NCBI GenBank assembly: GCA_014607495.2
Contig: CP053156.1
Span: forward strand, 7,130,001 to 7,194,000
Length of the DNA stretch: 64,000 bases
Reading direction: 5' to 3'
DNA from: Carposina sasakii
Lineage: Eukaryota; Arthropoda; Insecta; Lepidoptera; Carposinidae
Under the pieces are notes generated by a model that was given only the letters and a program-made list of their open reading frames with translations, had not been told where the DNA came from and did not search any database. Positions 1 to 64,000 of the stretch are shown in pieces (the first letter of the stretch is position 1; the number at the start of each line of letters is the position of its first letter). Position numbers and translations under genes: made by a program.

Positions 1-558
1 CCCCTACCCGTGGGAATTTCGGGAAATGCGTTCTTAGTACTCCCTCGCAGTCCTAATGAACATACAGCTCTGATTTTAGCTTCATATGTACAGATTTTTT
101 GTAAAAAAATTGAATTCCCGTTGGTCCCCTTCCCGTGGGAATTTTGGGTAATCCAACATTTTTAGTACTTCCTCGTAGTCCATAATCCGATTTCAGCTTC
201 ATACAAATAGCGGTGTTCGTAAAAATTTGGAATTCCCGTTTGTCCCCTTCCCGTGGAAATTCCAGGAAATCCGTTCTTAGTGCTTCTTCGCAGTCCCTAA
301 TGAACATATATGCCCAATTTCAGCTCCATATGTATGTCATATGTATAGCGGTTTTCGTAAAAAATATAGAATTCCCGTTGGTCGCCTTCCCGTGGGAATA
401 TCGGGAAATTCTTATAGCCTATGTTCATCCAGGTCCAATAAGGATTCTAACGGTTGAAGAATTTTTGAAATCGGTCCAGTAGTTTCGGAGCCTATTCGCT
501 GCAAATAAACAAACAAACAATCAAAGTTTACCTCTTTATAATATAGTATACCTATAGA
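1..558 (-). mobile_element. Non-autonomous Helitron-type element, 5' half (copy A)
   Basis: The minus-strand reading ends in TC followed by a TATACTATATTATAAAGAGG-like end, preceded by A in the host, which fits a Helitron 5' terminus. The body is a tandem array of ~120-bp units, each carrying a variant of the word CCCGTGGGAATTTCGGGAAAT. The rest of the element, including its 3' end, lies left of the window; the intact counterpart is at 24262-25509. No Rep/helicase coding sequence is present. The open frames in this stretch are translations of the tandem repeat. Confidence 0.8.
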
Positions 559-559
559 T

Positions 560-985
560 ATAGATATATAGACAAAACAATAATCACTGCAAATTTAATA
601 AAAACTTTACATTAATAAAATACACAAAAAATCGCGTACTACAAGCTTTTCTACCCGACTGTGCGACGCAAAAGAGCGGTAATTTGCTATCTGATATGAA
701 ATCGAAAGTTCAGTAATAGCAACGCAGTTAACTAAGATACAATTCGTATAGTTAATTTTGTATACACGATATTGCAACATATTTCGTGATTAGGCCTGAC
801 CAGTAAGCGACCAATCCCACGATAAGGAAAACTTGTAACAACTTGGAATAGACGTATGAATCAGGATAGGTGAATAATCGCAGCTCATCTGCGAAGGAAC
901 AAACAACATGTATCATCAATAATACACCTATCCATATAGTGGTTTCGGAGCCGATATGAAAATATAGATAGGTAGGCTAGATAAG
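560..985. other. Unannotated stretch, copy A
   Basis: AT-rich unique sequence, nearly unchanged in copy B (25510-25940). I see no repeat hallmark, RNA gene or convincing coding region. Confidence 0.5.
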
Positions 986-999
986 GATGAAATGGGTTT

Positions 1000-1150
1000 T
1001 TTCATATGATGATCTCCGACCGTATTTCGGCCAAGGCGACCAATCTCTATGGAGATTTTGCCAGGTGTGCAGGAGATATTATAGCGCACAAGTGTGCGCG
1101 CAAACACAGATGCACTCCGTTACTTTTCCGTTTTCATATACTCACCTACT
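1000..1150 (+). repeat. Dispersed repeat D (GCGCAAACACAG family), copy 1
   Basis: It contains the family core CAAGTGTGCGCGCAAACACA followed by GATGCACTC. Related copies lie at about 1735-1865, 25945-26100, 26690-26830 and, on the minus strand, 57740-57830. Family class is not determined; I see no terminal repeats or tail. The small open frame through it is incidental. Confidence 0.65.
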
Positions 1151-1189
1151 TAAGCTAAGAAAATACTTACCTCTTTAATATTGTAAATG

Positions 1190-1292
1190 ACTATGGGCAA
1201 AAACCTTCCTATGGCAGTAGCCTTGTGGCGTGCCCTAGGGGAGACCTACGTCCAGCAGTGGACTGCGATAGGCTGAAGACGAAGACGAGAAT
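1190..1292 (+). mobile_element. RTE-like LINE 3' end fragment (subfamily 2)
   Basis: Read in frame, this gives the terminal motif of lepidopteran endonuclease-reverse transcriptase elements, roughly LWRALGETYVQQWTAIG, followed by a purine-rich GAAGACGAAGACGAG tail. It is heavily 5'-truncated and non-functional. The same piece occurs in copy B near 26140-26236 with two single-base deletions (GTAGCC for AGTAGCC, CCTGTGG for CCTTGTGG). Confidence 0.7.
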
Positions 1293-1734
1293 AATTTTAT
1301 TACCACATATAACTACTTATTAGTATTTAGTAAGAAGTATTGATCACATTCTACTGTTTTTTACAAATTCCCTTTTGCTTTTTAGTCACTCAATATTCGA
1401 AGCTCAAAGTAAACTTCCACAGTAATTAAAAATCATCAATTTATATGGTTTACCTGCAAAATTAATATTACAGGGAGTACAGCCGTTTATGTATGTATGT
1501 ATATAAAATGTTATATATTTTCCACACTAGTCCAGCCGGACGGATAGATGATTTATCTCTATATCGGCCGGACCGGGCGCCGGCAATATGCTATGTAAAT
1601 AACCGGACGGAATGTATAGGAGTGACGGGGCACGGTTTCATAATAATAGTATGTGGTTTTTTCATCATCATAATGTTTAAAATCGACAGGGACCCTTATA
1701 TTCAAAATACATAGTTCTAATAATCTTTCCGATA
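1293..1734. other. Unannotated stretch with short ATGT microsatellite
   Basis: Mostly AT-rich sequence. A short (GTAT)n run sits at about 1488-1503 and is longer in copy B (about 26435-26455). No coding region is supported. Confidence 0.5.
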
Positions 1735-1865
1735 GTATTTCAGTCATGGCAACTAATCTCAATGAAGAATATCCAACTGCACAGGATGTATTAGATACTC
1801 GTATAGTGCAAAAGTGTGTGCGCAAACATCACTGCACTCTGTATTCCTTCAGTCTCATATCCCGA
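1735..1865 (+). repeat. Dispersed repeat D, copy 2, carrying a TACTCGTA octamer
   Basis: Same family as 1000-1150 (GTGTGTGCGCAAACA core). At 1796-1803 it reads GATACTCGTATAG where the sister family member reads GATATTATAG. This suggests the CTCG core was inserted at TA after the family copies separated. The octamer is present in both copy A and copy B (26750-26757). Confidence 0.6.
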
Positions 1866-1987
1866 AACTATTCCATGCATAAACGCAGGTTAATTTATAC
1901 ACATATTTAATTTTAGACATCTGTACATGAAACTAATTTAAAATCCTACGTGCACATAAACCTATTCATGCTGCAATATTATGCTGC

Positions 1988-1993
<6 letters not shown>

Positions 1994-2019
<26 letters not shown>

Positions 2020-2020
2020 T
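1994..2020 (-). repeat. (TTATC)n microsatellite, probable LINE tail
   Basis: Five units of AGATA/ATAAG on the plus strand. In copy B the same run (27005-27032) is followed by ~175 bp whose reverse complement ends in an A-rich stretch leading into (TTATC)n, a layout typical of a retroposon 3' tail. Copy A has lost most of that body. Confidence 0.55.
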
Positions 2021-2496
2021 TCTTTAAAAAATATTCTATAGAAACCCTTTGTAAATTAGGTATTACTTTTCATGGACAGTCAAAGTTATTATTAAGTTAT
2101 TATTAAGTTAAGAAAACCGAAAGGGAACATTCACAACACACGTTAACCTACGGTCAGCTTACTTTGCAAAGTGCAGTGTTACCAACAGTATTTTTTAAAC
2201 TCCACAAGGTTTTAATTTAAAAAAATCGCTATTCTCACAAAAATGTATAAGTTAAATACCTATTAAGCAGCAATATACTGATTTACACGATACCTAAAAG
2301 ATAGATAAATGTTATTTTCAGATAACCGATTTCCTATCTTCCATCGTATGTTCATAACATATTATTTCATAAAAACCTTGAGTTATTAAATAAGATTCTG
2401 GTAATTTTGTTGTTATATATTATATGTTTTTTCTACAAACATTCCCCAATAAAATCACCGTGAAATCTAGAAAACCTGTCAAATTGGCAACACTGT

Positions 2497-2558
2497 GTGC
2501 ATGAATAATGCACGAGTCTGACCGACATGCCTCAGACTCTGACGTATGTATTATGCAC
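2497..2558. repeat. Imperfect hairpin, conserved in both copies
   Basis: The inner arms GAGTCTGA (2514-2521) and TCAGACTC (2532-2539) are perfectly complementary around a 10-nt loop. The outer arms starting GTGCAT and ending ATGCAC extend the stem imperfectly to about 27 nt. It is identical in copy B (27657-27718). It could be a small foldback element or a transcribed hairpin; sequence alone does not decide. Confidence 0.45.
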
Positions 2559-2929
2559 CTTTTTAGCTTATTTAGATGTATTTTCACAAAATTTTGGAGT
2601 CGTTTGTGATATCATTTCAAAATATTTATACCTTTTAAAGAAAGAAATGTCCCTTATTTAAAAACTAGCGGCCGCTTACGACTTCTTCCGCGTTTTATCT
2701 TTAGGATTCCCGTTTCCGTGGTAATTTGGTTTTTTTTTCCTTAGTGGACATATACCTACCTACGTTACAAAAGAAAGCCACAGTTTCTACCATTAGGGGT
2801 TACGTTTGTAAGTGCGTCTATATGCCAGTCACTGGTAACTTCTTATATAGCTCGTACATAGTTTCTAGGCAACATAATTAAAAAATAATATTTACCGCCA
2901 AATCGAAATGTTCAACAAAGAACATCTAA

Positions 2930-3060
2930 GAACTCTTCACGAGCCGTAACTATAAAGTGGAGTCTATAAAGGCGGCATCCGCTCAGCTGAAGGTGTGCTC
3001 TGTTTACATCGTAAACTAGTGTAAACACGCGGTTCCGCCTGTCTGCACGCACCTGTTGCC
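2930..3060. promoter_or_regulatory. Candidate regulatory block with three 10-bp-phased forkhead-type sites
   Basis: TGTTTAC at 3001-3007, GTAAACT at 3011-3017 and GTAAACA at 3021-3027 start exactly 10 bp apart, one helical turn, and match the core bound by forkhead-family factors (RYAAAYA). The surrounding block is higher in GC, has no repeat hallmark, and carries two CTATAAAG words at about 2950 and 2966 and an E-box CACCTG near 3050. The same arrangement is kept in copy B (28161-28187). Function is inferred from motifs only. Confidence 0.35.
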
Positions 3061-3264
3061 ATCGATGTGTCTTCGGGGTATTCTGTTTTTTTTTTGTTAA
3101 AAAGGGTTATTTTTGTTAATATTTGTGAAATTGGTCTTGCTATTTATTCTGGCCTGAAAATGGTACAGACTGTCATGCTAGGTCGATAATAACTATGTTT
3201 ATTGCACTGTTTCATGTTTAAAACTTTAAATTGAATAATATTTTAAGCCAAACTAAGCTGATAG

Positions 3265-3380
3265 TGACTAGAGATTATATTATATAGAGACTATAATAGA
3301 GCAGAGGTCGTGGGTTCGATTCCCACCCGGGTGAGGAAGTTTTTCCATTTCTTTATTAATAATTTTATGACTAGAGATTA
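3265..3380 (+). mobile_element. 5'-truncated tRNA-derived SINE A with 13-bp target duplications
   Basis: The body (3278-3367) holds the B-box-like GGTTCGATTCCC and the family tail CCATTTCTTTATTAATAATT. It is flanked by perfect direct repeats TGACTAGAGATTA at 3265-3277 and 3368-3380, the signature of target-primed retrotransposition. The same insertion with the same duplications is in copy B (28433-28538), so it predates the A/B split. Confidence 0.85.
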
Positions 3381-3472
3381 ATTATGACAGTGACTAAACG
3401 TAAGGAAAATAAACATTTAAACGTTTTCAATGACAATCCTTTTACTACATACAGCAAGTAAATAAAATTCGT

Positions 3473-3640
3473 TACCGGGATTGGCCCACCACTCATTCCC
3501 GCCTCTGCAAATCATGTGAGCTAGGATCAACAGAGACGACCAGAAAAAAGCATAACAAAGCATAGAAAATCCCGGGGGGACCTAGCTAGAGACTATAAAG
3601 CATTAAAACTAATAGAAAAACAGAATGTGAAGTATAAAGA
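3473..3640 (+). repeat. Dispersed repeat E
   Basis: This begins with TTGGCCCACCACTCATTCCC and includes CATAGAAAATCCCGGG. Related copies occur at 9994-10150, 28622-28795 and 34042-34200. It lies directly upstream of the RTE fragment. I do not recognise its class. Confidence 0.6.
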
Positions 3641-3650
3641 TAGGTATACT

Positions 3651-3926
3651 TAATACGGTCAAGCAAGCTGAAGTGGCAATGGGCAGGGCACATAGCTCGA
3701 AGAACTGATGGCCGATGGAGTTGGAAAGTTCTAGAGTGGATACCACGTATCGGCAAGCGCAGCGTGGGAAGGCCACCCGCGAGGTGGGCGGACGACCTGG
3801 CCAAGGTCGCGGGCGTCGGTTGGATGCAGGCGGCTTCCGACCGGTCGGAGTGGAAGTTGTTGGGGGAGGCATATGTCCAACAGTGGACTTCTCAGGGCTG
3901 TAAATGATGAAATGATGATGATGATA
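3651..3926 (+). pseudogene. RTE-type LINE reverse transcriptase, 3'-terminal fragment
   Basis: In the frame beginning AAG CTG AAG TGG (about 3668) the translation reads KLKWQWAGHIARRTDGRWSW and continues through GRPPARWADDLAKV to GEAYVQQWTSQGCK and a stop near 3903, followed by a (TGA)n tail. This is the extreme C-terminal region of lepidopteran endonuclease-reverse transcriptases. The endonuclease and catalytic RT core are missing, so the copy is dead on arrival by 5' truncation. Parallel copies are at 28806-29081, 47836-48202, 48957-49037 and, on the minus strand, 51030-51409. Long open frames on the other strand here are shadows. Confidence 0.85.
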
Positions 3927-3956
3927 CTTAATATTACATTATAATGGAACATACGG

Positions 3957-4137
3957 CTACTTTATGTTACCTACTTTATTTAGAAAAGAGATGGTAAAAT
4001 TCGTCATCCGAGTAATTGACCCGGTAGCTCAGTGGTTAGAGCGGCTGGCACGTTTTGCAGTGATCGTGGGTTCGATTCCCACTCGGGTGAAGAATTTTTT
4101 CCATTTCTTTATTAATAATTTTACCTACTTTATGTTA
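3957..4137 (+). mobile_element. tRNA-derived SINE A insertion present in copy A only
   Basis: A tRNA-like head starts at about 4018 (GACCCGGTAGCTCAGTGG, A-box like) with a B-box GGTTCGATTCC near 4070, followed by the family tail ending ATTAATAATTTTA. Direct repeats CTACTTTATGTTA at 3957-3969 and 4125-4137 flank it. Copy B has a single CTACTTTATGTTA (29135-29147) and no SINE, so this is a filled/empty allele pair. About 48 bp precede the tRNA-like head inside the repeats. An alternative duplication, TTACCTACTTTAT (3967-3979 and 4121-4133), would place the left junction slightly further in. Confidence 0.85.
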
Positions 4138-4316
4138 TGGTAGGTGCAAACATTGATATGATAAATATTTATGTTTGTTTCCGAGTCATGGATGTTTCTA
4201 TACTTATCTATGTATTTATATACCGTTGCTTAGTACCCACGACACAAGACCTTATGGATCTTAGTGTGGGATTAGGTCAATGTGTTGTGAAATGTGTGAA
4301 TTATATGAAGTAAAAA
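4138..4316 (+). mobile_element. SINE B 3' fragment
   Basis: It matches the 3' two thirds of the elements at 23960-24225 and 55199-55460: GTGCAAACATTGATATG, then GAGTCATGGATGTTTCTATA, then GCTTAGTACCCACGACACAA, then TTAGTGTGGGATTAGG. The tRNA-like head is missing. Copy B has the same truncated piece at 29148-29325. It resembles a widespread lepidopteran tRNA-derived SINE family; I do not assign a database name. Confidence 0.75.
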
Positions 4317-6072
4317 AAATGATAAATTGGTCTGGAGACAGATTCAATAGAATTTAACATTTGATTACGAGCATTAGACCAAAGTCCACATTCCCAAAGA
4401 ATGTGATGGGAAGTTTGTTGTACGGAACAAATTTGTTGGCGAATGAACAGCCACAGTGAGGTGTTGAAACTAATTTAAATAAAATTCGTTTTTTACTCGA
4501 CTGTGAGAAAAATAGAGTTATGAACGTTCTATCGCATTTATTCTTGGTGAGCTTAGTCCTTAGAGTGACACTGTGGAGATAGAGGTTTTGATCCATGAAA
4601 CCATACACCACCACACCAAACCACAAACACCATGTGCTTTTTCTTTCCAATAATTAGTGGATAATGAACTCTTGTTTCCAGTTCTACTTTGCCGCTGGGT
4701 ATTAATTAAAAACTAAACTTTCTTTTCCATAGCTTGCCTCCCATATAGATCTATCATCTATACCTACTTATAAAAAAATTATCAATACATCTGTAACATT
4801 ACAACGGAGTGCTTCATAAATATTTACGTTAAAATCCAACCTTTTTGCCGTCACCTTGACTTTGTTTACTCAAACCCCCGAACCTACCCCCGACAAGACC
4901 TTTACTTTACTTTAAACTAAACCTTATGCGTCTGTTATAAGATTTAAAGTTTTTATCTATATAAAAATATGGCGTTTACCTGAAGATGGAGTCTGAAATG
5001 AAGCATTTGGTCGTAAAAATGCTGTAACGTTTTAGATGGAATAATAAATAAGTTTTTGAAATCTATGTAGGTACACCTGGAGCATGTGTTTAAAATGGCC
5101 GACTACCTAACTTGCTATTAACCTAACATTATAGGTTAAATAATTACATTAAAAATGTATATCACCCATAAATAAATCATCTCTTATTGCCATCCCATAA
5201 TAGCATAAACACAAGACAAACAAATTCAAAGTAGCCTCAAACGCACGCCCTTTCCGTCCTAAGACGTCTGCAACACGTCCGACACGGCCCCGGCACGGAC
5301 CCGACACGGCCGGACGCGGTCAGCTTCCGCCTCTTTGCCGATCCTTTGTCCTCCCATACTAATTACCACCAAAGCTAAACGCCTTATTCCATCTCAGTAA
5401 AGTGCATTTTCCCCGCTTGGGGCCTAAATGCCCGGGGCACATATGACCCCTGTAGTTTAGCAGGAAATCTCACTAAGACGAGTCGTATAGTTTTGGACAG
5501 CGAAGATCGTAAAGTGCCTATTTGAGTTCATGTCCTTAAGGCATGAAAGACTAGATAGTTCGGGACAGGAAATGTTACCTAACTCTCCGCGGTTGTGTTA
5601 TGTGCGTTTCTGAGGGTACATAACTACAAACTGTGATGGCTGCTCTTAGATAATGTGGTGGAAGGAAAGAAAGACATAGAGTAATAGAACAGCAAAGTTT
5701 AATTTAACTTCCCCCTGAAGCCCGCCAATCCCGAGCCTAGTCACAGATTTTATACATATCTATACAATGCAATATTTTTGCTTAACTACCACTGCCTGCT
5801 AGTATCCGCCCGCAAGTTCTTAAAAAAATCCCTGCTCCTAATAAACTGCGCTATATAAATAATAAAGATACGACCCCGTTAAACTTGATTTTTGACAACA
5901 AAATATATATATATAGATTATCTGTGAAATTAAACTGAAAATAGCTTATACCTTGTTTAGAGCTTTATTAGTAAGGCCCGTTTCATAAAACAATATTATG
6001 TTAACAATGAGCAAATTTAGACTAAGTAAACGGCGTTTAATCTGGATCCAACTCACTAGGTTTATAGAAACA
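4317..6072. other. Gene-free stretch, copy A
   Basis: No supported coding region. It contains a GC-rich block at 5255-5345 with repeated ACACG(T/G)CC words (30256-30336 in copy B), otherwise AT-rich unique sequence that is closely matched in copy B. An AT-only tract near 5903-5915 replaces an (AAAT)n tract in B near 30865-30890. Confidence 0.5.
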
Positions 6073-6972
6073 CTAGTGGCCCGCCCTCGCTTCGCTTCGG
6101 TACATACATACATACATATAATCACGCCTTTATCCCTTACGGTGTAGGCAGAGCACCAAGGGCCGATAGAACCACATGATAGCGCTTCTGTACATATCAG
6201 TACATAGCTACAACTACATATGTAGGTACAGCGGTTTTCGTAAAAATTTGCAACTCCCGTTGGTCCCCGTCCCGTGGGAATTTCGGGAAATCCGTTTTTA
6301 GTCCTTCCTCGTTGTCCCCAATGAACATATATGCCCGATTTCAGCTTCATATGTGTAGCGGTTTTCGTAAAAAATATTAAATTCCCGTTGGTCGCCTTCC
6401 CGTGGGAATATCGGGAAATTCTTATAGCCTATATTCATCCAGGTCCAATAAGGATTCTAACGGTGAAAGAATTTTTGAAATCGGTCCAGTAGTTTCGGAG
6501 CCTATTCATTACAACCAAACAAACAAAGTTTTCCTCTTTATAATATTAGTGTAGATTACGGTGTAGGCAGAGCACCAAGGGCCGATAGAACCACATGATA
6601 GCGCTTCTGTACATATCAGTACATAGCTACAACTACATATGTAGGTACAGCGGTTTTCGTAAAAATTTGCAACTCCCGTTGGTCCCCTTCCCGTGGGAAT
6701 TTCGGGAAATCCGTTTTTAGTCCTTCCTCGTTGTCCCCAATGAACATATATGCCCGATTTCAGCTTCATATGTGTAGCGGTTTTCGTAAAAAATATTAAA
6801 TTCCCGTTGGTCGCCTTCCGTGGGAATATCGGGAAATTCTTATAGCTATATTCATCCAGGTCCAATAAGGATTCTAACGGTGAAAGAATTTTTGAAATCG
6901 GTCCAGTAGTTTCGGAGCCTATTCATTACAACCAAACAAACAAAGTTTTCCTCTTTATAATATTAGTGTAGA
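6073..6972 (-). mobile_element. Non-autonomous Helitron, insertion polymorphic between copies
   Basis: On the minus strand it starts TCTACACTAATATTATAAAG after a host A and ends in the GC-rich GAAGCGAAGCGAGGGCGGGCC segment and CTAG before a host T. Copy B carries the exact empty site AGAAACATTAATG (junction 31047/31048), confirming insertion between A and T without target duplication, the Helitron hallmark. Inside are two near-identical 419-bp direct repeats (6137-6555 and 6556-6972) and a captured (ATGT)n-tailed repeat fragment at about 6100-6180. It has no transposase; the two open frames across it are repeat translations. A short (TGAAA)n run follows at about 6980-7004. Confidence 0.92.
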
Positions 6973-7291
6973 TTAATGAAACAGATGAAATGAAATGAAA
7001 TGAATTCTGAAACAGGTTTAAAATATCTAAAACCCCCTCAGGTAACCTTTACCTCACATAATACACGTTTGATCTTAGGCTGCATCCGCACGTCCAGCCG
7101 GAAGTAAGCTCCTGTCCACATCCGCCGCTTTGACAGTGTCCAAAAGGTGGACCAAAGAGCCTCGGGGTTAGGAACTTATTGTCCAAAACGTCGTGCGAAG
7201 TTGAAGAGTATTTTTATTCTTAGGATAAAAATATAATAATGATTGAAGAATATACAGAGACGTGCAAAAGAAATGTAACTGTAATGACACG
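6973..7291. other. Unannotated spacer
   Basis: Nothing beyond the short (TGAAA)n run at its left end, which copy B lacks. Confidence 0.5.
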
Positions 7292-7561
7292 GGGGCAATT
7301 CTAGAATTTTTTTGAGCCGAAACGCAACCTCTAACGAACCGTTAACGAAACGCGGTCAGAAGCAATATATACTTACCGCTTGAGTAATAAGGTTTTTAGC
7401 ACGCATCGGACGCCAGTATGACAGAATAAAAACAAATATCTGTCTCGTGCTGAAATGTGTCTAATAACGTCACCGTAAAGTAATTATTGCTTTGTTCTGA
7501 GCATCTACAACGGTTCCGTTTCGGCTTCGTTCTAACTCGAGAATTTTCGAGAATTGGCCCC
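7292..7561. mobile_element. MITE-like element with imperfect terminal inverted repeats
   Basis: The left end GGGGCAATTCTAGAA...GCCGAAACG and right end CGTTTCGGC...TTTCGAGAATTGGCCCC are inverted and imperfect over ~45 bp. There is no coding sequence. The counterpart in copy B is 31344-31613. Target duplication is not evident. Confidence 0.6.
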
Positions 7562-8799
7562 ATGGTATACCTAATACATTTTAACGTATGTACATATTCA
7601 CAGAACTGTGTTCCAAAAATAGTGTAGCCAGAGTTGCAGAATCACGAAGGAGATCGTTACAGTAACGAACGCGCTAAATTCAAGTTCCCGTTGGAGGAAA
7701 TGTTTTGATGACGAACCTTTATCGATTCGATCGACGAATAATTTTACTTTGTACAAACATATTCATTCACCATTATCCTCATAAGCCTTTTAAGGTTCTG
7801 TAGGGTGATGGAACACCAGCAAAATCTATGAGATTCTATAATGTGACTATTACGTTGCTATACGTCAAAACGTACTTGCCTCACTTCCTTCGCAATGTAT
7901 ACACTTCTTTGGATTTATTAGTATTCTCCCCTACTGGACATATATTTGACCGGATGAAAAACAACAAAGATGAAAACAGACAAGTCAATTTAGTATCAAA
8001 ATCATTCATGTACATTTCAAGGCGCAGCTTATTTATTTAAAGGTAAAACTTTTATGTATCATTATATAGTAATCCAGCTTTAAAATCTTATAATCCTTAC
8101 CCAAACCGTAACAAACTACGAGTAGTAAGTAGGGCTGGTAAAAACTAACGTGTAAGCATTTATGGCATTAGCATTACAAGTTATGTGATGTAAATAAAAA
8201 CAAACAGAAAAGAAAAATCTGTGAAAATTCAATGGATTCAACGTGCGAGAGAGAAAAATTCGTATTACGTAAATTTTTAAAGAATTTTCGTTCTCACTTT
8301 CCATATGAGACGGATGTCTTATACTACATCAATAAAATTTCCTTGTTTTCTTGACAATAATATAACATGTGGCAGCCCTAGCCTGGCAGGAACTACTCCT
8401 ACGTATTTGCAATACCGATAGGATTAGAGCTGCGCACAAATAGACGAAACGTTTAAGTTTCACTTCTCAACAAGCGAAAACTGTCTTGTCCTGAACTACA
8501 GGCGATTTAGATTTCACAGTGCCCAGATTTAAGACACATTGCGGATGTCTTGGTGAACGGCATGAACTGCCAAGTTGTTCGGATCTGGACTTTGGTCACA
8601 CACTGAGTGTGGAAACTTCTTGAACAAACTCGAAGGTCTAAGATACGAATAGGTATATGGTCTCCACGATTTGATATGAATATCCTGGATTTGATTGAAT
8701 CTCTTTGATAGGTTGCAGCCGTAGGCGATATATAGATATCATCGACAGATATGGTATATAGGCAGGTGATGAAGCGAGTTGGGAAACAAAGAAATCAAT
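7562..8799. other. Gene-free stretch with one A-specific TACGAGTA
   Basis: No coding region is supported. At 8117-8124 copy A reads ACTACGAGTAGTAAG where copy B reads ACTAGTAAG (TA at 32172-32173), a clean 6-bp presence/absence difference. Several other single-base differences surround it. Confidence 0.5.
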
Positions 8800-8945
8800 A
8801 TATGTAGAGTAGAAATTGTTTGCTTGGGTTTGCTGGAAGAAATCTCTTAAAGAGATAAGCTTGCCTTTGTACACTCTCTGTGTAACTATGCTAAGTCACT
8901 AATTGTCTAATGTTTGTGTGTACGTACAATAAAGAATACAAGTAC
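8800..8945 (+). mobile_element. Retroposon 3' tail with AATAAA signal
   Basis: It contains AATCTCTTAAAGAGATAAGC, GCCTTTGTACACTCTCTGTG and then TACAATAAAGAATACAAGT, the layout of a lepidopteran LINE/SINE 3' untranslated end. The copy B counterpart is 32850-32992, and a related TGTGTGTACAATAAAG end occurs at 54630-54655. Copy A reads TACGTACAATAAAG where B reads TACAATAAAG, another TA-bounded micro-insertion (core CG). The minus-strand open frame over this tail is incidental. Confidence 0.6.
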
Positions 8946-9147
8946 CTAACACTGACCATATTATGTGGCCTGTATGCTGAGTGTGAGTTGAGTCGATCAC
9001 TTTAACGTAAAGTACCTAGCTAATCATATTATGACATGCTGTCGATGTCGTAATGCAATAAAAGTAAGAGTAACGACAGAATGTAATACGTTGAATATAA
9101 AAGCTCGGCCGCTGCTGTCATCGCTTGTAGTTAAGAAATATTTTTTA

Positions 9148-9357
9148 TTATGGTTTATAACGAATATCTACTCCGTTTTCCTTCCACCAAGAAAATAAGC
9201 TTAAGCAACCACGACAACTAACATTACTAATAAAAAGAGCACCATCCATCCCGCCTAGCAGTGTGTAGCATAACCTCAAGAAGTATCTAACAGGTCCCTC
9301 TATTTCTACATACTCGCGCATTGTCTTTCCGGACCAACTTGGAACATTTATGCTCAT
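9148..9357 (-). CDS. Hypothetical 69-residue open frame, unproven
   Basis: This runs from ATG at 9357 to TAA, and the stop is immediately followed by AATAAA-like sequence (TAATAAAAAATATTTC) that could serve as a polyadenylation signal. The product (MSINVPSWSGK... to ...WWKENGVDIRYKP) has an even amino-acid mix and no low-complexity run. The translation is identical in copy B (33193-33402). It could be a terminal exon: an in-frame stop lies five codons upstream and AG dinucleotides precede it. I recognise no domain. At this length a chance open frame is fully possible. Confidence 0.2.
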   Translation of the reverse strand: MSINVPSWSGKTMREYVEIEGPVRYFLRLCYTLLGGMDGALFISNVSCRGCLSLFSWWKENGVDIRYKP

Positions 9358-9600
9358 CCAGTATTCACTTAGTTAAAGATAACTGAGGTCTAAATAACTG
9401 TTCTATATTTAACAACGATATCGTTGCAATCTGAATCAAAATGAGTGATACCGTAGCTCGTGCTATGTGTATACTACGGTAGGTATCTAAAATATGCTAT
9501 TTTACTTTATGCCTATACCTATCTATATATTGCTGACTTTATCTATATAGGTATTATTTATATTTTCTTACTAATTTTAACATGAGTTAGTTAATATAAC

Positions 9601-9944
9601 GCTCAAGAAGCGTTTGAAATGTGGTGCTATTGCCATATGCTTCGAATCAGTTGGGTGCAGAAGGTTTCCAATGAGATAGTACTCCGGCACGTCTACAAAT
9701 ACCGAGACCGAACCGTGAAAAAGAAAAAAGTTAGTTATCTAGGTCATATTTTACGGCATGATAGATAACAACTGCTTTAACTTATCATGATGGGCAAAGA
9801 CAGGAGAAAAGACTCGTCGGAAGACGAAAGAAATCTTGGCTGCGAAACATTCGTGAGTGGACGAGAATAGCTAATGTGGAGGAGCTGTTCCGAATTTCCA
9901 GGGACAAGTCTGCATTTAGTAAGCTGACGGCAGACCTCCAGTAA
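9601..9944 (+). pseudogene. RTE-type LINE reverse transcriptase C-terminal fragment (subfamily 3)
   Basis: The frame from 9601 reads AQEAFEMWCYCHMLRISWVQ through KKKVSYLGHILRHDR to a premature TAA at 9766. A shifted frame further on reads VGRRKKSWLRNIREWTRI and ELFRISRDKSAFSKLTADLQ, ending in TAA at 9942-9944. Both pieces match the end of RTE-like reverse transcriptases of insects (the WCYRRML.ISW and GRRKISWLRNLREW regions). The stop and frameshift make it a pseudogene. A short (AAG)n follows. Copy B has it at 33646-33989, also 344 bp. Confidence 0.85.
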
Positions 9945-9993
9945 TGGAGTGCCACTACAAGAAGAAGAAGTTAATATAAATACAATCTTAATA

Positions 9994-10150
9994 TACTGGG
10001 TTTGTCCCACCACTCCTTCCCGTTTCTACAACTCCTGTAAACCAGGATTACCGGACAGAGGCAACCAAAATTGCATTAAAGCATAGAAAATCTCGGGAAA
10101 TCTACCAAGCGACCATGTATTTAAACTATTAGAAATGACAGAATGTAGAG
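9994..10150 (+). repeat. Dispersed repeat E, second copy
   Basis: It begins CTGGGTTTGTCCCACCACTC and includes GCATAGAAAATCTCGGGAAA, matching 3473-3640 with moderate divergence. The copy B counterpart is 34042-34200. Confidence 0.6.
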
Positions 10151-10642
10151 ATCATCAGGAAGAAGTAAGAAATTTAATATACAAATAAGTAATCTGTAAA
10201 TGAAATAATAATTTAAAATAGCAATCTGGGTAGGCACTCCAGATCCACACTCCTTGGACCGGAATCTGTCGGGAGCGGGCGGACGCAACCAATCAAAGTT
10301 TCAGACTTTCTTAGTAATCAATTACTGGGCTCGGCAAGGCCAGGAAGGTCGGTGTGCTAATTGTGGACCACTTCGGGATCCTGTGCCACTAATGTAGGTA
10401 TGTTTTGTTATATAAATCAAGTTATAGTATAGAGTCTATTTACATTATGAGAAGTACAATAAGATAATTTTAATTTTATAGCGACTTTTCTCGAGAATGC
10501 GTTATAAACCGAACATTATAAAATTTCAGTGCCTCTGCCTATGCATACATACATTACCAGTTTTAGGTCTCTAAGATCAGCAGTTTAGGCCTTGCGTTGA
10601 TCCGTCAGTCACTGATTCAGGGCAAAGCATTTTACATGACAA
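10151..10642. other. Unannotated stretch
   Basis: Moderately GC-rich central part (10240-10380), then AT-rich. No coding or repeat call is supported. Confidence 0.45.
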
Positions 10643-11099
10643 TATACAGGGTGTGTGTGACAGCCAGGCAAATACTGAGATACTGAACAAGTAGGTACTA
10701 TTGTTTTGAGTTATACGACAGTTACTCGCAGGATTTTTTTTTATTTGATTATACGCAATGTTTTCTTTCCGCTTATCCTGTGTCTAGTTAAATAGGCTTA
10801 TCGGTTATTTTGTGATCCATTGCGGTTTTTGGATCACTCTTGACTCTCCTTTGGGGTTGATCAGTTAATTGAACTTTTTTGAAAGCAACTTTTTTAAATC
10901 ATCCAAATATTAAAATTTTATATTTATGTCATTATTTAAGGCATACTTAAATGAACCACATTATTTTTTTCCTGAAAAAATGAAAAAAAAGTAGATTTTT
11001 AGAATTTTCCTGCGAAAATTTTCACTAGTTTTTATCTCAGAATCATGGTCTGAAGTCACCATATCAATATTTGCCTGGCTGTCACAAACACCCTGTATA
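10643..11099. mobile_element. MITE with 32-bp terminal inverted repeats
   Basis: The left arm (10643-10674) begins TATACAGGGTGTGTGTGACA and the right arm (11068-11099) ends CACAAACACCCTGTATA. The arms are complementary over 32 bp with one mismatch. The ACAGGGTG start is shared with the elements at 16219, 50919 and 54187. There is no coding capacity. The copy B version (34691-35072) keeps both arms but has lost ~90 bp of the A-rich interior and gained a short GC-rich piece near 34825. Confidence 0.88.
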
Positions 11100-11131
11100 G
11101 ATTAACTATATTTTGAAAGCTAAAACATAAT

Positions 11132-11482
11132 TTGATATATCATTTATGTTACTGGCGAAGGCATTATTGTAGGTACATTATTGTCCAATTTTCGCACATA
11201 CAACGCCACATTACTTCTATTATTTTGATTAAATTCAAAATGCACACTCCTTACAGCATCACCTACCCTAATCTTAAAGTATCGGCGCAAGGTAGCCACA
11301 TCGGCTGTGACCGGCGGGCCGTGAACAACTATCCCAGATTAATTAAATTCTGCGGAACTCGCTCGCTTTACGGCGACTCGACCTGTGGCTGCGGATTGCT
11401 AACATTGATTACTTGCTTGTTCGGACTTGATGGGCAAATGGAATTACTTAGTAAAATACACACTCGTAGAGTCGAAGTATGA
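11132..11482. other. Non-repetitive block, unchanged between copies
   Basis: A 116-residue plus-strand open frame runs through it, and its translation is identical in copy B (35105-35455). The central part (11275-11420) is GC-richer, with words such as CGGCGGGCCGTGAACAACTA. I recognise no protein family, so I treat the conservation as a feature of the DNA, perhaps regulatory, and do not call a gene. Confidence 0.3.
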
Positions 11483-11523
11483 ATGTACTTTAATGGTAGG
11501 TATATATAGTAATACGTATCATA

Positions 11524-11752
11524 CTACAGCTGCTTCTCTTCCCGGACATACTGTACAAGTCAGTAGAGGGACAAGAGGGTCTTGGTATTTTGCAGGCGAT
11601 GGGCTGACCACCTGTCACTACTAACGGAACTTGTACATCTCAACTATACCCTCAAAATTGGTCAGAAGTGGCACTACGTGGTTCTATCGGTCCTTGGTGC
11701 TTTGCCCACCCCGTAAGGGATAAAGGCGTGATTAAATGTTTATGTATATATA
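11524..11752 (+). mobile_element. Dispersed repeat C ((ATGT)n-tailed retroposon-like)
   Basis: It runs from ACAGCTGCTTCTCTTCCCGG through GATGGGCTGACCACCTGTCA and CCTCAAAATTGGTCAGAAGT to CCCGTAAGGGATAAAGGCGT and a degenerate ATGT tail. Full-length relatives are at 35500-35722 and 60183-60408; fragments are at 6100-6180, 19433-19535, 50669-50716 and 63520-63599. The directional tail suggests retroposition. Confidence 0.75.
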
Positions 11753-11906
11753 GTAACATTGTATACATATACACACGGGTGTATTCCCAAAATGTGGTAG
11801 CTAGAACTGCAGGATCATAAAGGAGATCCTTACAATACTTTCGTTTCTAGCTAGTACAGTTAATTGATAATACCTTTTTGTAACCTATGTTCTATGCATA
11901 TGCATG

Positions 11907-12064
11907 CATGCATGCATATAATCACGCCGTTATCCCTTACGGGGTAGGCAGAGCACCAAGGGCCGACAGAACCACACGGTGCCACTTCTGACCAATTTTG
12001 AGGGTATAGTTGAGATGTACAAGTTCGGTTAGTAGTGACAGATGGTCAGCCCATCGCCTATGTT
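11907..12064 (-). mobile_element. Dispersed repeat C, inverted partner
   Basis: Same family as 11524-11752 but on the opposite strand, with a (TGCA)n/(ATGT)-like tail at its plus-strand left end. With the first copy it forms a ~150-bp-arm inverted pair separated by ~155 bp, present in both copies (35500-35722 and 35885-36046). Confidence 0.75.
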
Positions 12065-12207
12065 CCTATATCTATTTATATTTGTGCTCGTACATGTACA
12101 ATATTAGTTAGCCCTATATTTGGAAAAAAAAACATTAAAATGTTGAAAAAGGGAACTTTGACAGTACAACTGGTTATTCAATTTTTTCCCGTGAGAGAAC
12201 CCTCACC

Positions 12208-12397
12208 GGCCCCCTTATTACCTAACTAGCAAAAGCAAAGCGATAGCGAAAATTGTACAAAAATCGCTGATTGCTTGTCAAATTCATATTACGTAAAATA
12301 AATTTCAAAGGAACTTTGACATTTCAAGGCGAATATTGTACAATTTTCGCTATCGCTTGCTTCGGCTTTGCTATTGCTTTTACGTAATCAGGGGGCC
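12208..12397. mobile_element. 190-bp MITE-like foldback
   Basis: The ends GGCCCCCTTATTAC and TACGTAATCAGGGGGCC are inverted. Subterminal arms GCGATAGCGAAAATTGTACA (near 12239) and TGTACAATTTTCGCTATCGC (near 12337) are perfect inverse complements over 20 bp. It has no coding capacity. The counterpart in copy B is 36182-36371, also 190 bp. Confidence 0.8.
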
Positions 12398-13813
12398 AAG
12401 TAGCATAATTACTTTTCGATGGTTTAGAAGAATCGGAGTAAGTAAAGGAATAATGATATGCCACTATCACAAATAGAAGGTAAGAACAATATCCGTCTCA
12501 AGTTGTCTCAAGTAAGATTTATATAAGGCATAAATCATTCAAAACGACTGGTGATTCTCCTGCTAACGGTCCATAAGTAGGTACCTCTACCTACGCCTGT
12601 AGAAGTTAATGGGGGTCAGAGAATCTAACAAGTTTAAAAGCGACAACGAAGTTCACAATGCTATCGGAATATTTTTACCAATGACGGGGTTACACTTAAT
12701 CACGTCATTTGGAATAATGAAGGCTTCCTTATTGGAGAGAATTTTTCGATATCTTAGCGAACTTGAATATCTCTCGTAAAATTGAATCATTGTTTAAGTC
12801 TTATTCCGATGTGTTTCTGTAAGATATTTGCGAAACAAACCTAAAATTTCCAAGGAGACTTGATTTTGTCCCTTCTCAGTTCTATCCATTTTCTTCTATT
12901 GGTAAAACTTTCCTCCCAAAGATAAAAATAAGCGATTGAAACAAGAATGATTACATACAAATCTTAAACTTCAAGAGCAACATTAGACTCAAATAGAAAT
13001 ACCTACAAATGTATGAACTACTAACTTAGCTAGACAAAAATAAAATTAATTACGCATAATTATTAATACTACACCTGCCTTGCCATACAAATCTAACTGA
13101 CCACTATAAATATCTTTAATTCTAGGAATTATATGAGGAAAAACTTTAATATATTGACGTACACTATATTACCCAAGATAGATGTACATTACATGACGCC
13201 GACCGACATTATACGAAATGACCGTACCTCTTGGTACAAGAGAGGCGCAGGAATGAAGACCATTATAATTATAGAGAGCTTAGGTCATAATTTTGAAGTC
13301 GACATAGCAACGCCCTCTGTAGGCGATATAGTAATCTATGGAAGCAATGGATAGTCTTTAGAAATGTTAATGGGATTACTGTGAAAGTTAATCTACAAAA
13401 TCATTTTTATATAGATCGAATTCAAACTTTCTTTTTTACAAGACAAACATTAAGGTCTCTAAGGCCAGGTATTGCAGGTATATGCAACGATATATATGTA
13501 TGTATAGATGCAATTATTACTCGTAAACAAACTTTCTTCACTATCATCATACCAATTTTTCACTTTACCATAATCCAAACATAGAACCTGTAGTGCATCA
13601 GGCAGGATTTACTACCAACTGTATAAATCAATTATCAATATAAATTAGATAATAGCCTTTATTATTATGAGCCATGATGTAGGACAGTTTCATTGCCTGA
13701 TCATGGCTCTATGCCAGTCCAAATCTGATCATCTTGGGTCATTCAGTTTACGTACCTTACATTTCGTGATGATGTCACCGTCTGTCGAGGCGCCGACGGT
13801 GGCCATATCAACT
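12398..13813. other. Gene-free stretch, copy A
   Basis: No coding region is supported. A 36-bp piece near 12655-12690 is missing in copy B. TACTCGTA at 13518-13525 is present in A and altered to TACTCGAA in B. Confidence 0.5.
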
Positions 13814-13835
13814 GAACTGAACCATTGTTCAGTTC
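13814..13835. repeat. Short perfect hairpin within a conserved block
   Basis: GAACTGAAC, loop CATT, GTTCAGTTC, with imperfect extension outward. It lies in a ~230-bp stretch (13667-13900) whose translation is unchanged in copy B (37611-37844). A second inverted pair, GAGCCATGAT and ATCATGGCTC, lies at about 13669-13708. Confidence 0.4.
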
Positions 13836-14762
13836 CTGATGTCATTGGTCATTTAGACTTTATGACATATTTAGAACTATGTCGGTACTATGTTGAGTAA
13901 CTGATGGATTTGTTGGTGACATACTTGTAGGTGGAAATATTTATTTTGTTTTTAGAGTTCACTGTAAACTTTTCCGACTTACTGTTGTTCTTCTAGATTT
14001 ACATTTGTAAAAGGTTTCATTATATAAGCCGTTCAAATATAAAATGATATTTGTTTTATAATTATTTGTTCTAATCTACGTATGTAGGTATATGACAGAA
14101 GAACAAAGGAATTTTTTAGTAAATAACTTTTTAGGGCCGACTTTCGCAATGGTCACATAGCATATCTGGAAGAGAAATTTGATGCTGTCTTACTCCAAAA
14201 CTTGATCAAAATAGAGACAGGCTATCTGACCATTGAAAAAGTCAGCCCATAATTTTATTACTGTTGTTTTTAAACCAGGCTGTAGGTCTTTCGCGATCCT
14301 AATAGTTCTGACTACCAAATTTTCGGGACCGTAGCCGTTGTGTATGTAGGTATGTATGCATTTCAATATTAGAAGACTCCACAAGATAAATAACGACTGG
14401 ACAACTACCTAAAGCCGATGCGTTAATTAACCGTATGTCTGTACGTATGTTCCACACCAATAAAAGAATAAGTGTGTACTCTACACATGGGAGATGTTCT
14501 CACGCCGGTATGCGAGACAAAGATTAGGTGAATGCAGAAGTGAATTTATGTATTCACTGGGATAGGCTATCTTCGATGGTAATTTATTTAATCATAAGAC
14601 GGTCTATCGAATAGGCAAATAGGTTAAAAGTCAACACTCAGCTAAGCAGCAGCGTCTGGGATATGGTCGTAGACGTCTACTATAGGAAAAAATGTCATCT
14701 TCTAATCCGAATTTTTAAAGATGGTTTCTGCTAATTTTTTAACATAAACAACATATAGTTTT

Positions 14763-15098
14763 ATGTTAAATACACTTTTTTTTAAATACAAAATTGTTAC
14801 TCTTGCATCAATATACATATTGGAGACGTGCAAATTTGTGAGAAAATATCCAAATTTCTTCCACAAACAAAGGGACCAACTACGGCGATACCCTACTAGG
14901 TTTAAAAATAAACTAATCTTGCCAAAATCTCACTTAAAATTGCACAGCAATAGCCCAAATGTAATGGCAATAAAAATCTACAACCACATCCCTGAAACAT
15001 TAAAAGAACTGAAAAAAGACAAACATTTTAGCACGGGATTGAAACAGATACTGATAAGCAAAAGTTATTACGATTTAAGTGAATTTTTTTCGGGATAA
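14763..15098 (+). pseudogene. Non-LTR retrotransposon reverse transcriptase C-terminus
   Basis: A 111-residue open frame with the features of the end of LINE ORF2 proteins: LASIYILETCKFVRKYPNFF near residue 15, RYPTRFKNKL, then a SPNVMAIKIYNHIPETLKEL segment and a final FSTGLKQILISKSYYDLSEF. This region follows the thumb of the RT and is not catalytic. The catalytic core is absent upstream, so the copy is 5'-truncated. It is followed by AT-rich sequence without an obvious tail repeat. The copy B version at 38706-39047 ends two residues later because of a one-base difference near the stop. Clade (Jockey/CR1-like) is not assigned. Confidence 0.75.
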
Positions 15099-16218
15099 AA
15101 TTTGACGCACTTCATGGACAAATAATAAAATAAAATAATAAACTAATTAATTCTAACTTACTAATAAATAATAAAACAATATACTTAACTTATAAATTAT
15201 GAACATTTAAACAAGTACAATAATAGAATTTGACATTTTAATTTGATTTAATTACTTTACATTGACATTTTGATTTGCTATCTTTCCTTTCCGTACTTAC
15301 CTACATAAAAATATTAATCCAGTCGTGACTTAAAATTAAAATGAATAAAATATTATAAATATACTACCTACTACAAGAAGTACACGATAATATGTAATAA
15401 ATAAATAAAAATTTATAATTAACATGACGAATGGTACAATTGAACCTTAAACGAACCCGAAATTAACTATGTAATGCTCCAGTCTGCCTACCACACTAAA
15501 AACATGTTGCTGTGTCCAACAGGGTCATATGTTATCTGTAAATTATTAATTAATGTAGTAAACTTTAGGAGAATAGAAAAACATAGCTGGCAACACTGCG
15601 GTCCGGCAGGCGACATGGTGATACATTCTCCTTCCACGGGTCTGTCATATCCTTTAGTTAAGATTACAAAAATAAAGTATTCTTTGTTACAACCTAATTT
15701 AACGTTGTTTAATTTAAAAGCTACAACAATTAAGATCCTTAACTACATATGAATGCAATAAATTATTGAGTATTGAGTACTGTAAAATGTATTTAACATA
15801 AAACTATATAGCGTAGACCTTCCATAATTTGAAAGTTCCTTCATTCCCTTCTGTACCAGCATAGTGTTTGCCAGTATCACGGCAGTATCGAGGTCGCATA
15901 TGCGTCTGTGAATCACATCACACGTTCGTTACCCGCTAATGTATTTCATTACACTCCACGGTAGGTACTGTAGGTAAAACATGTGCGTTTTTGTGTGGCG
16001 GCCGATCTGTACTTACCTAGTGTATGTAGGTATAGGTTCTTGTTGATGTTATAATGTTGTTAGCAGAAATGTGGTAGGTGGCAAGATATAGCTTTTCATG
16101 GTATTTTAATACTTTATACTTATTATAAGTTACTAGTGACACGTCATTACTATTAGAGTCTAAGGTGGTAGACTCATCCCTTATACGTGACATTTAACAG
16201 ACAAACTAGTGAATGATT
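15099..16218. other. AT-rich gene-free stretch
   Basis: Very AT-rich to about 15430, then ordinary unique sequence. A small tandem repeat of TATTGAG near 15765 is single in copy B. No coding region is supported. Confidence 0.5.
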
Positions 16219-16527
16219 ATACAGGATGTTTTTTCGTTGCCACCCTTAACGAAGGGAACGTACTCTGTACATCAAATAAAGTAAGTTTATGCCAAGTTTT
16301 TGCTAGTTTTCTCATAGACAGATATTGATTATATCTCGTAAAAAAATCTTGCTAGGCGCGACTATGTGCATTTATGCAGAAAAACGCAGTCTATTTACTC
16401 AACTTTGGACCCTAATATCTTGGGAACCAGACGCTTCCCATGTATGCTTCCATGGAGAAAAATGATCGTGATGATGAGGAGATTCCGTAGTTTTTGGGAA
16501 CGTTGACGACCAAAAATCACCCTGTAT
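16219..16527. mobile_element. MITE-like element with ACAGGRTG ends, copy A
   Basis: The left end TACAGGATGTTTTTTCGTTG and right end GACCAAAAATCACCCTGTA are imperfect inverted repeats, flanked by TA on each side. Relatives are at 40196-40571 and, inverted, 54187-54582. Copy A lacks ~70 bp of interior present in B and has TA where B has TACTCGTA at the left junction. Confidence 0.75.
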
Positions 16528-18144
16528 GTCCGCATTTGAGTATTATCTGTCTAGGAAAAAACAGCGTGTATTACATTTAACAATTCAAAAGATACTATCG
16601 TAAGGCTCTGAAAACTATATGAGTAGGTACACGTGATCATAGGATAGGAAGGATGAATGCACAGTGTAAACCACTGATCTTGGAAACCTACATAAAAGTT
16701 GGATGATGTGCTCTTTGTGTGATTTAGGCATCTGAAGAAACTATTTCCCAGGAGAACCACAAGACAGAAAATAACGGGAAATCTAAAGTATATAATATAA
16801 TCTAGTGACGGAACAGACAAACGAGCAACTTTTTTATAAACAAGTTCCAAGGAGAGCAACAACATTCAATGAATGTGTTATCCGTCTGCGTACTCATAGA
16901 TCCTGCAGCATCTCGTCAATTACATTACGTTCCACTTCAAACCAGTTAGATACGCTTTAAATTGAAACGGTTACAAAATATTAATCAAAATGGCCGCCTT
17001 CCATTTGTAATGTAAGTGTTAGCTGTGTCGAAATTATAAGGTGTATTAGGTTGGCATAAGGATTTCACAGTATATTTTCTGGAATTTGTTAACTTTCATT
17101 TAACAAGTACAGAAACGACTTAAATATTCTTGCTAAAGTATCATTTAAATATTTTTTTAACGTATTTCATGTCATAAGTCTCCACCAACAACGACCTACA
17201 CGTGACCTGTGCTTGGTGATTACTAAAATTATAATGAAAATAGAAAAATACGAATAGGAATATGCAACATAAAATAAACCCCAGGGAAAATAAAATGTTT
17301 CTTGATTATATTTTATATCTTAAAGGTAAGCAGCACTATTCTGACCAACGTTACAGAAATGTTACAACACAATTAACTATGTTATTTTCTTAATAACATT
17401 CTCACTTCTATTATCTTCAGTCTTAACCACAGTCGCCATACAGCTGGACAGAAAAAATCGACATATACCGTAGTAAAATTAACAGTGTCTTAACTCCCAA
17501 GTAGCAAGTGCCGCTTCTGGTATAAACATAACGATGGGTAAAGAATCTAACGGAAAATTATATATAGTCATTTTACAATAGATCTTTAAGAGCACAGCAG
17601 ACACTTGAAGTTCAATTGGATCGTTCCCGTAACTGTTATTAAAATTGAAAATGGGTTGTACAGGTTTCTGGTGTCGTACATAAGCCTATTAAAAACCAGA
17701 CAAGTTCCAGGCAGTTAATTTGATTAGACCTTCATTACCCGTTTCTGCATGAACAGTTTGTCTAAGGTTAGTTTTAAATAGTTCCCTGTTCCTTCAGCTA
17801 AACAACTTTTTCTTGCTGTTTTCTCTAGGCTATGTCATCTACTAGCTACCTATCATCGCGCCGTGACTCAACCCTCTGTTTATTGCGCTGTATGGAACAT
17901 GGACGTATCTGGCACGCACACCGCTTAGCTCACAGCATAGTATTGAATAGGTGTCTTTCAGGAACATATCGCGTTTATAAATAATGATGTAATATTAAAT
18001 CTTATGTATGATTTTGTGGAAAGTCACAAACATTTTCTATTATCCTAAAACTGACAATAGAACATTGATTGTGTGTATGTAAGAATTGGCATTAATTTGT
18101 ATAGACAAATATTTGCCATACCTTGTCAGTCAAATTGAATATAT
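16528..18144. other. Gene-free stretch including a divergence hotspot
   Basis: No gene is supported. Bases 17040-17280 differ heavily from 41060-41400 in copy B, while flanking blocks are close to identical. The block 17840-17990, with GCGCCGTGACTCAACCCTCT and nearby sequence, is high-complexity and almost unchanged. Confidence 0.5.
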
Positions 18145-18220
18145 AAAATTATTAATAAAGAAATGGAAAAAATTCCTCACCCAGGTGGGAATCGAACCCA
18201 CGACCTCTGCATTCCGTGCC
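18145..18220 (-). mobile_element. tRNA-derived SINE A, 5'-truncated
   Basis: On the minus strand it reads GCAGAGGTCGTGGGTTCGAT into the family tail CATTTCTTTATTAATAATTT. The A-box half of the tRNA-like head is missing. The counterpart in copy B is 42264-42336. Confidence 0.8.
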
Positions 18221-18399
18221 ATATAATGTAATATAATTTTATTCATCAAACCTATTAGTTACGTAATAGAATATTGATCAGCTAAGTAAGGAATATTTAT
18301 TATTGAGCAGCTTGCACCTAAACTACCTTTCGTATAGCGCAATTACTATAACGCGCAAAAAGATATCGAAATCACCCATCTCAAGCATAGCTGCTGAAA

Positions 18400-18640
18400 C
18401 AAATGTCGACTCCACCGTATCCCCTATCCCTAGGTACCCAGCAATTAACAGTTCGGCGGGTCAGCGTGGACAGCACGCATACCGGTCAATTCCTCCAATT
18501 GCGACGTGGGAACACTCTGAGTCACCTCATCAGTATGAATTGAACCCTTTTAAACCGCGCCCCAGCCGGTGATAGTGCGCTCGTTGAGGCAATGAAAGTT
18601 GTTATGGCAATTATAAAGCAAGGTTTTTATTGTATAATTA
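18400..18640. promoter_or_regulatory. High-complexity non-repetitive block, possible regulatory DNA
   Basis: GC-richer than the surroundings, with few differences from copy B (42500-42740). It includes words such as GTTATGGCAATTATAAAGCA with homeodomain-type ATTA cores. The 89-residue plus-strand frame through it is not preserved in form in B and I do not call it. Confidence 0.25.
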
Positions 18641-19015
18641 TAATGTGTGGTAACATGTCGGGTTAAGGGAAAAATATTGTGGTGGTTCATTGCTCATTAG
18701 ATACTTTAAAGGCCGTTTATGCAATTAATATTTAAAAAAAACTTACGGCGGACCGGATTCTAAATTAAACCACATGTATGTGTTATGATGTTTTTTTGGC
18801 GTAACATATCTGTGATCTCATAAATATAGGTAATAATAACTTGTTATACCATATTTTACAGTCATAGTATTACTTACATAGCATTGAAAAAAAAACCAGT
18901 ATCAATTCTACAATGCATTTAACAAACCTGAACGAACCTTATTCTTCACCTCGGATGCACAAAGATCTAATTACACAATCCCCTTTTCAGACGTAATTTT
19001 TTAGAATCGCTCTTT

Positions 19016-19432
19016 NNNNNNNNNNNNNNNNNNNNNNNNNNNNNNNNNNNNNNNNNNNNNNNNNNNNNNNNNNNNNNNNNNNNNNNNNNNNNNNNNNNNN
19101 NNNNNNNNNNNNNNNNNNNNNNNNNNNNNNNNNNNNNNNNNNNNNNNNNNNNNNNNNNNNNNNNNNNNNNNNNNNNNNNNNNNNNNNNNNNNNNNNNNNN
19201 NNNNNNNNNNNNNNNNNNNNNNNNNNNNNNNNNNNNNNNNNNNNNNNNNNNNNNNNNNNNNNNNNNNNNNNNNNNNNNNNNNNNNNNNNNNNNNNNNNNN
19301 NNNNNNNNNNNNNNNNNNNNNNNNNNNNNNNNNNNNNNNNNNNNNNNNNNNNNNNNNNNNNNNNNNNNNNNNNNNNNNNNNNNNNNNNNNNNNNNNNNNN
19401 NNNNNNNNNNNNNNNNNNNNNNNNNNNNNNNN
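19016..19432. other. Assembly gap, 417 N
   Basis: A run of 417 undetermined bases. The left flank is the right end of copy A. The right flank begins in an (ATGT)n-tailed dispersed repeat on the minus strand, a typical place for contigs to break. Protein translations across it are meaningless. Confidence 1.
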
Positions 19433-19535
19433 ATACATACATATAATCACGCCTTTATCCCTTACGGGGTAGGCAGAACACCGAGGGCCGATAGAACCTA
19501 GAGGCCACTTCTGACCAATTTTGAGGGTATAGTTT
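19433..19535 (-). mobile_element. Dispersed repeat C fragment at the gap edge
   Basis: It begins with the (ATGT)n tail and runs through CACGCCTTTATCCCTTACGG and GACCAATTTTGAGGGTATAG. It abuts the N run directly. Confidence 0.75.
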
Positions 19536-20901
19536 CTTTGTAATGCTTTATTGTACACAGTAAAGTTTTCACAAATAAAGTTTATGACAAAGAAAATGTA
19601 CAAAGGCGTTGTAATAAATAATGTACAAATAAGCGTACAAATAGTTGTTCGTTTACTTTAGTTTAAAACGTTAGAATTGGGATAAGTTGGTCTATTCTCT
19701 AGCCTTATCTATTACACGTAGGTAGATAATCTCAAAACTAAAAAAAGGCTATTTTAAATTGAGATTTCCCTTTTGAATGAGGTAGTAATAAGATAAATAA
19801 GGTCAATATGAATGAAAAGCTTAACAAATTTTCAAGATGTCATTGAACCAACCCCCTTTATCTCTCACCTAAGTATCGTATACACCCCGAGGTCAGGACT
19901 CATAACTCACCATTTCTTGCGGACATGCCTTTATTTATAGCGAGATGTCTCCACCGTAAACCTGTTTATATTGAGGTAAATACAACCTGTCCAATATGGT
20001 AATGGATATATTATTTATGGGAATCACAATGTTGGAGATGATACTTTAGGAAACTGAACAATGTAAATATGGAGGGTGGAAGAGCATTCTATTTTCTTAA
20101 ATTCAGGGTAGCGATTTGTTTTTTGAAATTTGTAATTATAAGGTTTGCCAAGACTTCAAGAGCCGCATTTATGCTATGACTATTCGCTATTTGTCATCAG
20201 TATAGCGTATGGGTTTTTAAGGTATCAAGTAGCATTCTAAAATGAAATTTGAGTGAAATAAAAGTTTTAAAATAATTTCAGATAAGTTAATTTATAGGTA
20301 CATTTAAAGCCAAATCCCGCATTCTCCTTAAAATGATAAATACAAGTTTTGAAGGCGCAAACATGTTAACAGCAAATGGTTGCTATGCACCCACCTCCAG
20401 ATGTAATCTAAAAATTAAATGTACATCATTACACCTAACGGCCGTACAAATGTCTCTCAGAGTGCTGTAAAACGTTAAAGTGAAAGTCGAAGTCAATCGC
20501 ATTCACTTAGCGTCTTCCATAAATCTCGCGAGATGTAATTCTGGTGCCCACGTCAATTCCTCAAGGCATGCCAACCAAGTGATTTTGATCTTTAAGAAGA
20601 AGATGTAAGAATCGGGGAGTGAGAAATTGTGGAGTGTGGTGGGGTACCTTGTGCATTACAAGGCCTGTTCACGACTCATTAGGGCGGTTTTGAAAAATGC
20701 TCCCGCCACTAAAATAGACATTATGTAAAGTGCCACAATTACGCTGGTGACTTGTGAAAAAGTTGCGCGTAGGGTTGTCGAGTCGAGGAAGTGATGGGCA
20801 TGTTTGTGAGGAGTCCTCTTGTGTTGTGGAATTATTGATTACGAGTATTTGATATGATACGAGTAGGTACCTACTGCAAGGGGATGTTTGTTAAGTTAAA
20901 G
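19536..20901. other. Unannotated unique stretch
   Basis: No gene or repeat is supported. Two TACGAGTA octamers occur at 20840-20847 and 20858-20865, the second continuing directly into GGTACCTA. Confidence 0.5.
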
Positions 20902-21064
20902 GTGGGTTCCCACGGTGCGTGATTTCGGGACAGACGCGGGACGCACCGACGGCTACGGACGGACGACGACGCGTCTACGACGCGACGCGCGCACCACGGA
21001 CGCGTCTATATTCCACGGGCTCCGTGCGTGTCCGTCCGTAATTTAACGCACCGTGGGAACCCAC
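20902..21064. mobile_element. GC-rich palindromic MITE-like element, 163 bp
   Basis: Perfect 19-bp terminal inverted repeats GTGGGTTCCCACGGTGCGT (20902-20920) and ACGCACCGTGGGAACCCAC (21046-21064). The interior is very CG-rich, with repeated GGACGGACG/CGTCCGTCC and GACGCG words that also fold back. There is no coding capacity. It stands out sharply from the AT-rich background. Confidence 0.85.
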
Positions 21065-23959
21065 TGCAATATATCGGTATTTACTATATTTAAGTATAAG
21101 TAGTAGCTTAAAGTGTTGGATAGCAATAACTCTGCTATTACAAAAATATAGCTTAAAACTTAATTATTATAATTGCCTCCACTACCTAGATATTGATCAC
21201 TATATTGGCTTTCCATCGTAGATAGCTATAACCTCATATTTTATACCTCCAGTACAAGATGAACCTTACCAACGACAACCCTATCTCAGCGGGGTAAGCG
21301 AAAGGTGGCGGTACACGTAAGACGTCATTTGCCGTCCGAATTAACATAAATAATAACGTCATTCGGCGTCCCCGCCCCGGCATATTGCGTCATTGCCTCT
21401 GCCCTTTATTGCCGCACGACACTTAACTGCGAATAAAAAACGTGTATTATAAATTCTTGTGTTGAACGCCTTTGCGGGGTTGTGGGGGTGCGTAGGCTAT
21501 GAAACGAACCTACGTTACAAAATAATATAACATTACAAAAGCTGAATTTTAAATGTATTAATCACCCAACAATAATTTAAAAAAATATGTGTTTGGTATT
21601 TTGGCTTTCAGGTGTCGCACTCTAACAAGATTGGAGCTACCAGAAATTATAATCAAACTTATACCTGGAGAAATGGTCAATATGTATAGTAATGAATTAT
21701 GATGTTTAAATTTTTTCCCAGTGATATTTTTGAAATATCACCACTTATTTTAGGGTGATAAAAATAAAAATGTTCTCTCGAGATGGTATCGAAGAATGAA
21801 TGATAAGCATTTTGCCAGATATTGAGCTAGTTTTCGACGAATCTAGACTAGTTATAAATAAAGCTACTGAACCCTGCCTCAATTCCCGCTCCCACTCCTC
21901 GAGGTGTACCTAAGCCGAACCGATTTGCATCACAATTGTCTTCAGAGTGGCCGACCTATTATTTTCCTCTGGTGTTTTTAATTTCGGCTACAAATAATAT
22001 TTAATAGTAGTGTATGAAGTAACGGGGACATTTGCATAGCCCGCTCTTCGTAATAATGCTCAGTGAAAAGACTGAGGGCAATATTGCAGGCCATCAAGTA
22101 AGAATGGGGTTGCTAGATATAAAAAAACTGCTTGCGAAGAGTTTTCTTTTAGGAGTTTTTTGATTCTAAGGAAAATTACTATTGAGTTATACTTATGTCA
22201 GATCCGTAATGGTAGTGATGACTTTAATAATTTCCTGTTTTTCTTTTTTTTTCAGTGTGCCTATATCTCACCAGATTTTACAATATTAACTACGTACACC
22301 ATAAAGTCAATAAGTTTAAATAATTGCAACAGTGGACTTAATGAATGAAATGAAGACACGCTAAGAAATCGATTGGTATCTACGTCGATACCAAAGCTCC
22401 AAGGTCACCATCCAAGGCTCCATTTAAAAGAAGCCATAAACACAGTAAACACACTTTTTTACTTTTAAACAAGTGCATCGTTTTGGCCATAAATATCTGT
22501 TGAGCCTCTTTAGCCTGCCTCGAGTATGAGAGGAATTGTAATGTCCAATTTGCCAACTTTGCAGAGAGGAGGGATTTATGCGTTTGTCGGATTTCGGCCA
22601 CCTTGCCTGATCCACTCAAGACACGAGCCGAGGAAAAGTGGATTTTGAAACTTTTAGCTTTATTTATAAGCCCCAAGATATCTTCTAAAATTTACGCGAT
22701 ACATAATTACTAACTTACATCGGTAGGATCTCGTTTATGATCTTGCAGTTCTAGCTAACCCATTTCGTGAACACAGCCGTATGCATAATAAAACTTACAT
22801 AATCGCACATACCTGCACATACGTAAGTCACCCTTTACATCGTAACGGCGAGTTTAGTAAGCTAACTGTCGATGGGTGGGTAAAGTAGATGTGAAAATTG
22901 CACACTCTTGCACAATCTCTCTGGAGAAACTTGTAGTATACTAAATGCATTTTTAACTAATAATGCTATCCGAACTAAGTACATAAGTAAATAATAAATA
23001 AGTAGACACAAGAGCAGAGCTTTTTGTCCTGAAATGAATTTCCTCAAAAATAATTTTGTCCTCAAATCAACTCGCAGATAAGTACCCTTTCACCTCGGCT
23101 TTGAGTCTGTTGTTTTTTAACCTGAAGGGACTGTGAAGGGAAGTTATTAAAAATATAATTAGCCATTGAGACAGTCAGGTGGCCACGCATCGCAGGGCAA
23201 AGGGATCAAAGAGACCCTTCAATTATACCTCAAATTGGCTGACCCAATGATATAGGGTTAAGTTAGAGTGTTTTACATATTGATTGTGTATGAGATGGAG
23301 TGTATATTAAATGTAAGTTACTGAACTTGATCAGTATGATTTTCTTAAGTCGAATGTAAACTATCTGAACTGGTTTACTCACTCTTCTTATGTAGTGGAA
23401 ATGTATATTTTTAACCCTAGTAATTTTAAGGGAAGGCCCTCTTGCACCCTTACTGAAACGATGGCTAAGAAACATTTATTATTGGATTTGTTAGCGGTTG
23501 CTAGATTAATTGTGCCTTAAAAGCGATGAGAGTCGCATCCTTTAACATATGGGTTATTTTCTATGATACAAGAAAACAAGGTCAATTATGGGTTTAATAC
23601 ATATCTACGTTATTAATCTGTCGTTTATTATGACAAATCAATGATACCTTAATATGACCAACGTGAATCTCATCTCAAAACGACGAAAAACGAAAATTTA
23701 ACTAAATAAACCTAAACAGCCTGGAATTATTTTAGATCTCTAAGAATTGTATCAAGTTCCAAAGCCGGTGGTGACAGACAGACAAAAAGTTAAAAGTTTA
23801 CTGTTTACTGGTACAGACGTGATGTTAATTGAGACGCAGTCGTGCGCGCCTGTACCGCAACTATGTACTCGTACATTGTATCATTTATTTTTCTTAACTT
23901 GGCCTATACTCTTCCAATAATAATGTCCTGCAAATTTTTATGTAATTTTTGTATTCTTT
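21065..23959. other. Unannotated unique stretch
   Basis: I see no gene. Two high-complexity blocks, 21290-21440 (TTGCCGTCCGAATTAACATA, CCTTTATTGCCGCACGACAC) and 22530-22680 (AGCTTTATTTATAAGC), carry homeodomain/Caudal-type words and lack repeat hallmarks. TACTCGTA lies at 23866-23873. Confidence 0.4.
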
Positions 23960-24225
23960 ACTTTAATATAATAATATATAACTAAATATAAATATTCACA
24001 CACTACACAACACATTAACCTAGTCCCACACTAAGATCCCTAAGGTCTTGTGTCGTGGGTACTAAGCAACGGTATATAAATACATAAATAAGTATAGAAA
24101 CATCCATGACTCGGAATCAAACATCGATATTCATCATATCATTGTTTGCACCTACCGGGATTCGAACCCAGGACCTATGGCTTCGCAGGCAGGGTCACTA
24201 CCTACTAGATCAATCGGCCGTCTTT
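23960..24225 (-). mobile_element. SINE B, tRNA-derived
   Basis: On the minus strand, a tRNA-like head with B-box GGTTCGAATCCCGGTAGGTG is followed by the family body (GAGTCATGGATGTTTCTATA, AGTACCCACGACACAAGACC, TAGTGTGGGACTAGG) and an AT-rich tail. The tRNA similarity is to the T-arm half; the anticodon half is degenerate. Confidence 0.8.
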
Positions 24226-24261
24226 GACATGCATGATGCCATAACACGAGGTTATTTAACA

Positions 24262-25509
24262 ATAGTGGCCCGCCCTCGCTTCGCTTCGGTACATATAAGT
24301 ACATAGCTACGACTTCATATGTAGATACAGCGGTTTTCATAAATATTTGGAACTCCCGTTGGTCCCCTTCCCGTGGGAATTTCGGGAAATCTGTTCTTAG
24401 AGCTTCCTCGTAGTCCCTAACCTGATTTCAGCTTTGTAAAAATAGCGGTTTTCGAATAATTTGTAATTCCCGTAAGTCCCCTTCCTGTAGGAATTTCGGG
24501 AAATCCGTTCTTAGTGCTCCTCGCAGTCATTATGAACGTACAGGTCAGATTTCAAATTTATATGTATCGCGGTTGTCGTAAAAAAATAATTCCCGTTTGT
24601 CCCCGTCCTGTGGGAATTTCGGGAAATCCGTTCCTAGTGCTTCCTCGGAGTCCCTAATGAACATATAGGTATGCCCAATTTCAGATTCATAAGTGTAGCA
24701 GTTTTCGTAAAAAAATATTTCCCCTTGGTCCCTTTCCCGTGGGAAATTCGGGAAATCCGTTCTTAGTACTTCCTCGAAGTCCCTAATCCAATTTAAGCTT
24801 CATACAAATAGCAGTTGTCGTAAAAAAATTGGAATTCCCGTTTGTCCCCTACCCGTGGGAATTTCGGGAAATGCGTTCTTAGTACTCCCTCGCAGTTCCT
24901 AATGAACATACAGGTCTGATTTTAGCTTCATATATTTTTTGTAAAAAAATTGAATTCCCGTTGGTCCCCTTCCCGTGGGAATTTTGGTAAATCCAACATT
25001 TTTAGTACTTCCTCGTAGTCCATAATCCGATTTCAGCTTCACACAAATAGCGGTGTTCGTAAAAATTTGGAATCCCCGTTTGTCCCCTTCCCGTGGAAAT
25101 TCCAGGAAATCCGTTCTTAGTGCTTCCTCGCAATCCCTAATGAACATATATGCCCAATTTCAGCTCCATATGTATGTCATATGTATAGCGGTTTTCGTAA
25201 AAATTATGATTTCCCGTTTGTCTCCTTCCCATGGGAATTTCGGGAAATCCGTTTTTAGTCCTCCTTCGCTGTCCCCATATGGGGATCATATGCCCGATTT
25301 CAGCTTCATATGTATAGCGGTTTTCGTAAAAAATATAGGTCGCCTTCCCGTGGGAATATCGGGAAATTCCTATAGCCTATGTTCGTCCAGGTCCAATGAG
25401 GATTCTAACGGTTGAAGAATTTTTGAAATCGGTCCAGTAGTTTGGAGCCTATTCGCTGCAAATAAACAAACAAACAATCAAAGTTTACCTCTTTATAATA
25501 TAGTATAGA
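24262..25509 (-). mobile_element. Non-autonomous Helitron-type element with internal ~120-bp array (copy B)
   Basis: The 3' end (plus-strand left) carries the GC-rich CCGCCCTCGCTTCGCTTCGG segment with a degenerate CTAG terminus (CTAT on the element strand). The 5' end (plus-strand right) starts with TC after a host A. Inside I count nine tandem units of ~115-130 bp between about 24330 and 25380. Each starts near CGGTTTTCGTAAAAA and contains TTCCCGTGGGAATTTCGGG. The unit at about 25200-25335 is absent from the copy A counterpart, so array length varies between the copies. It has no coding capacity and would depend on an autonomous Helitron for movement. Confidence 0.82.
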
Positions 25510-25944
25510 TATAGATATAGACAAAACAATAATCACTGCAAATTTAATAAAAACTTTACATTAATAAAATACACGAAAAATCGCGTACTACAAGCTTTTC
25601 TACCCGACTGTGCGACGCAAAAGAGCGGTAATTTGCTATCTGATATGAAATCGAAAGTTCAGTAATAGCAACGCAGTTAACTAAGATACAATTCGTATAG
25701 TTAATTTTGTATACACGATATTGCAACATATTTCGTGATTAGGCCTGACCAGTAAGCGACCAATCCCACGATAAGGAAAACTTGTAACAACTTGGAATAG
25801 ACGTATGAATCAGGATAGGTGAATAATCGCAGCTCATCTGCGAAGGAACAAACAACATGTATCATCAATAATACACCTATCCATATAGTGGTTTCGGAGC
25901 CGATATGAAAATATAGATAGGTAGGCTAGATTAGGATGAAATGG

Positions 25945-26100
25945 GTTTTTTCATATGATGATCTCCGACCGTATTTCGGCCAAGGCGACCAATCTCTATG
26001 GAGATTTTGCCAGGTGTGCAGGAGATATTATAGCGCACAAGTGTGCGCGCAAACACAGATGCACTCCGTTACTTTTCCGTTTTCATATACTCACCTACTT
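25945..26100 (+). repeat. Dispersed repeat D, copy 3 (copy B counterpart of 1000-1150)
   Basis: Essentially identical to the copy A element. Confidence 0.65.
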
Positions 26101-26139
26101 AAGCTAAGAAAATACTTACCTCTGTAATATTGTAAATGA

Positions 26140-26236
26140 CTATGGGCAAAAACCTTCCTATGGCGTAGCCTGTGGCGTGCCCTAGGGGAGACCTACGTCC
26201 AGCAGTGGACTGCGATAGGCTGAAGACGAAGACGAG
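26140..26236 (+). mobile_element. RTE-like LINE 3' fragment (counterpart of 1190-1292)
   Basis: It carries two single-base deletions relative to copy A within CAGTAGCCTTG. Confidence 0.7.
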
Positions 26237-26689
26237 AATATTTTATTACCACATATAACTACTTATTAGTATTTAGTAAGAAGTATTGATCACATTCTAC
26301 TGTTTTTTACAAATTCCCTTTTGCTTTTTAGTCACTCAATATTCGAAGCTCAAAGTAAACTTCCACAGTAATTAAAAATCATCAATTTATATGGTTTACC
26401 TGCAAAATTAATATTACAGGGAGTACAGCCGTTTATGTATGTATGTATGTATGTATATAAAATGTTATATATTTTCCACACTAGTCCAGCCGGACGGATA
26501 GATGATTTATCTCTATATCGGCCGGACCGGGCGCCGGCAATATGCTATGTAAATAACCGGACGGAATGTATAGGAGTGACGGGGCACGGTTTCATAATAA
26601 TAGTATGTTGTTTTTTCTTCATCATAATGTTTAAAATCGATATGGACTTTTATTTTCAAAATACATAGTTCTAATAATCTTTCCGATAG

Positions 26690-26830
26690 TATTTCAGTCA
26701 TGGCAACTAATCTCAATGAAGAATATCCAACTGCACAGGATGTATTAGATACTCGTATAGTGCAAAAGTGTGTGCGCAAACATCACTGCACTCTCTATTC
26801 CTTCAGTCTCATATCCCGAAACTTTTCCAT
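26690..26830 (+). repeat. Dispersed repeat D, copy 4 (counterpart of 1735-1865)
   Basis: It retains TACTCGTA at 26750-26757. Confidence 0.6.
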
Positions 26831-27000
26831 GCATAAACTGCATGTTAATTTATACACATATTTAATTTTAGACTTATCTGTACATGAAACTAATTTAAAA
26901 TCCTACGTGCATACATAAACTTAAACACTTAAACATACATTTATTGGAGTACCTATATACAAGTACATCGGAACTCAGTAGGCACACCTATTCATGCTGC

Positions 27001-27004
<4 letters not shown>

Positions 27005-27032
<28 letters not shown>

Positions 27033-27210
27033 TTCTTTTTTTGCTCATAAACATAGTAGTTACAGATGTTATATTTATAATTTGTCCTTATGTTTAGCCA
27101 GTCAGACTTAGCATGCAAAATATCTACACACAGTAATCTATTAGGTATTTACATTTCTATCATTATACACAGCATAATATATAGTAACTCATAGGTAACA
27201 TAAACATATT
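27005..27210 (-). mobile_element. Retroposon 3' fragment with (TTATC)n tail
   Basis: On the minus strand ~175 bp of AT-rich sequence leads into an A-rich stretch and then (TTATC)n. Copy A retains the microsatellite but lacks most of the body, so this is a structural difference between the copies. No coding sequence is recognisable. Confidence 0.5.
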
Positions 27211-27656
27211 CTATAGAAACCCTTTGTAAACTTTTCATGGACAGTCAAAGTTATTATTAAGGTTAAGAAAACCGAAAGGGGAACATTCACAACACACGTC
27301 TATTAACCTACGGTCAGCTTACTTTGCAAAGTGCAGTGTTACCAACAGTATTTTTTAAACTCCACAAGGTTTTAATTTAAAAAAATCGCTATTCTCACAA
27401 AAATGTATAAGTTAAATACCTATTAAGCAGCAATATACTGATTTACACGATACCTAAAAGATAGATAAATGTTATTTTCAGATAACCGATTTCCTATCTT
27501 CCATCGTATGTTCATAACATATTATTTCATAAAAACCTTGAGTTATTAAATAAGATTCTGGTAATTTTGTTGTTATATATTATATGTTTTTTCTACAAAC
27601 ATTCCCCAATAAAATCACCGTGAAATCTAGAAAACCTGTCAAATTGGCAACACTGT

Positions 27657-27718
27657 GTGCATGAATAATGCACGAGTCTGACCGACATGCCTCAGACTCT
27701 GACGTATGTATTATGCAC
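27657..27718. repeat. Hairpin (counterpart of 2497-2558)
   Basis: Sequence identical to copy A. Confidence 0.45.
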
Positions 27719-28160
27719 CTTTTTAGCTTATTTAGATGTATTTTCACAAAATTTTGGAGTCGTTTGTGATATCATTTCAAAATATTTATACCTTTTAAAG
27801 AAAGAAATGTCCCTTATTTAAAAACTAGCGGCCGCTTACTACTTCTTCCGCGTTTTATCTTTAGGATTCCCGTTTCCGTGGTAATTTGGTTTTTTTTTCC
27901 TTAGTGGACATATACCTACCTACGTTACAAAAGAAAGCCACAGTTTCTACCATTAGGGGTTACGTTTGTAAGTGCGTCTATATGCCAGTCACTGGTAACT
28001 TCTTATATAGCTCGTACATAGTTTCTAGGCAACATAATTAAAAAATAATATTTACCGCCAAATCGAAATGATCAACAAAGAACATCTAAGAACTCTTCAC
28101 GAGCCGTAACTATAAAGTGGAGTCTATAAAGGCGGCATCCGCTCAGCTGAAGGTGTGCTC

Positions 28161-28187
28161 TGTTTACATCGTAAACTAGTGTAAACA
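28161..28187. promoter_or_regulatory. Forkhead-type triplet (counterpart of 3001-3027)
   Basis: TGTTTAC, GTAAACT and GTAAACA at 28161, 28171 and 28181, with the 10-bp spacing preserved. Confidence 0.35.
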
Positions 28188-28432
28188 CGCGGTTCCGCCT
28201 GTCTGCACGCACCTGTTGCCATCGATGTGTCTTCGGGGTATTCTGTTTTTTTTTTTTAAAAAGGGTTATTTTTGTTAATATTTGTGAAATTGGTCTTGCT
28301 ATTTATTCTGGCCTGAAAATGGATAAACTGTCATGCTAGGTCGATAATAACTATGTTTATTGCACTGTTTCATGTTTAAAACTTTAAATTGAATAATATT
28401 TTAAGCCAAACTAAGCTGATAGTGACTAGAGA

Positions 28433-28538
28433 TTATATTATATAGAGATTATAATAGAGCAGAGGTCGTGGGTTCGATTCCCACCCGGGTGAGAAATTTT
28501 TTCCATTTCTTTATTAATAATTTTATGACTAGAGATTA
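28433..28538 (+). mobile_element. SINE A with target duplications (counterpart of 3265-3380)
   Basis: Direct repeats TGACTAGAGATTA lie at 28433-28445 and 28526-28538. Confidence 0.85.
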
Positions 28539-28621
28539 ATTATGACAGTGACTAAACGTAAGGAAAATAAACATTTAAACGTTTTCAATGACAATCCTTT
28601 TACTACATACAGCAAGTAAAT

Positions 28622-28795
28622 AAAATTCGTTACCGGGATTGGCTCACCACTTATTCTCGCCTCTGCAACTCCTGTGAGCCAGGATCAACAGAGGCGACCA
28701 GAAAAATGCATAACAAAGCATAGAAAATCCCGGGGATCTACTAGCGACTATAAAGCATTAAAACTAATAGAAAATCAGAATGTGAAGTATAAAGA
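28622..28795 (+). repeat. Dispersed repeat E (counterpart of 3473-3640)
   Basis: Moderately more different from copy A than its surroundings; for example B has GGCTCACCACTTATTCTCGC. Confidence 0.6.
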
Positions 28796-28805
28796 TAGGT
28801 ATACT

Positions 28806-29081
28806 TAATACGGTCAAGCAAGCTGAAGTGGCAATGGGCAGGGCACATAGCTCGAAGAACTGATGGCCGATGGAGTCGGAAAGTTCTAGAGTGGATACCA
28901 CGTATCGGCAAGCGTAGCGTGGGAAGGCCACCCGCGAGGTGGGCGGACGACCTGGGCAAGGTCGCGGGCGTCGGTTGGATGCAGGCGGATTCCGACCGGT
29001 CGGAGTGGAAGTTGTTGGGGGAGGCATATGTCCAACAGTGGACTTCTCAGGGCTGTAAATGATGAAATGATGATGATGATA
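28806..29081 (+). pseudogene. RTE reverse transcriptase 3' fragment (counterpart of 3651-3926)
   Basis: Same frame as in copy A, with substitutions including QAASDR to QADSDR and WADDLAKV to WADDLGKV. It ends in a (TGA)n tail. Confidence 0.85.
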
Positions 29082-29147
29082 CTAATACTACATTAAGCAC
29101 TGACTGACAATATTATTACCATTGGAACATACGGCTACTTTATGTTA

Positions 29148-29325
29148 TGGTGCAAACATTGATATGATGAATATTGATGTTTGTTTCCAAGTCATGGATG
29201 TTTCTATACTTATCTATGTATTTATATACCGTTGCTTAGTACCCACGACACAAGACCTTATGGATCTTAGTGTGGGATTAGGTCAATGTGTTGTGAAATG
29301 TGTGAATTATATGAAGTAAAAAAAA
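29148..29325 (+). mobile_element. SINE B fragment (counterpart of 4138-4316)
   Basis: Same truncation point; here it directly follows the empty SINE A target. Confidence 0.75.
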
Positions 29326-31343
29326 TGATAAATTGGTCTGGAGACAGATTCGATTGAATTTAACATTTGATTACGAGCATTAGACCAAAGTCCAATTTCC
29401 CAAAGAATGTGATGGGAAGTTTGTTGTACGGAACAAATTTGTTGGCGAATGAACAGCCACAGTGAGGTGTTGAAACTAATTTAAATAAAATTCGTTTTTT
29501 ACTCGACTGTGAGAAAAATAGAGTTATGAACGTTCTATCGCATTTATTCTTGGTGAGCTTAGTCCTTAGAGTGACACTGAGGAGATAGAGGTTTTGATCC
29601 ATGAAACCATACACCACCACGCCAAACCACAAACACCATGTGCTTTTTCTTTCCAATAATTAGTGGATAATGAACTCTTGTTTCCAGTTCTACTTTGCCG
29701 CTGGGTATTAATTAAAAACTAAACTTTCTTTTCCATAGCTTGCCTCCCATATAGATCTATCATCTATACCTACTTATAAAAAAATTATCAATACATCTGT
29801 AACATTACAACGGAGTGCTTCATAAATATTTACGTTAAAATCCAACCTTTTTGCCGTCACCTTGACTTTGTTTACTCAAACCCCCGAACCTACCCCCGAC
29901 AAGACCTTTACTTTACTTTAAACTAAACCTTATGCGTCTGTTATAAGATTTAAAGTTTTTATCTGAAAAAATATGGCGTTTACCTGAAGATGGAGTCTGA
30001 AATGAAGCATTTGGTCGTAAAAATGCTGTAACGTTTTAGATGGAATAATAAATAAGTTTTTGGAATCTATGTAGGTACACCTGGAGCATGTGTTTAAAAT
30101 GGCCGACTACCTAACTTGCTATTAACCTAACATTATAGGTTAAATAATTACATTAAAAATGTATATCACCCATAAATAAATCATCTCTTATTGCCATCCC
30201 ATAATAGCATAAACACAAGACAAACAAATTCAAAGTAGACTCAAACGCACGCCCTTTCCGTCCCAAGACGTCTGCAACACGTCCGACACGGCCCCGGCAC
30301 GGACCCGACACGGCCGGACGCGGTCAGCTTCCGCCTCTTTGCCGATCCTTTGTCCTCCCATACTAATTACCACCAAAGCTAAACGCCTTATCCCATCTCA
30401 GTAAAGTGCATTTTCCCCGCTTGGGGCCTAAATGCCCGGGGCACATATGACCCCTGTAGTTTAGCAGGAAATCTCACTAAGACGAGTCGTATAGTTTTGG
30501 ACAGCGAAGATCGTAAAGTGCCTATTTGAGTTCATGTCCTTAAGGCATGAAAGACTAGATAGTTCGGGACAGGAAATGTTACCTAACTCTCCGCGGTTGT
30601 GTTATGTGCGTTTCTGAGGGTACATAACTACAAACTGTGATGGCTGCTCTTAGATAATGTGGTGGAAGGAAAGAAAGACATAGAGTAATAGAACAGCAAA
30701 GTTTAATTTAACTTCCCCCTGAAGCCCGCCAATCCCGAGCCTAGTCACAGATTTTATACATATCTATACAATGCAATATTTTTGCTTAACTACCACTGCC
30801 TGCTAGTATCCGCCCGCAAGTTCTTAAAAAAATCCCTGCTCCTAATAAACTGCGCTATATAAATAATAAATATATAAATAAATAAATAAATTATCTGTGA
30901 AATTAAACTGAAAATAGCTTAAACCTTGTTTAGAGCTTTTTATTAGTAAGGCCCGTTTCATAAAACAATATTATGTTAACAATGAGCAAATTTAGACTAA
31001 GTAAACGGCGTTTAATCTGGATCCAACTCACTAGGTTTATAGAAACATTAATGTATATTCTGAAACAGGTTTAAAATATCTAAAACCCCCTCAGGTAACC
31101 TTTACCTCACATAATACACGTTTGATCTTAGGCTGCATCCGCACGTCCAGCCGGAAGTAAGCTCCTGTCCACATCCGCCGCTTTGACAATGTCCAAAAGG
31201 TGGACTAAAGAGCCTCGGGGTTAGGAACTTATTGTCCAAAACTCGTGCGGAGTTGAAGAGTATTTTTATTCTTAAGATAAAAATATAATAATGATTGAAG
31301 AATATACAGAGACGTGCAAAAGAAATGTAACCGTAATGACACG
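29326..31343. other. Gene-free stretch, copy B
   Basis: Matches 4317-7291 of copy A minus the Helitron. The empty site AGAAACATTAATG lies at 31041-31053. No genes are supported. Confidence 0.5.
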
Positions 31344-31613
31344 GGGGCAATTCTAGAATTTTTTTGAGCCGAAACGCAACCACTAACGAACCGTTAACGA
31401 AACGCGGTCAGAAGCAATATATACTTACCGCTTGAGTAATAAGGTTTTTAGCACGCATCGGACGCCAGTATGACAGAATAAAAACAAATATCTGTCTCGT
31501 GCTGAAATGTGTCTAATAACGTCACCGTAAAGTAATTATTGCTTTGTTCTGAGCATCTACAACGGTTCCGTTTCGGCTTCGTTCTAACTCGAGACTTTTC
31601 GAGAATTGGCCCC
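31344..31613. mobile_element. MITE-like element (counterpart of 7292-7561)
   Basis: Same imperfect inverted ends; a few substitutions. Confidence 0.6.
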
Positions 31614-32849
31614 ATGGTATACCTAATACATTTTAACGTATGTACATATTCACAGAACTGTGTTCCCAAAATAGTGTAGCCAGAGTTGCAGAATCACGAA
31701 GGAGATCGTTACAGTAACGAACGCGCTAAATTCAAGTTCCCGTTGGAGGAAATGTTTTGATGACGAACCTTTATCGATTCGATCGACGAATAATTTTACT
31801 TTGTACAAACATATTCATTCACCATTATCCTCATAAGCCTTTTAAGGTTCTGTAGGGTGATGGAACACCAGCAAAATCTATGAGATTCTATAATGTGACT
31901 ATTACGTTGCTATACGTCAAAACGTACTTGCCTCACTGCATTCGCAATGTACAACACTTCTTTGGATTCATTAGTATTCTCCCCTACTAGACATATATTT
32001 GACCGGATGAAAAACAACAAAGATGAAAACAGACAAGTCAATTTAGTATCAAAATCATTCATGTATATTTCAAGGCGCAGCTTATTTATTTAAAGGTAAG
32101 ACTCTTATGTATCATTACATAGTTATCCAGCTTTAAAATCTTATAATCCTAACCCAAACCGTAACAAAAACTAGTAAGTAGGGCTGGTAAAAACTAACGT
32201 GTAAGCATTTATGGCATTAGCATTACAAGTTATGTGATGTAAATAAAAACAAACAGAATCAAAAATCTGTGAAAATTCAATGGATTCAACGTGCGAGACA
32301 GAAAAATTCGTATTATGTCAATTTTTAAAGAATTTTCGTTCTCACTTTCCATATGAGACGGATGTCTTATACTACATCAATAAAAATTTCTTATTTGCTT
32401 GACAATAATATAACATGTGGCAGCCCTAGCCTGGCAGGAACTACTCCTACGTATTTGCAATACCGATAGGATTAGAGCTGCGCACAAATAGACGAAACGT
32501 TTAAGTTTCACTTCTCAACAAGCGAAAACTGTCTTGTCCTGAACTACAGGCGATTTAGATTTCACAGTGCCCAGATTTAAGACACATTGCGGATGTCTTG
32601 GTGAACGGCATGAACTGCCAAGTTGTTCGGATCTGGACTTTGGTCACACACTGAGTGTGGAAACTTCTTGAACAAACTCGAAGGTCTAAGATACGAATAG
32701 GTATATGGTCTCCACGATTTGATATGAATATCCTGGATTTGATTGAATCTCTTTGATAGGTTGCAGCAGTAGGCGATATATAGATATCATCGACAGATAT
32801 GGTATATAGGCAGGTGATGAAGCGAGTTGGGAAACAAAGAAATCAATAT

Positions 32850-32992
32850 ATGTAGAGTAGAAATTGTTTGCTTGGGTTTGCTGGAAGAAATCTCTTAAAG
32901 AGATAAGCTTGCCTTTGTACACTCTCTGTGTAACTATGCTATGTCACTATATTGTCTAATGTTTGTGTGTACAATAAAGAATACAAGTACCT
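32850..32992 (+). mobile_element. Retroposon 3' tail (counterpart of 8800-8945)
   Basis: It reads TGTGTGTACAATAAAG without the extra CGTA of copy A. Confidence 0.6.
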
Positions 32993-33192
32993 AACACTGA
33001 CCATATTATGTGGCCTGTATGCTGAGTGTGAGTTGAGTCGATCACTTTAACGTAAAGTACCTAGCTAATCATATTATGACATGCTGTCGATGTCGTAATG
33101 CAATAAAAGTAAGAGTAACGACAGAATGTAATACGTTGAATATAAAAGCTCGGCCGCTGCTGTCATCGCTTGTAGTTAAGAAATATTTTTTA

Positions 33193-33402
33193 TTATGGTT
33201 TATAACGAATATCTACTCCGTTTTCCTTCCACCAAGAAAATAAGCTTAAGCAACCACGACAACTAACATTACTAATAAAAAGAGCACCATCCATCCCGCC
33301 TAGCAGTGTGTAGCATAACCTCAAGAAGTATCTAACAGGTCCCTCTATTTCTACATACTCGCGCATTGTCTTTCCGGACCAACTTGGAACATTTATGCTC
33401 AT
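33193..33402 (-). CDS. Hypothetical 69-residue open frame (counterpart of 9148-9357)
   Basis: The translation is identical to that in copy A. See that entry; whether it is coding is unproven. Confidence 0.2.
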   Translation of the reverse strand: MSINVPSWSGKTMREYVEIEGPVRYFLRLCYTLLGGMDGALFISNVSCRGCLSLFSWWKENGVDIRYKP

Positions 33403-33645
33403 CCAGTATTCACTTAGTTAAAGATAACTGAGGTCTAAATAACTGTTCTATATTTAACAACGATATCGTTGCAATCTGAATCAAAATGAGTGATACCGTA
33501 GCTCGTGCTATGTGTATACTACGGTAGGTATCTAAAATATGCTATTTTACTTTATGCCTATACCTATCTATATATTGCTGACTTTATCTATATAGGTATT
33601 ATTTATATTTTCTTACTAATTTTAACATGAGTTAGTTAATATAAC

Positions 33646-33989
33646 GCTCAAGAAGCGTTTGAAATGTGGTGCTATTGCCATATGCTTCGAATCAGTTGGG
33701 TGCAGAAGGTTTCCAATGAGATAGTACTCCGGCACGTCTACAAATACCGAGACCGAACCGTGAAAAAGAAAAAAGTTAGTTATCTAGGTCATATTTTACG
33801 GCATGATAGATAACAACTGCTTTAACTTATCATGATGGGCAAAGACAGGAGAAAAGACTCGTCGGAAGACGAAAGAAATCTTGGCTGCGAAACATTCGTG
33901 AGTGGACGAGAATAGCTAATCTGGAGGAGCTGTTCCGAATTTCCAGGGTCAAGTCTGCATTTAGTAAGCTGACGGCAGACCTCCAGTAA
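33646..33989 (+). pseudogene. RTE subfamily 3 fragment (counterpart of 9601-9944)
   Basis: Same premature stop and frameshift; a few substitutions (for example AATCTGGAGG for AATGTGGAGG). The (AAG)n that follows is one unit longer. Confidence 0.85.
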
Positions 33990-34041
33990 TGGAGTGCCAC
34001 TACAAGAAGAAGAAGAAGTTAATATAAATACAATCTTAATA

Positions 34042-34200
34042 TACTGGGTTTGTCCCACCACTCCTTCCCGTTTCTACAACTCCTGTAAACCAGGATTACC
34101 GGACAGAGGCAACCAAAATTGCATTAAAGCATAGAAAATCTCGGGAAATCTACCAAGCGACCATGTATTTAAACTATTAGAAATGACAGAATGTAGAGAT
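34042..34200 (+). repeat. Dispersed repeat E (counterpart of 9994-10150)
   Basis: Near-identical to copy A. Confidence 0.6.
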
Positions 34201-34690
34201 CATCAGGAAGAAGTAAGAATTTTAATATACAAATAAGTAATCTGTAAATGAAATAATAATTTAAAATAGCAATCTGGGTAGGCACTTCAGATCCACACTC
34301 CTCGGACCGGAATCTGTCGGGAGCGGGCGGACGCAACCAATCAAAGTTTCAGACTTTCTTAGTAATCAATTACTGGGCTCGGCAAGGCCAGGAAGGTCGG
34401 TGTGCTAATTGTGGACCACTTCGGGATCCTGTGCCACTAATGTAGGTATGTTTTGTTATATAAATCAAGTTATAGTATAGAGTCTATTTACATTATGAGA
34501 AGTACAATAAGGTAATTTTAATTTTATAGTGACTTTTCTCGAGAATGCGTTATAAACCGAACATTATAAAATTTCAGTGCCTCTGCCTATGCATACATAC
34601 ATTACCAGTTTTAGGTCTCTAAGATCAGCAGTTTAGGCCTTGCGTTGAACCGTCAGTCACTGATTCAGCACAAAGCATTTTACATGACAA

Positions 34691-35072
34691 TATACAGGGT
34701 GTGTGTGACAGCCAGGCAAATACTGAGATACTGAACAAGTACTATTGTTTTGAGTTATACGACAGTGTTATTACTCGCAGGATTTTTTTATATTTGATTA
34801 TACGCAATGTTTGCTTTCCGCGCCAATTGTAACGGGCGATCCTGTGACTAGTTAAATAGGCTTATCGGTTATTTTGTGATCCATTGCGGTTTTTGGATCA
34901 CTCTTGACTCTCCTTTGGGGTTGATCAGTTAATTGAAGCTTTTTTGTAAGCAACTTTTTTTTAAAATCATCCAAACATTAAAACTTTATACTTATGTCAT
35001 TATTTAAGGCCTACTTAAATGAACCAAGTCACCATATCAATATTTGCCTGGCTATCACAAACACCCTGTATA
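34691..35072. mobile_element. MITE with 32-bp inverted ends, internally deleted
   Basis: Arms lie at 34691-34722 and 35041-35072. Relative to 10643-11099 the A-rich interior is ~90 bp shorter, and a 17-bp GC-rich segment near 34825 is present only here. Confidence 0.88.
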
Positions 35073-35499
35073 GATTAACTATATTTTGAAAGCTAAAACA
35101 TAATTTGATATATCATTTATGTTACTGGCGAAGGCATTATTGTAGGTACATTATTGTCCAATTTTCGCACATACAACGCCACATTACTTCTATTATTTTG
35201 ATTAAATTCAAAATGCACACTCCTTACAGCATCACCTACCCTAATCTTAAAGTATCGGCGCAAGGTAGCCACATCGGCTGTGACCGGCGGGCCGTGAACA
35301 ACTATCCCAGATTAATTAAATTCTGCGGAACTCGCTCGCTTTACGGCGACTCGACCTGTGGCTGCGGATTGCTAACATTGATTACTTGCTTGTTCGGACT
35401 TGATGGGCAAATGGAATTACTTAGTAAAATACACACTCGTAGAGTCGAAGTATGAATGTACTTTAATGGTAGATATTGTATATAGTAATACGTATCATA

Positions 35500-35722
35500 C
35501 TACAGCTGCTTCTCTTCCCGGACATACTGTACAAGTCAGTAGAGGGACAAGAGGGTCTTGGTATTTTGCAGACGATGGGCTGACCACCTGTCACTACTAA
35601 CGGAACTTGTACATCTCAACTATACCCTCAAAATTGGTCAGAAGTGGCACCACGTGGTTCTATCGGTCCTTGGTGCTTTGCCCACCCCGTAAGGGATAAA
35701 GGCGTGATTAAATATTTATGTA
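35500..35722 (+). mobile_element. Dispersed repeat C (counterpart of 11524-11752)
   Basis: Same family and position, few substitutions. Confidence 0.75.
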
Positions 35723-35884
35723 TATATAGTAACATTGTATACATATACACACGGGTGTATTCCCAAAATGTGGTAGCTAGAACTGCAGGATCATAAAGGA
35801 GATCCTTACAATACTTTCGTTTCTAGCTAGTACAGTTAATTGATAATACCTTTTTGTAACCTATGTTCTATGCATATGCATGCA

Positions 35885-36046
35885 TGCATGCATATAATCA
35901 CGCCTTTATCCCTTACGGGGTAGGCAGAGCACCAAGGGCCGATAGAACCACATGGTGCCACTTCTGACCAATTTTGAGGGTATAGTTGAGATGTACAAGT
36001 TCGGTTAGTAGTGACAGATGGTCAGCCCATCGCCTATGTTCCTATA
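35885..36046 (-). mobile_element. Dispersed repeat C, inverted partner
   Basis: Counterpart of 11907-12064, forming the same inverted pair. Confidence 0.75.
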
Positions 36047-36181
36047 TCTATTTATATTTGTGCTCGTACATGTACAATATTAGTTAGCCCTATATTTGGA
36101 AAAAAAAACATTAAAATGTTGAAAAAGGGAACTTTGACAGTACAACTGGTTATTCAATTTTTTCCCGTGAGAACCCTCACC

Positions 36182-36371
36182 GGCCCCCTTATTACCTAAC
36201 TAGCAAAAGCAAAGCGATAGCGAAAATTGTACAAAAATCGCTGATTGCTTGTCAAATTCATATTACGTAAAATAAATTTCAAAGGAACTTTGACATTTCT
36301 AGGCGAATATTGTACAATTTTCGCTATCGCTTGCTTCGGCTTTGCTATTGCTTTTACGTAATCAGGGGGCC
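36182..36371. mobile_element. 190-bp MITE-like foldback (counterpart of 12208-12397)
   Basis: Same length and inverted arms. Confidence 0.8.
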
Positions 36372-38705
36372 AAGTAGCATAATTACTTTTCGATGGTTTA
36401 GAAGAATCGGAGTAAGTAAAGGAATAATGATATGCCACTATCACAAATAGAAGGTAAGAACAATATCCGTCTCAAGTTGTCTCAAGTAAGATTTATATAA
36501 GGCATAAATCATTTAAAACGACTGGTGATTCTCCTGCTAACGGTCCATAAGTAGGTACCTCTACCTACGCCTGTAGAAGTTAATGGGGGTCAGAGAATCT
36601 AACAAGTTTAAAAGCGACAACGAAGTTCGCTACACTTAATCACGTCATTTGGAATAATGAAGGCTTCCTTATTGGAGAGAATGTTTCGATATCTTAGCGA
36701 ACTTGAATATCTCTCGTAAAATTGAATCATTGTTTAAGTCTTATTCCGATGTGTTTCTGTAAGATATTTGCGAAACAAACCTAAAATTTCCAAGGAGACT
36801 TGATTTTGTCCCTTCTCAGTTCTATCCATTTTCTTCTATTGGTAAAACTTTCCTCCCAAAGATAAAAATAAGCGATTGAAACAAGAATGATTACATACAA
36901 ACCATCTTAAACTTCAAGAGCAACATTACACTCAAATAGAAATACCTACAAATGTATGAACTACTAACTTAGCTAGACAAAAATAAAATTAATTACGCAT
37001 AATTATTAATACTACACCTGCCTTGCCATACAAATCTAACTGACCACTATAAATATCTTTAATTCTAGGAATTATATGAGGAAAAACTTTAATATATTGA
37101 CGTACACTATATTACCCAAGATAGATGTACATTATATTACATGACGCCGACCGACATTCTACGAAATGACCGTACCTCTTGGTACAAGAGAGGCGCAGAA
37201 ATGAAGACCATTATAATTATAGAGAGCTTAGGTCATAATTTTGAAGTCGACATAGCAACGCCCTCTGTAGGCGATATAGTAATCTATGGAAGCAATGGAT
37301 AGTCTTTAGAAATGTTAATGGGATTACTGTGAAAGTTAATCTACAAAATCATTTTTATATAGATCGAATTCAAACTTTCTTTTTTACAAGACAAACATTA
37401 AGGTCTCTAAGGCCAGGTATTGCAGGTATATGCAACGGTATGTATGTATAGATGCAATTATTACTCGAAAACAAACTTTATTCACTATCATCATACTAAT
37501 TTTGCACTTTACCATAATCCGAACATAGAACCTGTGGTGCATCAGGCAGGATTTACTACCAACTGTATAAATCAATTATCAATATAAATTAGATAATAGC
37601 CTTTATTATTATGAGCCATGATGTAGGACAGTTTCATTGCCTGATCATGGCTCTATGCCAGTCCAAATCTGATCATCTTGGGTCATTCAGTTTACGTACC
37701 TTACATTTCGTGATGATGTCACCGTCTGTCGAGGCGCCGACGGTGGCCATATCAACTGAACTGAACCATTGTTCAGTTCCTGATGTCATTGGTCATTTAG
37801 ACTTTATGACATATTTAGAACTATGTCGGTACTATGTTGAGTAACTGATGGATTTGTTGGTGACATACTTGTAGGTGGAAATATTTATTTTGTTTTTAGA
37901 GTTCACTGTAAACTTTTCCGACTTACTGTTGTTCTTCTAGATTTACATTTGTAAAAGGTTTCATTATATAAGCCGTTCAAATATAAAATGATATTTGTTT
38001 TATAATTATTTGTTCTACTCTACGTATGTAGGTATATGACAGAAGAACAAAGGAATTTTTTGGTAAATAACTTTTTAAGGCCGACTTTCGCCATGGTCAC
38101 ATAGCATATCTGGAAGAGAAATTTGATGCTGTCTTACTCCAAAACTTGATCAAAATAGAGACAGGCTATCTGACCATTGAAAAAGTCAGCCCATAATTTT
38201 ATTACTGTTGTTTTTAAACCAGGCTGTAGGTCTTTCGCGATCCTAATAGTTCTGACACCAAATTTTCGGGACCGTAGCCGTTGTGTATGTAGGTATGTAT
38301 GCATTTCAATATCAGAAGACTCCACAAGATAAATAACGACTGGACAACTACCTAAAGCCGATGCGTTAATTAACCGTATGTCTGTACGTATGTTCCACAC
38401 CAATAAAAGAATAAGTGTGTACTCTACACATGGGAGATGTTCTCACGCCGGTATGCGAGACAAAGATTAGGTGAATGCAGAAGTGAATTTATGTATTAAA
38501 TGGGATAGGTTATTTTCGATGGTAATTTATTTCATCATAAGACGGTCTATCGAATAGGCAAATAGGTTAAAAGTCAACACTCAGCTAAGCAGCAGCGTCT
38601 GGGATATGGTCGTAGACGTCTACTATAGGAAAAAATGTCATCTTCTAATCCGAATTTTTAAACATGGTTTCTGCAAATTTTTTAACATAAACAACATATA
38701 GTTTT

Positions 38706-39047
38706 ATGTTAAATACAATTTTTATAAAATACAAAATTCTTACTCTTGCATCAATGTACATATTGGAGACGTGCAAATTTGTGAGAAAATATCCAAATTT
38801 CTTCCACAAACAAGGCGACCAACTACGGCGATACCCTACTAGGTTTAAAAATAAACTAATCTTGCCAAAATCTCACTTAAAATTGCACAGCAATAGCCCA
38901 AATGTAATGGCAATAAAAATCTACAACCACATCCCTGAAACATTAAAAGAACTGAAAAAAGACAAACATTTTAGCACGGGATTGAAACAGATACTGATAA
39001 GCAAAAGTTATTACGATTTAAGTGAATTTTTTCGGGATAAAATTTGA
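38706..39047 (+). pseudogene. LINE reverse transcriptase C-terminus (counterpart of 14763-15098)
   Basis: 113 residues, with several substitutions near the start (MLNTIFIKYKILTLASMYIL). It ends EFFRDKI because one T fewer in the run near the stop shifts the last codons. Confidence 0.75.
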
Positions 39048-40195
39048 CGCACTTCATGGACAAATAATAAAATAAAATAACAAACTAATTAATTCTAACT
39101 TACTAATAAATAATAAAACAATATACTTAACTCATAAATTATAGACATTTAAACAAGTACAATAAAAGAATTTAATTACTTAATTACATTGACATTTTAA
39201 TTCGATTTAATTACATTATTACATTGACATTTTGATTTGCTATCTTTCCTTTCCGTACTTACCTACATAAAAAATATAAATCCAGTCGTGACTTAAAAAT
39301 GAATAAAATATTATAAATATACTACCTACTACAAGAAGTACATGATAATATGTAATAAATAAATAAAAAAATATAATTAACATGACGAATGGTACAATTA
39401 AAATTAAACCTTAAACGAACCCGAAATTAACTATGTAATGCTCCAGTCTGCCTACCACACTAAAAACATGTTGCTGTGTCCAACAGGGTCATATGTTATC
39501 TGTAAATTATTAATTAATGTAGTAAACTTTAGGAGAATAGAAAAACATAGCTGGCAACACTGCGGTCCGGCAGGCGACATGGTGATACAATCTCCTTCCA
39601 CGGGTCTGTCATATCCTTTAGTTAGGATTACAAAAATTAAAGTATTCTTTGTTACAACCTAATTTAACGTTGTTTAATTTAAAAGCTACAACAATTAAGA
39701 TCCTTAACTACATATGAATGCAATAAATTATTGAGTACTGTAAAATGTATTTAACATAAAACTATATAGCGTAGACCTTCCATAATTTGAACGTTCCTTC
39801 ATTCCCTTCTGTACCAGCATAGTGTTTGCCAGTATCACGGCAGTATCGAGGTCGCATATGCGTCTGTGAATCACATCACACGTTCGTTACCCGCTAATGT
39901 ATTTCATTACACTCCACGGTAGGTATTGTAGGTAAAACATGTGCGTTTTTGTGTGGCGGCCGATCTGTACTTACCTAGTGTATGTACCTATAGGTATAGG
40001 TTCTTGTTGATGTTATAATGTTGTTAGCAGAAATGTGGTAGGTGGCAAGATATAGCTTTTCATGGTATTTTAATACTTTATACTTATTATAAGTTACTAG
40101 TGACACGTCATTACTATTAGAGTCTAAGGTGGTAGACTCATCCCTTATACGTGACACTTACTCGTAACAGACAAATTAGTGAATGATTATACTCG

Positions 40196-40571
40196 TACAG
40201 GATGTTTTTTCGTTGCCACCCTTAACGAAGGGTACGTACTCTATATGTAGATCAAATAAAGTAAGTTTATGCCAAAAAAATGCTGGGAAACGATGTAATT
40301 TTTTATGTTTTTTTTTTTTATTACTTGATCGGGCGAAATTTAGTGTGCAGTGTTTTTTTCATAGACAGATATTGATTATATCTCGTAAAAAAATCTTGCT
40401 AGGCGCGACTATGTGCATTTATGCAGAAAAACGCAGTCTATTTACTCAATTTTGGACCCTAATCTTGGGAACCAGACGCTTCCCATGTATGCTTCCATGG
40501 AGAAAAATGATCGTGATGATGAGGAGATTCCGTAGTTTTTGGGAACGTTGACGACCAAAAATCACCCTGTA
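40196..40571. mobile_element. MITE-like element with ACAGGRTG ends, copy B
   Basis: Longer interior than copy A, including GATGTAATTTTTTATG and a T-rich run near 40308. TACTCGTA octamers lie at its left junction (40190-40197) and just beyond its right end (40589-40596); copy A has plain TA at both points. Confidence 0.75.
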
Positions 40572-42263
40572 TGTCCACATTTGAGTATTACTCGTATCTG
40601 TCTAGGAAAAAACAGCGTGTATTACATTTAACAATTCAAAAGATATTATCGTAAGGCTCTGAAAACTATATGAGTAGGTACACGTGATCATAGGATAGGA
40701 AGGATGAATGCACAGTGTAAACCACTGATCTTGGAAACCTACATAAAAGTTGGATGATGTGCTCTTTGTGTGATTTAGGCATCTGAAGAAACTATTTCCC
40801 AGGAGAACCACAAGACAGAAAATAACGGGAAATCTAAAGTATATAATATAATCTAGTGACGGAACAGACAAACGAGCAACTTTTTTATAAACAAGTTCCA
40901 AGGAGAGCAACAACATTCAATGACTGTGTTATCCGTCTGCGTACTCATAGATCCTGCAGCATCTCGTCAATTACATTACGTTCCACTTCAAACCAGTTAG
41001 ATACGCTTTAAATTGAAACGGTTACAAAATATTAATCAAAATGGCCGCCTTCCATTTGTAATGTTAGCTCTGGTGTTATCTGTGTGGAAATTAAAAGAAG
41101 TATTAGGATGGCATAAGGATTTCACTGAATATGTTCTTGAATTTGTTAACTTTCATTTAACATGTGATGGATTAGGATAAGTACAGAAAGAACTTAAATA
41201 TTGTCATACCCTTAAACAATTCAATTTTATAATCGTACTAAAAAGTATCATTTTCATTTTTTTTTAACGTATTTCATGCCATAAGTCTCCACCAACAACG
41301 ACCTGCACATGACCAGTACTTGGTGATTACTAAAATTATAATCAAAATAGAAAAAATACGAATAGAAACATGCAACATAAAATAAACCCCAGGTAAATGA
41401 AAATGTATCTTGATTATATTTTATATCTTAAAGGTAAGCAGCACTATTCTGACCAACGTTACAGAAATGTTACAACACAATTAACTATGTTATTTTCTTA
41501 ATAACATTCTCACTTCTATTATCTTCAGTCTTAACCACAGTCGCCATACAGCTGGACAGAAAAAATCGACATACTCGTATACCGTAGTAAAATTAACAGT
41601 GTCTTAACTCCGAAGTAGCAAGTGTCGCTTTTCTGGTATAAACAAACATAACGACGGATAAAGAATCTAACGGAAAATTATATATAGTCATTTTACAATA
41701 GATCTTTAAGAGCACAGCAGACACTTGAAGTTCAATTGGATCGTTCCCGTAACTGTTATTAAAATTGAAAATGGATTGTACAGGTTTCTGGTGTCGTAGA
41801 TAAACCTATTAAAAACCAGACAAGTTCCAGGCAGTTAATTTGATTGGACCTTCAATACCCGTTTCTGCTTGAACAGTTTGTCTAAGGTTAGTTTTAAATA
41901 GTTCCCTGTTCCTTTAGCTAAACAACCTTTTCTTGCTGTTTTCTCTAGGCTATGTCATCTACTAGCTACCTATCATCGCGCCGTGACTCAACCCTCTGTT
42001 TATTGCGCTGTATGGAACATGGACGTATCTGGCACGCACACCGCTTAGCTCACAGCATAGTATTGAGTAGGTGTCTTTCAGGAACATATCGCGTTTATAA
42101 ATAATGATGTAATATTAAATCTTATGTATGATTTTGTGGAAAGTCACATTTTCAATTATCCTAAAACTGACAATAGAACATTGATTGTATGTATGTAAGA
42201 ATTGGCATTAATTTGTATAGAAAAATATTTGCCATACCTTGTCAGTCAAATTGAATATATAAA

Positions 42264-42336
42264 ATTATTAATAAAGAATAGGAAAAAATTCCTCACCCGG
42301 GTGGGAATCGAACCCACGACCTCTGCATTCCGTGCC
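42264..42336 (-). mobile_element. SINE A fragment (counterpart of 18145-18220)
   Basis: Same truncated B-box half and tail. Confidence 0.8.
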
Positions 42337-43119
42337 ATATAATGTAATATAATTTTATTCATCAAACCTATTAGTTACATAATAGAATATTCATCAGCTA
42401 AGTAAGGCACATTTATTATTGAGCAGCTTTCGTATAGCGCAATTACAATAACGCGCAAAAAGATATCGAAATCACCCATCTTAAGCATAGCTGCTGAAAT
42501 AAATGTCGACTCCACCGTATCCCCTATCCCTAGGTACCCAGCAATTAACAGTTCGGCGGGTCAGCGTGGACAGCACGCATACCGGTCAATTCCTCCAATT
42601 GCGACGTGGGAACACTCTGAGTCACCTCATCAGTATGAATTGAACCCTTTTGAACCGCGCCCCAGCCGGTGATAGTGCGCTCGTTGAGGCAATGAAAGTT
42701 GTTATGGCAATTAAAAAGCAAGGTTTTTATTGTATAATTATAATGTGTGGTAACATGTCGGGTTAAGGGAAAAATATTGTGGTGGTTCATTGCATATTAG
42801 ATACTTTAAAGGCCGTTTATGCAATTAATATTTAAAAAAAACTTATGGCGGACCGGATTCTAAATTAAACCACATGTATGTGTTATGATGTTTTTTTGGC
42901 GTAACATATCTGTGATCTCATAAATATAGGTAATAATAACTTGTTATACCATATTTTACAGTCATAATAGTCATATTACTTACATAGCATTGAAAAAAAA
43001 CCAGTATCAATTCCACAATGCATTTAACAAACCTGAACGAACCTTATTCTTCACCTCGGATGCACAAAGATCTAATTACACAATCCCCTTTTCAGACGTA
43101 ATTTTTTAAAATCGCTCTT

Positions 43120-44463
43120 CTTACACATAAATCGTGGAGCTTCCCCTAAAAATCGGACCGACAAATAGTCTTACAGACGCAATCCGAGGACGATCCCGCA
43201 GGTATGCCGACAAATTGGCCTTAATAAAATACTCCGTCTAATTAACGAGAGGGAGATGCTGGTCTCATGGAGGAAGGATGTAAAAGAGTTGAGGTACATA
43301 CTCACAATATGATTGGATATCACACGTATCGGAAAAATTCATTCGGTGAAAAGGCAGCTTTAAAATCCACTTTGCTCATACACTACTGATCCGTTAGTAC
43401 TTACACGCTGTCACAAAAATAAAGCATTATCACCTTCTCTGGCCCTCTCAAAGATATACATCATCATCATTATCATCATCAGCCTATTGCAATCCACTGC
43501 TGGACGTAGGCATCCCCCAATGCACGTCACAAGACTGTCATGGGGGGTATTTGCCCATAGTCACCACGCTGGGCAGGCGGATTGGTGACCGCAATTTTTA
43601 CTTTGGACTATTTTGTCAACACGGTAGGAAAATAGCTCATTATAGAGACCCTTTTCACAAATTGAAGAGTACAGTGCAGTGACGTCACACAGTTACAGAA
43701 TGAACGTATCTCCTCTTCATACTTCCTTTACGAGTAAAACTCGAGGAAAAATAATAGAAGCACCTTCTTAGATGGAAAGTGATCTGCCGTAATTGTCATT
43801 AGGGGCCCAAACTCCCGGCTATTTATAATCGGATGTTGACTTGAGGTTCCCGAAATGTTTTACAATTTTATTTAAACTTGAGTTATTTTGTAAGGGAATT
43901 AAAAAATATTGAAGGAAGGAGGAATTAGGTGCTATTCTAATTAGTATATAGTAAGTATATATTGTGCTAATTATCTTATTACATTTAATTGTAATACCGG
44001 TATTATTATTGGTAAATGACCCAAAAACGTTTAATAATATACATTCTAAATTCATGCAACCACCAACGGAATTTGATTCCAAGTATCAAAAAATGACTAT
44101 CCCTCCTCCCTATCTCTGTACCTCATTTCATCCAATTGCCAAACTTATCAGACATCATCAACCTTTGGCCAGTAGTTTTAAAGAATAATAAATCAAAGAT
44201 GGCCGCCCCACCTCAACAACTAAACAAACAGGTCCGCGATGGTATCTCAGTGATACCATCGTCCGGTCCTCGTGATTTATGCGACCAGTTAATCCCACTA
44301 TTTACTAGTTTTAGTGGAAGGTAAAGAGGGCCTTTTTCCTGAAGCCCTTCGGCCTACAATGAACATGGTGTAAGATACAAGCGAGCGCAGGTAAATATAT
44401 GTGGTGAAGTATTTTTTGGAAATGATAAGTTCGAAAAAGTTAGACAGATCTTAGATATTCGCT
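43120..44463. other. Single-copy stretch right of copy B
   Basis: An RTE-like fragment is listed separately at 43460-43610. TACGAGTA lies at 43729-43736. No gene is supported. Confidence 0.5.
43460..43610 (-). mobile_element. RTE-like LINE 3' fragment (subfamily 2)
   Basis: On the minus strand it reads CACCAATCCGCCTGCCCAGC through GTCCAGCAGTGGATTGCAAT to a GATGATGATG tail. 5'-truncated and frame-broken. Confidence 0.75.
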
Positions 44464-44830
44464 ATGGGTGCGCCCACCACCGGGCCCTACACCCTCCACT
44501 GATCCTCGGATCTGATAACTCATAACTGCGAAAACAGGCACTTGCACTAACTACAATCGCCACGAGAAACCAGACCCGAGCACCTAGCATGCAAGACACT
44601 ACATTGCACTATTCCGAAATCAAAAACTAGATAAATAATCTACATATGTTTCGCCAACAACCGTGGCATCCTCAGGATTATAGAAATTAGTAAGTTAGTA
44701 AACCACTAATTATTATGAAACTCTAAAACCCAACACATTACCTACACAGAATTAACTACCCTCTACTATCTTAGATAACTGGACTCATTAATATATGGCC
44801 CATAATACTACTAACTACAAGTACAAGTTA
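44464..44830 (+). mobile_element. Degenerate MITE of the GCCCACCACCGGGCCC family
   Basis: The left end TGCGCCCACCACCGGGCCCT matches the inverted ends of 56059-56403. The interior shares CACCTAGCATGCAAGACACT and ACATATGTTTCGCCAACAAC with it. The right terminal repeat is degraded to ATATGGCCCATAATA near 44815. A third, inverted fragment is at about 60605-60735. Confidence 0.7.
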
Positions 44831-47800
44831 GTTAACATAACTACAAGTTTTATTATCATAGTTTAGTTAAAAAATCTTTATCGTATATTGACATTGCCTA
44901 AAAGCTAAAAATAAATTGTATTCTCACAAAAGTTCTGTTTTTTTGTAAAAAATAACTCATTAATATTAGTGAGTAGGCCAATGAACCCACATACGATAAA
45001 GGTACAGAGCATTATTTACGCTAACGCTCCTCTGACCTCAGGTTGTCTAATTTTTGGGTTGTTTAACCTTTTTTGTTTGGTCCTCTCGAGATACTCGTAT
45101 AAGCCACAGAGATTTATCGTCTTCTCTTCACGTTAGCATACTAATTCTAGTAGTCTTTCAGCCGCAAAGAGAGCATAAGATGAATCAGCGTCACCCGCTT
45201 GCGCTTATAGCTTTCCCCCGCTCAGTCACTAAAGACGGTTATCAGTCAGTCGGTGTGATGTATGTGAGGGTCCTCACTCCATTGCTACTGATAATTATCT
45301 ACTCCACTCTGTTGTTGCACCAACTTTTAATTAGCCACTTGGCGATGGACAAGATGGCATCAAGTGGAATGTACTAGAAGTTACAGTTGTTATGTAAAAG
45401 GTCAATGTCTGTGCGTCCCACCGATGAATGAGGCTAAGAGTCACGTGACATACTGCATGTGAACATACCATCACCAGTCTACTTAGGTCAAGAGGGTCCT
45501 TATATCTACCAATTAAAAAACAGCCTTGCTGGCGATTTTTATAAAAAGCGGAATTTCTTTAAGCACACCTGCTTTATACCTACTTACTTTGTTTTCATTT
45601 ACTTGGAGTCGCTGCCATTTTGCTTTACTTTACCCATAGAATAACGAGTGCCTTATTACTTATTATTCTGTGACTTTCCCTTCCTTCATATTACAAAAAA
45701 AATATATGGTAGGTATATCAACATCACTATGTACAGAGCACTAATGGTGGGTGGTCGAGAGTTAACATAACAGATTTCTAAAACTAACCCACAGAATCTG
45801 CACAAAAAGCTCATTCGTAGCCCACAGCTAGCGTGCAAGACAGATCTGCGCTCGGCTCCATGCAGAACGGTTTAATAACGCGCTCCGTATTGCGTCGAGT
45901 GCACATTCTGAGCGTTCTGCGACATCGCTCCAAATTCCCTATTGCTCGGAAATCGTTCACTCTGTCTTGATACACTGCCTAAAGTATGGGGTATAGTGAG
46001 GGGAAACTCTCACATTACAGTATGTATGTGAGAGAGTTCAAAAAGGTTCGTGCTTACCCTACCGTTATGTAGCATATGAACACCCGTCATCCCTAAAAAT
46101 TGAGTAAATGAATGTAAATTATTCACCGACTTATCAGTAAGCAGCCTATTTTAACTCCCACGCGGTAAAGGCAGAGCCCATCCTGCTTTTCGAATACAAA
46201 CATAAAGGATACAAAGGAAGAATTAGGTATAAGAATAAACTTATAAATACGTAATTAGACAAATCGGATACTAATTGTAACAGCTTAATATAATGAATAT
46301 TATCACAGCAGGTCACACACACAATTTCATTTACTCTTTTAGGTCCATACATGAGAAATTTAATCCTTACGAACCTTTCTATTCAAATGCTATTACATAC
46401 ATGTGCTAATAATTTTGAAATTCAAACCTTACTGTACCACAAACTTTACTATTCAAATGCTATGTGTGGGAGCCACAGTAAAATGATTTATCTCTCCACA
46501 CAGATGCACCTCCTACACACCTGCATACAGTGTGCATGTATGCATGCGTGCTGTCATCTGCTGACCACTTTATTGCAAGGAAGTCTTTTCCAAGTGATTT
46601 TTAACTTCGCGCGGTTGGTCGTTAAGGGGGCTTGGAACAATGCAATTTTGTAAGATAAATCGATTTTGGAATACTCTGACAGAATAAGTTTATTGGTATT
46701 GTTTCCTGTAAAGTACTCTTTTTCGATTTACCGAATTACTACAAAACCGCGTCTAAAGGCACACACTATTTAAAAATGATATTTGAATATGAAATGTACA
46801 AAAATATTGGAAGTTTAGATTATATAATGTTTCCTTACGTAGGTAGAACTTGTTAAGTTTATCCAGTGGCGAGGTTTTCGCTGCAGAAATCTTTTCAAGC
46901 TAACCGAAGAATCAAGTGAAACAAACTATATACAGTACGTTTACTATACTTCATAAATAATATTCTATCATACAGATCAACAATAGTAAATATTAAAGTG
47001 TTTATAGTTATTGCCACTACAGTTTGGATGTATCTAACAGCCACACCGCCCGGGAGCAAGTGCCAGTAATTACGAACCAATCTCAGTCGACAGCCGAGGG
47101 AGGATCGACTCTATTGTACTGGCCGATAAACATTTGCGCATCGATTTTTAAAACATTATAGTTGGCTAGTTTTAACCTCGTATTTTTAGATATAGCGTGA
47201 TAAAAGGAGGGAAATGACGCTTTATGAATTATACTTCACTGAATTTCAAGCCATAGATTTTACACTAGGTTGACGAATTTTTATATTTTATTACTTATAC
47301 ACTACCTTGTGTGAAGAATGGGAACAGGGCAGGAAGAAAAAAACTACTTTATAAGTACATCAGGATAAATATGAACTTTATGGTCAAGCGAACAATTTAA
47401 CATAATCTTAACATCATCTAGCAAAAATTTAATGAAACAGATCCTGACTTTGCATAAATAAATGCAACCTACTTCTCTACATCATCACGCAAATTAATTA
47501 ATTTCTTTATAGCAGCCCTAAATGTGCCTATCCGGCCGCTTCTCCTCGCGGTCACCTGAGCGGCGCCGCTCCGGCGGGGTCTCCCCTCGTAATTAACAAC
47601 ACGGCCCACGGCACCACGTGACTTGTGACGTGCTGATTTACTGTCTCATATTTTGAATGAGTGGACTGAAAATGGGGACCTAAATCACGGCTTGGAAATA
47701 CATTTTGATAGTGGACTACATGACATTCTCATCATAAATTAATATGCACACAAGAACCAATAAATAGCAATAGGATCACCCGATATAATTGGCGCCGAAA

Positions 47801-47835
47801 CGTTCCGGATAATCAAATTAAGAATGTATTTTTTG
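44831..47835. other. Single-copy stretch without supported genes
   Basis: The longest open frame is 107 residues (45054-45377) with no recognisable features. Higher-complexity patches lie at 45790-45965 and 47500-47640; the latter is a GC-rich island with CACGTG. TACTCGTA lies at 45092-45099. ACTATTCAAATGCTAT-like words recur near 46380 and 46450. Confidence 0.45.
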
Positions 47836-48202
47836 CGAGTAATAACACTGGAGAGAGCTATGCTTGGGATCTCTCTGCGTGATCGAATCAGAAATGAGGA
47901 GATCCGCAGACGTACAAAGATCACCGACATAGCTGAACGGTCCAGCAAGCTGAAGTGGCAATGGGCAGGGCACATAGCTTGAAGAACTGATGGCCGATGG
48001 AGTCGGAAAGTTCTAGAGTGGATACCACGTATCGGCAAGCGCAGCGTGGGAAGGCCCCCCGCGAGGTGGACGGATGACCTGGCCAAGGTTGCGGGCGTCG
48101 GTTGGATGCAGGCTGCTTCCGACCGGTCGGAGTGGAGGTTGTTGGGGGAGGCCTATGTCCAGCAGTGGACTTCTCAGGGCTGTAAATGATGATGATGATG
48201 AA
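47836..48202 (+). pseudogene. RTE reverse transcriptase 3' fragment with premature stop
   Basis: It reads LERAMLGISLRDRIRNEEIR and RRTKITDIAERSSKLKWQWA, then GHIA followed by a TGA stop at 47980-47982 where relatives have Arg (CGA). It then continues RTDGRWSRKVLEWIPRIGKR to GEAYVQQWTSQGCK, a stop, and (TGA)n. It begins ~45 residues further upstream in the protein than the copies at 3651 and 28806. Confidence 0.88.
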
Positions 48203-48882
48203 TAACACTGTCGTCGTAGGTATGTACACCACAATGGTACGTGTTCAGTATTTCAGTACTTACCTTGCTTTGCTTTTAATCTGTTACATCCATTTAAAAT
48301 GCCTAGACTATGGTTATAGTTAGATTAGATCCAGGCAGTTAGCATCAAACTAGTGACCCCCCACTGGAGTAATTAGTGACCGCAGGTGACCGACGCTTGC
48401 ACTGAGTTATGGCTGGTGTCGGGCAGGTGTCAGGGGGCTATATACGGACATGCAGATAGGTATTGTGTTCCGCATATAAGATATATAATATGTAGTTACG
48501 TGTGATATAGCTATATCTAATGTCATGACTGAAGAAAACACATTCGAGTAGCTGTGTGTCTGTAGATATGTCTGAACAGCTGGAAAAGGGATATGCGTGG
48601 TTACTGGATAAAATATTACGATGTGTCTAGGCTAGATATCCCAATCTATAGACCAAAATGTATGAAAATCAATGCCTAACAGTATTGCTAAGATAGATAG
48701 ACAACCTTTGGCATTTGTATACCTTGCATTGGAGTTGTAAGAATGAAGTAAACGGTCGTAACGCTTACTACGAAAGTCGTAGTATGCCCAGAAAATTCGT
48801 AGCACGGCGTAGTCAACGCCACTGACCTTACAATTTTCTGACTACCGTAGTAGGTAGCCATTTATCCTATCCTACTAATAAT

Positions 48883-48956
48883 ACAAACTGTTGCCCGCGA
48901 CTTCGTCCATGTAGACTGCAGAATGTAGCCTATCCGCACTCCCAACTATAGATATG
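48883..48956 (-). mobile_element. Helitron 3' end fragment
   Basis: The plus strand reads CTGTTGCCCGCGACTTCGTC, the reverse complement of the GC-rich 3' end (GACGAAGTCGCGGGCAACAG) common on lepidopteran Helitrons. It is joined directly to the RTE fragment at 48957. Confidence 0.65.
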
Positions 48957-49037
48957 ACAGGCTGCTTCCGACCGGTCGGAGTGGAGGTTGTTGGGGGAGG
49001 CCTATGTCCAACAGTGAACTTCTCAGGGCTGTAAATA
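48957..49037 (+). mobile_element. RTE LINE extreme 3' fragment
   Basis: It begins CAGGCTGCTTCCGACCGGTC and ends GGCTGTAAATAATGATGATG. A TGG-to-TGA change near 49015 breaks the QQW motif. Confidence 0.8.
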
Positions 49038-49040
49038 ATG

Positions 49041-49378
49041 ATGATGGCAATGATTTATATTAATTATAACTATAGGTTTTATGAGAATAATTTCACAGGC
49101 TATGAAGTTCACACAGTTAATGTCTCTGGCGGGTTTTCTCAGTTATGTACGAGGTAGTTAGTACTTTACGCAAGCCAGAAACACTATAATTTTCCAAATG
49201 GTCAATTAGATCATCAAAATAAAGATTACACAATAGCTCATAATAAAATGTAAAAAATATGACTTTAAAGTGTGTCATGTTAAACAACGAAAAAATGTCC
49301 TACAATTATAAATGGTCGCGTCCAATTAATTGAATCGCAATAAAAATTCATCAGGTTCTATTCAAAGCGGGCGGCCGA
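49041..49378. other. Unannotated stretch
   Basis: AT-rich unique sequence; nothing supported. Confidence 0.45.
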
Positions 49379-49418
49379 GCGGAGTGGGCGGAGTGGGCCG
49401 AGTGGGCCGAGTGGGCGG
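49379..49418 (+). repeat. GC-rich 9-bp minisatellite
   Basis: Four tandem units of GC(G/C)GAGTGG, preceded by GCGGGCGGCC. In the overlapping open frame it encodes a Gly-Val-Gly/Arg run, which is a repeat artefact. Confidence 0.85.
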
Positions 49419-49684
49419 ATTTCATCTGCGTGTATTAATTGCTGACGATGGCTGCGGGCTAAGTAATGACCCTTGTACATTTGACAGCCCGACAGGTACC
49501 CCATGTGGATGTAAAATACTGGAAGAGATCACCATTTTACACAAGCACCCTTTCTTATACTTTGTTTTTTTAACTCTTATCACCTATACCTGTAAAGGGT
49601 TGGTTTCAGGCAGTACCATTAAACAAACTACTTGGCAATATGAGTTTTGAAATAATTCACATTGCGTTGACCTGAACGACATAT

Positions 49685-49885
49685 TAGACGGGGCGAAAAT
49701 TTCACCAATTTCTGTGGACTACAGAAAAAACCAAATGTCGAAATTATCCGGTATAAAAATATTTTCCCGGGATAAAAAGCCTATGTGTCAATCCAGGGTG
49801 TCAGCTAACTCCATGCCAAATTTTATTAAATTCGCTCTAGCCGTTTTTACGTGAAAGAGTTACAAGTAAGATTACATTTTTAATA
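49685..49885 (-). mobile_element. Degenerate Helitron-like fragment
   Basis: It contains AAATGTCGAAATTATCCGG, CGGGATAAAAAGCCTATGTG and CGCTCTAGCCGTTTTTACGT, matching the bodies at 59541-59728 and 62440-62600. Both termini are eroded. Confidence 0.6.
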
Positions 49886-50668
49886 AATTAATAAATAATT
49901 ATTAAATACATTAGTAAGACGAAGTATCTTCCATTGTCGACAAAGCAGGCGGATTGTAATATACCTAGATTTCATACATCAAAAAATGTGGCACGCTGTG
50001 ATGCGACCTGACCCCTAATGCATTCTAATGTACGTTAGGTTTTAGACTTCATTACATGTCTTGACGTGTGACAATGAAGGGTTCCTATTGAAGCAAACGT
50101 TTCGATAATCGAACCTCTATTAGCTTCGATCGACAAATAATGCTACTTTATCTAAGCCCCAGTTTCATATGAGCTGATGCACTACATTGGTGATGCCAGT
50201 AAAGGAGTACACATAACTGTTCCAGCATCTCTACTCCCAGCATAGGTATCGGTGTTCAGCCATTAGTAGATATGAAAGAACAGGTCAGCGGCCCTAATCG
50301 CGCCCGCAATCCATCACTCACGTGAATAGGTGAGAGTAACGTCCACAGAACAGGCTGACTTTGATATGGGATGTCATTAGGCGAGGTGTGATGTTGGCTA
50401 ATTGGGGTGTTGTAAAATTTTACTTGTGATCATATAAATTTTGCAAAGTAACGTTTTTTTTATGTTAGCATTTGGTATCACCTGCACCTACAACTCTGGT
50501 CCTTCAACTCCGAACTAACTGTATTATTTTTGTATGTATAGATAAGATAGTTTTTTGTATGTCGAATCTAATAGCTCGGTTACGTTACAAAATTTATCTG
50601 ATAACACAAGTTCGTAGAGATCCCGATTAAAATTATTATAGCACATGTAAAAATATACATGCTATGCC
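49886..50668. other. Unannotated stretch
   Basis: Unique sequence; no gene or repeat is supported. Confidence 0.45.
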
Positions 50669-50716
50669 TACCCTGTAAGGGATAAAGGCGTGATTATATG
50701 TATGTATGTATGTAAA
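50669..50716 (+). mobile_element. Dispersed repeat C tail fragment
   Basis: CCTGTAAGGGATAAAGGCGT followed by (ATGT)n. Confidence 0.7.
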
Positions 50717-50918
50717 AATAGTAAATCACTCTTGAAAAATGAGTAGAAACGGTATCTAAAGACCAATCGATTACTTTTCTTGTCTCCTTCTTGGTAAGAT
50801 AAAAAAATTGTTTATCCTATGATAGATGATACCTATATGTGTAATGTTTATGTTAATACGAGACAAGACCCTAGTTACTTTAATAAGGACTAGGTTGAAA
50901 TATTGCAATTATAATACC

Positions 50919-51519
50919 TATACAGGGTGTAATAAAAGGTATATGTTAAGCGAAAAGCTATGTAAATAGCCCACTAAAAGGAATCTACTCACAAAATTTG
51001 AGACTCGGAATCGCATGTTTATTTTTCCAGATCATCATCATCATCATTTACAGCCCTGAAAAGTCCACTGTTGGACATAGGCCTCCCCCAACAACCTCCA
51101 CTCCGACCGGTCGGAAGCAGCCTGCATCCAACCGACGCCCGCAACCTTGACCAGGTCATCCGTCCACCTCGCGGGTGGCCTTCCCACGCTGCGCTTGCCG
51201 ATACGTGGTATCCACTCTAGAACTTTCCGACTCCATCGGCCATCAGTTCTTCGAGCTATGTGCCCTGCCCATTGCCACTTCAGCTTGCTGGACCGTTCAG
51301 CTATGTCGGTGATCTTTGTACGTCTGCGGATCTCCTCATTTCTGATTCGATCACGCAGAGAGATCCCAAGAATAGCTCTTTCCAAATAGTATGGAGAATT
51401 CCTAAACAACTCAGTTCATACAATCTTGAAAAACAAACATTTGATGGTTCTTTATAGTGGGCTATTTACATAGCTTTTCTTTTCTTCTTAACATACCCCC
51501 TTCTGTTACACCCTGTATA
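50919..51519. mobile_element. TIR element with nested RTE insertion
   Basis: The left arm (50919-50979) begins TATACAGGGTGTAATAAAAG and contains GCTATGTAAATAGCCCACTA. The right arm (51451-51519) is its imperfect inverse, containing TAGTGGGCTATTTACATAGC and ending TGTTACACCCTGTATA. Total 601 bp, of which 51030-51409 is a minus-strand RTE fragment inserted into the loop, leaving ~90 bp of original interior. It is a layered insertion history; the TIR element is older. Confidence 0.85.
51030..51409 (-). pseudogene. RTE reverse transcriptase C-terminal fragment, open frame intact
   Basis: An uninterrupted 121-residue frame reads from LERAILGISLRDRIRNEEIR through AGHIARRTDGRWSRKVLEWI and GRPPARWTDDLVKVAGVGWM to GEAYVQQWTFQGCK. 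It is followed by TGA-rich tail sequence at 51030-51045. This is the best preserved RTE end in the window. It lacks endonuclease and catalytic RT domains, so it is a 5'-truncated copy although the frame is open. It lies inside the TIR element at 50919-51519. Confidence 0.9.
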
Positions 51520-52899
51520 CTACCATACTTCTATATAATCATCAAATTAACTAACTTATTTCCCGCCCCTTTAAAACAAAACTCAGTGGGTAAGCTCAAA
51601 AAGTATTAGTATTTTAAAGCACCTTTTGCTGCCAACGGTACCTGTCCGTCGTCGGACAGCTCCGGCAATTTCCCCGCGCACGTGGCGCAGTGTAATACCG
51701 CCCTAATGTCACGTGATCGATCAGCACATCCCGTACAGATTATATACAGGTTGTAAGATATTATGAGACTGTTTTTTATTTATTCCATCATTTCCCTGTT
51801 ATGGTTTTTGAGATGGGCTTTCATATTGCTTACAGGCTGGCGACTATGGCGGCCATATTTTGCTGGAGTTAAGTCGAATTCACCCGATTAATAAACGTAA
51901 CGTTTTCTCTTCTAAAAATCACAATATTTAACTGTGTTACCAACAATAGCTATGGACCTTAGCTTAGAGTTTAACGATGATATAAAAAATTTGGGGATAT
52001 TTGGTACGAGAATGTTACCTGTTATGGTTCATGCATTTGTTAAGGTCTTGTTAATATCTGAATAATTTATGTTTATAGTCAATTAATAAAGCCACGAACT
52101 ATGTTTGTGTGTAATTTAAAGTCTATTTGTTATTTTCATGATATAACCAAAAATAAGCAATAACCGAACAGGTAAAATTACCGTACCACATACAAACACA
52201 CGCAATAAAGCAAATAAAGCTCGAGCAATTCTAAAACCGTGATCCAATCAAGTCACATCTGCACTCGTAGATTGCGACAGAAGGTGGTCGCGTCTCATCT
52301 GCCTCTAATCCATTACCTCGTGCCATATTTAATTCCCCCTCACCTAAGCAATCGCCACGCGCACATGTCTCTCCTGTACCCTACACGTATAAAATTTGAT
52401 AAATCGCATCGGCGACATGAGAACTACCCTTGGCTTAAACGGCCCCTTTAAAACGAGAACTCCGATTAGACAGTTGTGTGGAGGCGCCACTGTTTATAAA
52501 TTCTGTCATGTACTATACTATACGTGAGATGGAGATGTTAGTTTACGTTTTCCGCCACGTTAATTCGGATCCATGTCATACTCAGTGCGTCCAGCTCTTG
52601 TTTGAATGAGGAACAAATATAAGTTATCGTGAATGCAAGTTTGAAATGTCGTATGAACAACTTTGTTGTTTCGCTCGTAAATTCGTGATCTAGAGCAGAA
52701 TTTTGGCTATTAAGATGATGTGAACGGCAAATGCACTTCAGTGGATAGCCGTGCAGTAAGTGAGGGGATAGGTAAGGTAATGCAGATGTGAGGGACGGCT
52801 GCCCTCCGAGAGTGCCCGGTCGACGACAGAGGCAGTTTACATCGATTAATTTCAATAGTGACGACGTCCATTTAGAAAATTGATATAAATGTGTCGAGA
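51520..52899. other. Single-copy stretch with high-complexity patches
   Basis: 51630-51735 is GC-richer, with CACGTG and TCACGTGATCGATC words and no repeat hallmark. 52230-52860 is also ordinary high-complexity sequence. Open frames (up to 105 residues) have no recognisable features. Confidence 0.4.
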
Positions 52900-53520
52900 G
52901 AAATCGCTAATATTGTAACGAGGCTATAAATAGCCCGTGAAAAAATGCAGTAAAAATTAAACAAACTCAAATAAGTTCGCACATAAAATAACTCTGGAAT
53001 GGCAGTTAGCGGCAATTTATTACCGGTCGAACATTACCTACAATCGGCCAACGATATTTTGATGGTCTTCATAAAATCGCATTTGGACTCCGCTTTACAG
53101 TTTGCGAAATGAATAAAAACGATCCATCAATTCGAATTCAGCGCAACTTTCACCGGACGGAAAATCGATACGAAATTAGCTAATGGAAACTTGATAGGCG
53201 ACAAAAAAGCGAATCCCGCAAGCCCCCGTAAGCGCATTCGCAACAATAAATCTCGGCTTTCTCTCTGGGCCGACAGATGGCGTGCCCTCCCTTTACAGGT
53301 AACTTTACACCCGCACAACATTGGAGCGCTTTACGATTTTTTGTATGGCATAATTTAGAGCGATGCAAGCGCTTAGTCGCCAAGTTAAATGCATTAGACA
53401 CGTACAATGGAATATTCAATTATGCTGACAAGGTAGGGGTCATGTGCGCTTTATCCGTGCGCGTTGCAGCCACAGCGTACTCGTATGAATGGTATGAACG
53501 CAAACTTCGGGATTAGCGCA
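52900..53520. promoter_or_regulatory. Candidate conserved noncoding block
   Basis: About 600 bp of balanced-composition sequence without repeats, dense in homeodomain-type cores (GCAATTTATTACCGG, CGAAATTAGCTAATGG, GGCATAATTTAGAGCG). Frames on both strands are broken and do not resemble a protein. The texture is that of insect developmental enhancers, inferred by eye only. TACTCGTA lies at 53478-53485. Confidence 0.3.
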
Positions 53521-53989
53521 TCTGGTGCTGTGTACGGTAGATTGACTTGAAACAAATTAATTCAATTAGCGTATTTTAAATTGAATTTTTATAATAACTT
53601 AGTAGTAATGTATTACTATACCCAATTACCCACTTATAATGATTACAAAAAGCTCAATATATGGTCCATTTCCTACCTAGGTAGTCGACAGCTTATTTAA
53701 TACTTAATTATTACTGATACAACTAAAAAAATTATAATTTACATATTTAAAAAAAACGTCGATAAACAAGGAGGTTTTATTAAAATAGGTACTTTAGGTA
53801 GTTATATAAAATCAAAATGTGTGTCCGAAATATTTTTTTGTATTTAATTTACAAAGTAATCAAATTAAGTTCCACAAAATGGTGACAGCACCTAATACGT
53901 CATCAAGTTGTACAGAAATAAAACGCAAAGATATCAAATTTCAATTAAAACTTAACACATTAAGGTTTTAGTGCGTATCGTAAAATTAA
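53521..53989. other. AT-rich spacer
   Basis: Very AT-rich; nothing supported. Confidence 0.5.
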
Positions 53990-54185
53990 TAAAAATATGC
54001 CTCAGGGAGCCCCGGGCTCCGGCTTCGGCCATCTAATGACACTTTGGCTTACAAGCAAACCGCGGATTACAAATTATATTCCGAGCTTTCATAACACATT
54101 TAGATGGTGCGACGTTTATTGCAATGAAACATCGAACGACTATTTCAATCCAACGATTTATCGGCTTAAGTGTATGATTTGGTAA
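53990..54185. promoter_or_regulatory. Second candidate noncoding block
   Basis: It contains GGGAGCCCCGGGCTCC, a perfect 16-bp GC palindrome (54006-54021), then ATCTAATGACACTTTGG and GACGTTTATTGCAATGAAAC with Hox/Caudal-like TTTATTGC. The 62-residue frame across it is not a recognised protein. Confidence 0.3.
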
Positions 54186-54186
54186 G

Positions 54187-54582
54187 ACAGTAATTTTGGT
54201 CGTGAATGTTCCCGAAAACTACGGAATTTCCTCATCATCACGATCATTTTTCTCCATGGAAGCATACCTGGGAAGTGTCTGGTTTCCAAAATATTAGGGT
54301 CCAAAGTTGAGTAGATCGCATTTTTCTGCATAAATGCACATTGACGCGTGTAGCAAGATTTTTTCACGAGAAATAATTAATCTATCTATGAAAAAACTAG
54401 CATAAACACTTCCCATTTAGATGGTACATCTCTTCATAATTTTCCCAATCAAGTAAAAAAAAACAACAAAAAAATTTACATCGTTTCCCAGCATTTTTTT
54501 GGCATAAAACATTTGGGGTCGGTTTACTACATGATGGAGTACGTACCCTTCGTTAAGGGTGGCAACGAACAAAACACCTGTA
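54187..54582 (-). mobile_element. MITE-like element with ACAGGRTG ends, third copy, inverted
   Basis: It matches 40196-40571 in reverse: TTTCTCCATGGAAGCATACC, ATTAGGGTCCAAAGTTGAGT, CCCTTCGTTAAGGGTGGCAA. The ends are eroded (ACAGTAATTTTGGTC and ACACCTGTA). Confidence 0.75.
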
Positions 54583-55198
54583 GATATGCACACTAAGATA
54601 TATTTAAGATAGTTATAGGGATTGTCCACTGTCTGTGTGTACAATAAAGAAAACAAAATATGTTTCTTACTTAGGTATCGAGTAATCATATAGTGTCATC
54701 TTTTCACCTGTCCATTAATTTTTTTTTTATTTAGATAGCAGTTACATAGGTCATACATCACGATCACAAGTTGAATATTTTTGCGATGTTAGCTAGTACT
54801 CCTATTTAAATACTGGCAAATACTCGTAATAACGGTGTTATTATAAAAGAGCGCCTAAAGTTAGACTCGTTTTAAATATGTCATTTGACAGTAAAATTTT
54901 GGAAATGTTTCGCTTAAATGATGCTTATATTCTTTTGTTATAACACCGTAACTATTTACTATATAAACCAAAAACACGTTAATGTTTTTAAATTTTGAAC
55001 GTAATGTCTATGTCCTTTGCGAAAAAAATCGTAACCACATCGTCAACTTGAAAGCCATCCCCGCGGGTTGATTGTGATAGTCATTACCAGGGGTTAACGG
55101 TTTAAACAGAATTATGTTTTTACGAGCCGCGTCTCTGGCCGTTATGCATAACAATCATCTGTAGGCCGAAAACTGATTGTTTCTGAGGTGGATTGTAA
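54583..55198. other. Unannotated stretch
   Basis: A retroposon-like AATAAAG end lies at about 54625-54655 and TACTCGTA at 54821-54828. Nothing else is supported. Confidence 0.45.
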
Positions 55199-55460
55199 TA
55201 TAAAAAAATTATAAATATAAAATAAATAAATATTCACAGACTTCACAACATATTGACCGAGTCCCACACTAAGATCTCTAAGGTCTTGTGTCGTGGGTAC
55301 TAAGCAACAGTATATAAATACATAGATAAGTATAGAAACATCCATGACTCGGAAACAAACATCGACATTCATCATATAAATGTTTGCACCTACCGGGATT
55401 CGAACCCAGGACCTATGGCGTCGCAGGCAGGGTCACTACCAACTACACCAATCGGTCGTC
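55199..55460 (-). mobile_element. SINE B, most complete copy
   Basis: On the minus strand it starts GACGACCGATTGGTGTAGTT (A-box-like TGTAGTTGGTAG), then GGTCCTGGGTTCGAATCCCG (B-box), then the family body, and ends in an AT-rich tail. The internal promoter boxes are recognisable, so the tRNA-derived origin is clear. Confidence 0.85.
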
Positions 55461-55569
55461 ATTTAGCAAATGTTACATAAATAGAGAAACTAGTTAAACA
55501 TACATACGTAAGCCGTGTACATAGGTATACATATACATAGCCGGAAGTGCAAGATCACAAACGAGCTCC

Positions 55570-55632
55570 CACGGTATGCTCTGGGGGAGGCCTGCGTACA
55601 GCAATGGAATGCAATACGCTGACGATTGATTG
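55570..55632 (+). mobile_element. RTE-like LINE 3' remnant
   Basis: It translates as ALGEACVQQWNAIR before a stop and a GATTGATTGA tail, the terminal motif of this LINE group. Confidence 0.7.
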
Positions 55633-56058
55633 ACATAACACGACTGTTTTCCCGATCGTTAAGAAAATACGTATCAATATGACGTATCTTTTATTAAACT
55701 ATATATTTACTTCCTTACAGTCTCTATACGGGATTGCTATAACTGCTAGGAAATCATAGGTCAAACACTGAAACACAAACATTTTACTGGATCGAAACTT
55801 AACCGTCACATAGATTTTGCTTGCTCAACGTTACGAGGCGTACCTACCTACAGATTATTTATTTATTCTTATCTTACTGGCTCAGAGTTCTGTTAATGTT
55901 AACTGGATTATGTAGGGATTAAGAAACTAGAAAACATGCATTTTTAACGTACCTTAGACTGACTGGAAACTCATTTTTCATGCACCAAATCACAAACACT
56001 GATACTTTCGTTAAATATTGAATTGTATCAGGCGTCACTATTCGGAAGTTCAAATCTC
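55633..56058. other. Unannotated stretch
   Basis: AT-rich unique sequence; nothing supported. Confidence 0.45.
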
Positions 56059-56403
56059 TATTGAGGGATCGCCCACCACCATGCCCTATACCCTCCGCTG
56101 ACCCTCGGATCTGCCGACTCATGATCACGAACACAAGACACTACAGTCGCAACGAGAAGCCAGATCCAAGCACCTAGCATGCAACCATAAATACATAGCT
56201 GCTAATCCGAAAACCAATTAAAATTTTAATCGACATATGTTTCGCCAACACCCGTGGCATCATCAGGATTAGTTTTCCATGTTAGTTCTATCTACCGGAC
56301 CAACTAACTAACAACTAAAACCAATGTATTGCAAATCATTTTTATACCTTCAATCAAAATATATATATAGGTATAGGGCCCGGTGGTGGGCGATCCCTCA
56401 ATA
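56059..56403. mobile_element. 345-bp MITE with 32-bp terminal inverted repeats
   Basis: The left arm 56059-56090 (TATTGAGGGATCGCCCACCA...) and right arm 56372-56403 (...GTGGGCGATCCCTCAATA) pair at 30 of 32 positions. The interior has GCACCTAGCATGCAACC and ACATATGTTTCGCCAACACC, shared with 44464-44830 and about 60605-60735. It has no coding capacity, and I see no convincing target duplication longer than 2-3 bp. Confidence 0.9.
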
Positions 56404-57739
56404 CTGATACTTTCACTTAAGTTTTAAAGTTACCACTATTAGCAGTTATTAAAGTACGTGCGTGCCTACTTTCACATATATTGTCATACTTAAGACAATA
56501 ACACAAAAGTCTTTAATAATGGACAACAGTTTATAGCAGTAAACATGGAAAATAATTGTAATTTATGGGAACAGGTAGGTACACTAAAAAGTACATTGTA
56601 CTAATGTCCAGACACAGCGGCGCCGGCGCCGCCGCGCCGCATCGCGCGTCTACGTGAAGCCTTTACGAAGCGTTCTTTTTTTATTTTTTTTTATTTGTTG
56701 ATTTATCACAATGAAAGGCAAAAGAACTATGTTGTTCATACAGCCTATGTAGTTGTAATGTATTGATGTAAGCTTTTCACGACTGAAATTTTTGAAATTA
56801 ATTTAACATCATATTTTTAAAATAACTACATACAAAAGAATGTGATTATTATTATTTTTATCGTATTTCAAGTGTGTTAGTTACGATAAGACTTAACATT
56901 TTGTACTAAATCAAATAAGCTTAAAAAGCAAAGAATTTAAAAAAAACATCAGCCCGAATAAGAGGCAAAGGAAATTATATTCATGAAGCCATCTCAAGCT
57001 TTATTTAGCGGCTTCATAATTCTAATATGTTCTTGTCGGAAATAATCCTTACATACTTTTTATGCAAAAACGACTGAACTGATTTAGATTTAACTTGACG
57101 AGTTATGTAGCTTATGCATATACAACAGAATAACACATTTATAGGTAGATCAACGTAGAAGAAAATGTTGGCGGCCCCTGGTATTTGATATAACTTCATA
57201 ATGTTCAAAATCAGGTTTCATTCATCACTTTCATATACGACACGGCTACGTTCCTAAAAATGGAGCCTGAAATGTAAGATTTCGAAGGGGATCCCATCGG
57301 CACAGGACTCATTTCTTACTTATAGTTTATGTACCTACGTGTCTATAATGGAAATAAATAATAAGATCAATTATATATAATAAAAGCTCGATCGCTAATT
57401 ACCTCCTAACACTCGTATCGACAAACAGACGTGCCGTCCGCCATGAGCGACAGATAATAGCGCTTATTCGCCATTCGTAGTCTATTGTGCGTCAAGGTAT
57501 AAATCAGATTAAGTCTACGAATACAGCCATTATACTTAGATTTAATAAACAATACATAAATCGATTTAAATTTGTTGATAATTACTAATACTTTGATCTA
57601 AAACCGAAAAATCATTCTCTCATTAGGAAAATTCGAAAACTACTTGACCACTGAAGATGAAATTTGATAAAAGGAGAGATTACAACTTGGACCGACCGCG
57701 AAAAAAGGATTTACCGAAATTCCTACATAAAGATGAGAG
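56404..57739. other. Single-copy stretch
   Basis: It contains a short CG island at 56610-56655 (GGCGCCGGCGCCGCCGCGCC) and a high-complexity patch at 57380-57560. No gene is supported. Confidence 0.45.
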
Positions 57740-57830
57740 TGGAAGACTAGAGATCTGTGCACCTGTGTTTGCGCACACATTTATGGAATATGATACAGTT
57801 GGCATCTCCGTTGAGATTGGCCACAATAAC
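57740..57830 (-). repeat. Dispersed repeat D, inverted copy
   Basis: The plus strand has GTGCACCTGTGTTTGCGCAC and TTGAGATTGGCCACAATAAC, the reverse complement of the family core. Confidence 0.65.
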
Positions 57831-58904
57831 CAAAATATGGTTAGCAGAGATTATATTTATACGTCCACGGCAGTGCCACGTTAACTAGACCGTCCTCATC
57901 AACCCTCCATATGCACTATACTGCATAACCTACTCCCTAACGTCCATTTAGACAAGTGCAGCTGCCCCGGTCCGGTCGAGCTCGCGACCGCACCTTGTCA
58001 GCAACTGACGTGGATGTGATTGTGCGATCTTTGTCACGCAATCAGCCAGCGATTTATTCAAGCCCGCCGCTAGCTGCTGGAATAGACTGGAATAGAATCA
58101 GGTGTTCTCATAACTTTATAGGTACAGAGAAGCTAGCAGTATGCAGTGCCATAAATAAGGCGGTGCCACCGGTGCCCAAACACAGGGCATAGACTCTGAG
58201 GGGCTCAAGAATGGCCACTTGGCTAGACCAGGCAGGACTTAATAGGGCGCAGTTATAAAAGCTCGCGTCACTTCATAATAGCTAGTCTAAAAAAAACTGC
58301 TCAAGATCCATTTCTCATAAATAATATAAGGTAGAGACTACACTAAACTCTTAGCCAGTCACATCTCAAGAACAATTAGTAATAGAACAGTTCAACTACT
58401 TACACTGTTACTGGGTTGGTAGAAGTGACTGGACGAGAATAAACGATTCACACCTAGCATCCCATAACTCTAAAACCATGTTATCATAAAACTGTTGGTA
58501 TATCCAGTGATCTACGTCCTCTTGCTCGGTATTTCACGTCGAGTACAGCTCGCCGATGACGCCTCGATTTACGACTAATCTCTCATTACGCACCTATTAT
58601 ACACTCACTAAACACTCGCTCTGCGAATAAATCGTCGTAAAAACAAGCAAGTAGTTTATCGTTGTCTAATTCAAAAATTATTGTTAGGTAGTACGAGGTC
58701 AACCTAAATAAGAATGAGAATTATTTTACGCGGATAATAATCACCTTCTGTCGACAGATTGTGCTCTTTTTACAAAGTTGAAAAAGATAGTTATCTTTTT
58801 CAGTTTTCACACAATATACATATAACATTCACGTCTCGGCAGTAAAACTATCTAAGTATTTTTAGAAGTGCGTAAACTTCTGAAAGTAGTTGCTACCTGT
58901 GAAA
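57831..58904. other. Single-copy stretch
   Basis: 57950-58200 is GC-richer, with an open frame of 78 residues (57956-58192) that has no recognisable domain. The remainder is ordinary. Confidence 0.4.
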
Positions 58905-59036
58905 CAATTTTATGATTAAAAAATTATTAATAAAGAAATGGAAAAAATTCCTCACCCGGGTGGGAATCGAACCCACGACCTCTGCATTCCGTGCCAGCGC
59001 TCTTACCACTGAGCCACCGGGTCAATTTTATAATTA
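58905..59036 (-). mobile_element. tRNA-derived SINE A, 5'-complete
   Basis: On the minus strand it starts GACCCGGTGGCTCAGTGGTA at 59022 and includes GGTTCGATTCCCACCCGGGT, then the tail CATTTCTTTATTAATAATTT. Direct repeats CAATTTTATGATTA (58905-58918) and CAATTTTATAATTA (59023-59036) flank it, with one mismatch. The acceptor stem would pair at six of seven positions. The shared tail and the duplications make it a SINE, not a tRNA gene. Confidence 0.88.
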
Positions 59037-59317
59037 TTAAAACATCTCTTGACTAAACTACTAATCTTTTCTCTATGTACTCTCTAATTTGCACACGTTA
59101 GGTGATCATATTGATGGTCGGTTGCTTGCTGGTGATTTAACTTGTTGGTTTAGCTGTATTTTCAAAATTTTGTTAACCTTATTTACGAGGTTTATTTACA
59201 ACTTTATTTTTGAGTTTTTAATATGAGATTAGTAACAGTAACAAAATTAGTTCCGTGACGCAATTTGGTAAGTCAGGTACTTTGTTATACAAATTATTAT
59301 TATATACTATTATTATA
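59037..59317. other. Unannotated spacer
   Basis: AT-rich; nothing supported. Confidence 0.45.
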
Positions 59318-59728
59318 TATAGTGGACGCCCGCGACTCCTTTCTATATACTATATACATATATATATTTATAATATGTGTATGTATATATGTATATGTAT
59401 ATATGTGTATAATGTTTTGATGTATAGTACCTATATGCAGTGATTACGGTATTATACTCACTTTATACATTTTAGCTTGTAATTTTTTATGTGTGTGTGT
59501 GTGTGGCGAAAAATAAACGTTTTCTTTCTTTCTTTCTTTCGCGTGGACTGAAGAAAAACAAAATGTCGAAATTATCCGGGATAAAAACATTTTTGTGGGA
59601 TAAAAAGTGGCCTATATGTTAAGTGAGACCTGTCACAATATATTTCTGAAAACTGCATCGAAATCGGTCCAGCCGTTTCTGAGATTAGCGTGCACAAACA
59701 TCGATTCGTTACAATTTTATTATATGTA
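59318..59728 (-). mobile_element. Helitron-like element split by a nested insertion
   Basis: The 3' end AGTGGACGCCCGCGACTCC (59321-59339) resumes at about 59541 with GCGTGGACTGAAG and runs to a degenerate 5' end near ACAATTTTATTATATGTATT. Between them ~200 bp of foreign sequence is inserted: AT microsatellite, (TG)n at 59491-59505, GAAAAATAAACG and (CTTT)n at 59519-59540, the look of a retroposon tail. The body matches 63608-63921. Confidence 0.75.
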
Positions 59729-60182
59729 TTATATTATTTTAATTCTGCCTTAGGAAATGCCTGGAAAATCCAAAATAAAGGTGGTCCATGATGACCCACT
59801 AGAATTGGAATATTTACTCTCAATGTACTACAATAACTTTCTATGTAATATGTACCCTTTTCGACTAAAATGTTTTTTCTTACTAATATGTAAACATCGC
59901 AATATAGGTAAGTATATGATTTGAAATAATTATAAGGACTGATCTGTTCTACATATACTGAGTAACAGCCCTATATATTAGTGAGGTGGCGCCAATTTGC
60001 ATGCGGCGGTGATAAAAATACCGGCAGCGCTATAATAGACCTCTTCGGGGAGGAGAATGTCAATATGCTGGCTTGGAGACGTGGGGACCGGCCTTTAGTA
60101 AGGTATTACGTTTTGGGATATATTTACCAGATATATGCATACTCTTCTATGCTGCTCTGGGAGTGAAAAAAAAAACGTGTAA
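59729..60182. other. Unannotated spacer
   Basis: Unique sequence; nothing supported. Confidence 0.45.
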
Positions 60183-60408
60183 TAGTACAGCTGCTTCTCT
60201 TCCCGGGCATACTGTACAAGTCAGTAGAGGGACAAGAGGGTCTTGGTGTTTTGTAGGCGATGGGCTGACCACCTGTCACTACTAACCGAACTTGTACATC
60301 TCAACTATACCCTCAAAATTGGTCAGAAGTGGCACCATGTGGTTCTATCGGCCCTTGGTGCTCTGCCTACCCCGTAAGGGATAAAGGCGTGATTTTATGT
60401 ATGTATGT
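60183..60408 (+). mobile_element. Dispersed repeat C, full-length copy
   Basis: From ACAGCTGCTTCTCTTCCCGG to CCCCGTAAGGGATAAAGGCG and a (ATGT)n tail. Confidence 0.78.
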
Positions 60409-60604
60409 ATATGCACACTCATTCACGCTGTGCTGATGCAATAGAATTCAATTTCCATAGAACCATATTCAATAAAATACATCAGCTGCATCTCTTTCCA
60501 TGCATGTCGTAAGTGTCGACTAAGGAACTCGGTCTCCTGATTACGTAACAATATTTTCTTTAGCATAGCAACTATGCTAAAAATAGCGTTACAATTACTA
60601 TAAT

Positions 60605-60735
60605 GCTAAAGTTGCCACGGGTGTTGGTGAAACATATGTATATATTATTAATCTAGTTTTTGATTTCGGAATAGTGCAATGTATTGTCTTGCATGCTATG
60701 TGCTCGGATCTGGTTTGGCGATTATAGGTAATGCA
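60605..60735 (-). mobile_element. Fragment of the GCCCACCACC MITE family
   Basis: It contains TTGCCACGGGTGTTGGTGAA, ACATATGTATATA and TCTTGCATGCTATGTGCTCG in the orientation opposite to 56059-56403. Terminal repeats are lost. Confidence 0.65.
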
Positions 60736-62017
60736 AGTGCTTGTTTTGATAATTCTTGAGATTTTTATTGACTATATTTAATTTAGTTATCTCGTTCATT
60801 ATGCACACATATCATACATGTCTTCGTTTACTTATATTGTTTTCAGTCACATCTTAATAAATTCCATGAAACTTATTTCAACTCGAACCACTTTCAGCAA
60901 ACTCCTTCAGACGATACACAAAGCAAGTAATCCGTTTACTTTTATCTCTTACCCCTTATTTCGGACCAAATTTACATTCAGATGTCGATACCCTTAAGGC
61001 CAGGTCCTTAAGGTTTATACTGGAGTATTTGGACAGTATATTGGGATATGTATGGTCCGTCAAAGACGTTATTACCTGGTGGACATAAAGTGCCTTTGGA
61101 GCATGGCTGAGGATGGCTCCGGGCGAATAAAATGCAAATATGTGTCTTATCCTGCGAACCAGCTCAGAATTGGGGGTAGGGTGGAGACGATCTGGGATAT
61201 CGATGGATGTCTTCTATCGATATTGTTAATTTGAAATCGAGTAAACGACACTAATGGTTTCAAGGCACGACGTACATACATCACCACGTTTTCACCAAGT
61301 TTCCATTGTGGAATATAATTATCCATGTTGCTTATTAACAGTGTTTCGCTTCTTCATTTGAAAATATTTACCTCAGGTCATACATCTGATTAACCTTTTA
61401 GCTTATTAGTAAGTATGATTATGCTATTAAAAAAAATTGAGAGGGTAACTTGTGCTTATTTTAGATTTGATGTAACAGTAAGAACCGCGATGTTTTAGGG
61501 AGAACTTCAGCTTCAGCATATTATATATAATGCGAGATGCGGTAATTGATTTTATATGCACTGCTCCCTTTTCCATATATACACACATACATAATATGGT
61601 CACGCTCATATACCCACATTTTTAGTTGACCAGAAGTGTTCCAATTGCACACAAACTTAACACCAGTTAATTTCTGCCGCTTTTCGGGCACAAATATAAC
61701 CATATCCGACTAGTTACGCACGCTCACGTTCTTAACAGTATTATATCATCAGTTTAGCCTTTTTTAAATCTCATATTATCTTTTTTAACCGCACATCTCT
61801 AGTCCGCCAAACCGCTGATTCGGTGCGGCTTGTCGTTTACGAGGGTAGCTGTAAACTCGCAAACAGTTTGTTTATGCGCAGAGCGGACGATTGAAAACGC
61901 GAGTTAGCCGGCTCCATAAACGCGACCTGGGTTTACTGCAGCCTTTTTATTATGTTTGCTAAATCAAAATAGAGCACTATTTTTGTATTGTTTAAAGGTT
62001 GTCTTATTTATTTCATA
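60736..62017. other. Single-copy stretch
   Basis: It includes a high-complexity patch at 61800-61940 (GTTTATGCGCAGAGCGGACG) and otherwise AT-rich sequence. No gene is supported. Confidence 0.45.
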
Positions 62018-62608
62018 CTAGTGGACGCCCGCGACTCCGTCCGCGTGGACTACAAAAAACTTCGAAATTATCCTATATGTTAAGTGGGACCTGTCACAAT
62101 ATATTCCTGAAAACTCTTGTAGAAAAATTCTGCACATCCTTTGAGACCTACGTACCAAGATTCATGGTCTTATCTTCAATTCAACCCCTATTTCACCCCC
62201 AAACTGGTAAAAATTTCAAAATGCTAGAACAAACGATTTTTTGTTTCTTATGACGTGATATTTGACGAACTTGCATACTAACTTTCAACCCTTATTTCAC
62301 CCCTTAGCTGGTCGAAATTTCAAAAATGCTAGAACAAATGTTTAATGATTTCTTATCAAGTGCTTAAATATAAAGTTTCATGGTTTTATCTTTTAAAATT
62401 AAGAAATCCCATACAAACTTTCAACCTCTATTTCAACCCCTTCATCCCTTTTTTTCGAAATAAAAAGTAGCCTATGTTCTGTCTCAGGGTCTAAAGATTG
62501 TCTGTACCAAATTTCATCAAAATCGGTTGCGAGGTTTAAGCGGGAAAGCGTAACAGACAGACAGACAGACAGACAGAGTTACTTTCGCATTTATAATATT
62601 AGTTGGGA
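62018..62608 (-). mobile_element. Non-autonomous Helitron, both ends intact
   Basis: On the minus strand it starts TCCCAACTAATATTATAAAT after a host A (position 62609) and ends with the GC-rich GCGGACGGAGTCGCGGGCGT segment and CTAG before a host T (62017). Inside are a (GACA)n run at 62553-62577 and three related segments around 62180, 62285 and 62420, each with a TTCAACC(C/T)(C/T)TATTTCA(C/A)CCC core, so this element too has an internal repeat structure. No coding sequence. Confidence 0.88.
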
Positions 62609-63519
62609 TAAAAACATAAAATTATGGCCTATCAATGAAATGGTGCAATATGTCCAGCGAGTATGTCCAGCTATAGAACAACCTCTAATTTTTTGGCACC
62701 ATAGGTATATATGGGCATAGATATTATGAAAATTTCTTATATTTTATAACTTTTGAAGAAAACAAAACTCTAACAATTCGATCTTGAAAAAGTAGAGTAG
62801 TACTTTACCAAATGTGTAGATACGCGGTTTTCCACTTTTAAAAGTGGGAAATTGAACATATCCTGCAAAAGCAAGGCAGTTAGCAATTTCCGGGTTAAAA
62901 TATCCTAAATTTCTTAAAGATTGCTGCTAATACTCCTGTGCTTTGCTTTTGCATTGCAAAAGTTCTCTACATCGACCTCAAACAACATACACTATATCTT
63001 CGAACCACCTTTGTTTATAAAACCTGTGGTTTGGCTACACGGCGCAGTCCCCATCTGGACGCACTGTGTAGTGTGTACTGCGCAACCCGCGACCAAATGT
63101 AGTTTTATTTCACTTTGTGGTTTGTAGCATTATTTTAGCGACAAAGTTGCATCTTTATGTAGGATTTAACTAGCGAAAATCTTATTTTGGTTATAAAGCT
63201 ATTTAATTTATTTAAAATTAATTTAATATTTGAATAATTATGTACCTTAAATCTTATATCTCTTTTCATGTGCAATTTCCTATTTGTAAATATGTTTAAG
63301 ATTTAAGTTTTTAATTCTGTATTTACCCAAATGCATAACTCATTAAATAAATATATCATCAATTTTTGTCCTGTGTAACTTAATAAGGGTTTAGTATAAT
63401 TCACTGTTAAAATTAAAACTCCTTTTCCTTTTTTTAGGCTACAGCTCAAGAATTAGAGCATATTATATCAATGTTATAACAAATGTTTAAATTTTCCGGA
63501 CATTTTTTATATATATGAA
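62609..63519. other. Single-copy stretch
   Basis: AT-rich; a small GC-richer patch at 63030-63105. Nothing supported. Confidence 0.45.
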
Positions 63520-63599
63520 ATTATATAATCACGCCTTTGTCCATTACGGGGTAGGCTGAGCACCAAGGGCCGATAGAACCACATGGTGCCACTTCTGAC
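63520..63599 (-). mobile_element. Dispersed repeat C fragment
   Basis: ATAATCACGCCTTTGTCCAT through GGGCCGATAGAACCACATGG, truncated at CTTCTGACA next to the Helitron. Confidence 0.75.
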
Positions 63600-63607
63600 A
63601 TTTTTTA

Positions 63608-63921
63608 TCTATACATATAATAAAAATGTAACGGATCGCTGTCTGTACATGGAAGATACATGAGAAAAAATATTATCAACGCAATAGAACCCAAAACGAT
63701 GATTTTTGGAATTTTTGTCTGTTTGTCTGTTTGTCTGTGCGTTTGTGCGCGCTAATCTCAGAAACGGCTGAACCGATTTCCGATGCAAGTTTTCAGAAAT
63801 ATATTGTGACAGGTCCCAGTTAACATATAGGCTACTTTTTATCCCGGGAAAATGTTTTTATCCCAGATAATTTCGACATTTTTCTATAGTCCATGCGGAC
63901 GGAGTCGCGAGCGTCCACTAT
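63608..63921 (+). mobile_element. Non-autonomous Helitron-like element, 314 bp
   Basis: It starts TCTATACATATAATAAAAAT after a host A and ends GCGGACGGAGTCGCGAGCGT with CCACTAT, one base from the CTAG consensus. The body matches 59541-59728 in the opposite orientation. No coding sequence. Confidence 0.78.
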
Positions 63922-64000
63922 CATTAATATATTCACGTATTATGAAGTAAGGGTATTTTACGATAGCCCAAACCCGGTGACGTTTACTAGTGTTTTGATT

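Follow-up and report, generated by a model that had tools for sequence, protein, structure and literature searches.

CTCG insertions at TA sites of the Carposina sasakii genome as probable excision scars of mariner transposons

The window analysed here, a 64,000-nucleotide stretch of the Carposina sasakii genome (assembly GCA_014607495.2, contig CP053156.1, positions 7,130,001 to 7,194,000), holds two closely related copies, A and B, on either side of a run of N. Positions 24966-43119 of B match 1-19014 of A, and 19433-24845 match, as three segments with 97-99% identity, the sequence that precedes the window (C9:7124487-7130000), the first segment beginning at the gap edge; the duplicated span is C9:7124487-7149015 versus 7149433-7173119. 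Tandem contigs that overlap by ~24 kb at a gap resemble unmerged haplotypes, and A and B are therefore probably two haplotypes left in tandem at an assembly gap, a false duplication, with the differences between them probably allelic; the alternative is a true tandem duplication whose join lies within the gap. A Pfam scan of nine open frames of the window gave only sub-threshold matches to the GAIN domain, in two related frames (14748-15098 and 38691-39047; E values of 0.0012 and 0.0069 respectively), and Rfam gave two tRNAs. The arrangement is as follows:

1-19015, plus strand: probable haplotype A, the end of one contig (homology to B extends to 19014; the N run begins at 19016)
19016-19432, no strand: run of N in the sequence, the contig join
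19433-43119, plus strand: probable haplotype B, the A-overlapping part at the start of the next contig, from matches to A

Over 22,939 aligned bases, A and B differ by 459 substitutions, 66 of them within a tandem repeat that makes up the initial 500 bases of B, and by 93 internal gaps. A preliminary description of this DNA had reported four identical insertions of the word TACTCGTA in B, each at a site where A has only TA between matching flanks, and all four were located as claimed. TACTCG makes up 4 of the 9 six-base indels of the main A/B alignment, with a 5.3 kb extension of that alignment adding a single further six-base indel, GATATA. In total, six sites carrying the insertion (here termed scars) are private to one haplotype, five in B and one in A, with the scar core responsible for 6 of the 93 internal gaps, and four are common to both (1796, 13518, 20840, and 20858). 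The recurrence of one hexamer, argued earlier to be beyond chance, is borne out by the count of TACTCGTA in the window, which is 15 on both strands against 1.92 expected, a number attained by none of 100 shuffles of the window. The individual occurrences are:

40159-40166, plus strand: scar TACTCGTA in B only; TA in A at 16195
40190-40197, plus strand: scar TACTCGTA in B only; TA in A at 16220
40589-40596, plus strand: scar TACTCGTA in B only; TA in A at 16544
41572-41579, plus strand: scar TACTCGTA in B only; TA in A at 17464
8117-8124, minus strand: scar in the opposite orientation (TACGAGTA on the plus strand) in A only; B has TA beside a length change of AA
23862-23873, plus strand: compound scar TATGTACTCGTA in B only; the corresponding site of the A haplotype (L030) is TA
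1796-1803 (A) and 26750-26757 (its counterpart in B), plus strand: scar word common to A and B, from the A/B alignment
13518-13525, plus strand: shared scar word; B reads TACTCGAA, one base changed
20840-20847, minus strand: scar word in common with the A haplotype (C9:7126012)
20858-20865, minus strand: scar word in common with the A haplotype (C9:7126030)
43729-43736, minus strand: same word, beyond the A/B overlap and unpolarised, from the word count of the window
45092-45099, plus strand: same word, unpolarised, from the word count
53478-53485, plus strand: same word, unpolarised, from the word count
54821-54828, plus strand: same word, unpolarised, from the word count

At 8117-8124 the aligner draws a four-base gap owing to the AA length change adjoining the TA of B, and the compound scar at 23862-23873 is a ten-base gap against A. 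The last TA of the scar at 40190-40197 doubles as the left TA of an adjoining TA-flanked repeat copy (40198-40569), which starts with CAGGATG and ends with ACCCTG; words of this repeat's family lead the list of repeated TA-centred words in a 200 kb sample (10 kb from each of 20 chromosomes).

The direction of change was derived from copies of repeats. At site 1 of a high-copy repeat (pattern TAAAGTA-N{1,16}-TAAGTTTATG, 119 matches, with 8 for the reversed-pattern control), the 17 four-base cores among the 100 matches listed comprise CTCG (9), CGAG (6), AAGG (1), and TAGG (1), so that CTCG/CGAG accounts for 15 of 17. At site 2 of the same repeat (pattern CCCAGGTA-N{1,16}-TATGCTTCC, 44 matches, all listed, with none for the control), CTCG/CGAG accounts for 12 of 13 (CGAG 8, CTCG 4, CTAG 1). 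Pooled, 27 of the 30 listed four-base insertions are CTCG or CGAG, in both orientations, and the check proposed in the preliminary description, over-representation of this core at TA, was carried out on repeat copies and on two near-identical pairs. Uninserted copies of the repeat in the sample have TA at site 1 (11 copies) and site 2 (8 copies), and the insertions are therefore gains in both orientations, which bears out the earlier proposal that TA becomes TA-CTCG-TA with the TA duplicated and rejects loss as the direction of change. The identity of the core at many unrelated sites likewise rejects local templating. Three individual repeat insertions were compared with other copies of their repeats. 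For L011:1039, all seven matching stretches lack the insert and five of the seven have TA at that place, and for L010:435 both stretches without the insert have TA. For L021:106, the one exception to the TA target with TA duplication, none of 12 matching stretches without the insert reads TA (GA in 10, a gap in two); a TA target would not lead one to expect this, barring an earlier change in that copy.

Repeat sites 1 and 2 carry further, shorter insertions. A second class, TA to TACCTA/TAGGTA, has the core CC/GG in 47 of 73 listed two-base cores, and was seen at position 10691 of the window (A versus B), in L031/L032 near base 1165, and at both repeat sites; no 6-mer of the 200 kb sample is stronger than TACCTA (261 versus 114), and this class predicts another TA transposon with CC...GG ends, for which no source element was found. 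A TACCTA insertion in B at 39985-39990 creates TACCTATAGGTA, and 4 indels between repeat copies or between A and B have a CCTA/TAGG core. A weaker class with the core CA/TG (10 of the 73 listed two-base cores) is also present at 23862-23865 of the window and at repeat sites 1 and 2, and this core is what the CAGGGTG-ended, TA-flanked repeats, several of which lie in the sample, would leave.

The abundance of the word extends throughout the assembly (399,040,036 bases in 31 contigs). Genome-wide, TACTCGTA occurs 81,143 times (40,504 + 40,639), compared with 9,134 (4,525 + 4,609) for the reversed-word control, an excess of ~72,000. In the 200 kb sample it occurs 52 times against 6.0 expected from an order-2 model, which ranks it above every other TANNNNTA word there. 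The half-words show no such excess, with CTCGTA and TACTCG found outside the whole word 78 and 61 times in ~255 kb against 74 and 81 expected respectively, so that only the complete word is in excess. The flanks of 72 listed sites, judged by eye, are diverse, and a larger common element around the word was rejected on the same listing, the only shared flanks being those of nested words and of two arms in L013. These arms belong to a long inverted repeat (L013:9630-10000) with TACTCGTA within both, and ACTCG stands in place of that word in a related copy of the repeat in L020. Scanning the sample for inverted repeats brought up these two arms but no repeated CTCG/CGAG element. Of eight flank positions tested symmetrically, the position next to TA deviates most from other TAs, with a purine before and a pyrimidine after the scar (chi-square 18.6, 3 df).

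An element with matching ends was revealed by a search for mariner transposase (PF01359), in which 150 of 370 candidates were scored. Dozens of candidates tie exactly, at 85.6 or 87.9 bits, as expected of young copies, and four among the rows listed have an internal stop. Two copies fetched from each score group represent two families, and all four are flanked by TA on both sides and carry CGAGGG at both ends (CGAGGG...CCCTCG), with ends that read CGAGGGCTGTTTGATAAGTC in one family and, in the second, CGAGGGTGCATTTTTATATTCG on one side and CGAGGGGGCGTTTTTAAGTTCG on the opposite side. The copies span 1,262-1,297 bases, with open frames of 349 or 351 amino acids, and one protein checked from each family shows the DD34D arrangement, with 34 residues separating catalytic aspartates two and three. 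These two proteins are 51% identical, and for one protein the best match among solved structures is the Mos1 transposase (PDB 3hos; E = 3.1e-48), over nearly the whole length. In size (~1.3 kb), TA duplication, inverted ends, and DD34D transposase these elements are mariners, and the four terminal bases of either end placed between two TAs are exactly TACGAGTA or TACTCGTA, so that the scar core equals the end of the genome's own element in either orientation.

We therefore consider the insertions to be excision scars of mariner transposons, with a probability of roughly 0.9. A mariner with CGAGGG...CCCTCG ends would enter a TA and duplicate it; on its exit, joining of the break would retain four bases from one transposon end between the two TAs, giving TACGAGTA, or TACTCGTA from the other end, and leaving the site six bases longer than when empty. 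The basis for this reading is the gain at TA in both orientations, with a fixed core, together with open-frame, TA-flanked mariners with matching ends, and it is these mariners, or short related elements that share their ends, that would have made the scars through cut-and-paste excision and end joining. The preliminary description offered either the footprint of a TA-targeting transposon or a templated micro-insertion, of which the footprint is supported by the mariner ends and the core spectrum while local templating falls away, and where it knew of no named process yielding this word, mariner excision would yield it.

Known members of the group offer close parallels. According to the cited passages, Tc1/mariner elements and their relatives (Sleeping Beauty, ISY100, and Passer) target TA, duplicate it, and leave a few terminal bases between the two TAs (PMC7827188, PMC2170065, PMC9976928), with cleavage in the superfamily two to three bases inside the end (PMC2170065), and Passer footprints of 0-4 bases, described as like those of ZB and Sleeping Beauty (PMC9976928). 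The scars described here share the TA target, its duplication, and the retained terminal bases, but are almost exclusively of four bases, which lies within the 0-4 range, whereas two to three bases are typical, though not defining. Three-base words (TACGATA/TATCGTA) number 55 against 43 expected. Rpmar0, an irritans mariner of Rhodnius prolixus, likewise has TA with CGAGGG ends and a length of ~1.3 kb in the passages cited, but its 8,041 copies (PMC4678618) far exceed our estimate for the mariners here; the words “footprint” and “excision” are both absent from the main text of that paper (PMC4678618). Among the matches listed from the open-access literature, outside which most subscription journals lie, the passages returned held no report of TACTCGTA as a scar and no parallel to the scar-to-element ratio. 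The Mos1 transposase is homologous to the mariner protein found here, with a different end sequence. Mos1 leaves three-base footprints. Moth DNA was also looked for among bacterial and viral sequences, using a retroelement protein and a repeat word, which gave one weak match to a viral contig (L001), left out of the analysis. Mariner excision itself is a known process, and what is unusual here is the four-base uniformity and the ratio of scars to elements.

Unlike the Tc1/mariner elements described, the mariners found here, estimated at a couple of hundred, stand against tens of thousands of scars. The word TACGAGGG occurs 3,877 times genome-wide (1,922 + 1,955), compared with 4,306 (2,118 + 2,188) for its control. 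On C1 up to 10.06 Mb, five of seven transposase hits have a forward TACGAGGG on one side and a reverse one on the other, spanning 1,295-1,301 bases, which scales to a rough estimate of ~200 full-length mariners with perfect ends in the genome, excluding those with changed ends. The number of scars thus appears to lie far above the number of mariners, with a ratio of ~37:1 even if every TACGAGGG is taken as an element end, and of ~360:1 by the estimate of ~200. No element still in place at a scar site was found in the A/B or C1 pairs, and a count of filled sites using a 13-base flank, which is too short, gave 144 against a control of 138. This scarcity of mariner ends, with TACGAGGG at control level, and the unusual uniformity of the scars both speak against excision. 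It is possible, though in our view rather unlikely, that scars outpace ordinary insertion and excision, with mariners quitting nearly every site that they enter (~200 elements for tens of thousands of visits), or with the transposase depositing the four-base end at a bare TA without complete insertion.

The strongest rival to excision proposes that a transposase or other enzyme puts the four-base end directly into a bare TA where no full element was ever present. The rarity of element ends, the very uniform product, and the half-words without excess would all suit such a reaction, but ordinary excision by the mariners found needs no new chemistry, and we regard direct insertion as improbable. 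We know of no reaction in which an enzyme deposits a four-base end at a bare TA.

Scars also occur within scars. Nested words of the form TACKMGTACKMGTA are present at 476 places, compared with 46 for the control, and the 50 listed comprise 26 in the same orientation, 12 in opposite orientation, and 12 in which the core is CTAG or CGCG. Scaled by the 38 of these 50 that are pure CTCG/CGAG pairs, nested scars would number ~362, against ~305 expected on the assumption that TAs within scars are no different as targets from TAs elsewhere. The surplus of the same orientation hints at some tandem slippage, with the nested scars of opposite orientation rejecting slippage as the sole cause.

With regard to age, words one mismatch from TACTCGTA show no excess in number (159 versus 185-191 expected), where long accumulation followed by neutral decay should leave an excess of the order of that of the scars. 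A second duplicate pair, at 40-50 kb versus 77-87 kb of C1, differs by only 18 substitutions in 9,986 bases (0.18%), and a TA in one copy is matched by TACGAGTA in its partner; ~40 bases further along, the partner reads TA and the first copy TAGGTA. Of three further stretches compared in this pair, two are free of scar differences, with 10 substitutions in 9,988 bases and 54 in 3,990 respectively. The surrounding regions (C1:36-60 kb versus 73-97 kb; L031-L036) form a near-identical pair, 0.1-1.4% apart, and the fetched stretches contain no N. The lack of a one-mismatch excess, together with a scar difference in a pair 0.18% apart, indicates from sequence comparison that scar formation is recent. 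It is presumably continuing now, and these mariners probably still move.

These observations also bear on the proposal that TACTCGTA is an old selected motif of which A lost copies through deletion between two TAs. The word is very common, and TA...TA does offer a two-base microhomology for such deletion, but the gain at TA shown by repeat copies and the presence of private copies in both haplotypes make this origin highly improbable; the lack of one-mismatch words points the same way, although purifying selection on an intact motif would give a similar result. An assembly or polishing artefact, suggested by A and B being tandem contigs at a gap and probably a false duplication, is equally implausible given that the word is in excess both across the sample of 20 chromosomes and at particular TA positions in repeats from many chromosomes, and equals the tip of the genome's own mariner.

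If the scar count is right, past transpositions could be counted singly in a natural genome, including events for which the element is gone, with the potential to yield direct estimates of the rate and age of mariner transposition. Excision scars would then constitute a recognisable class of short indels in this species, and counts of elements may greatly understate transposon activity.
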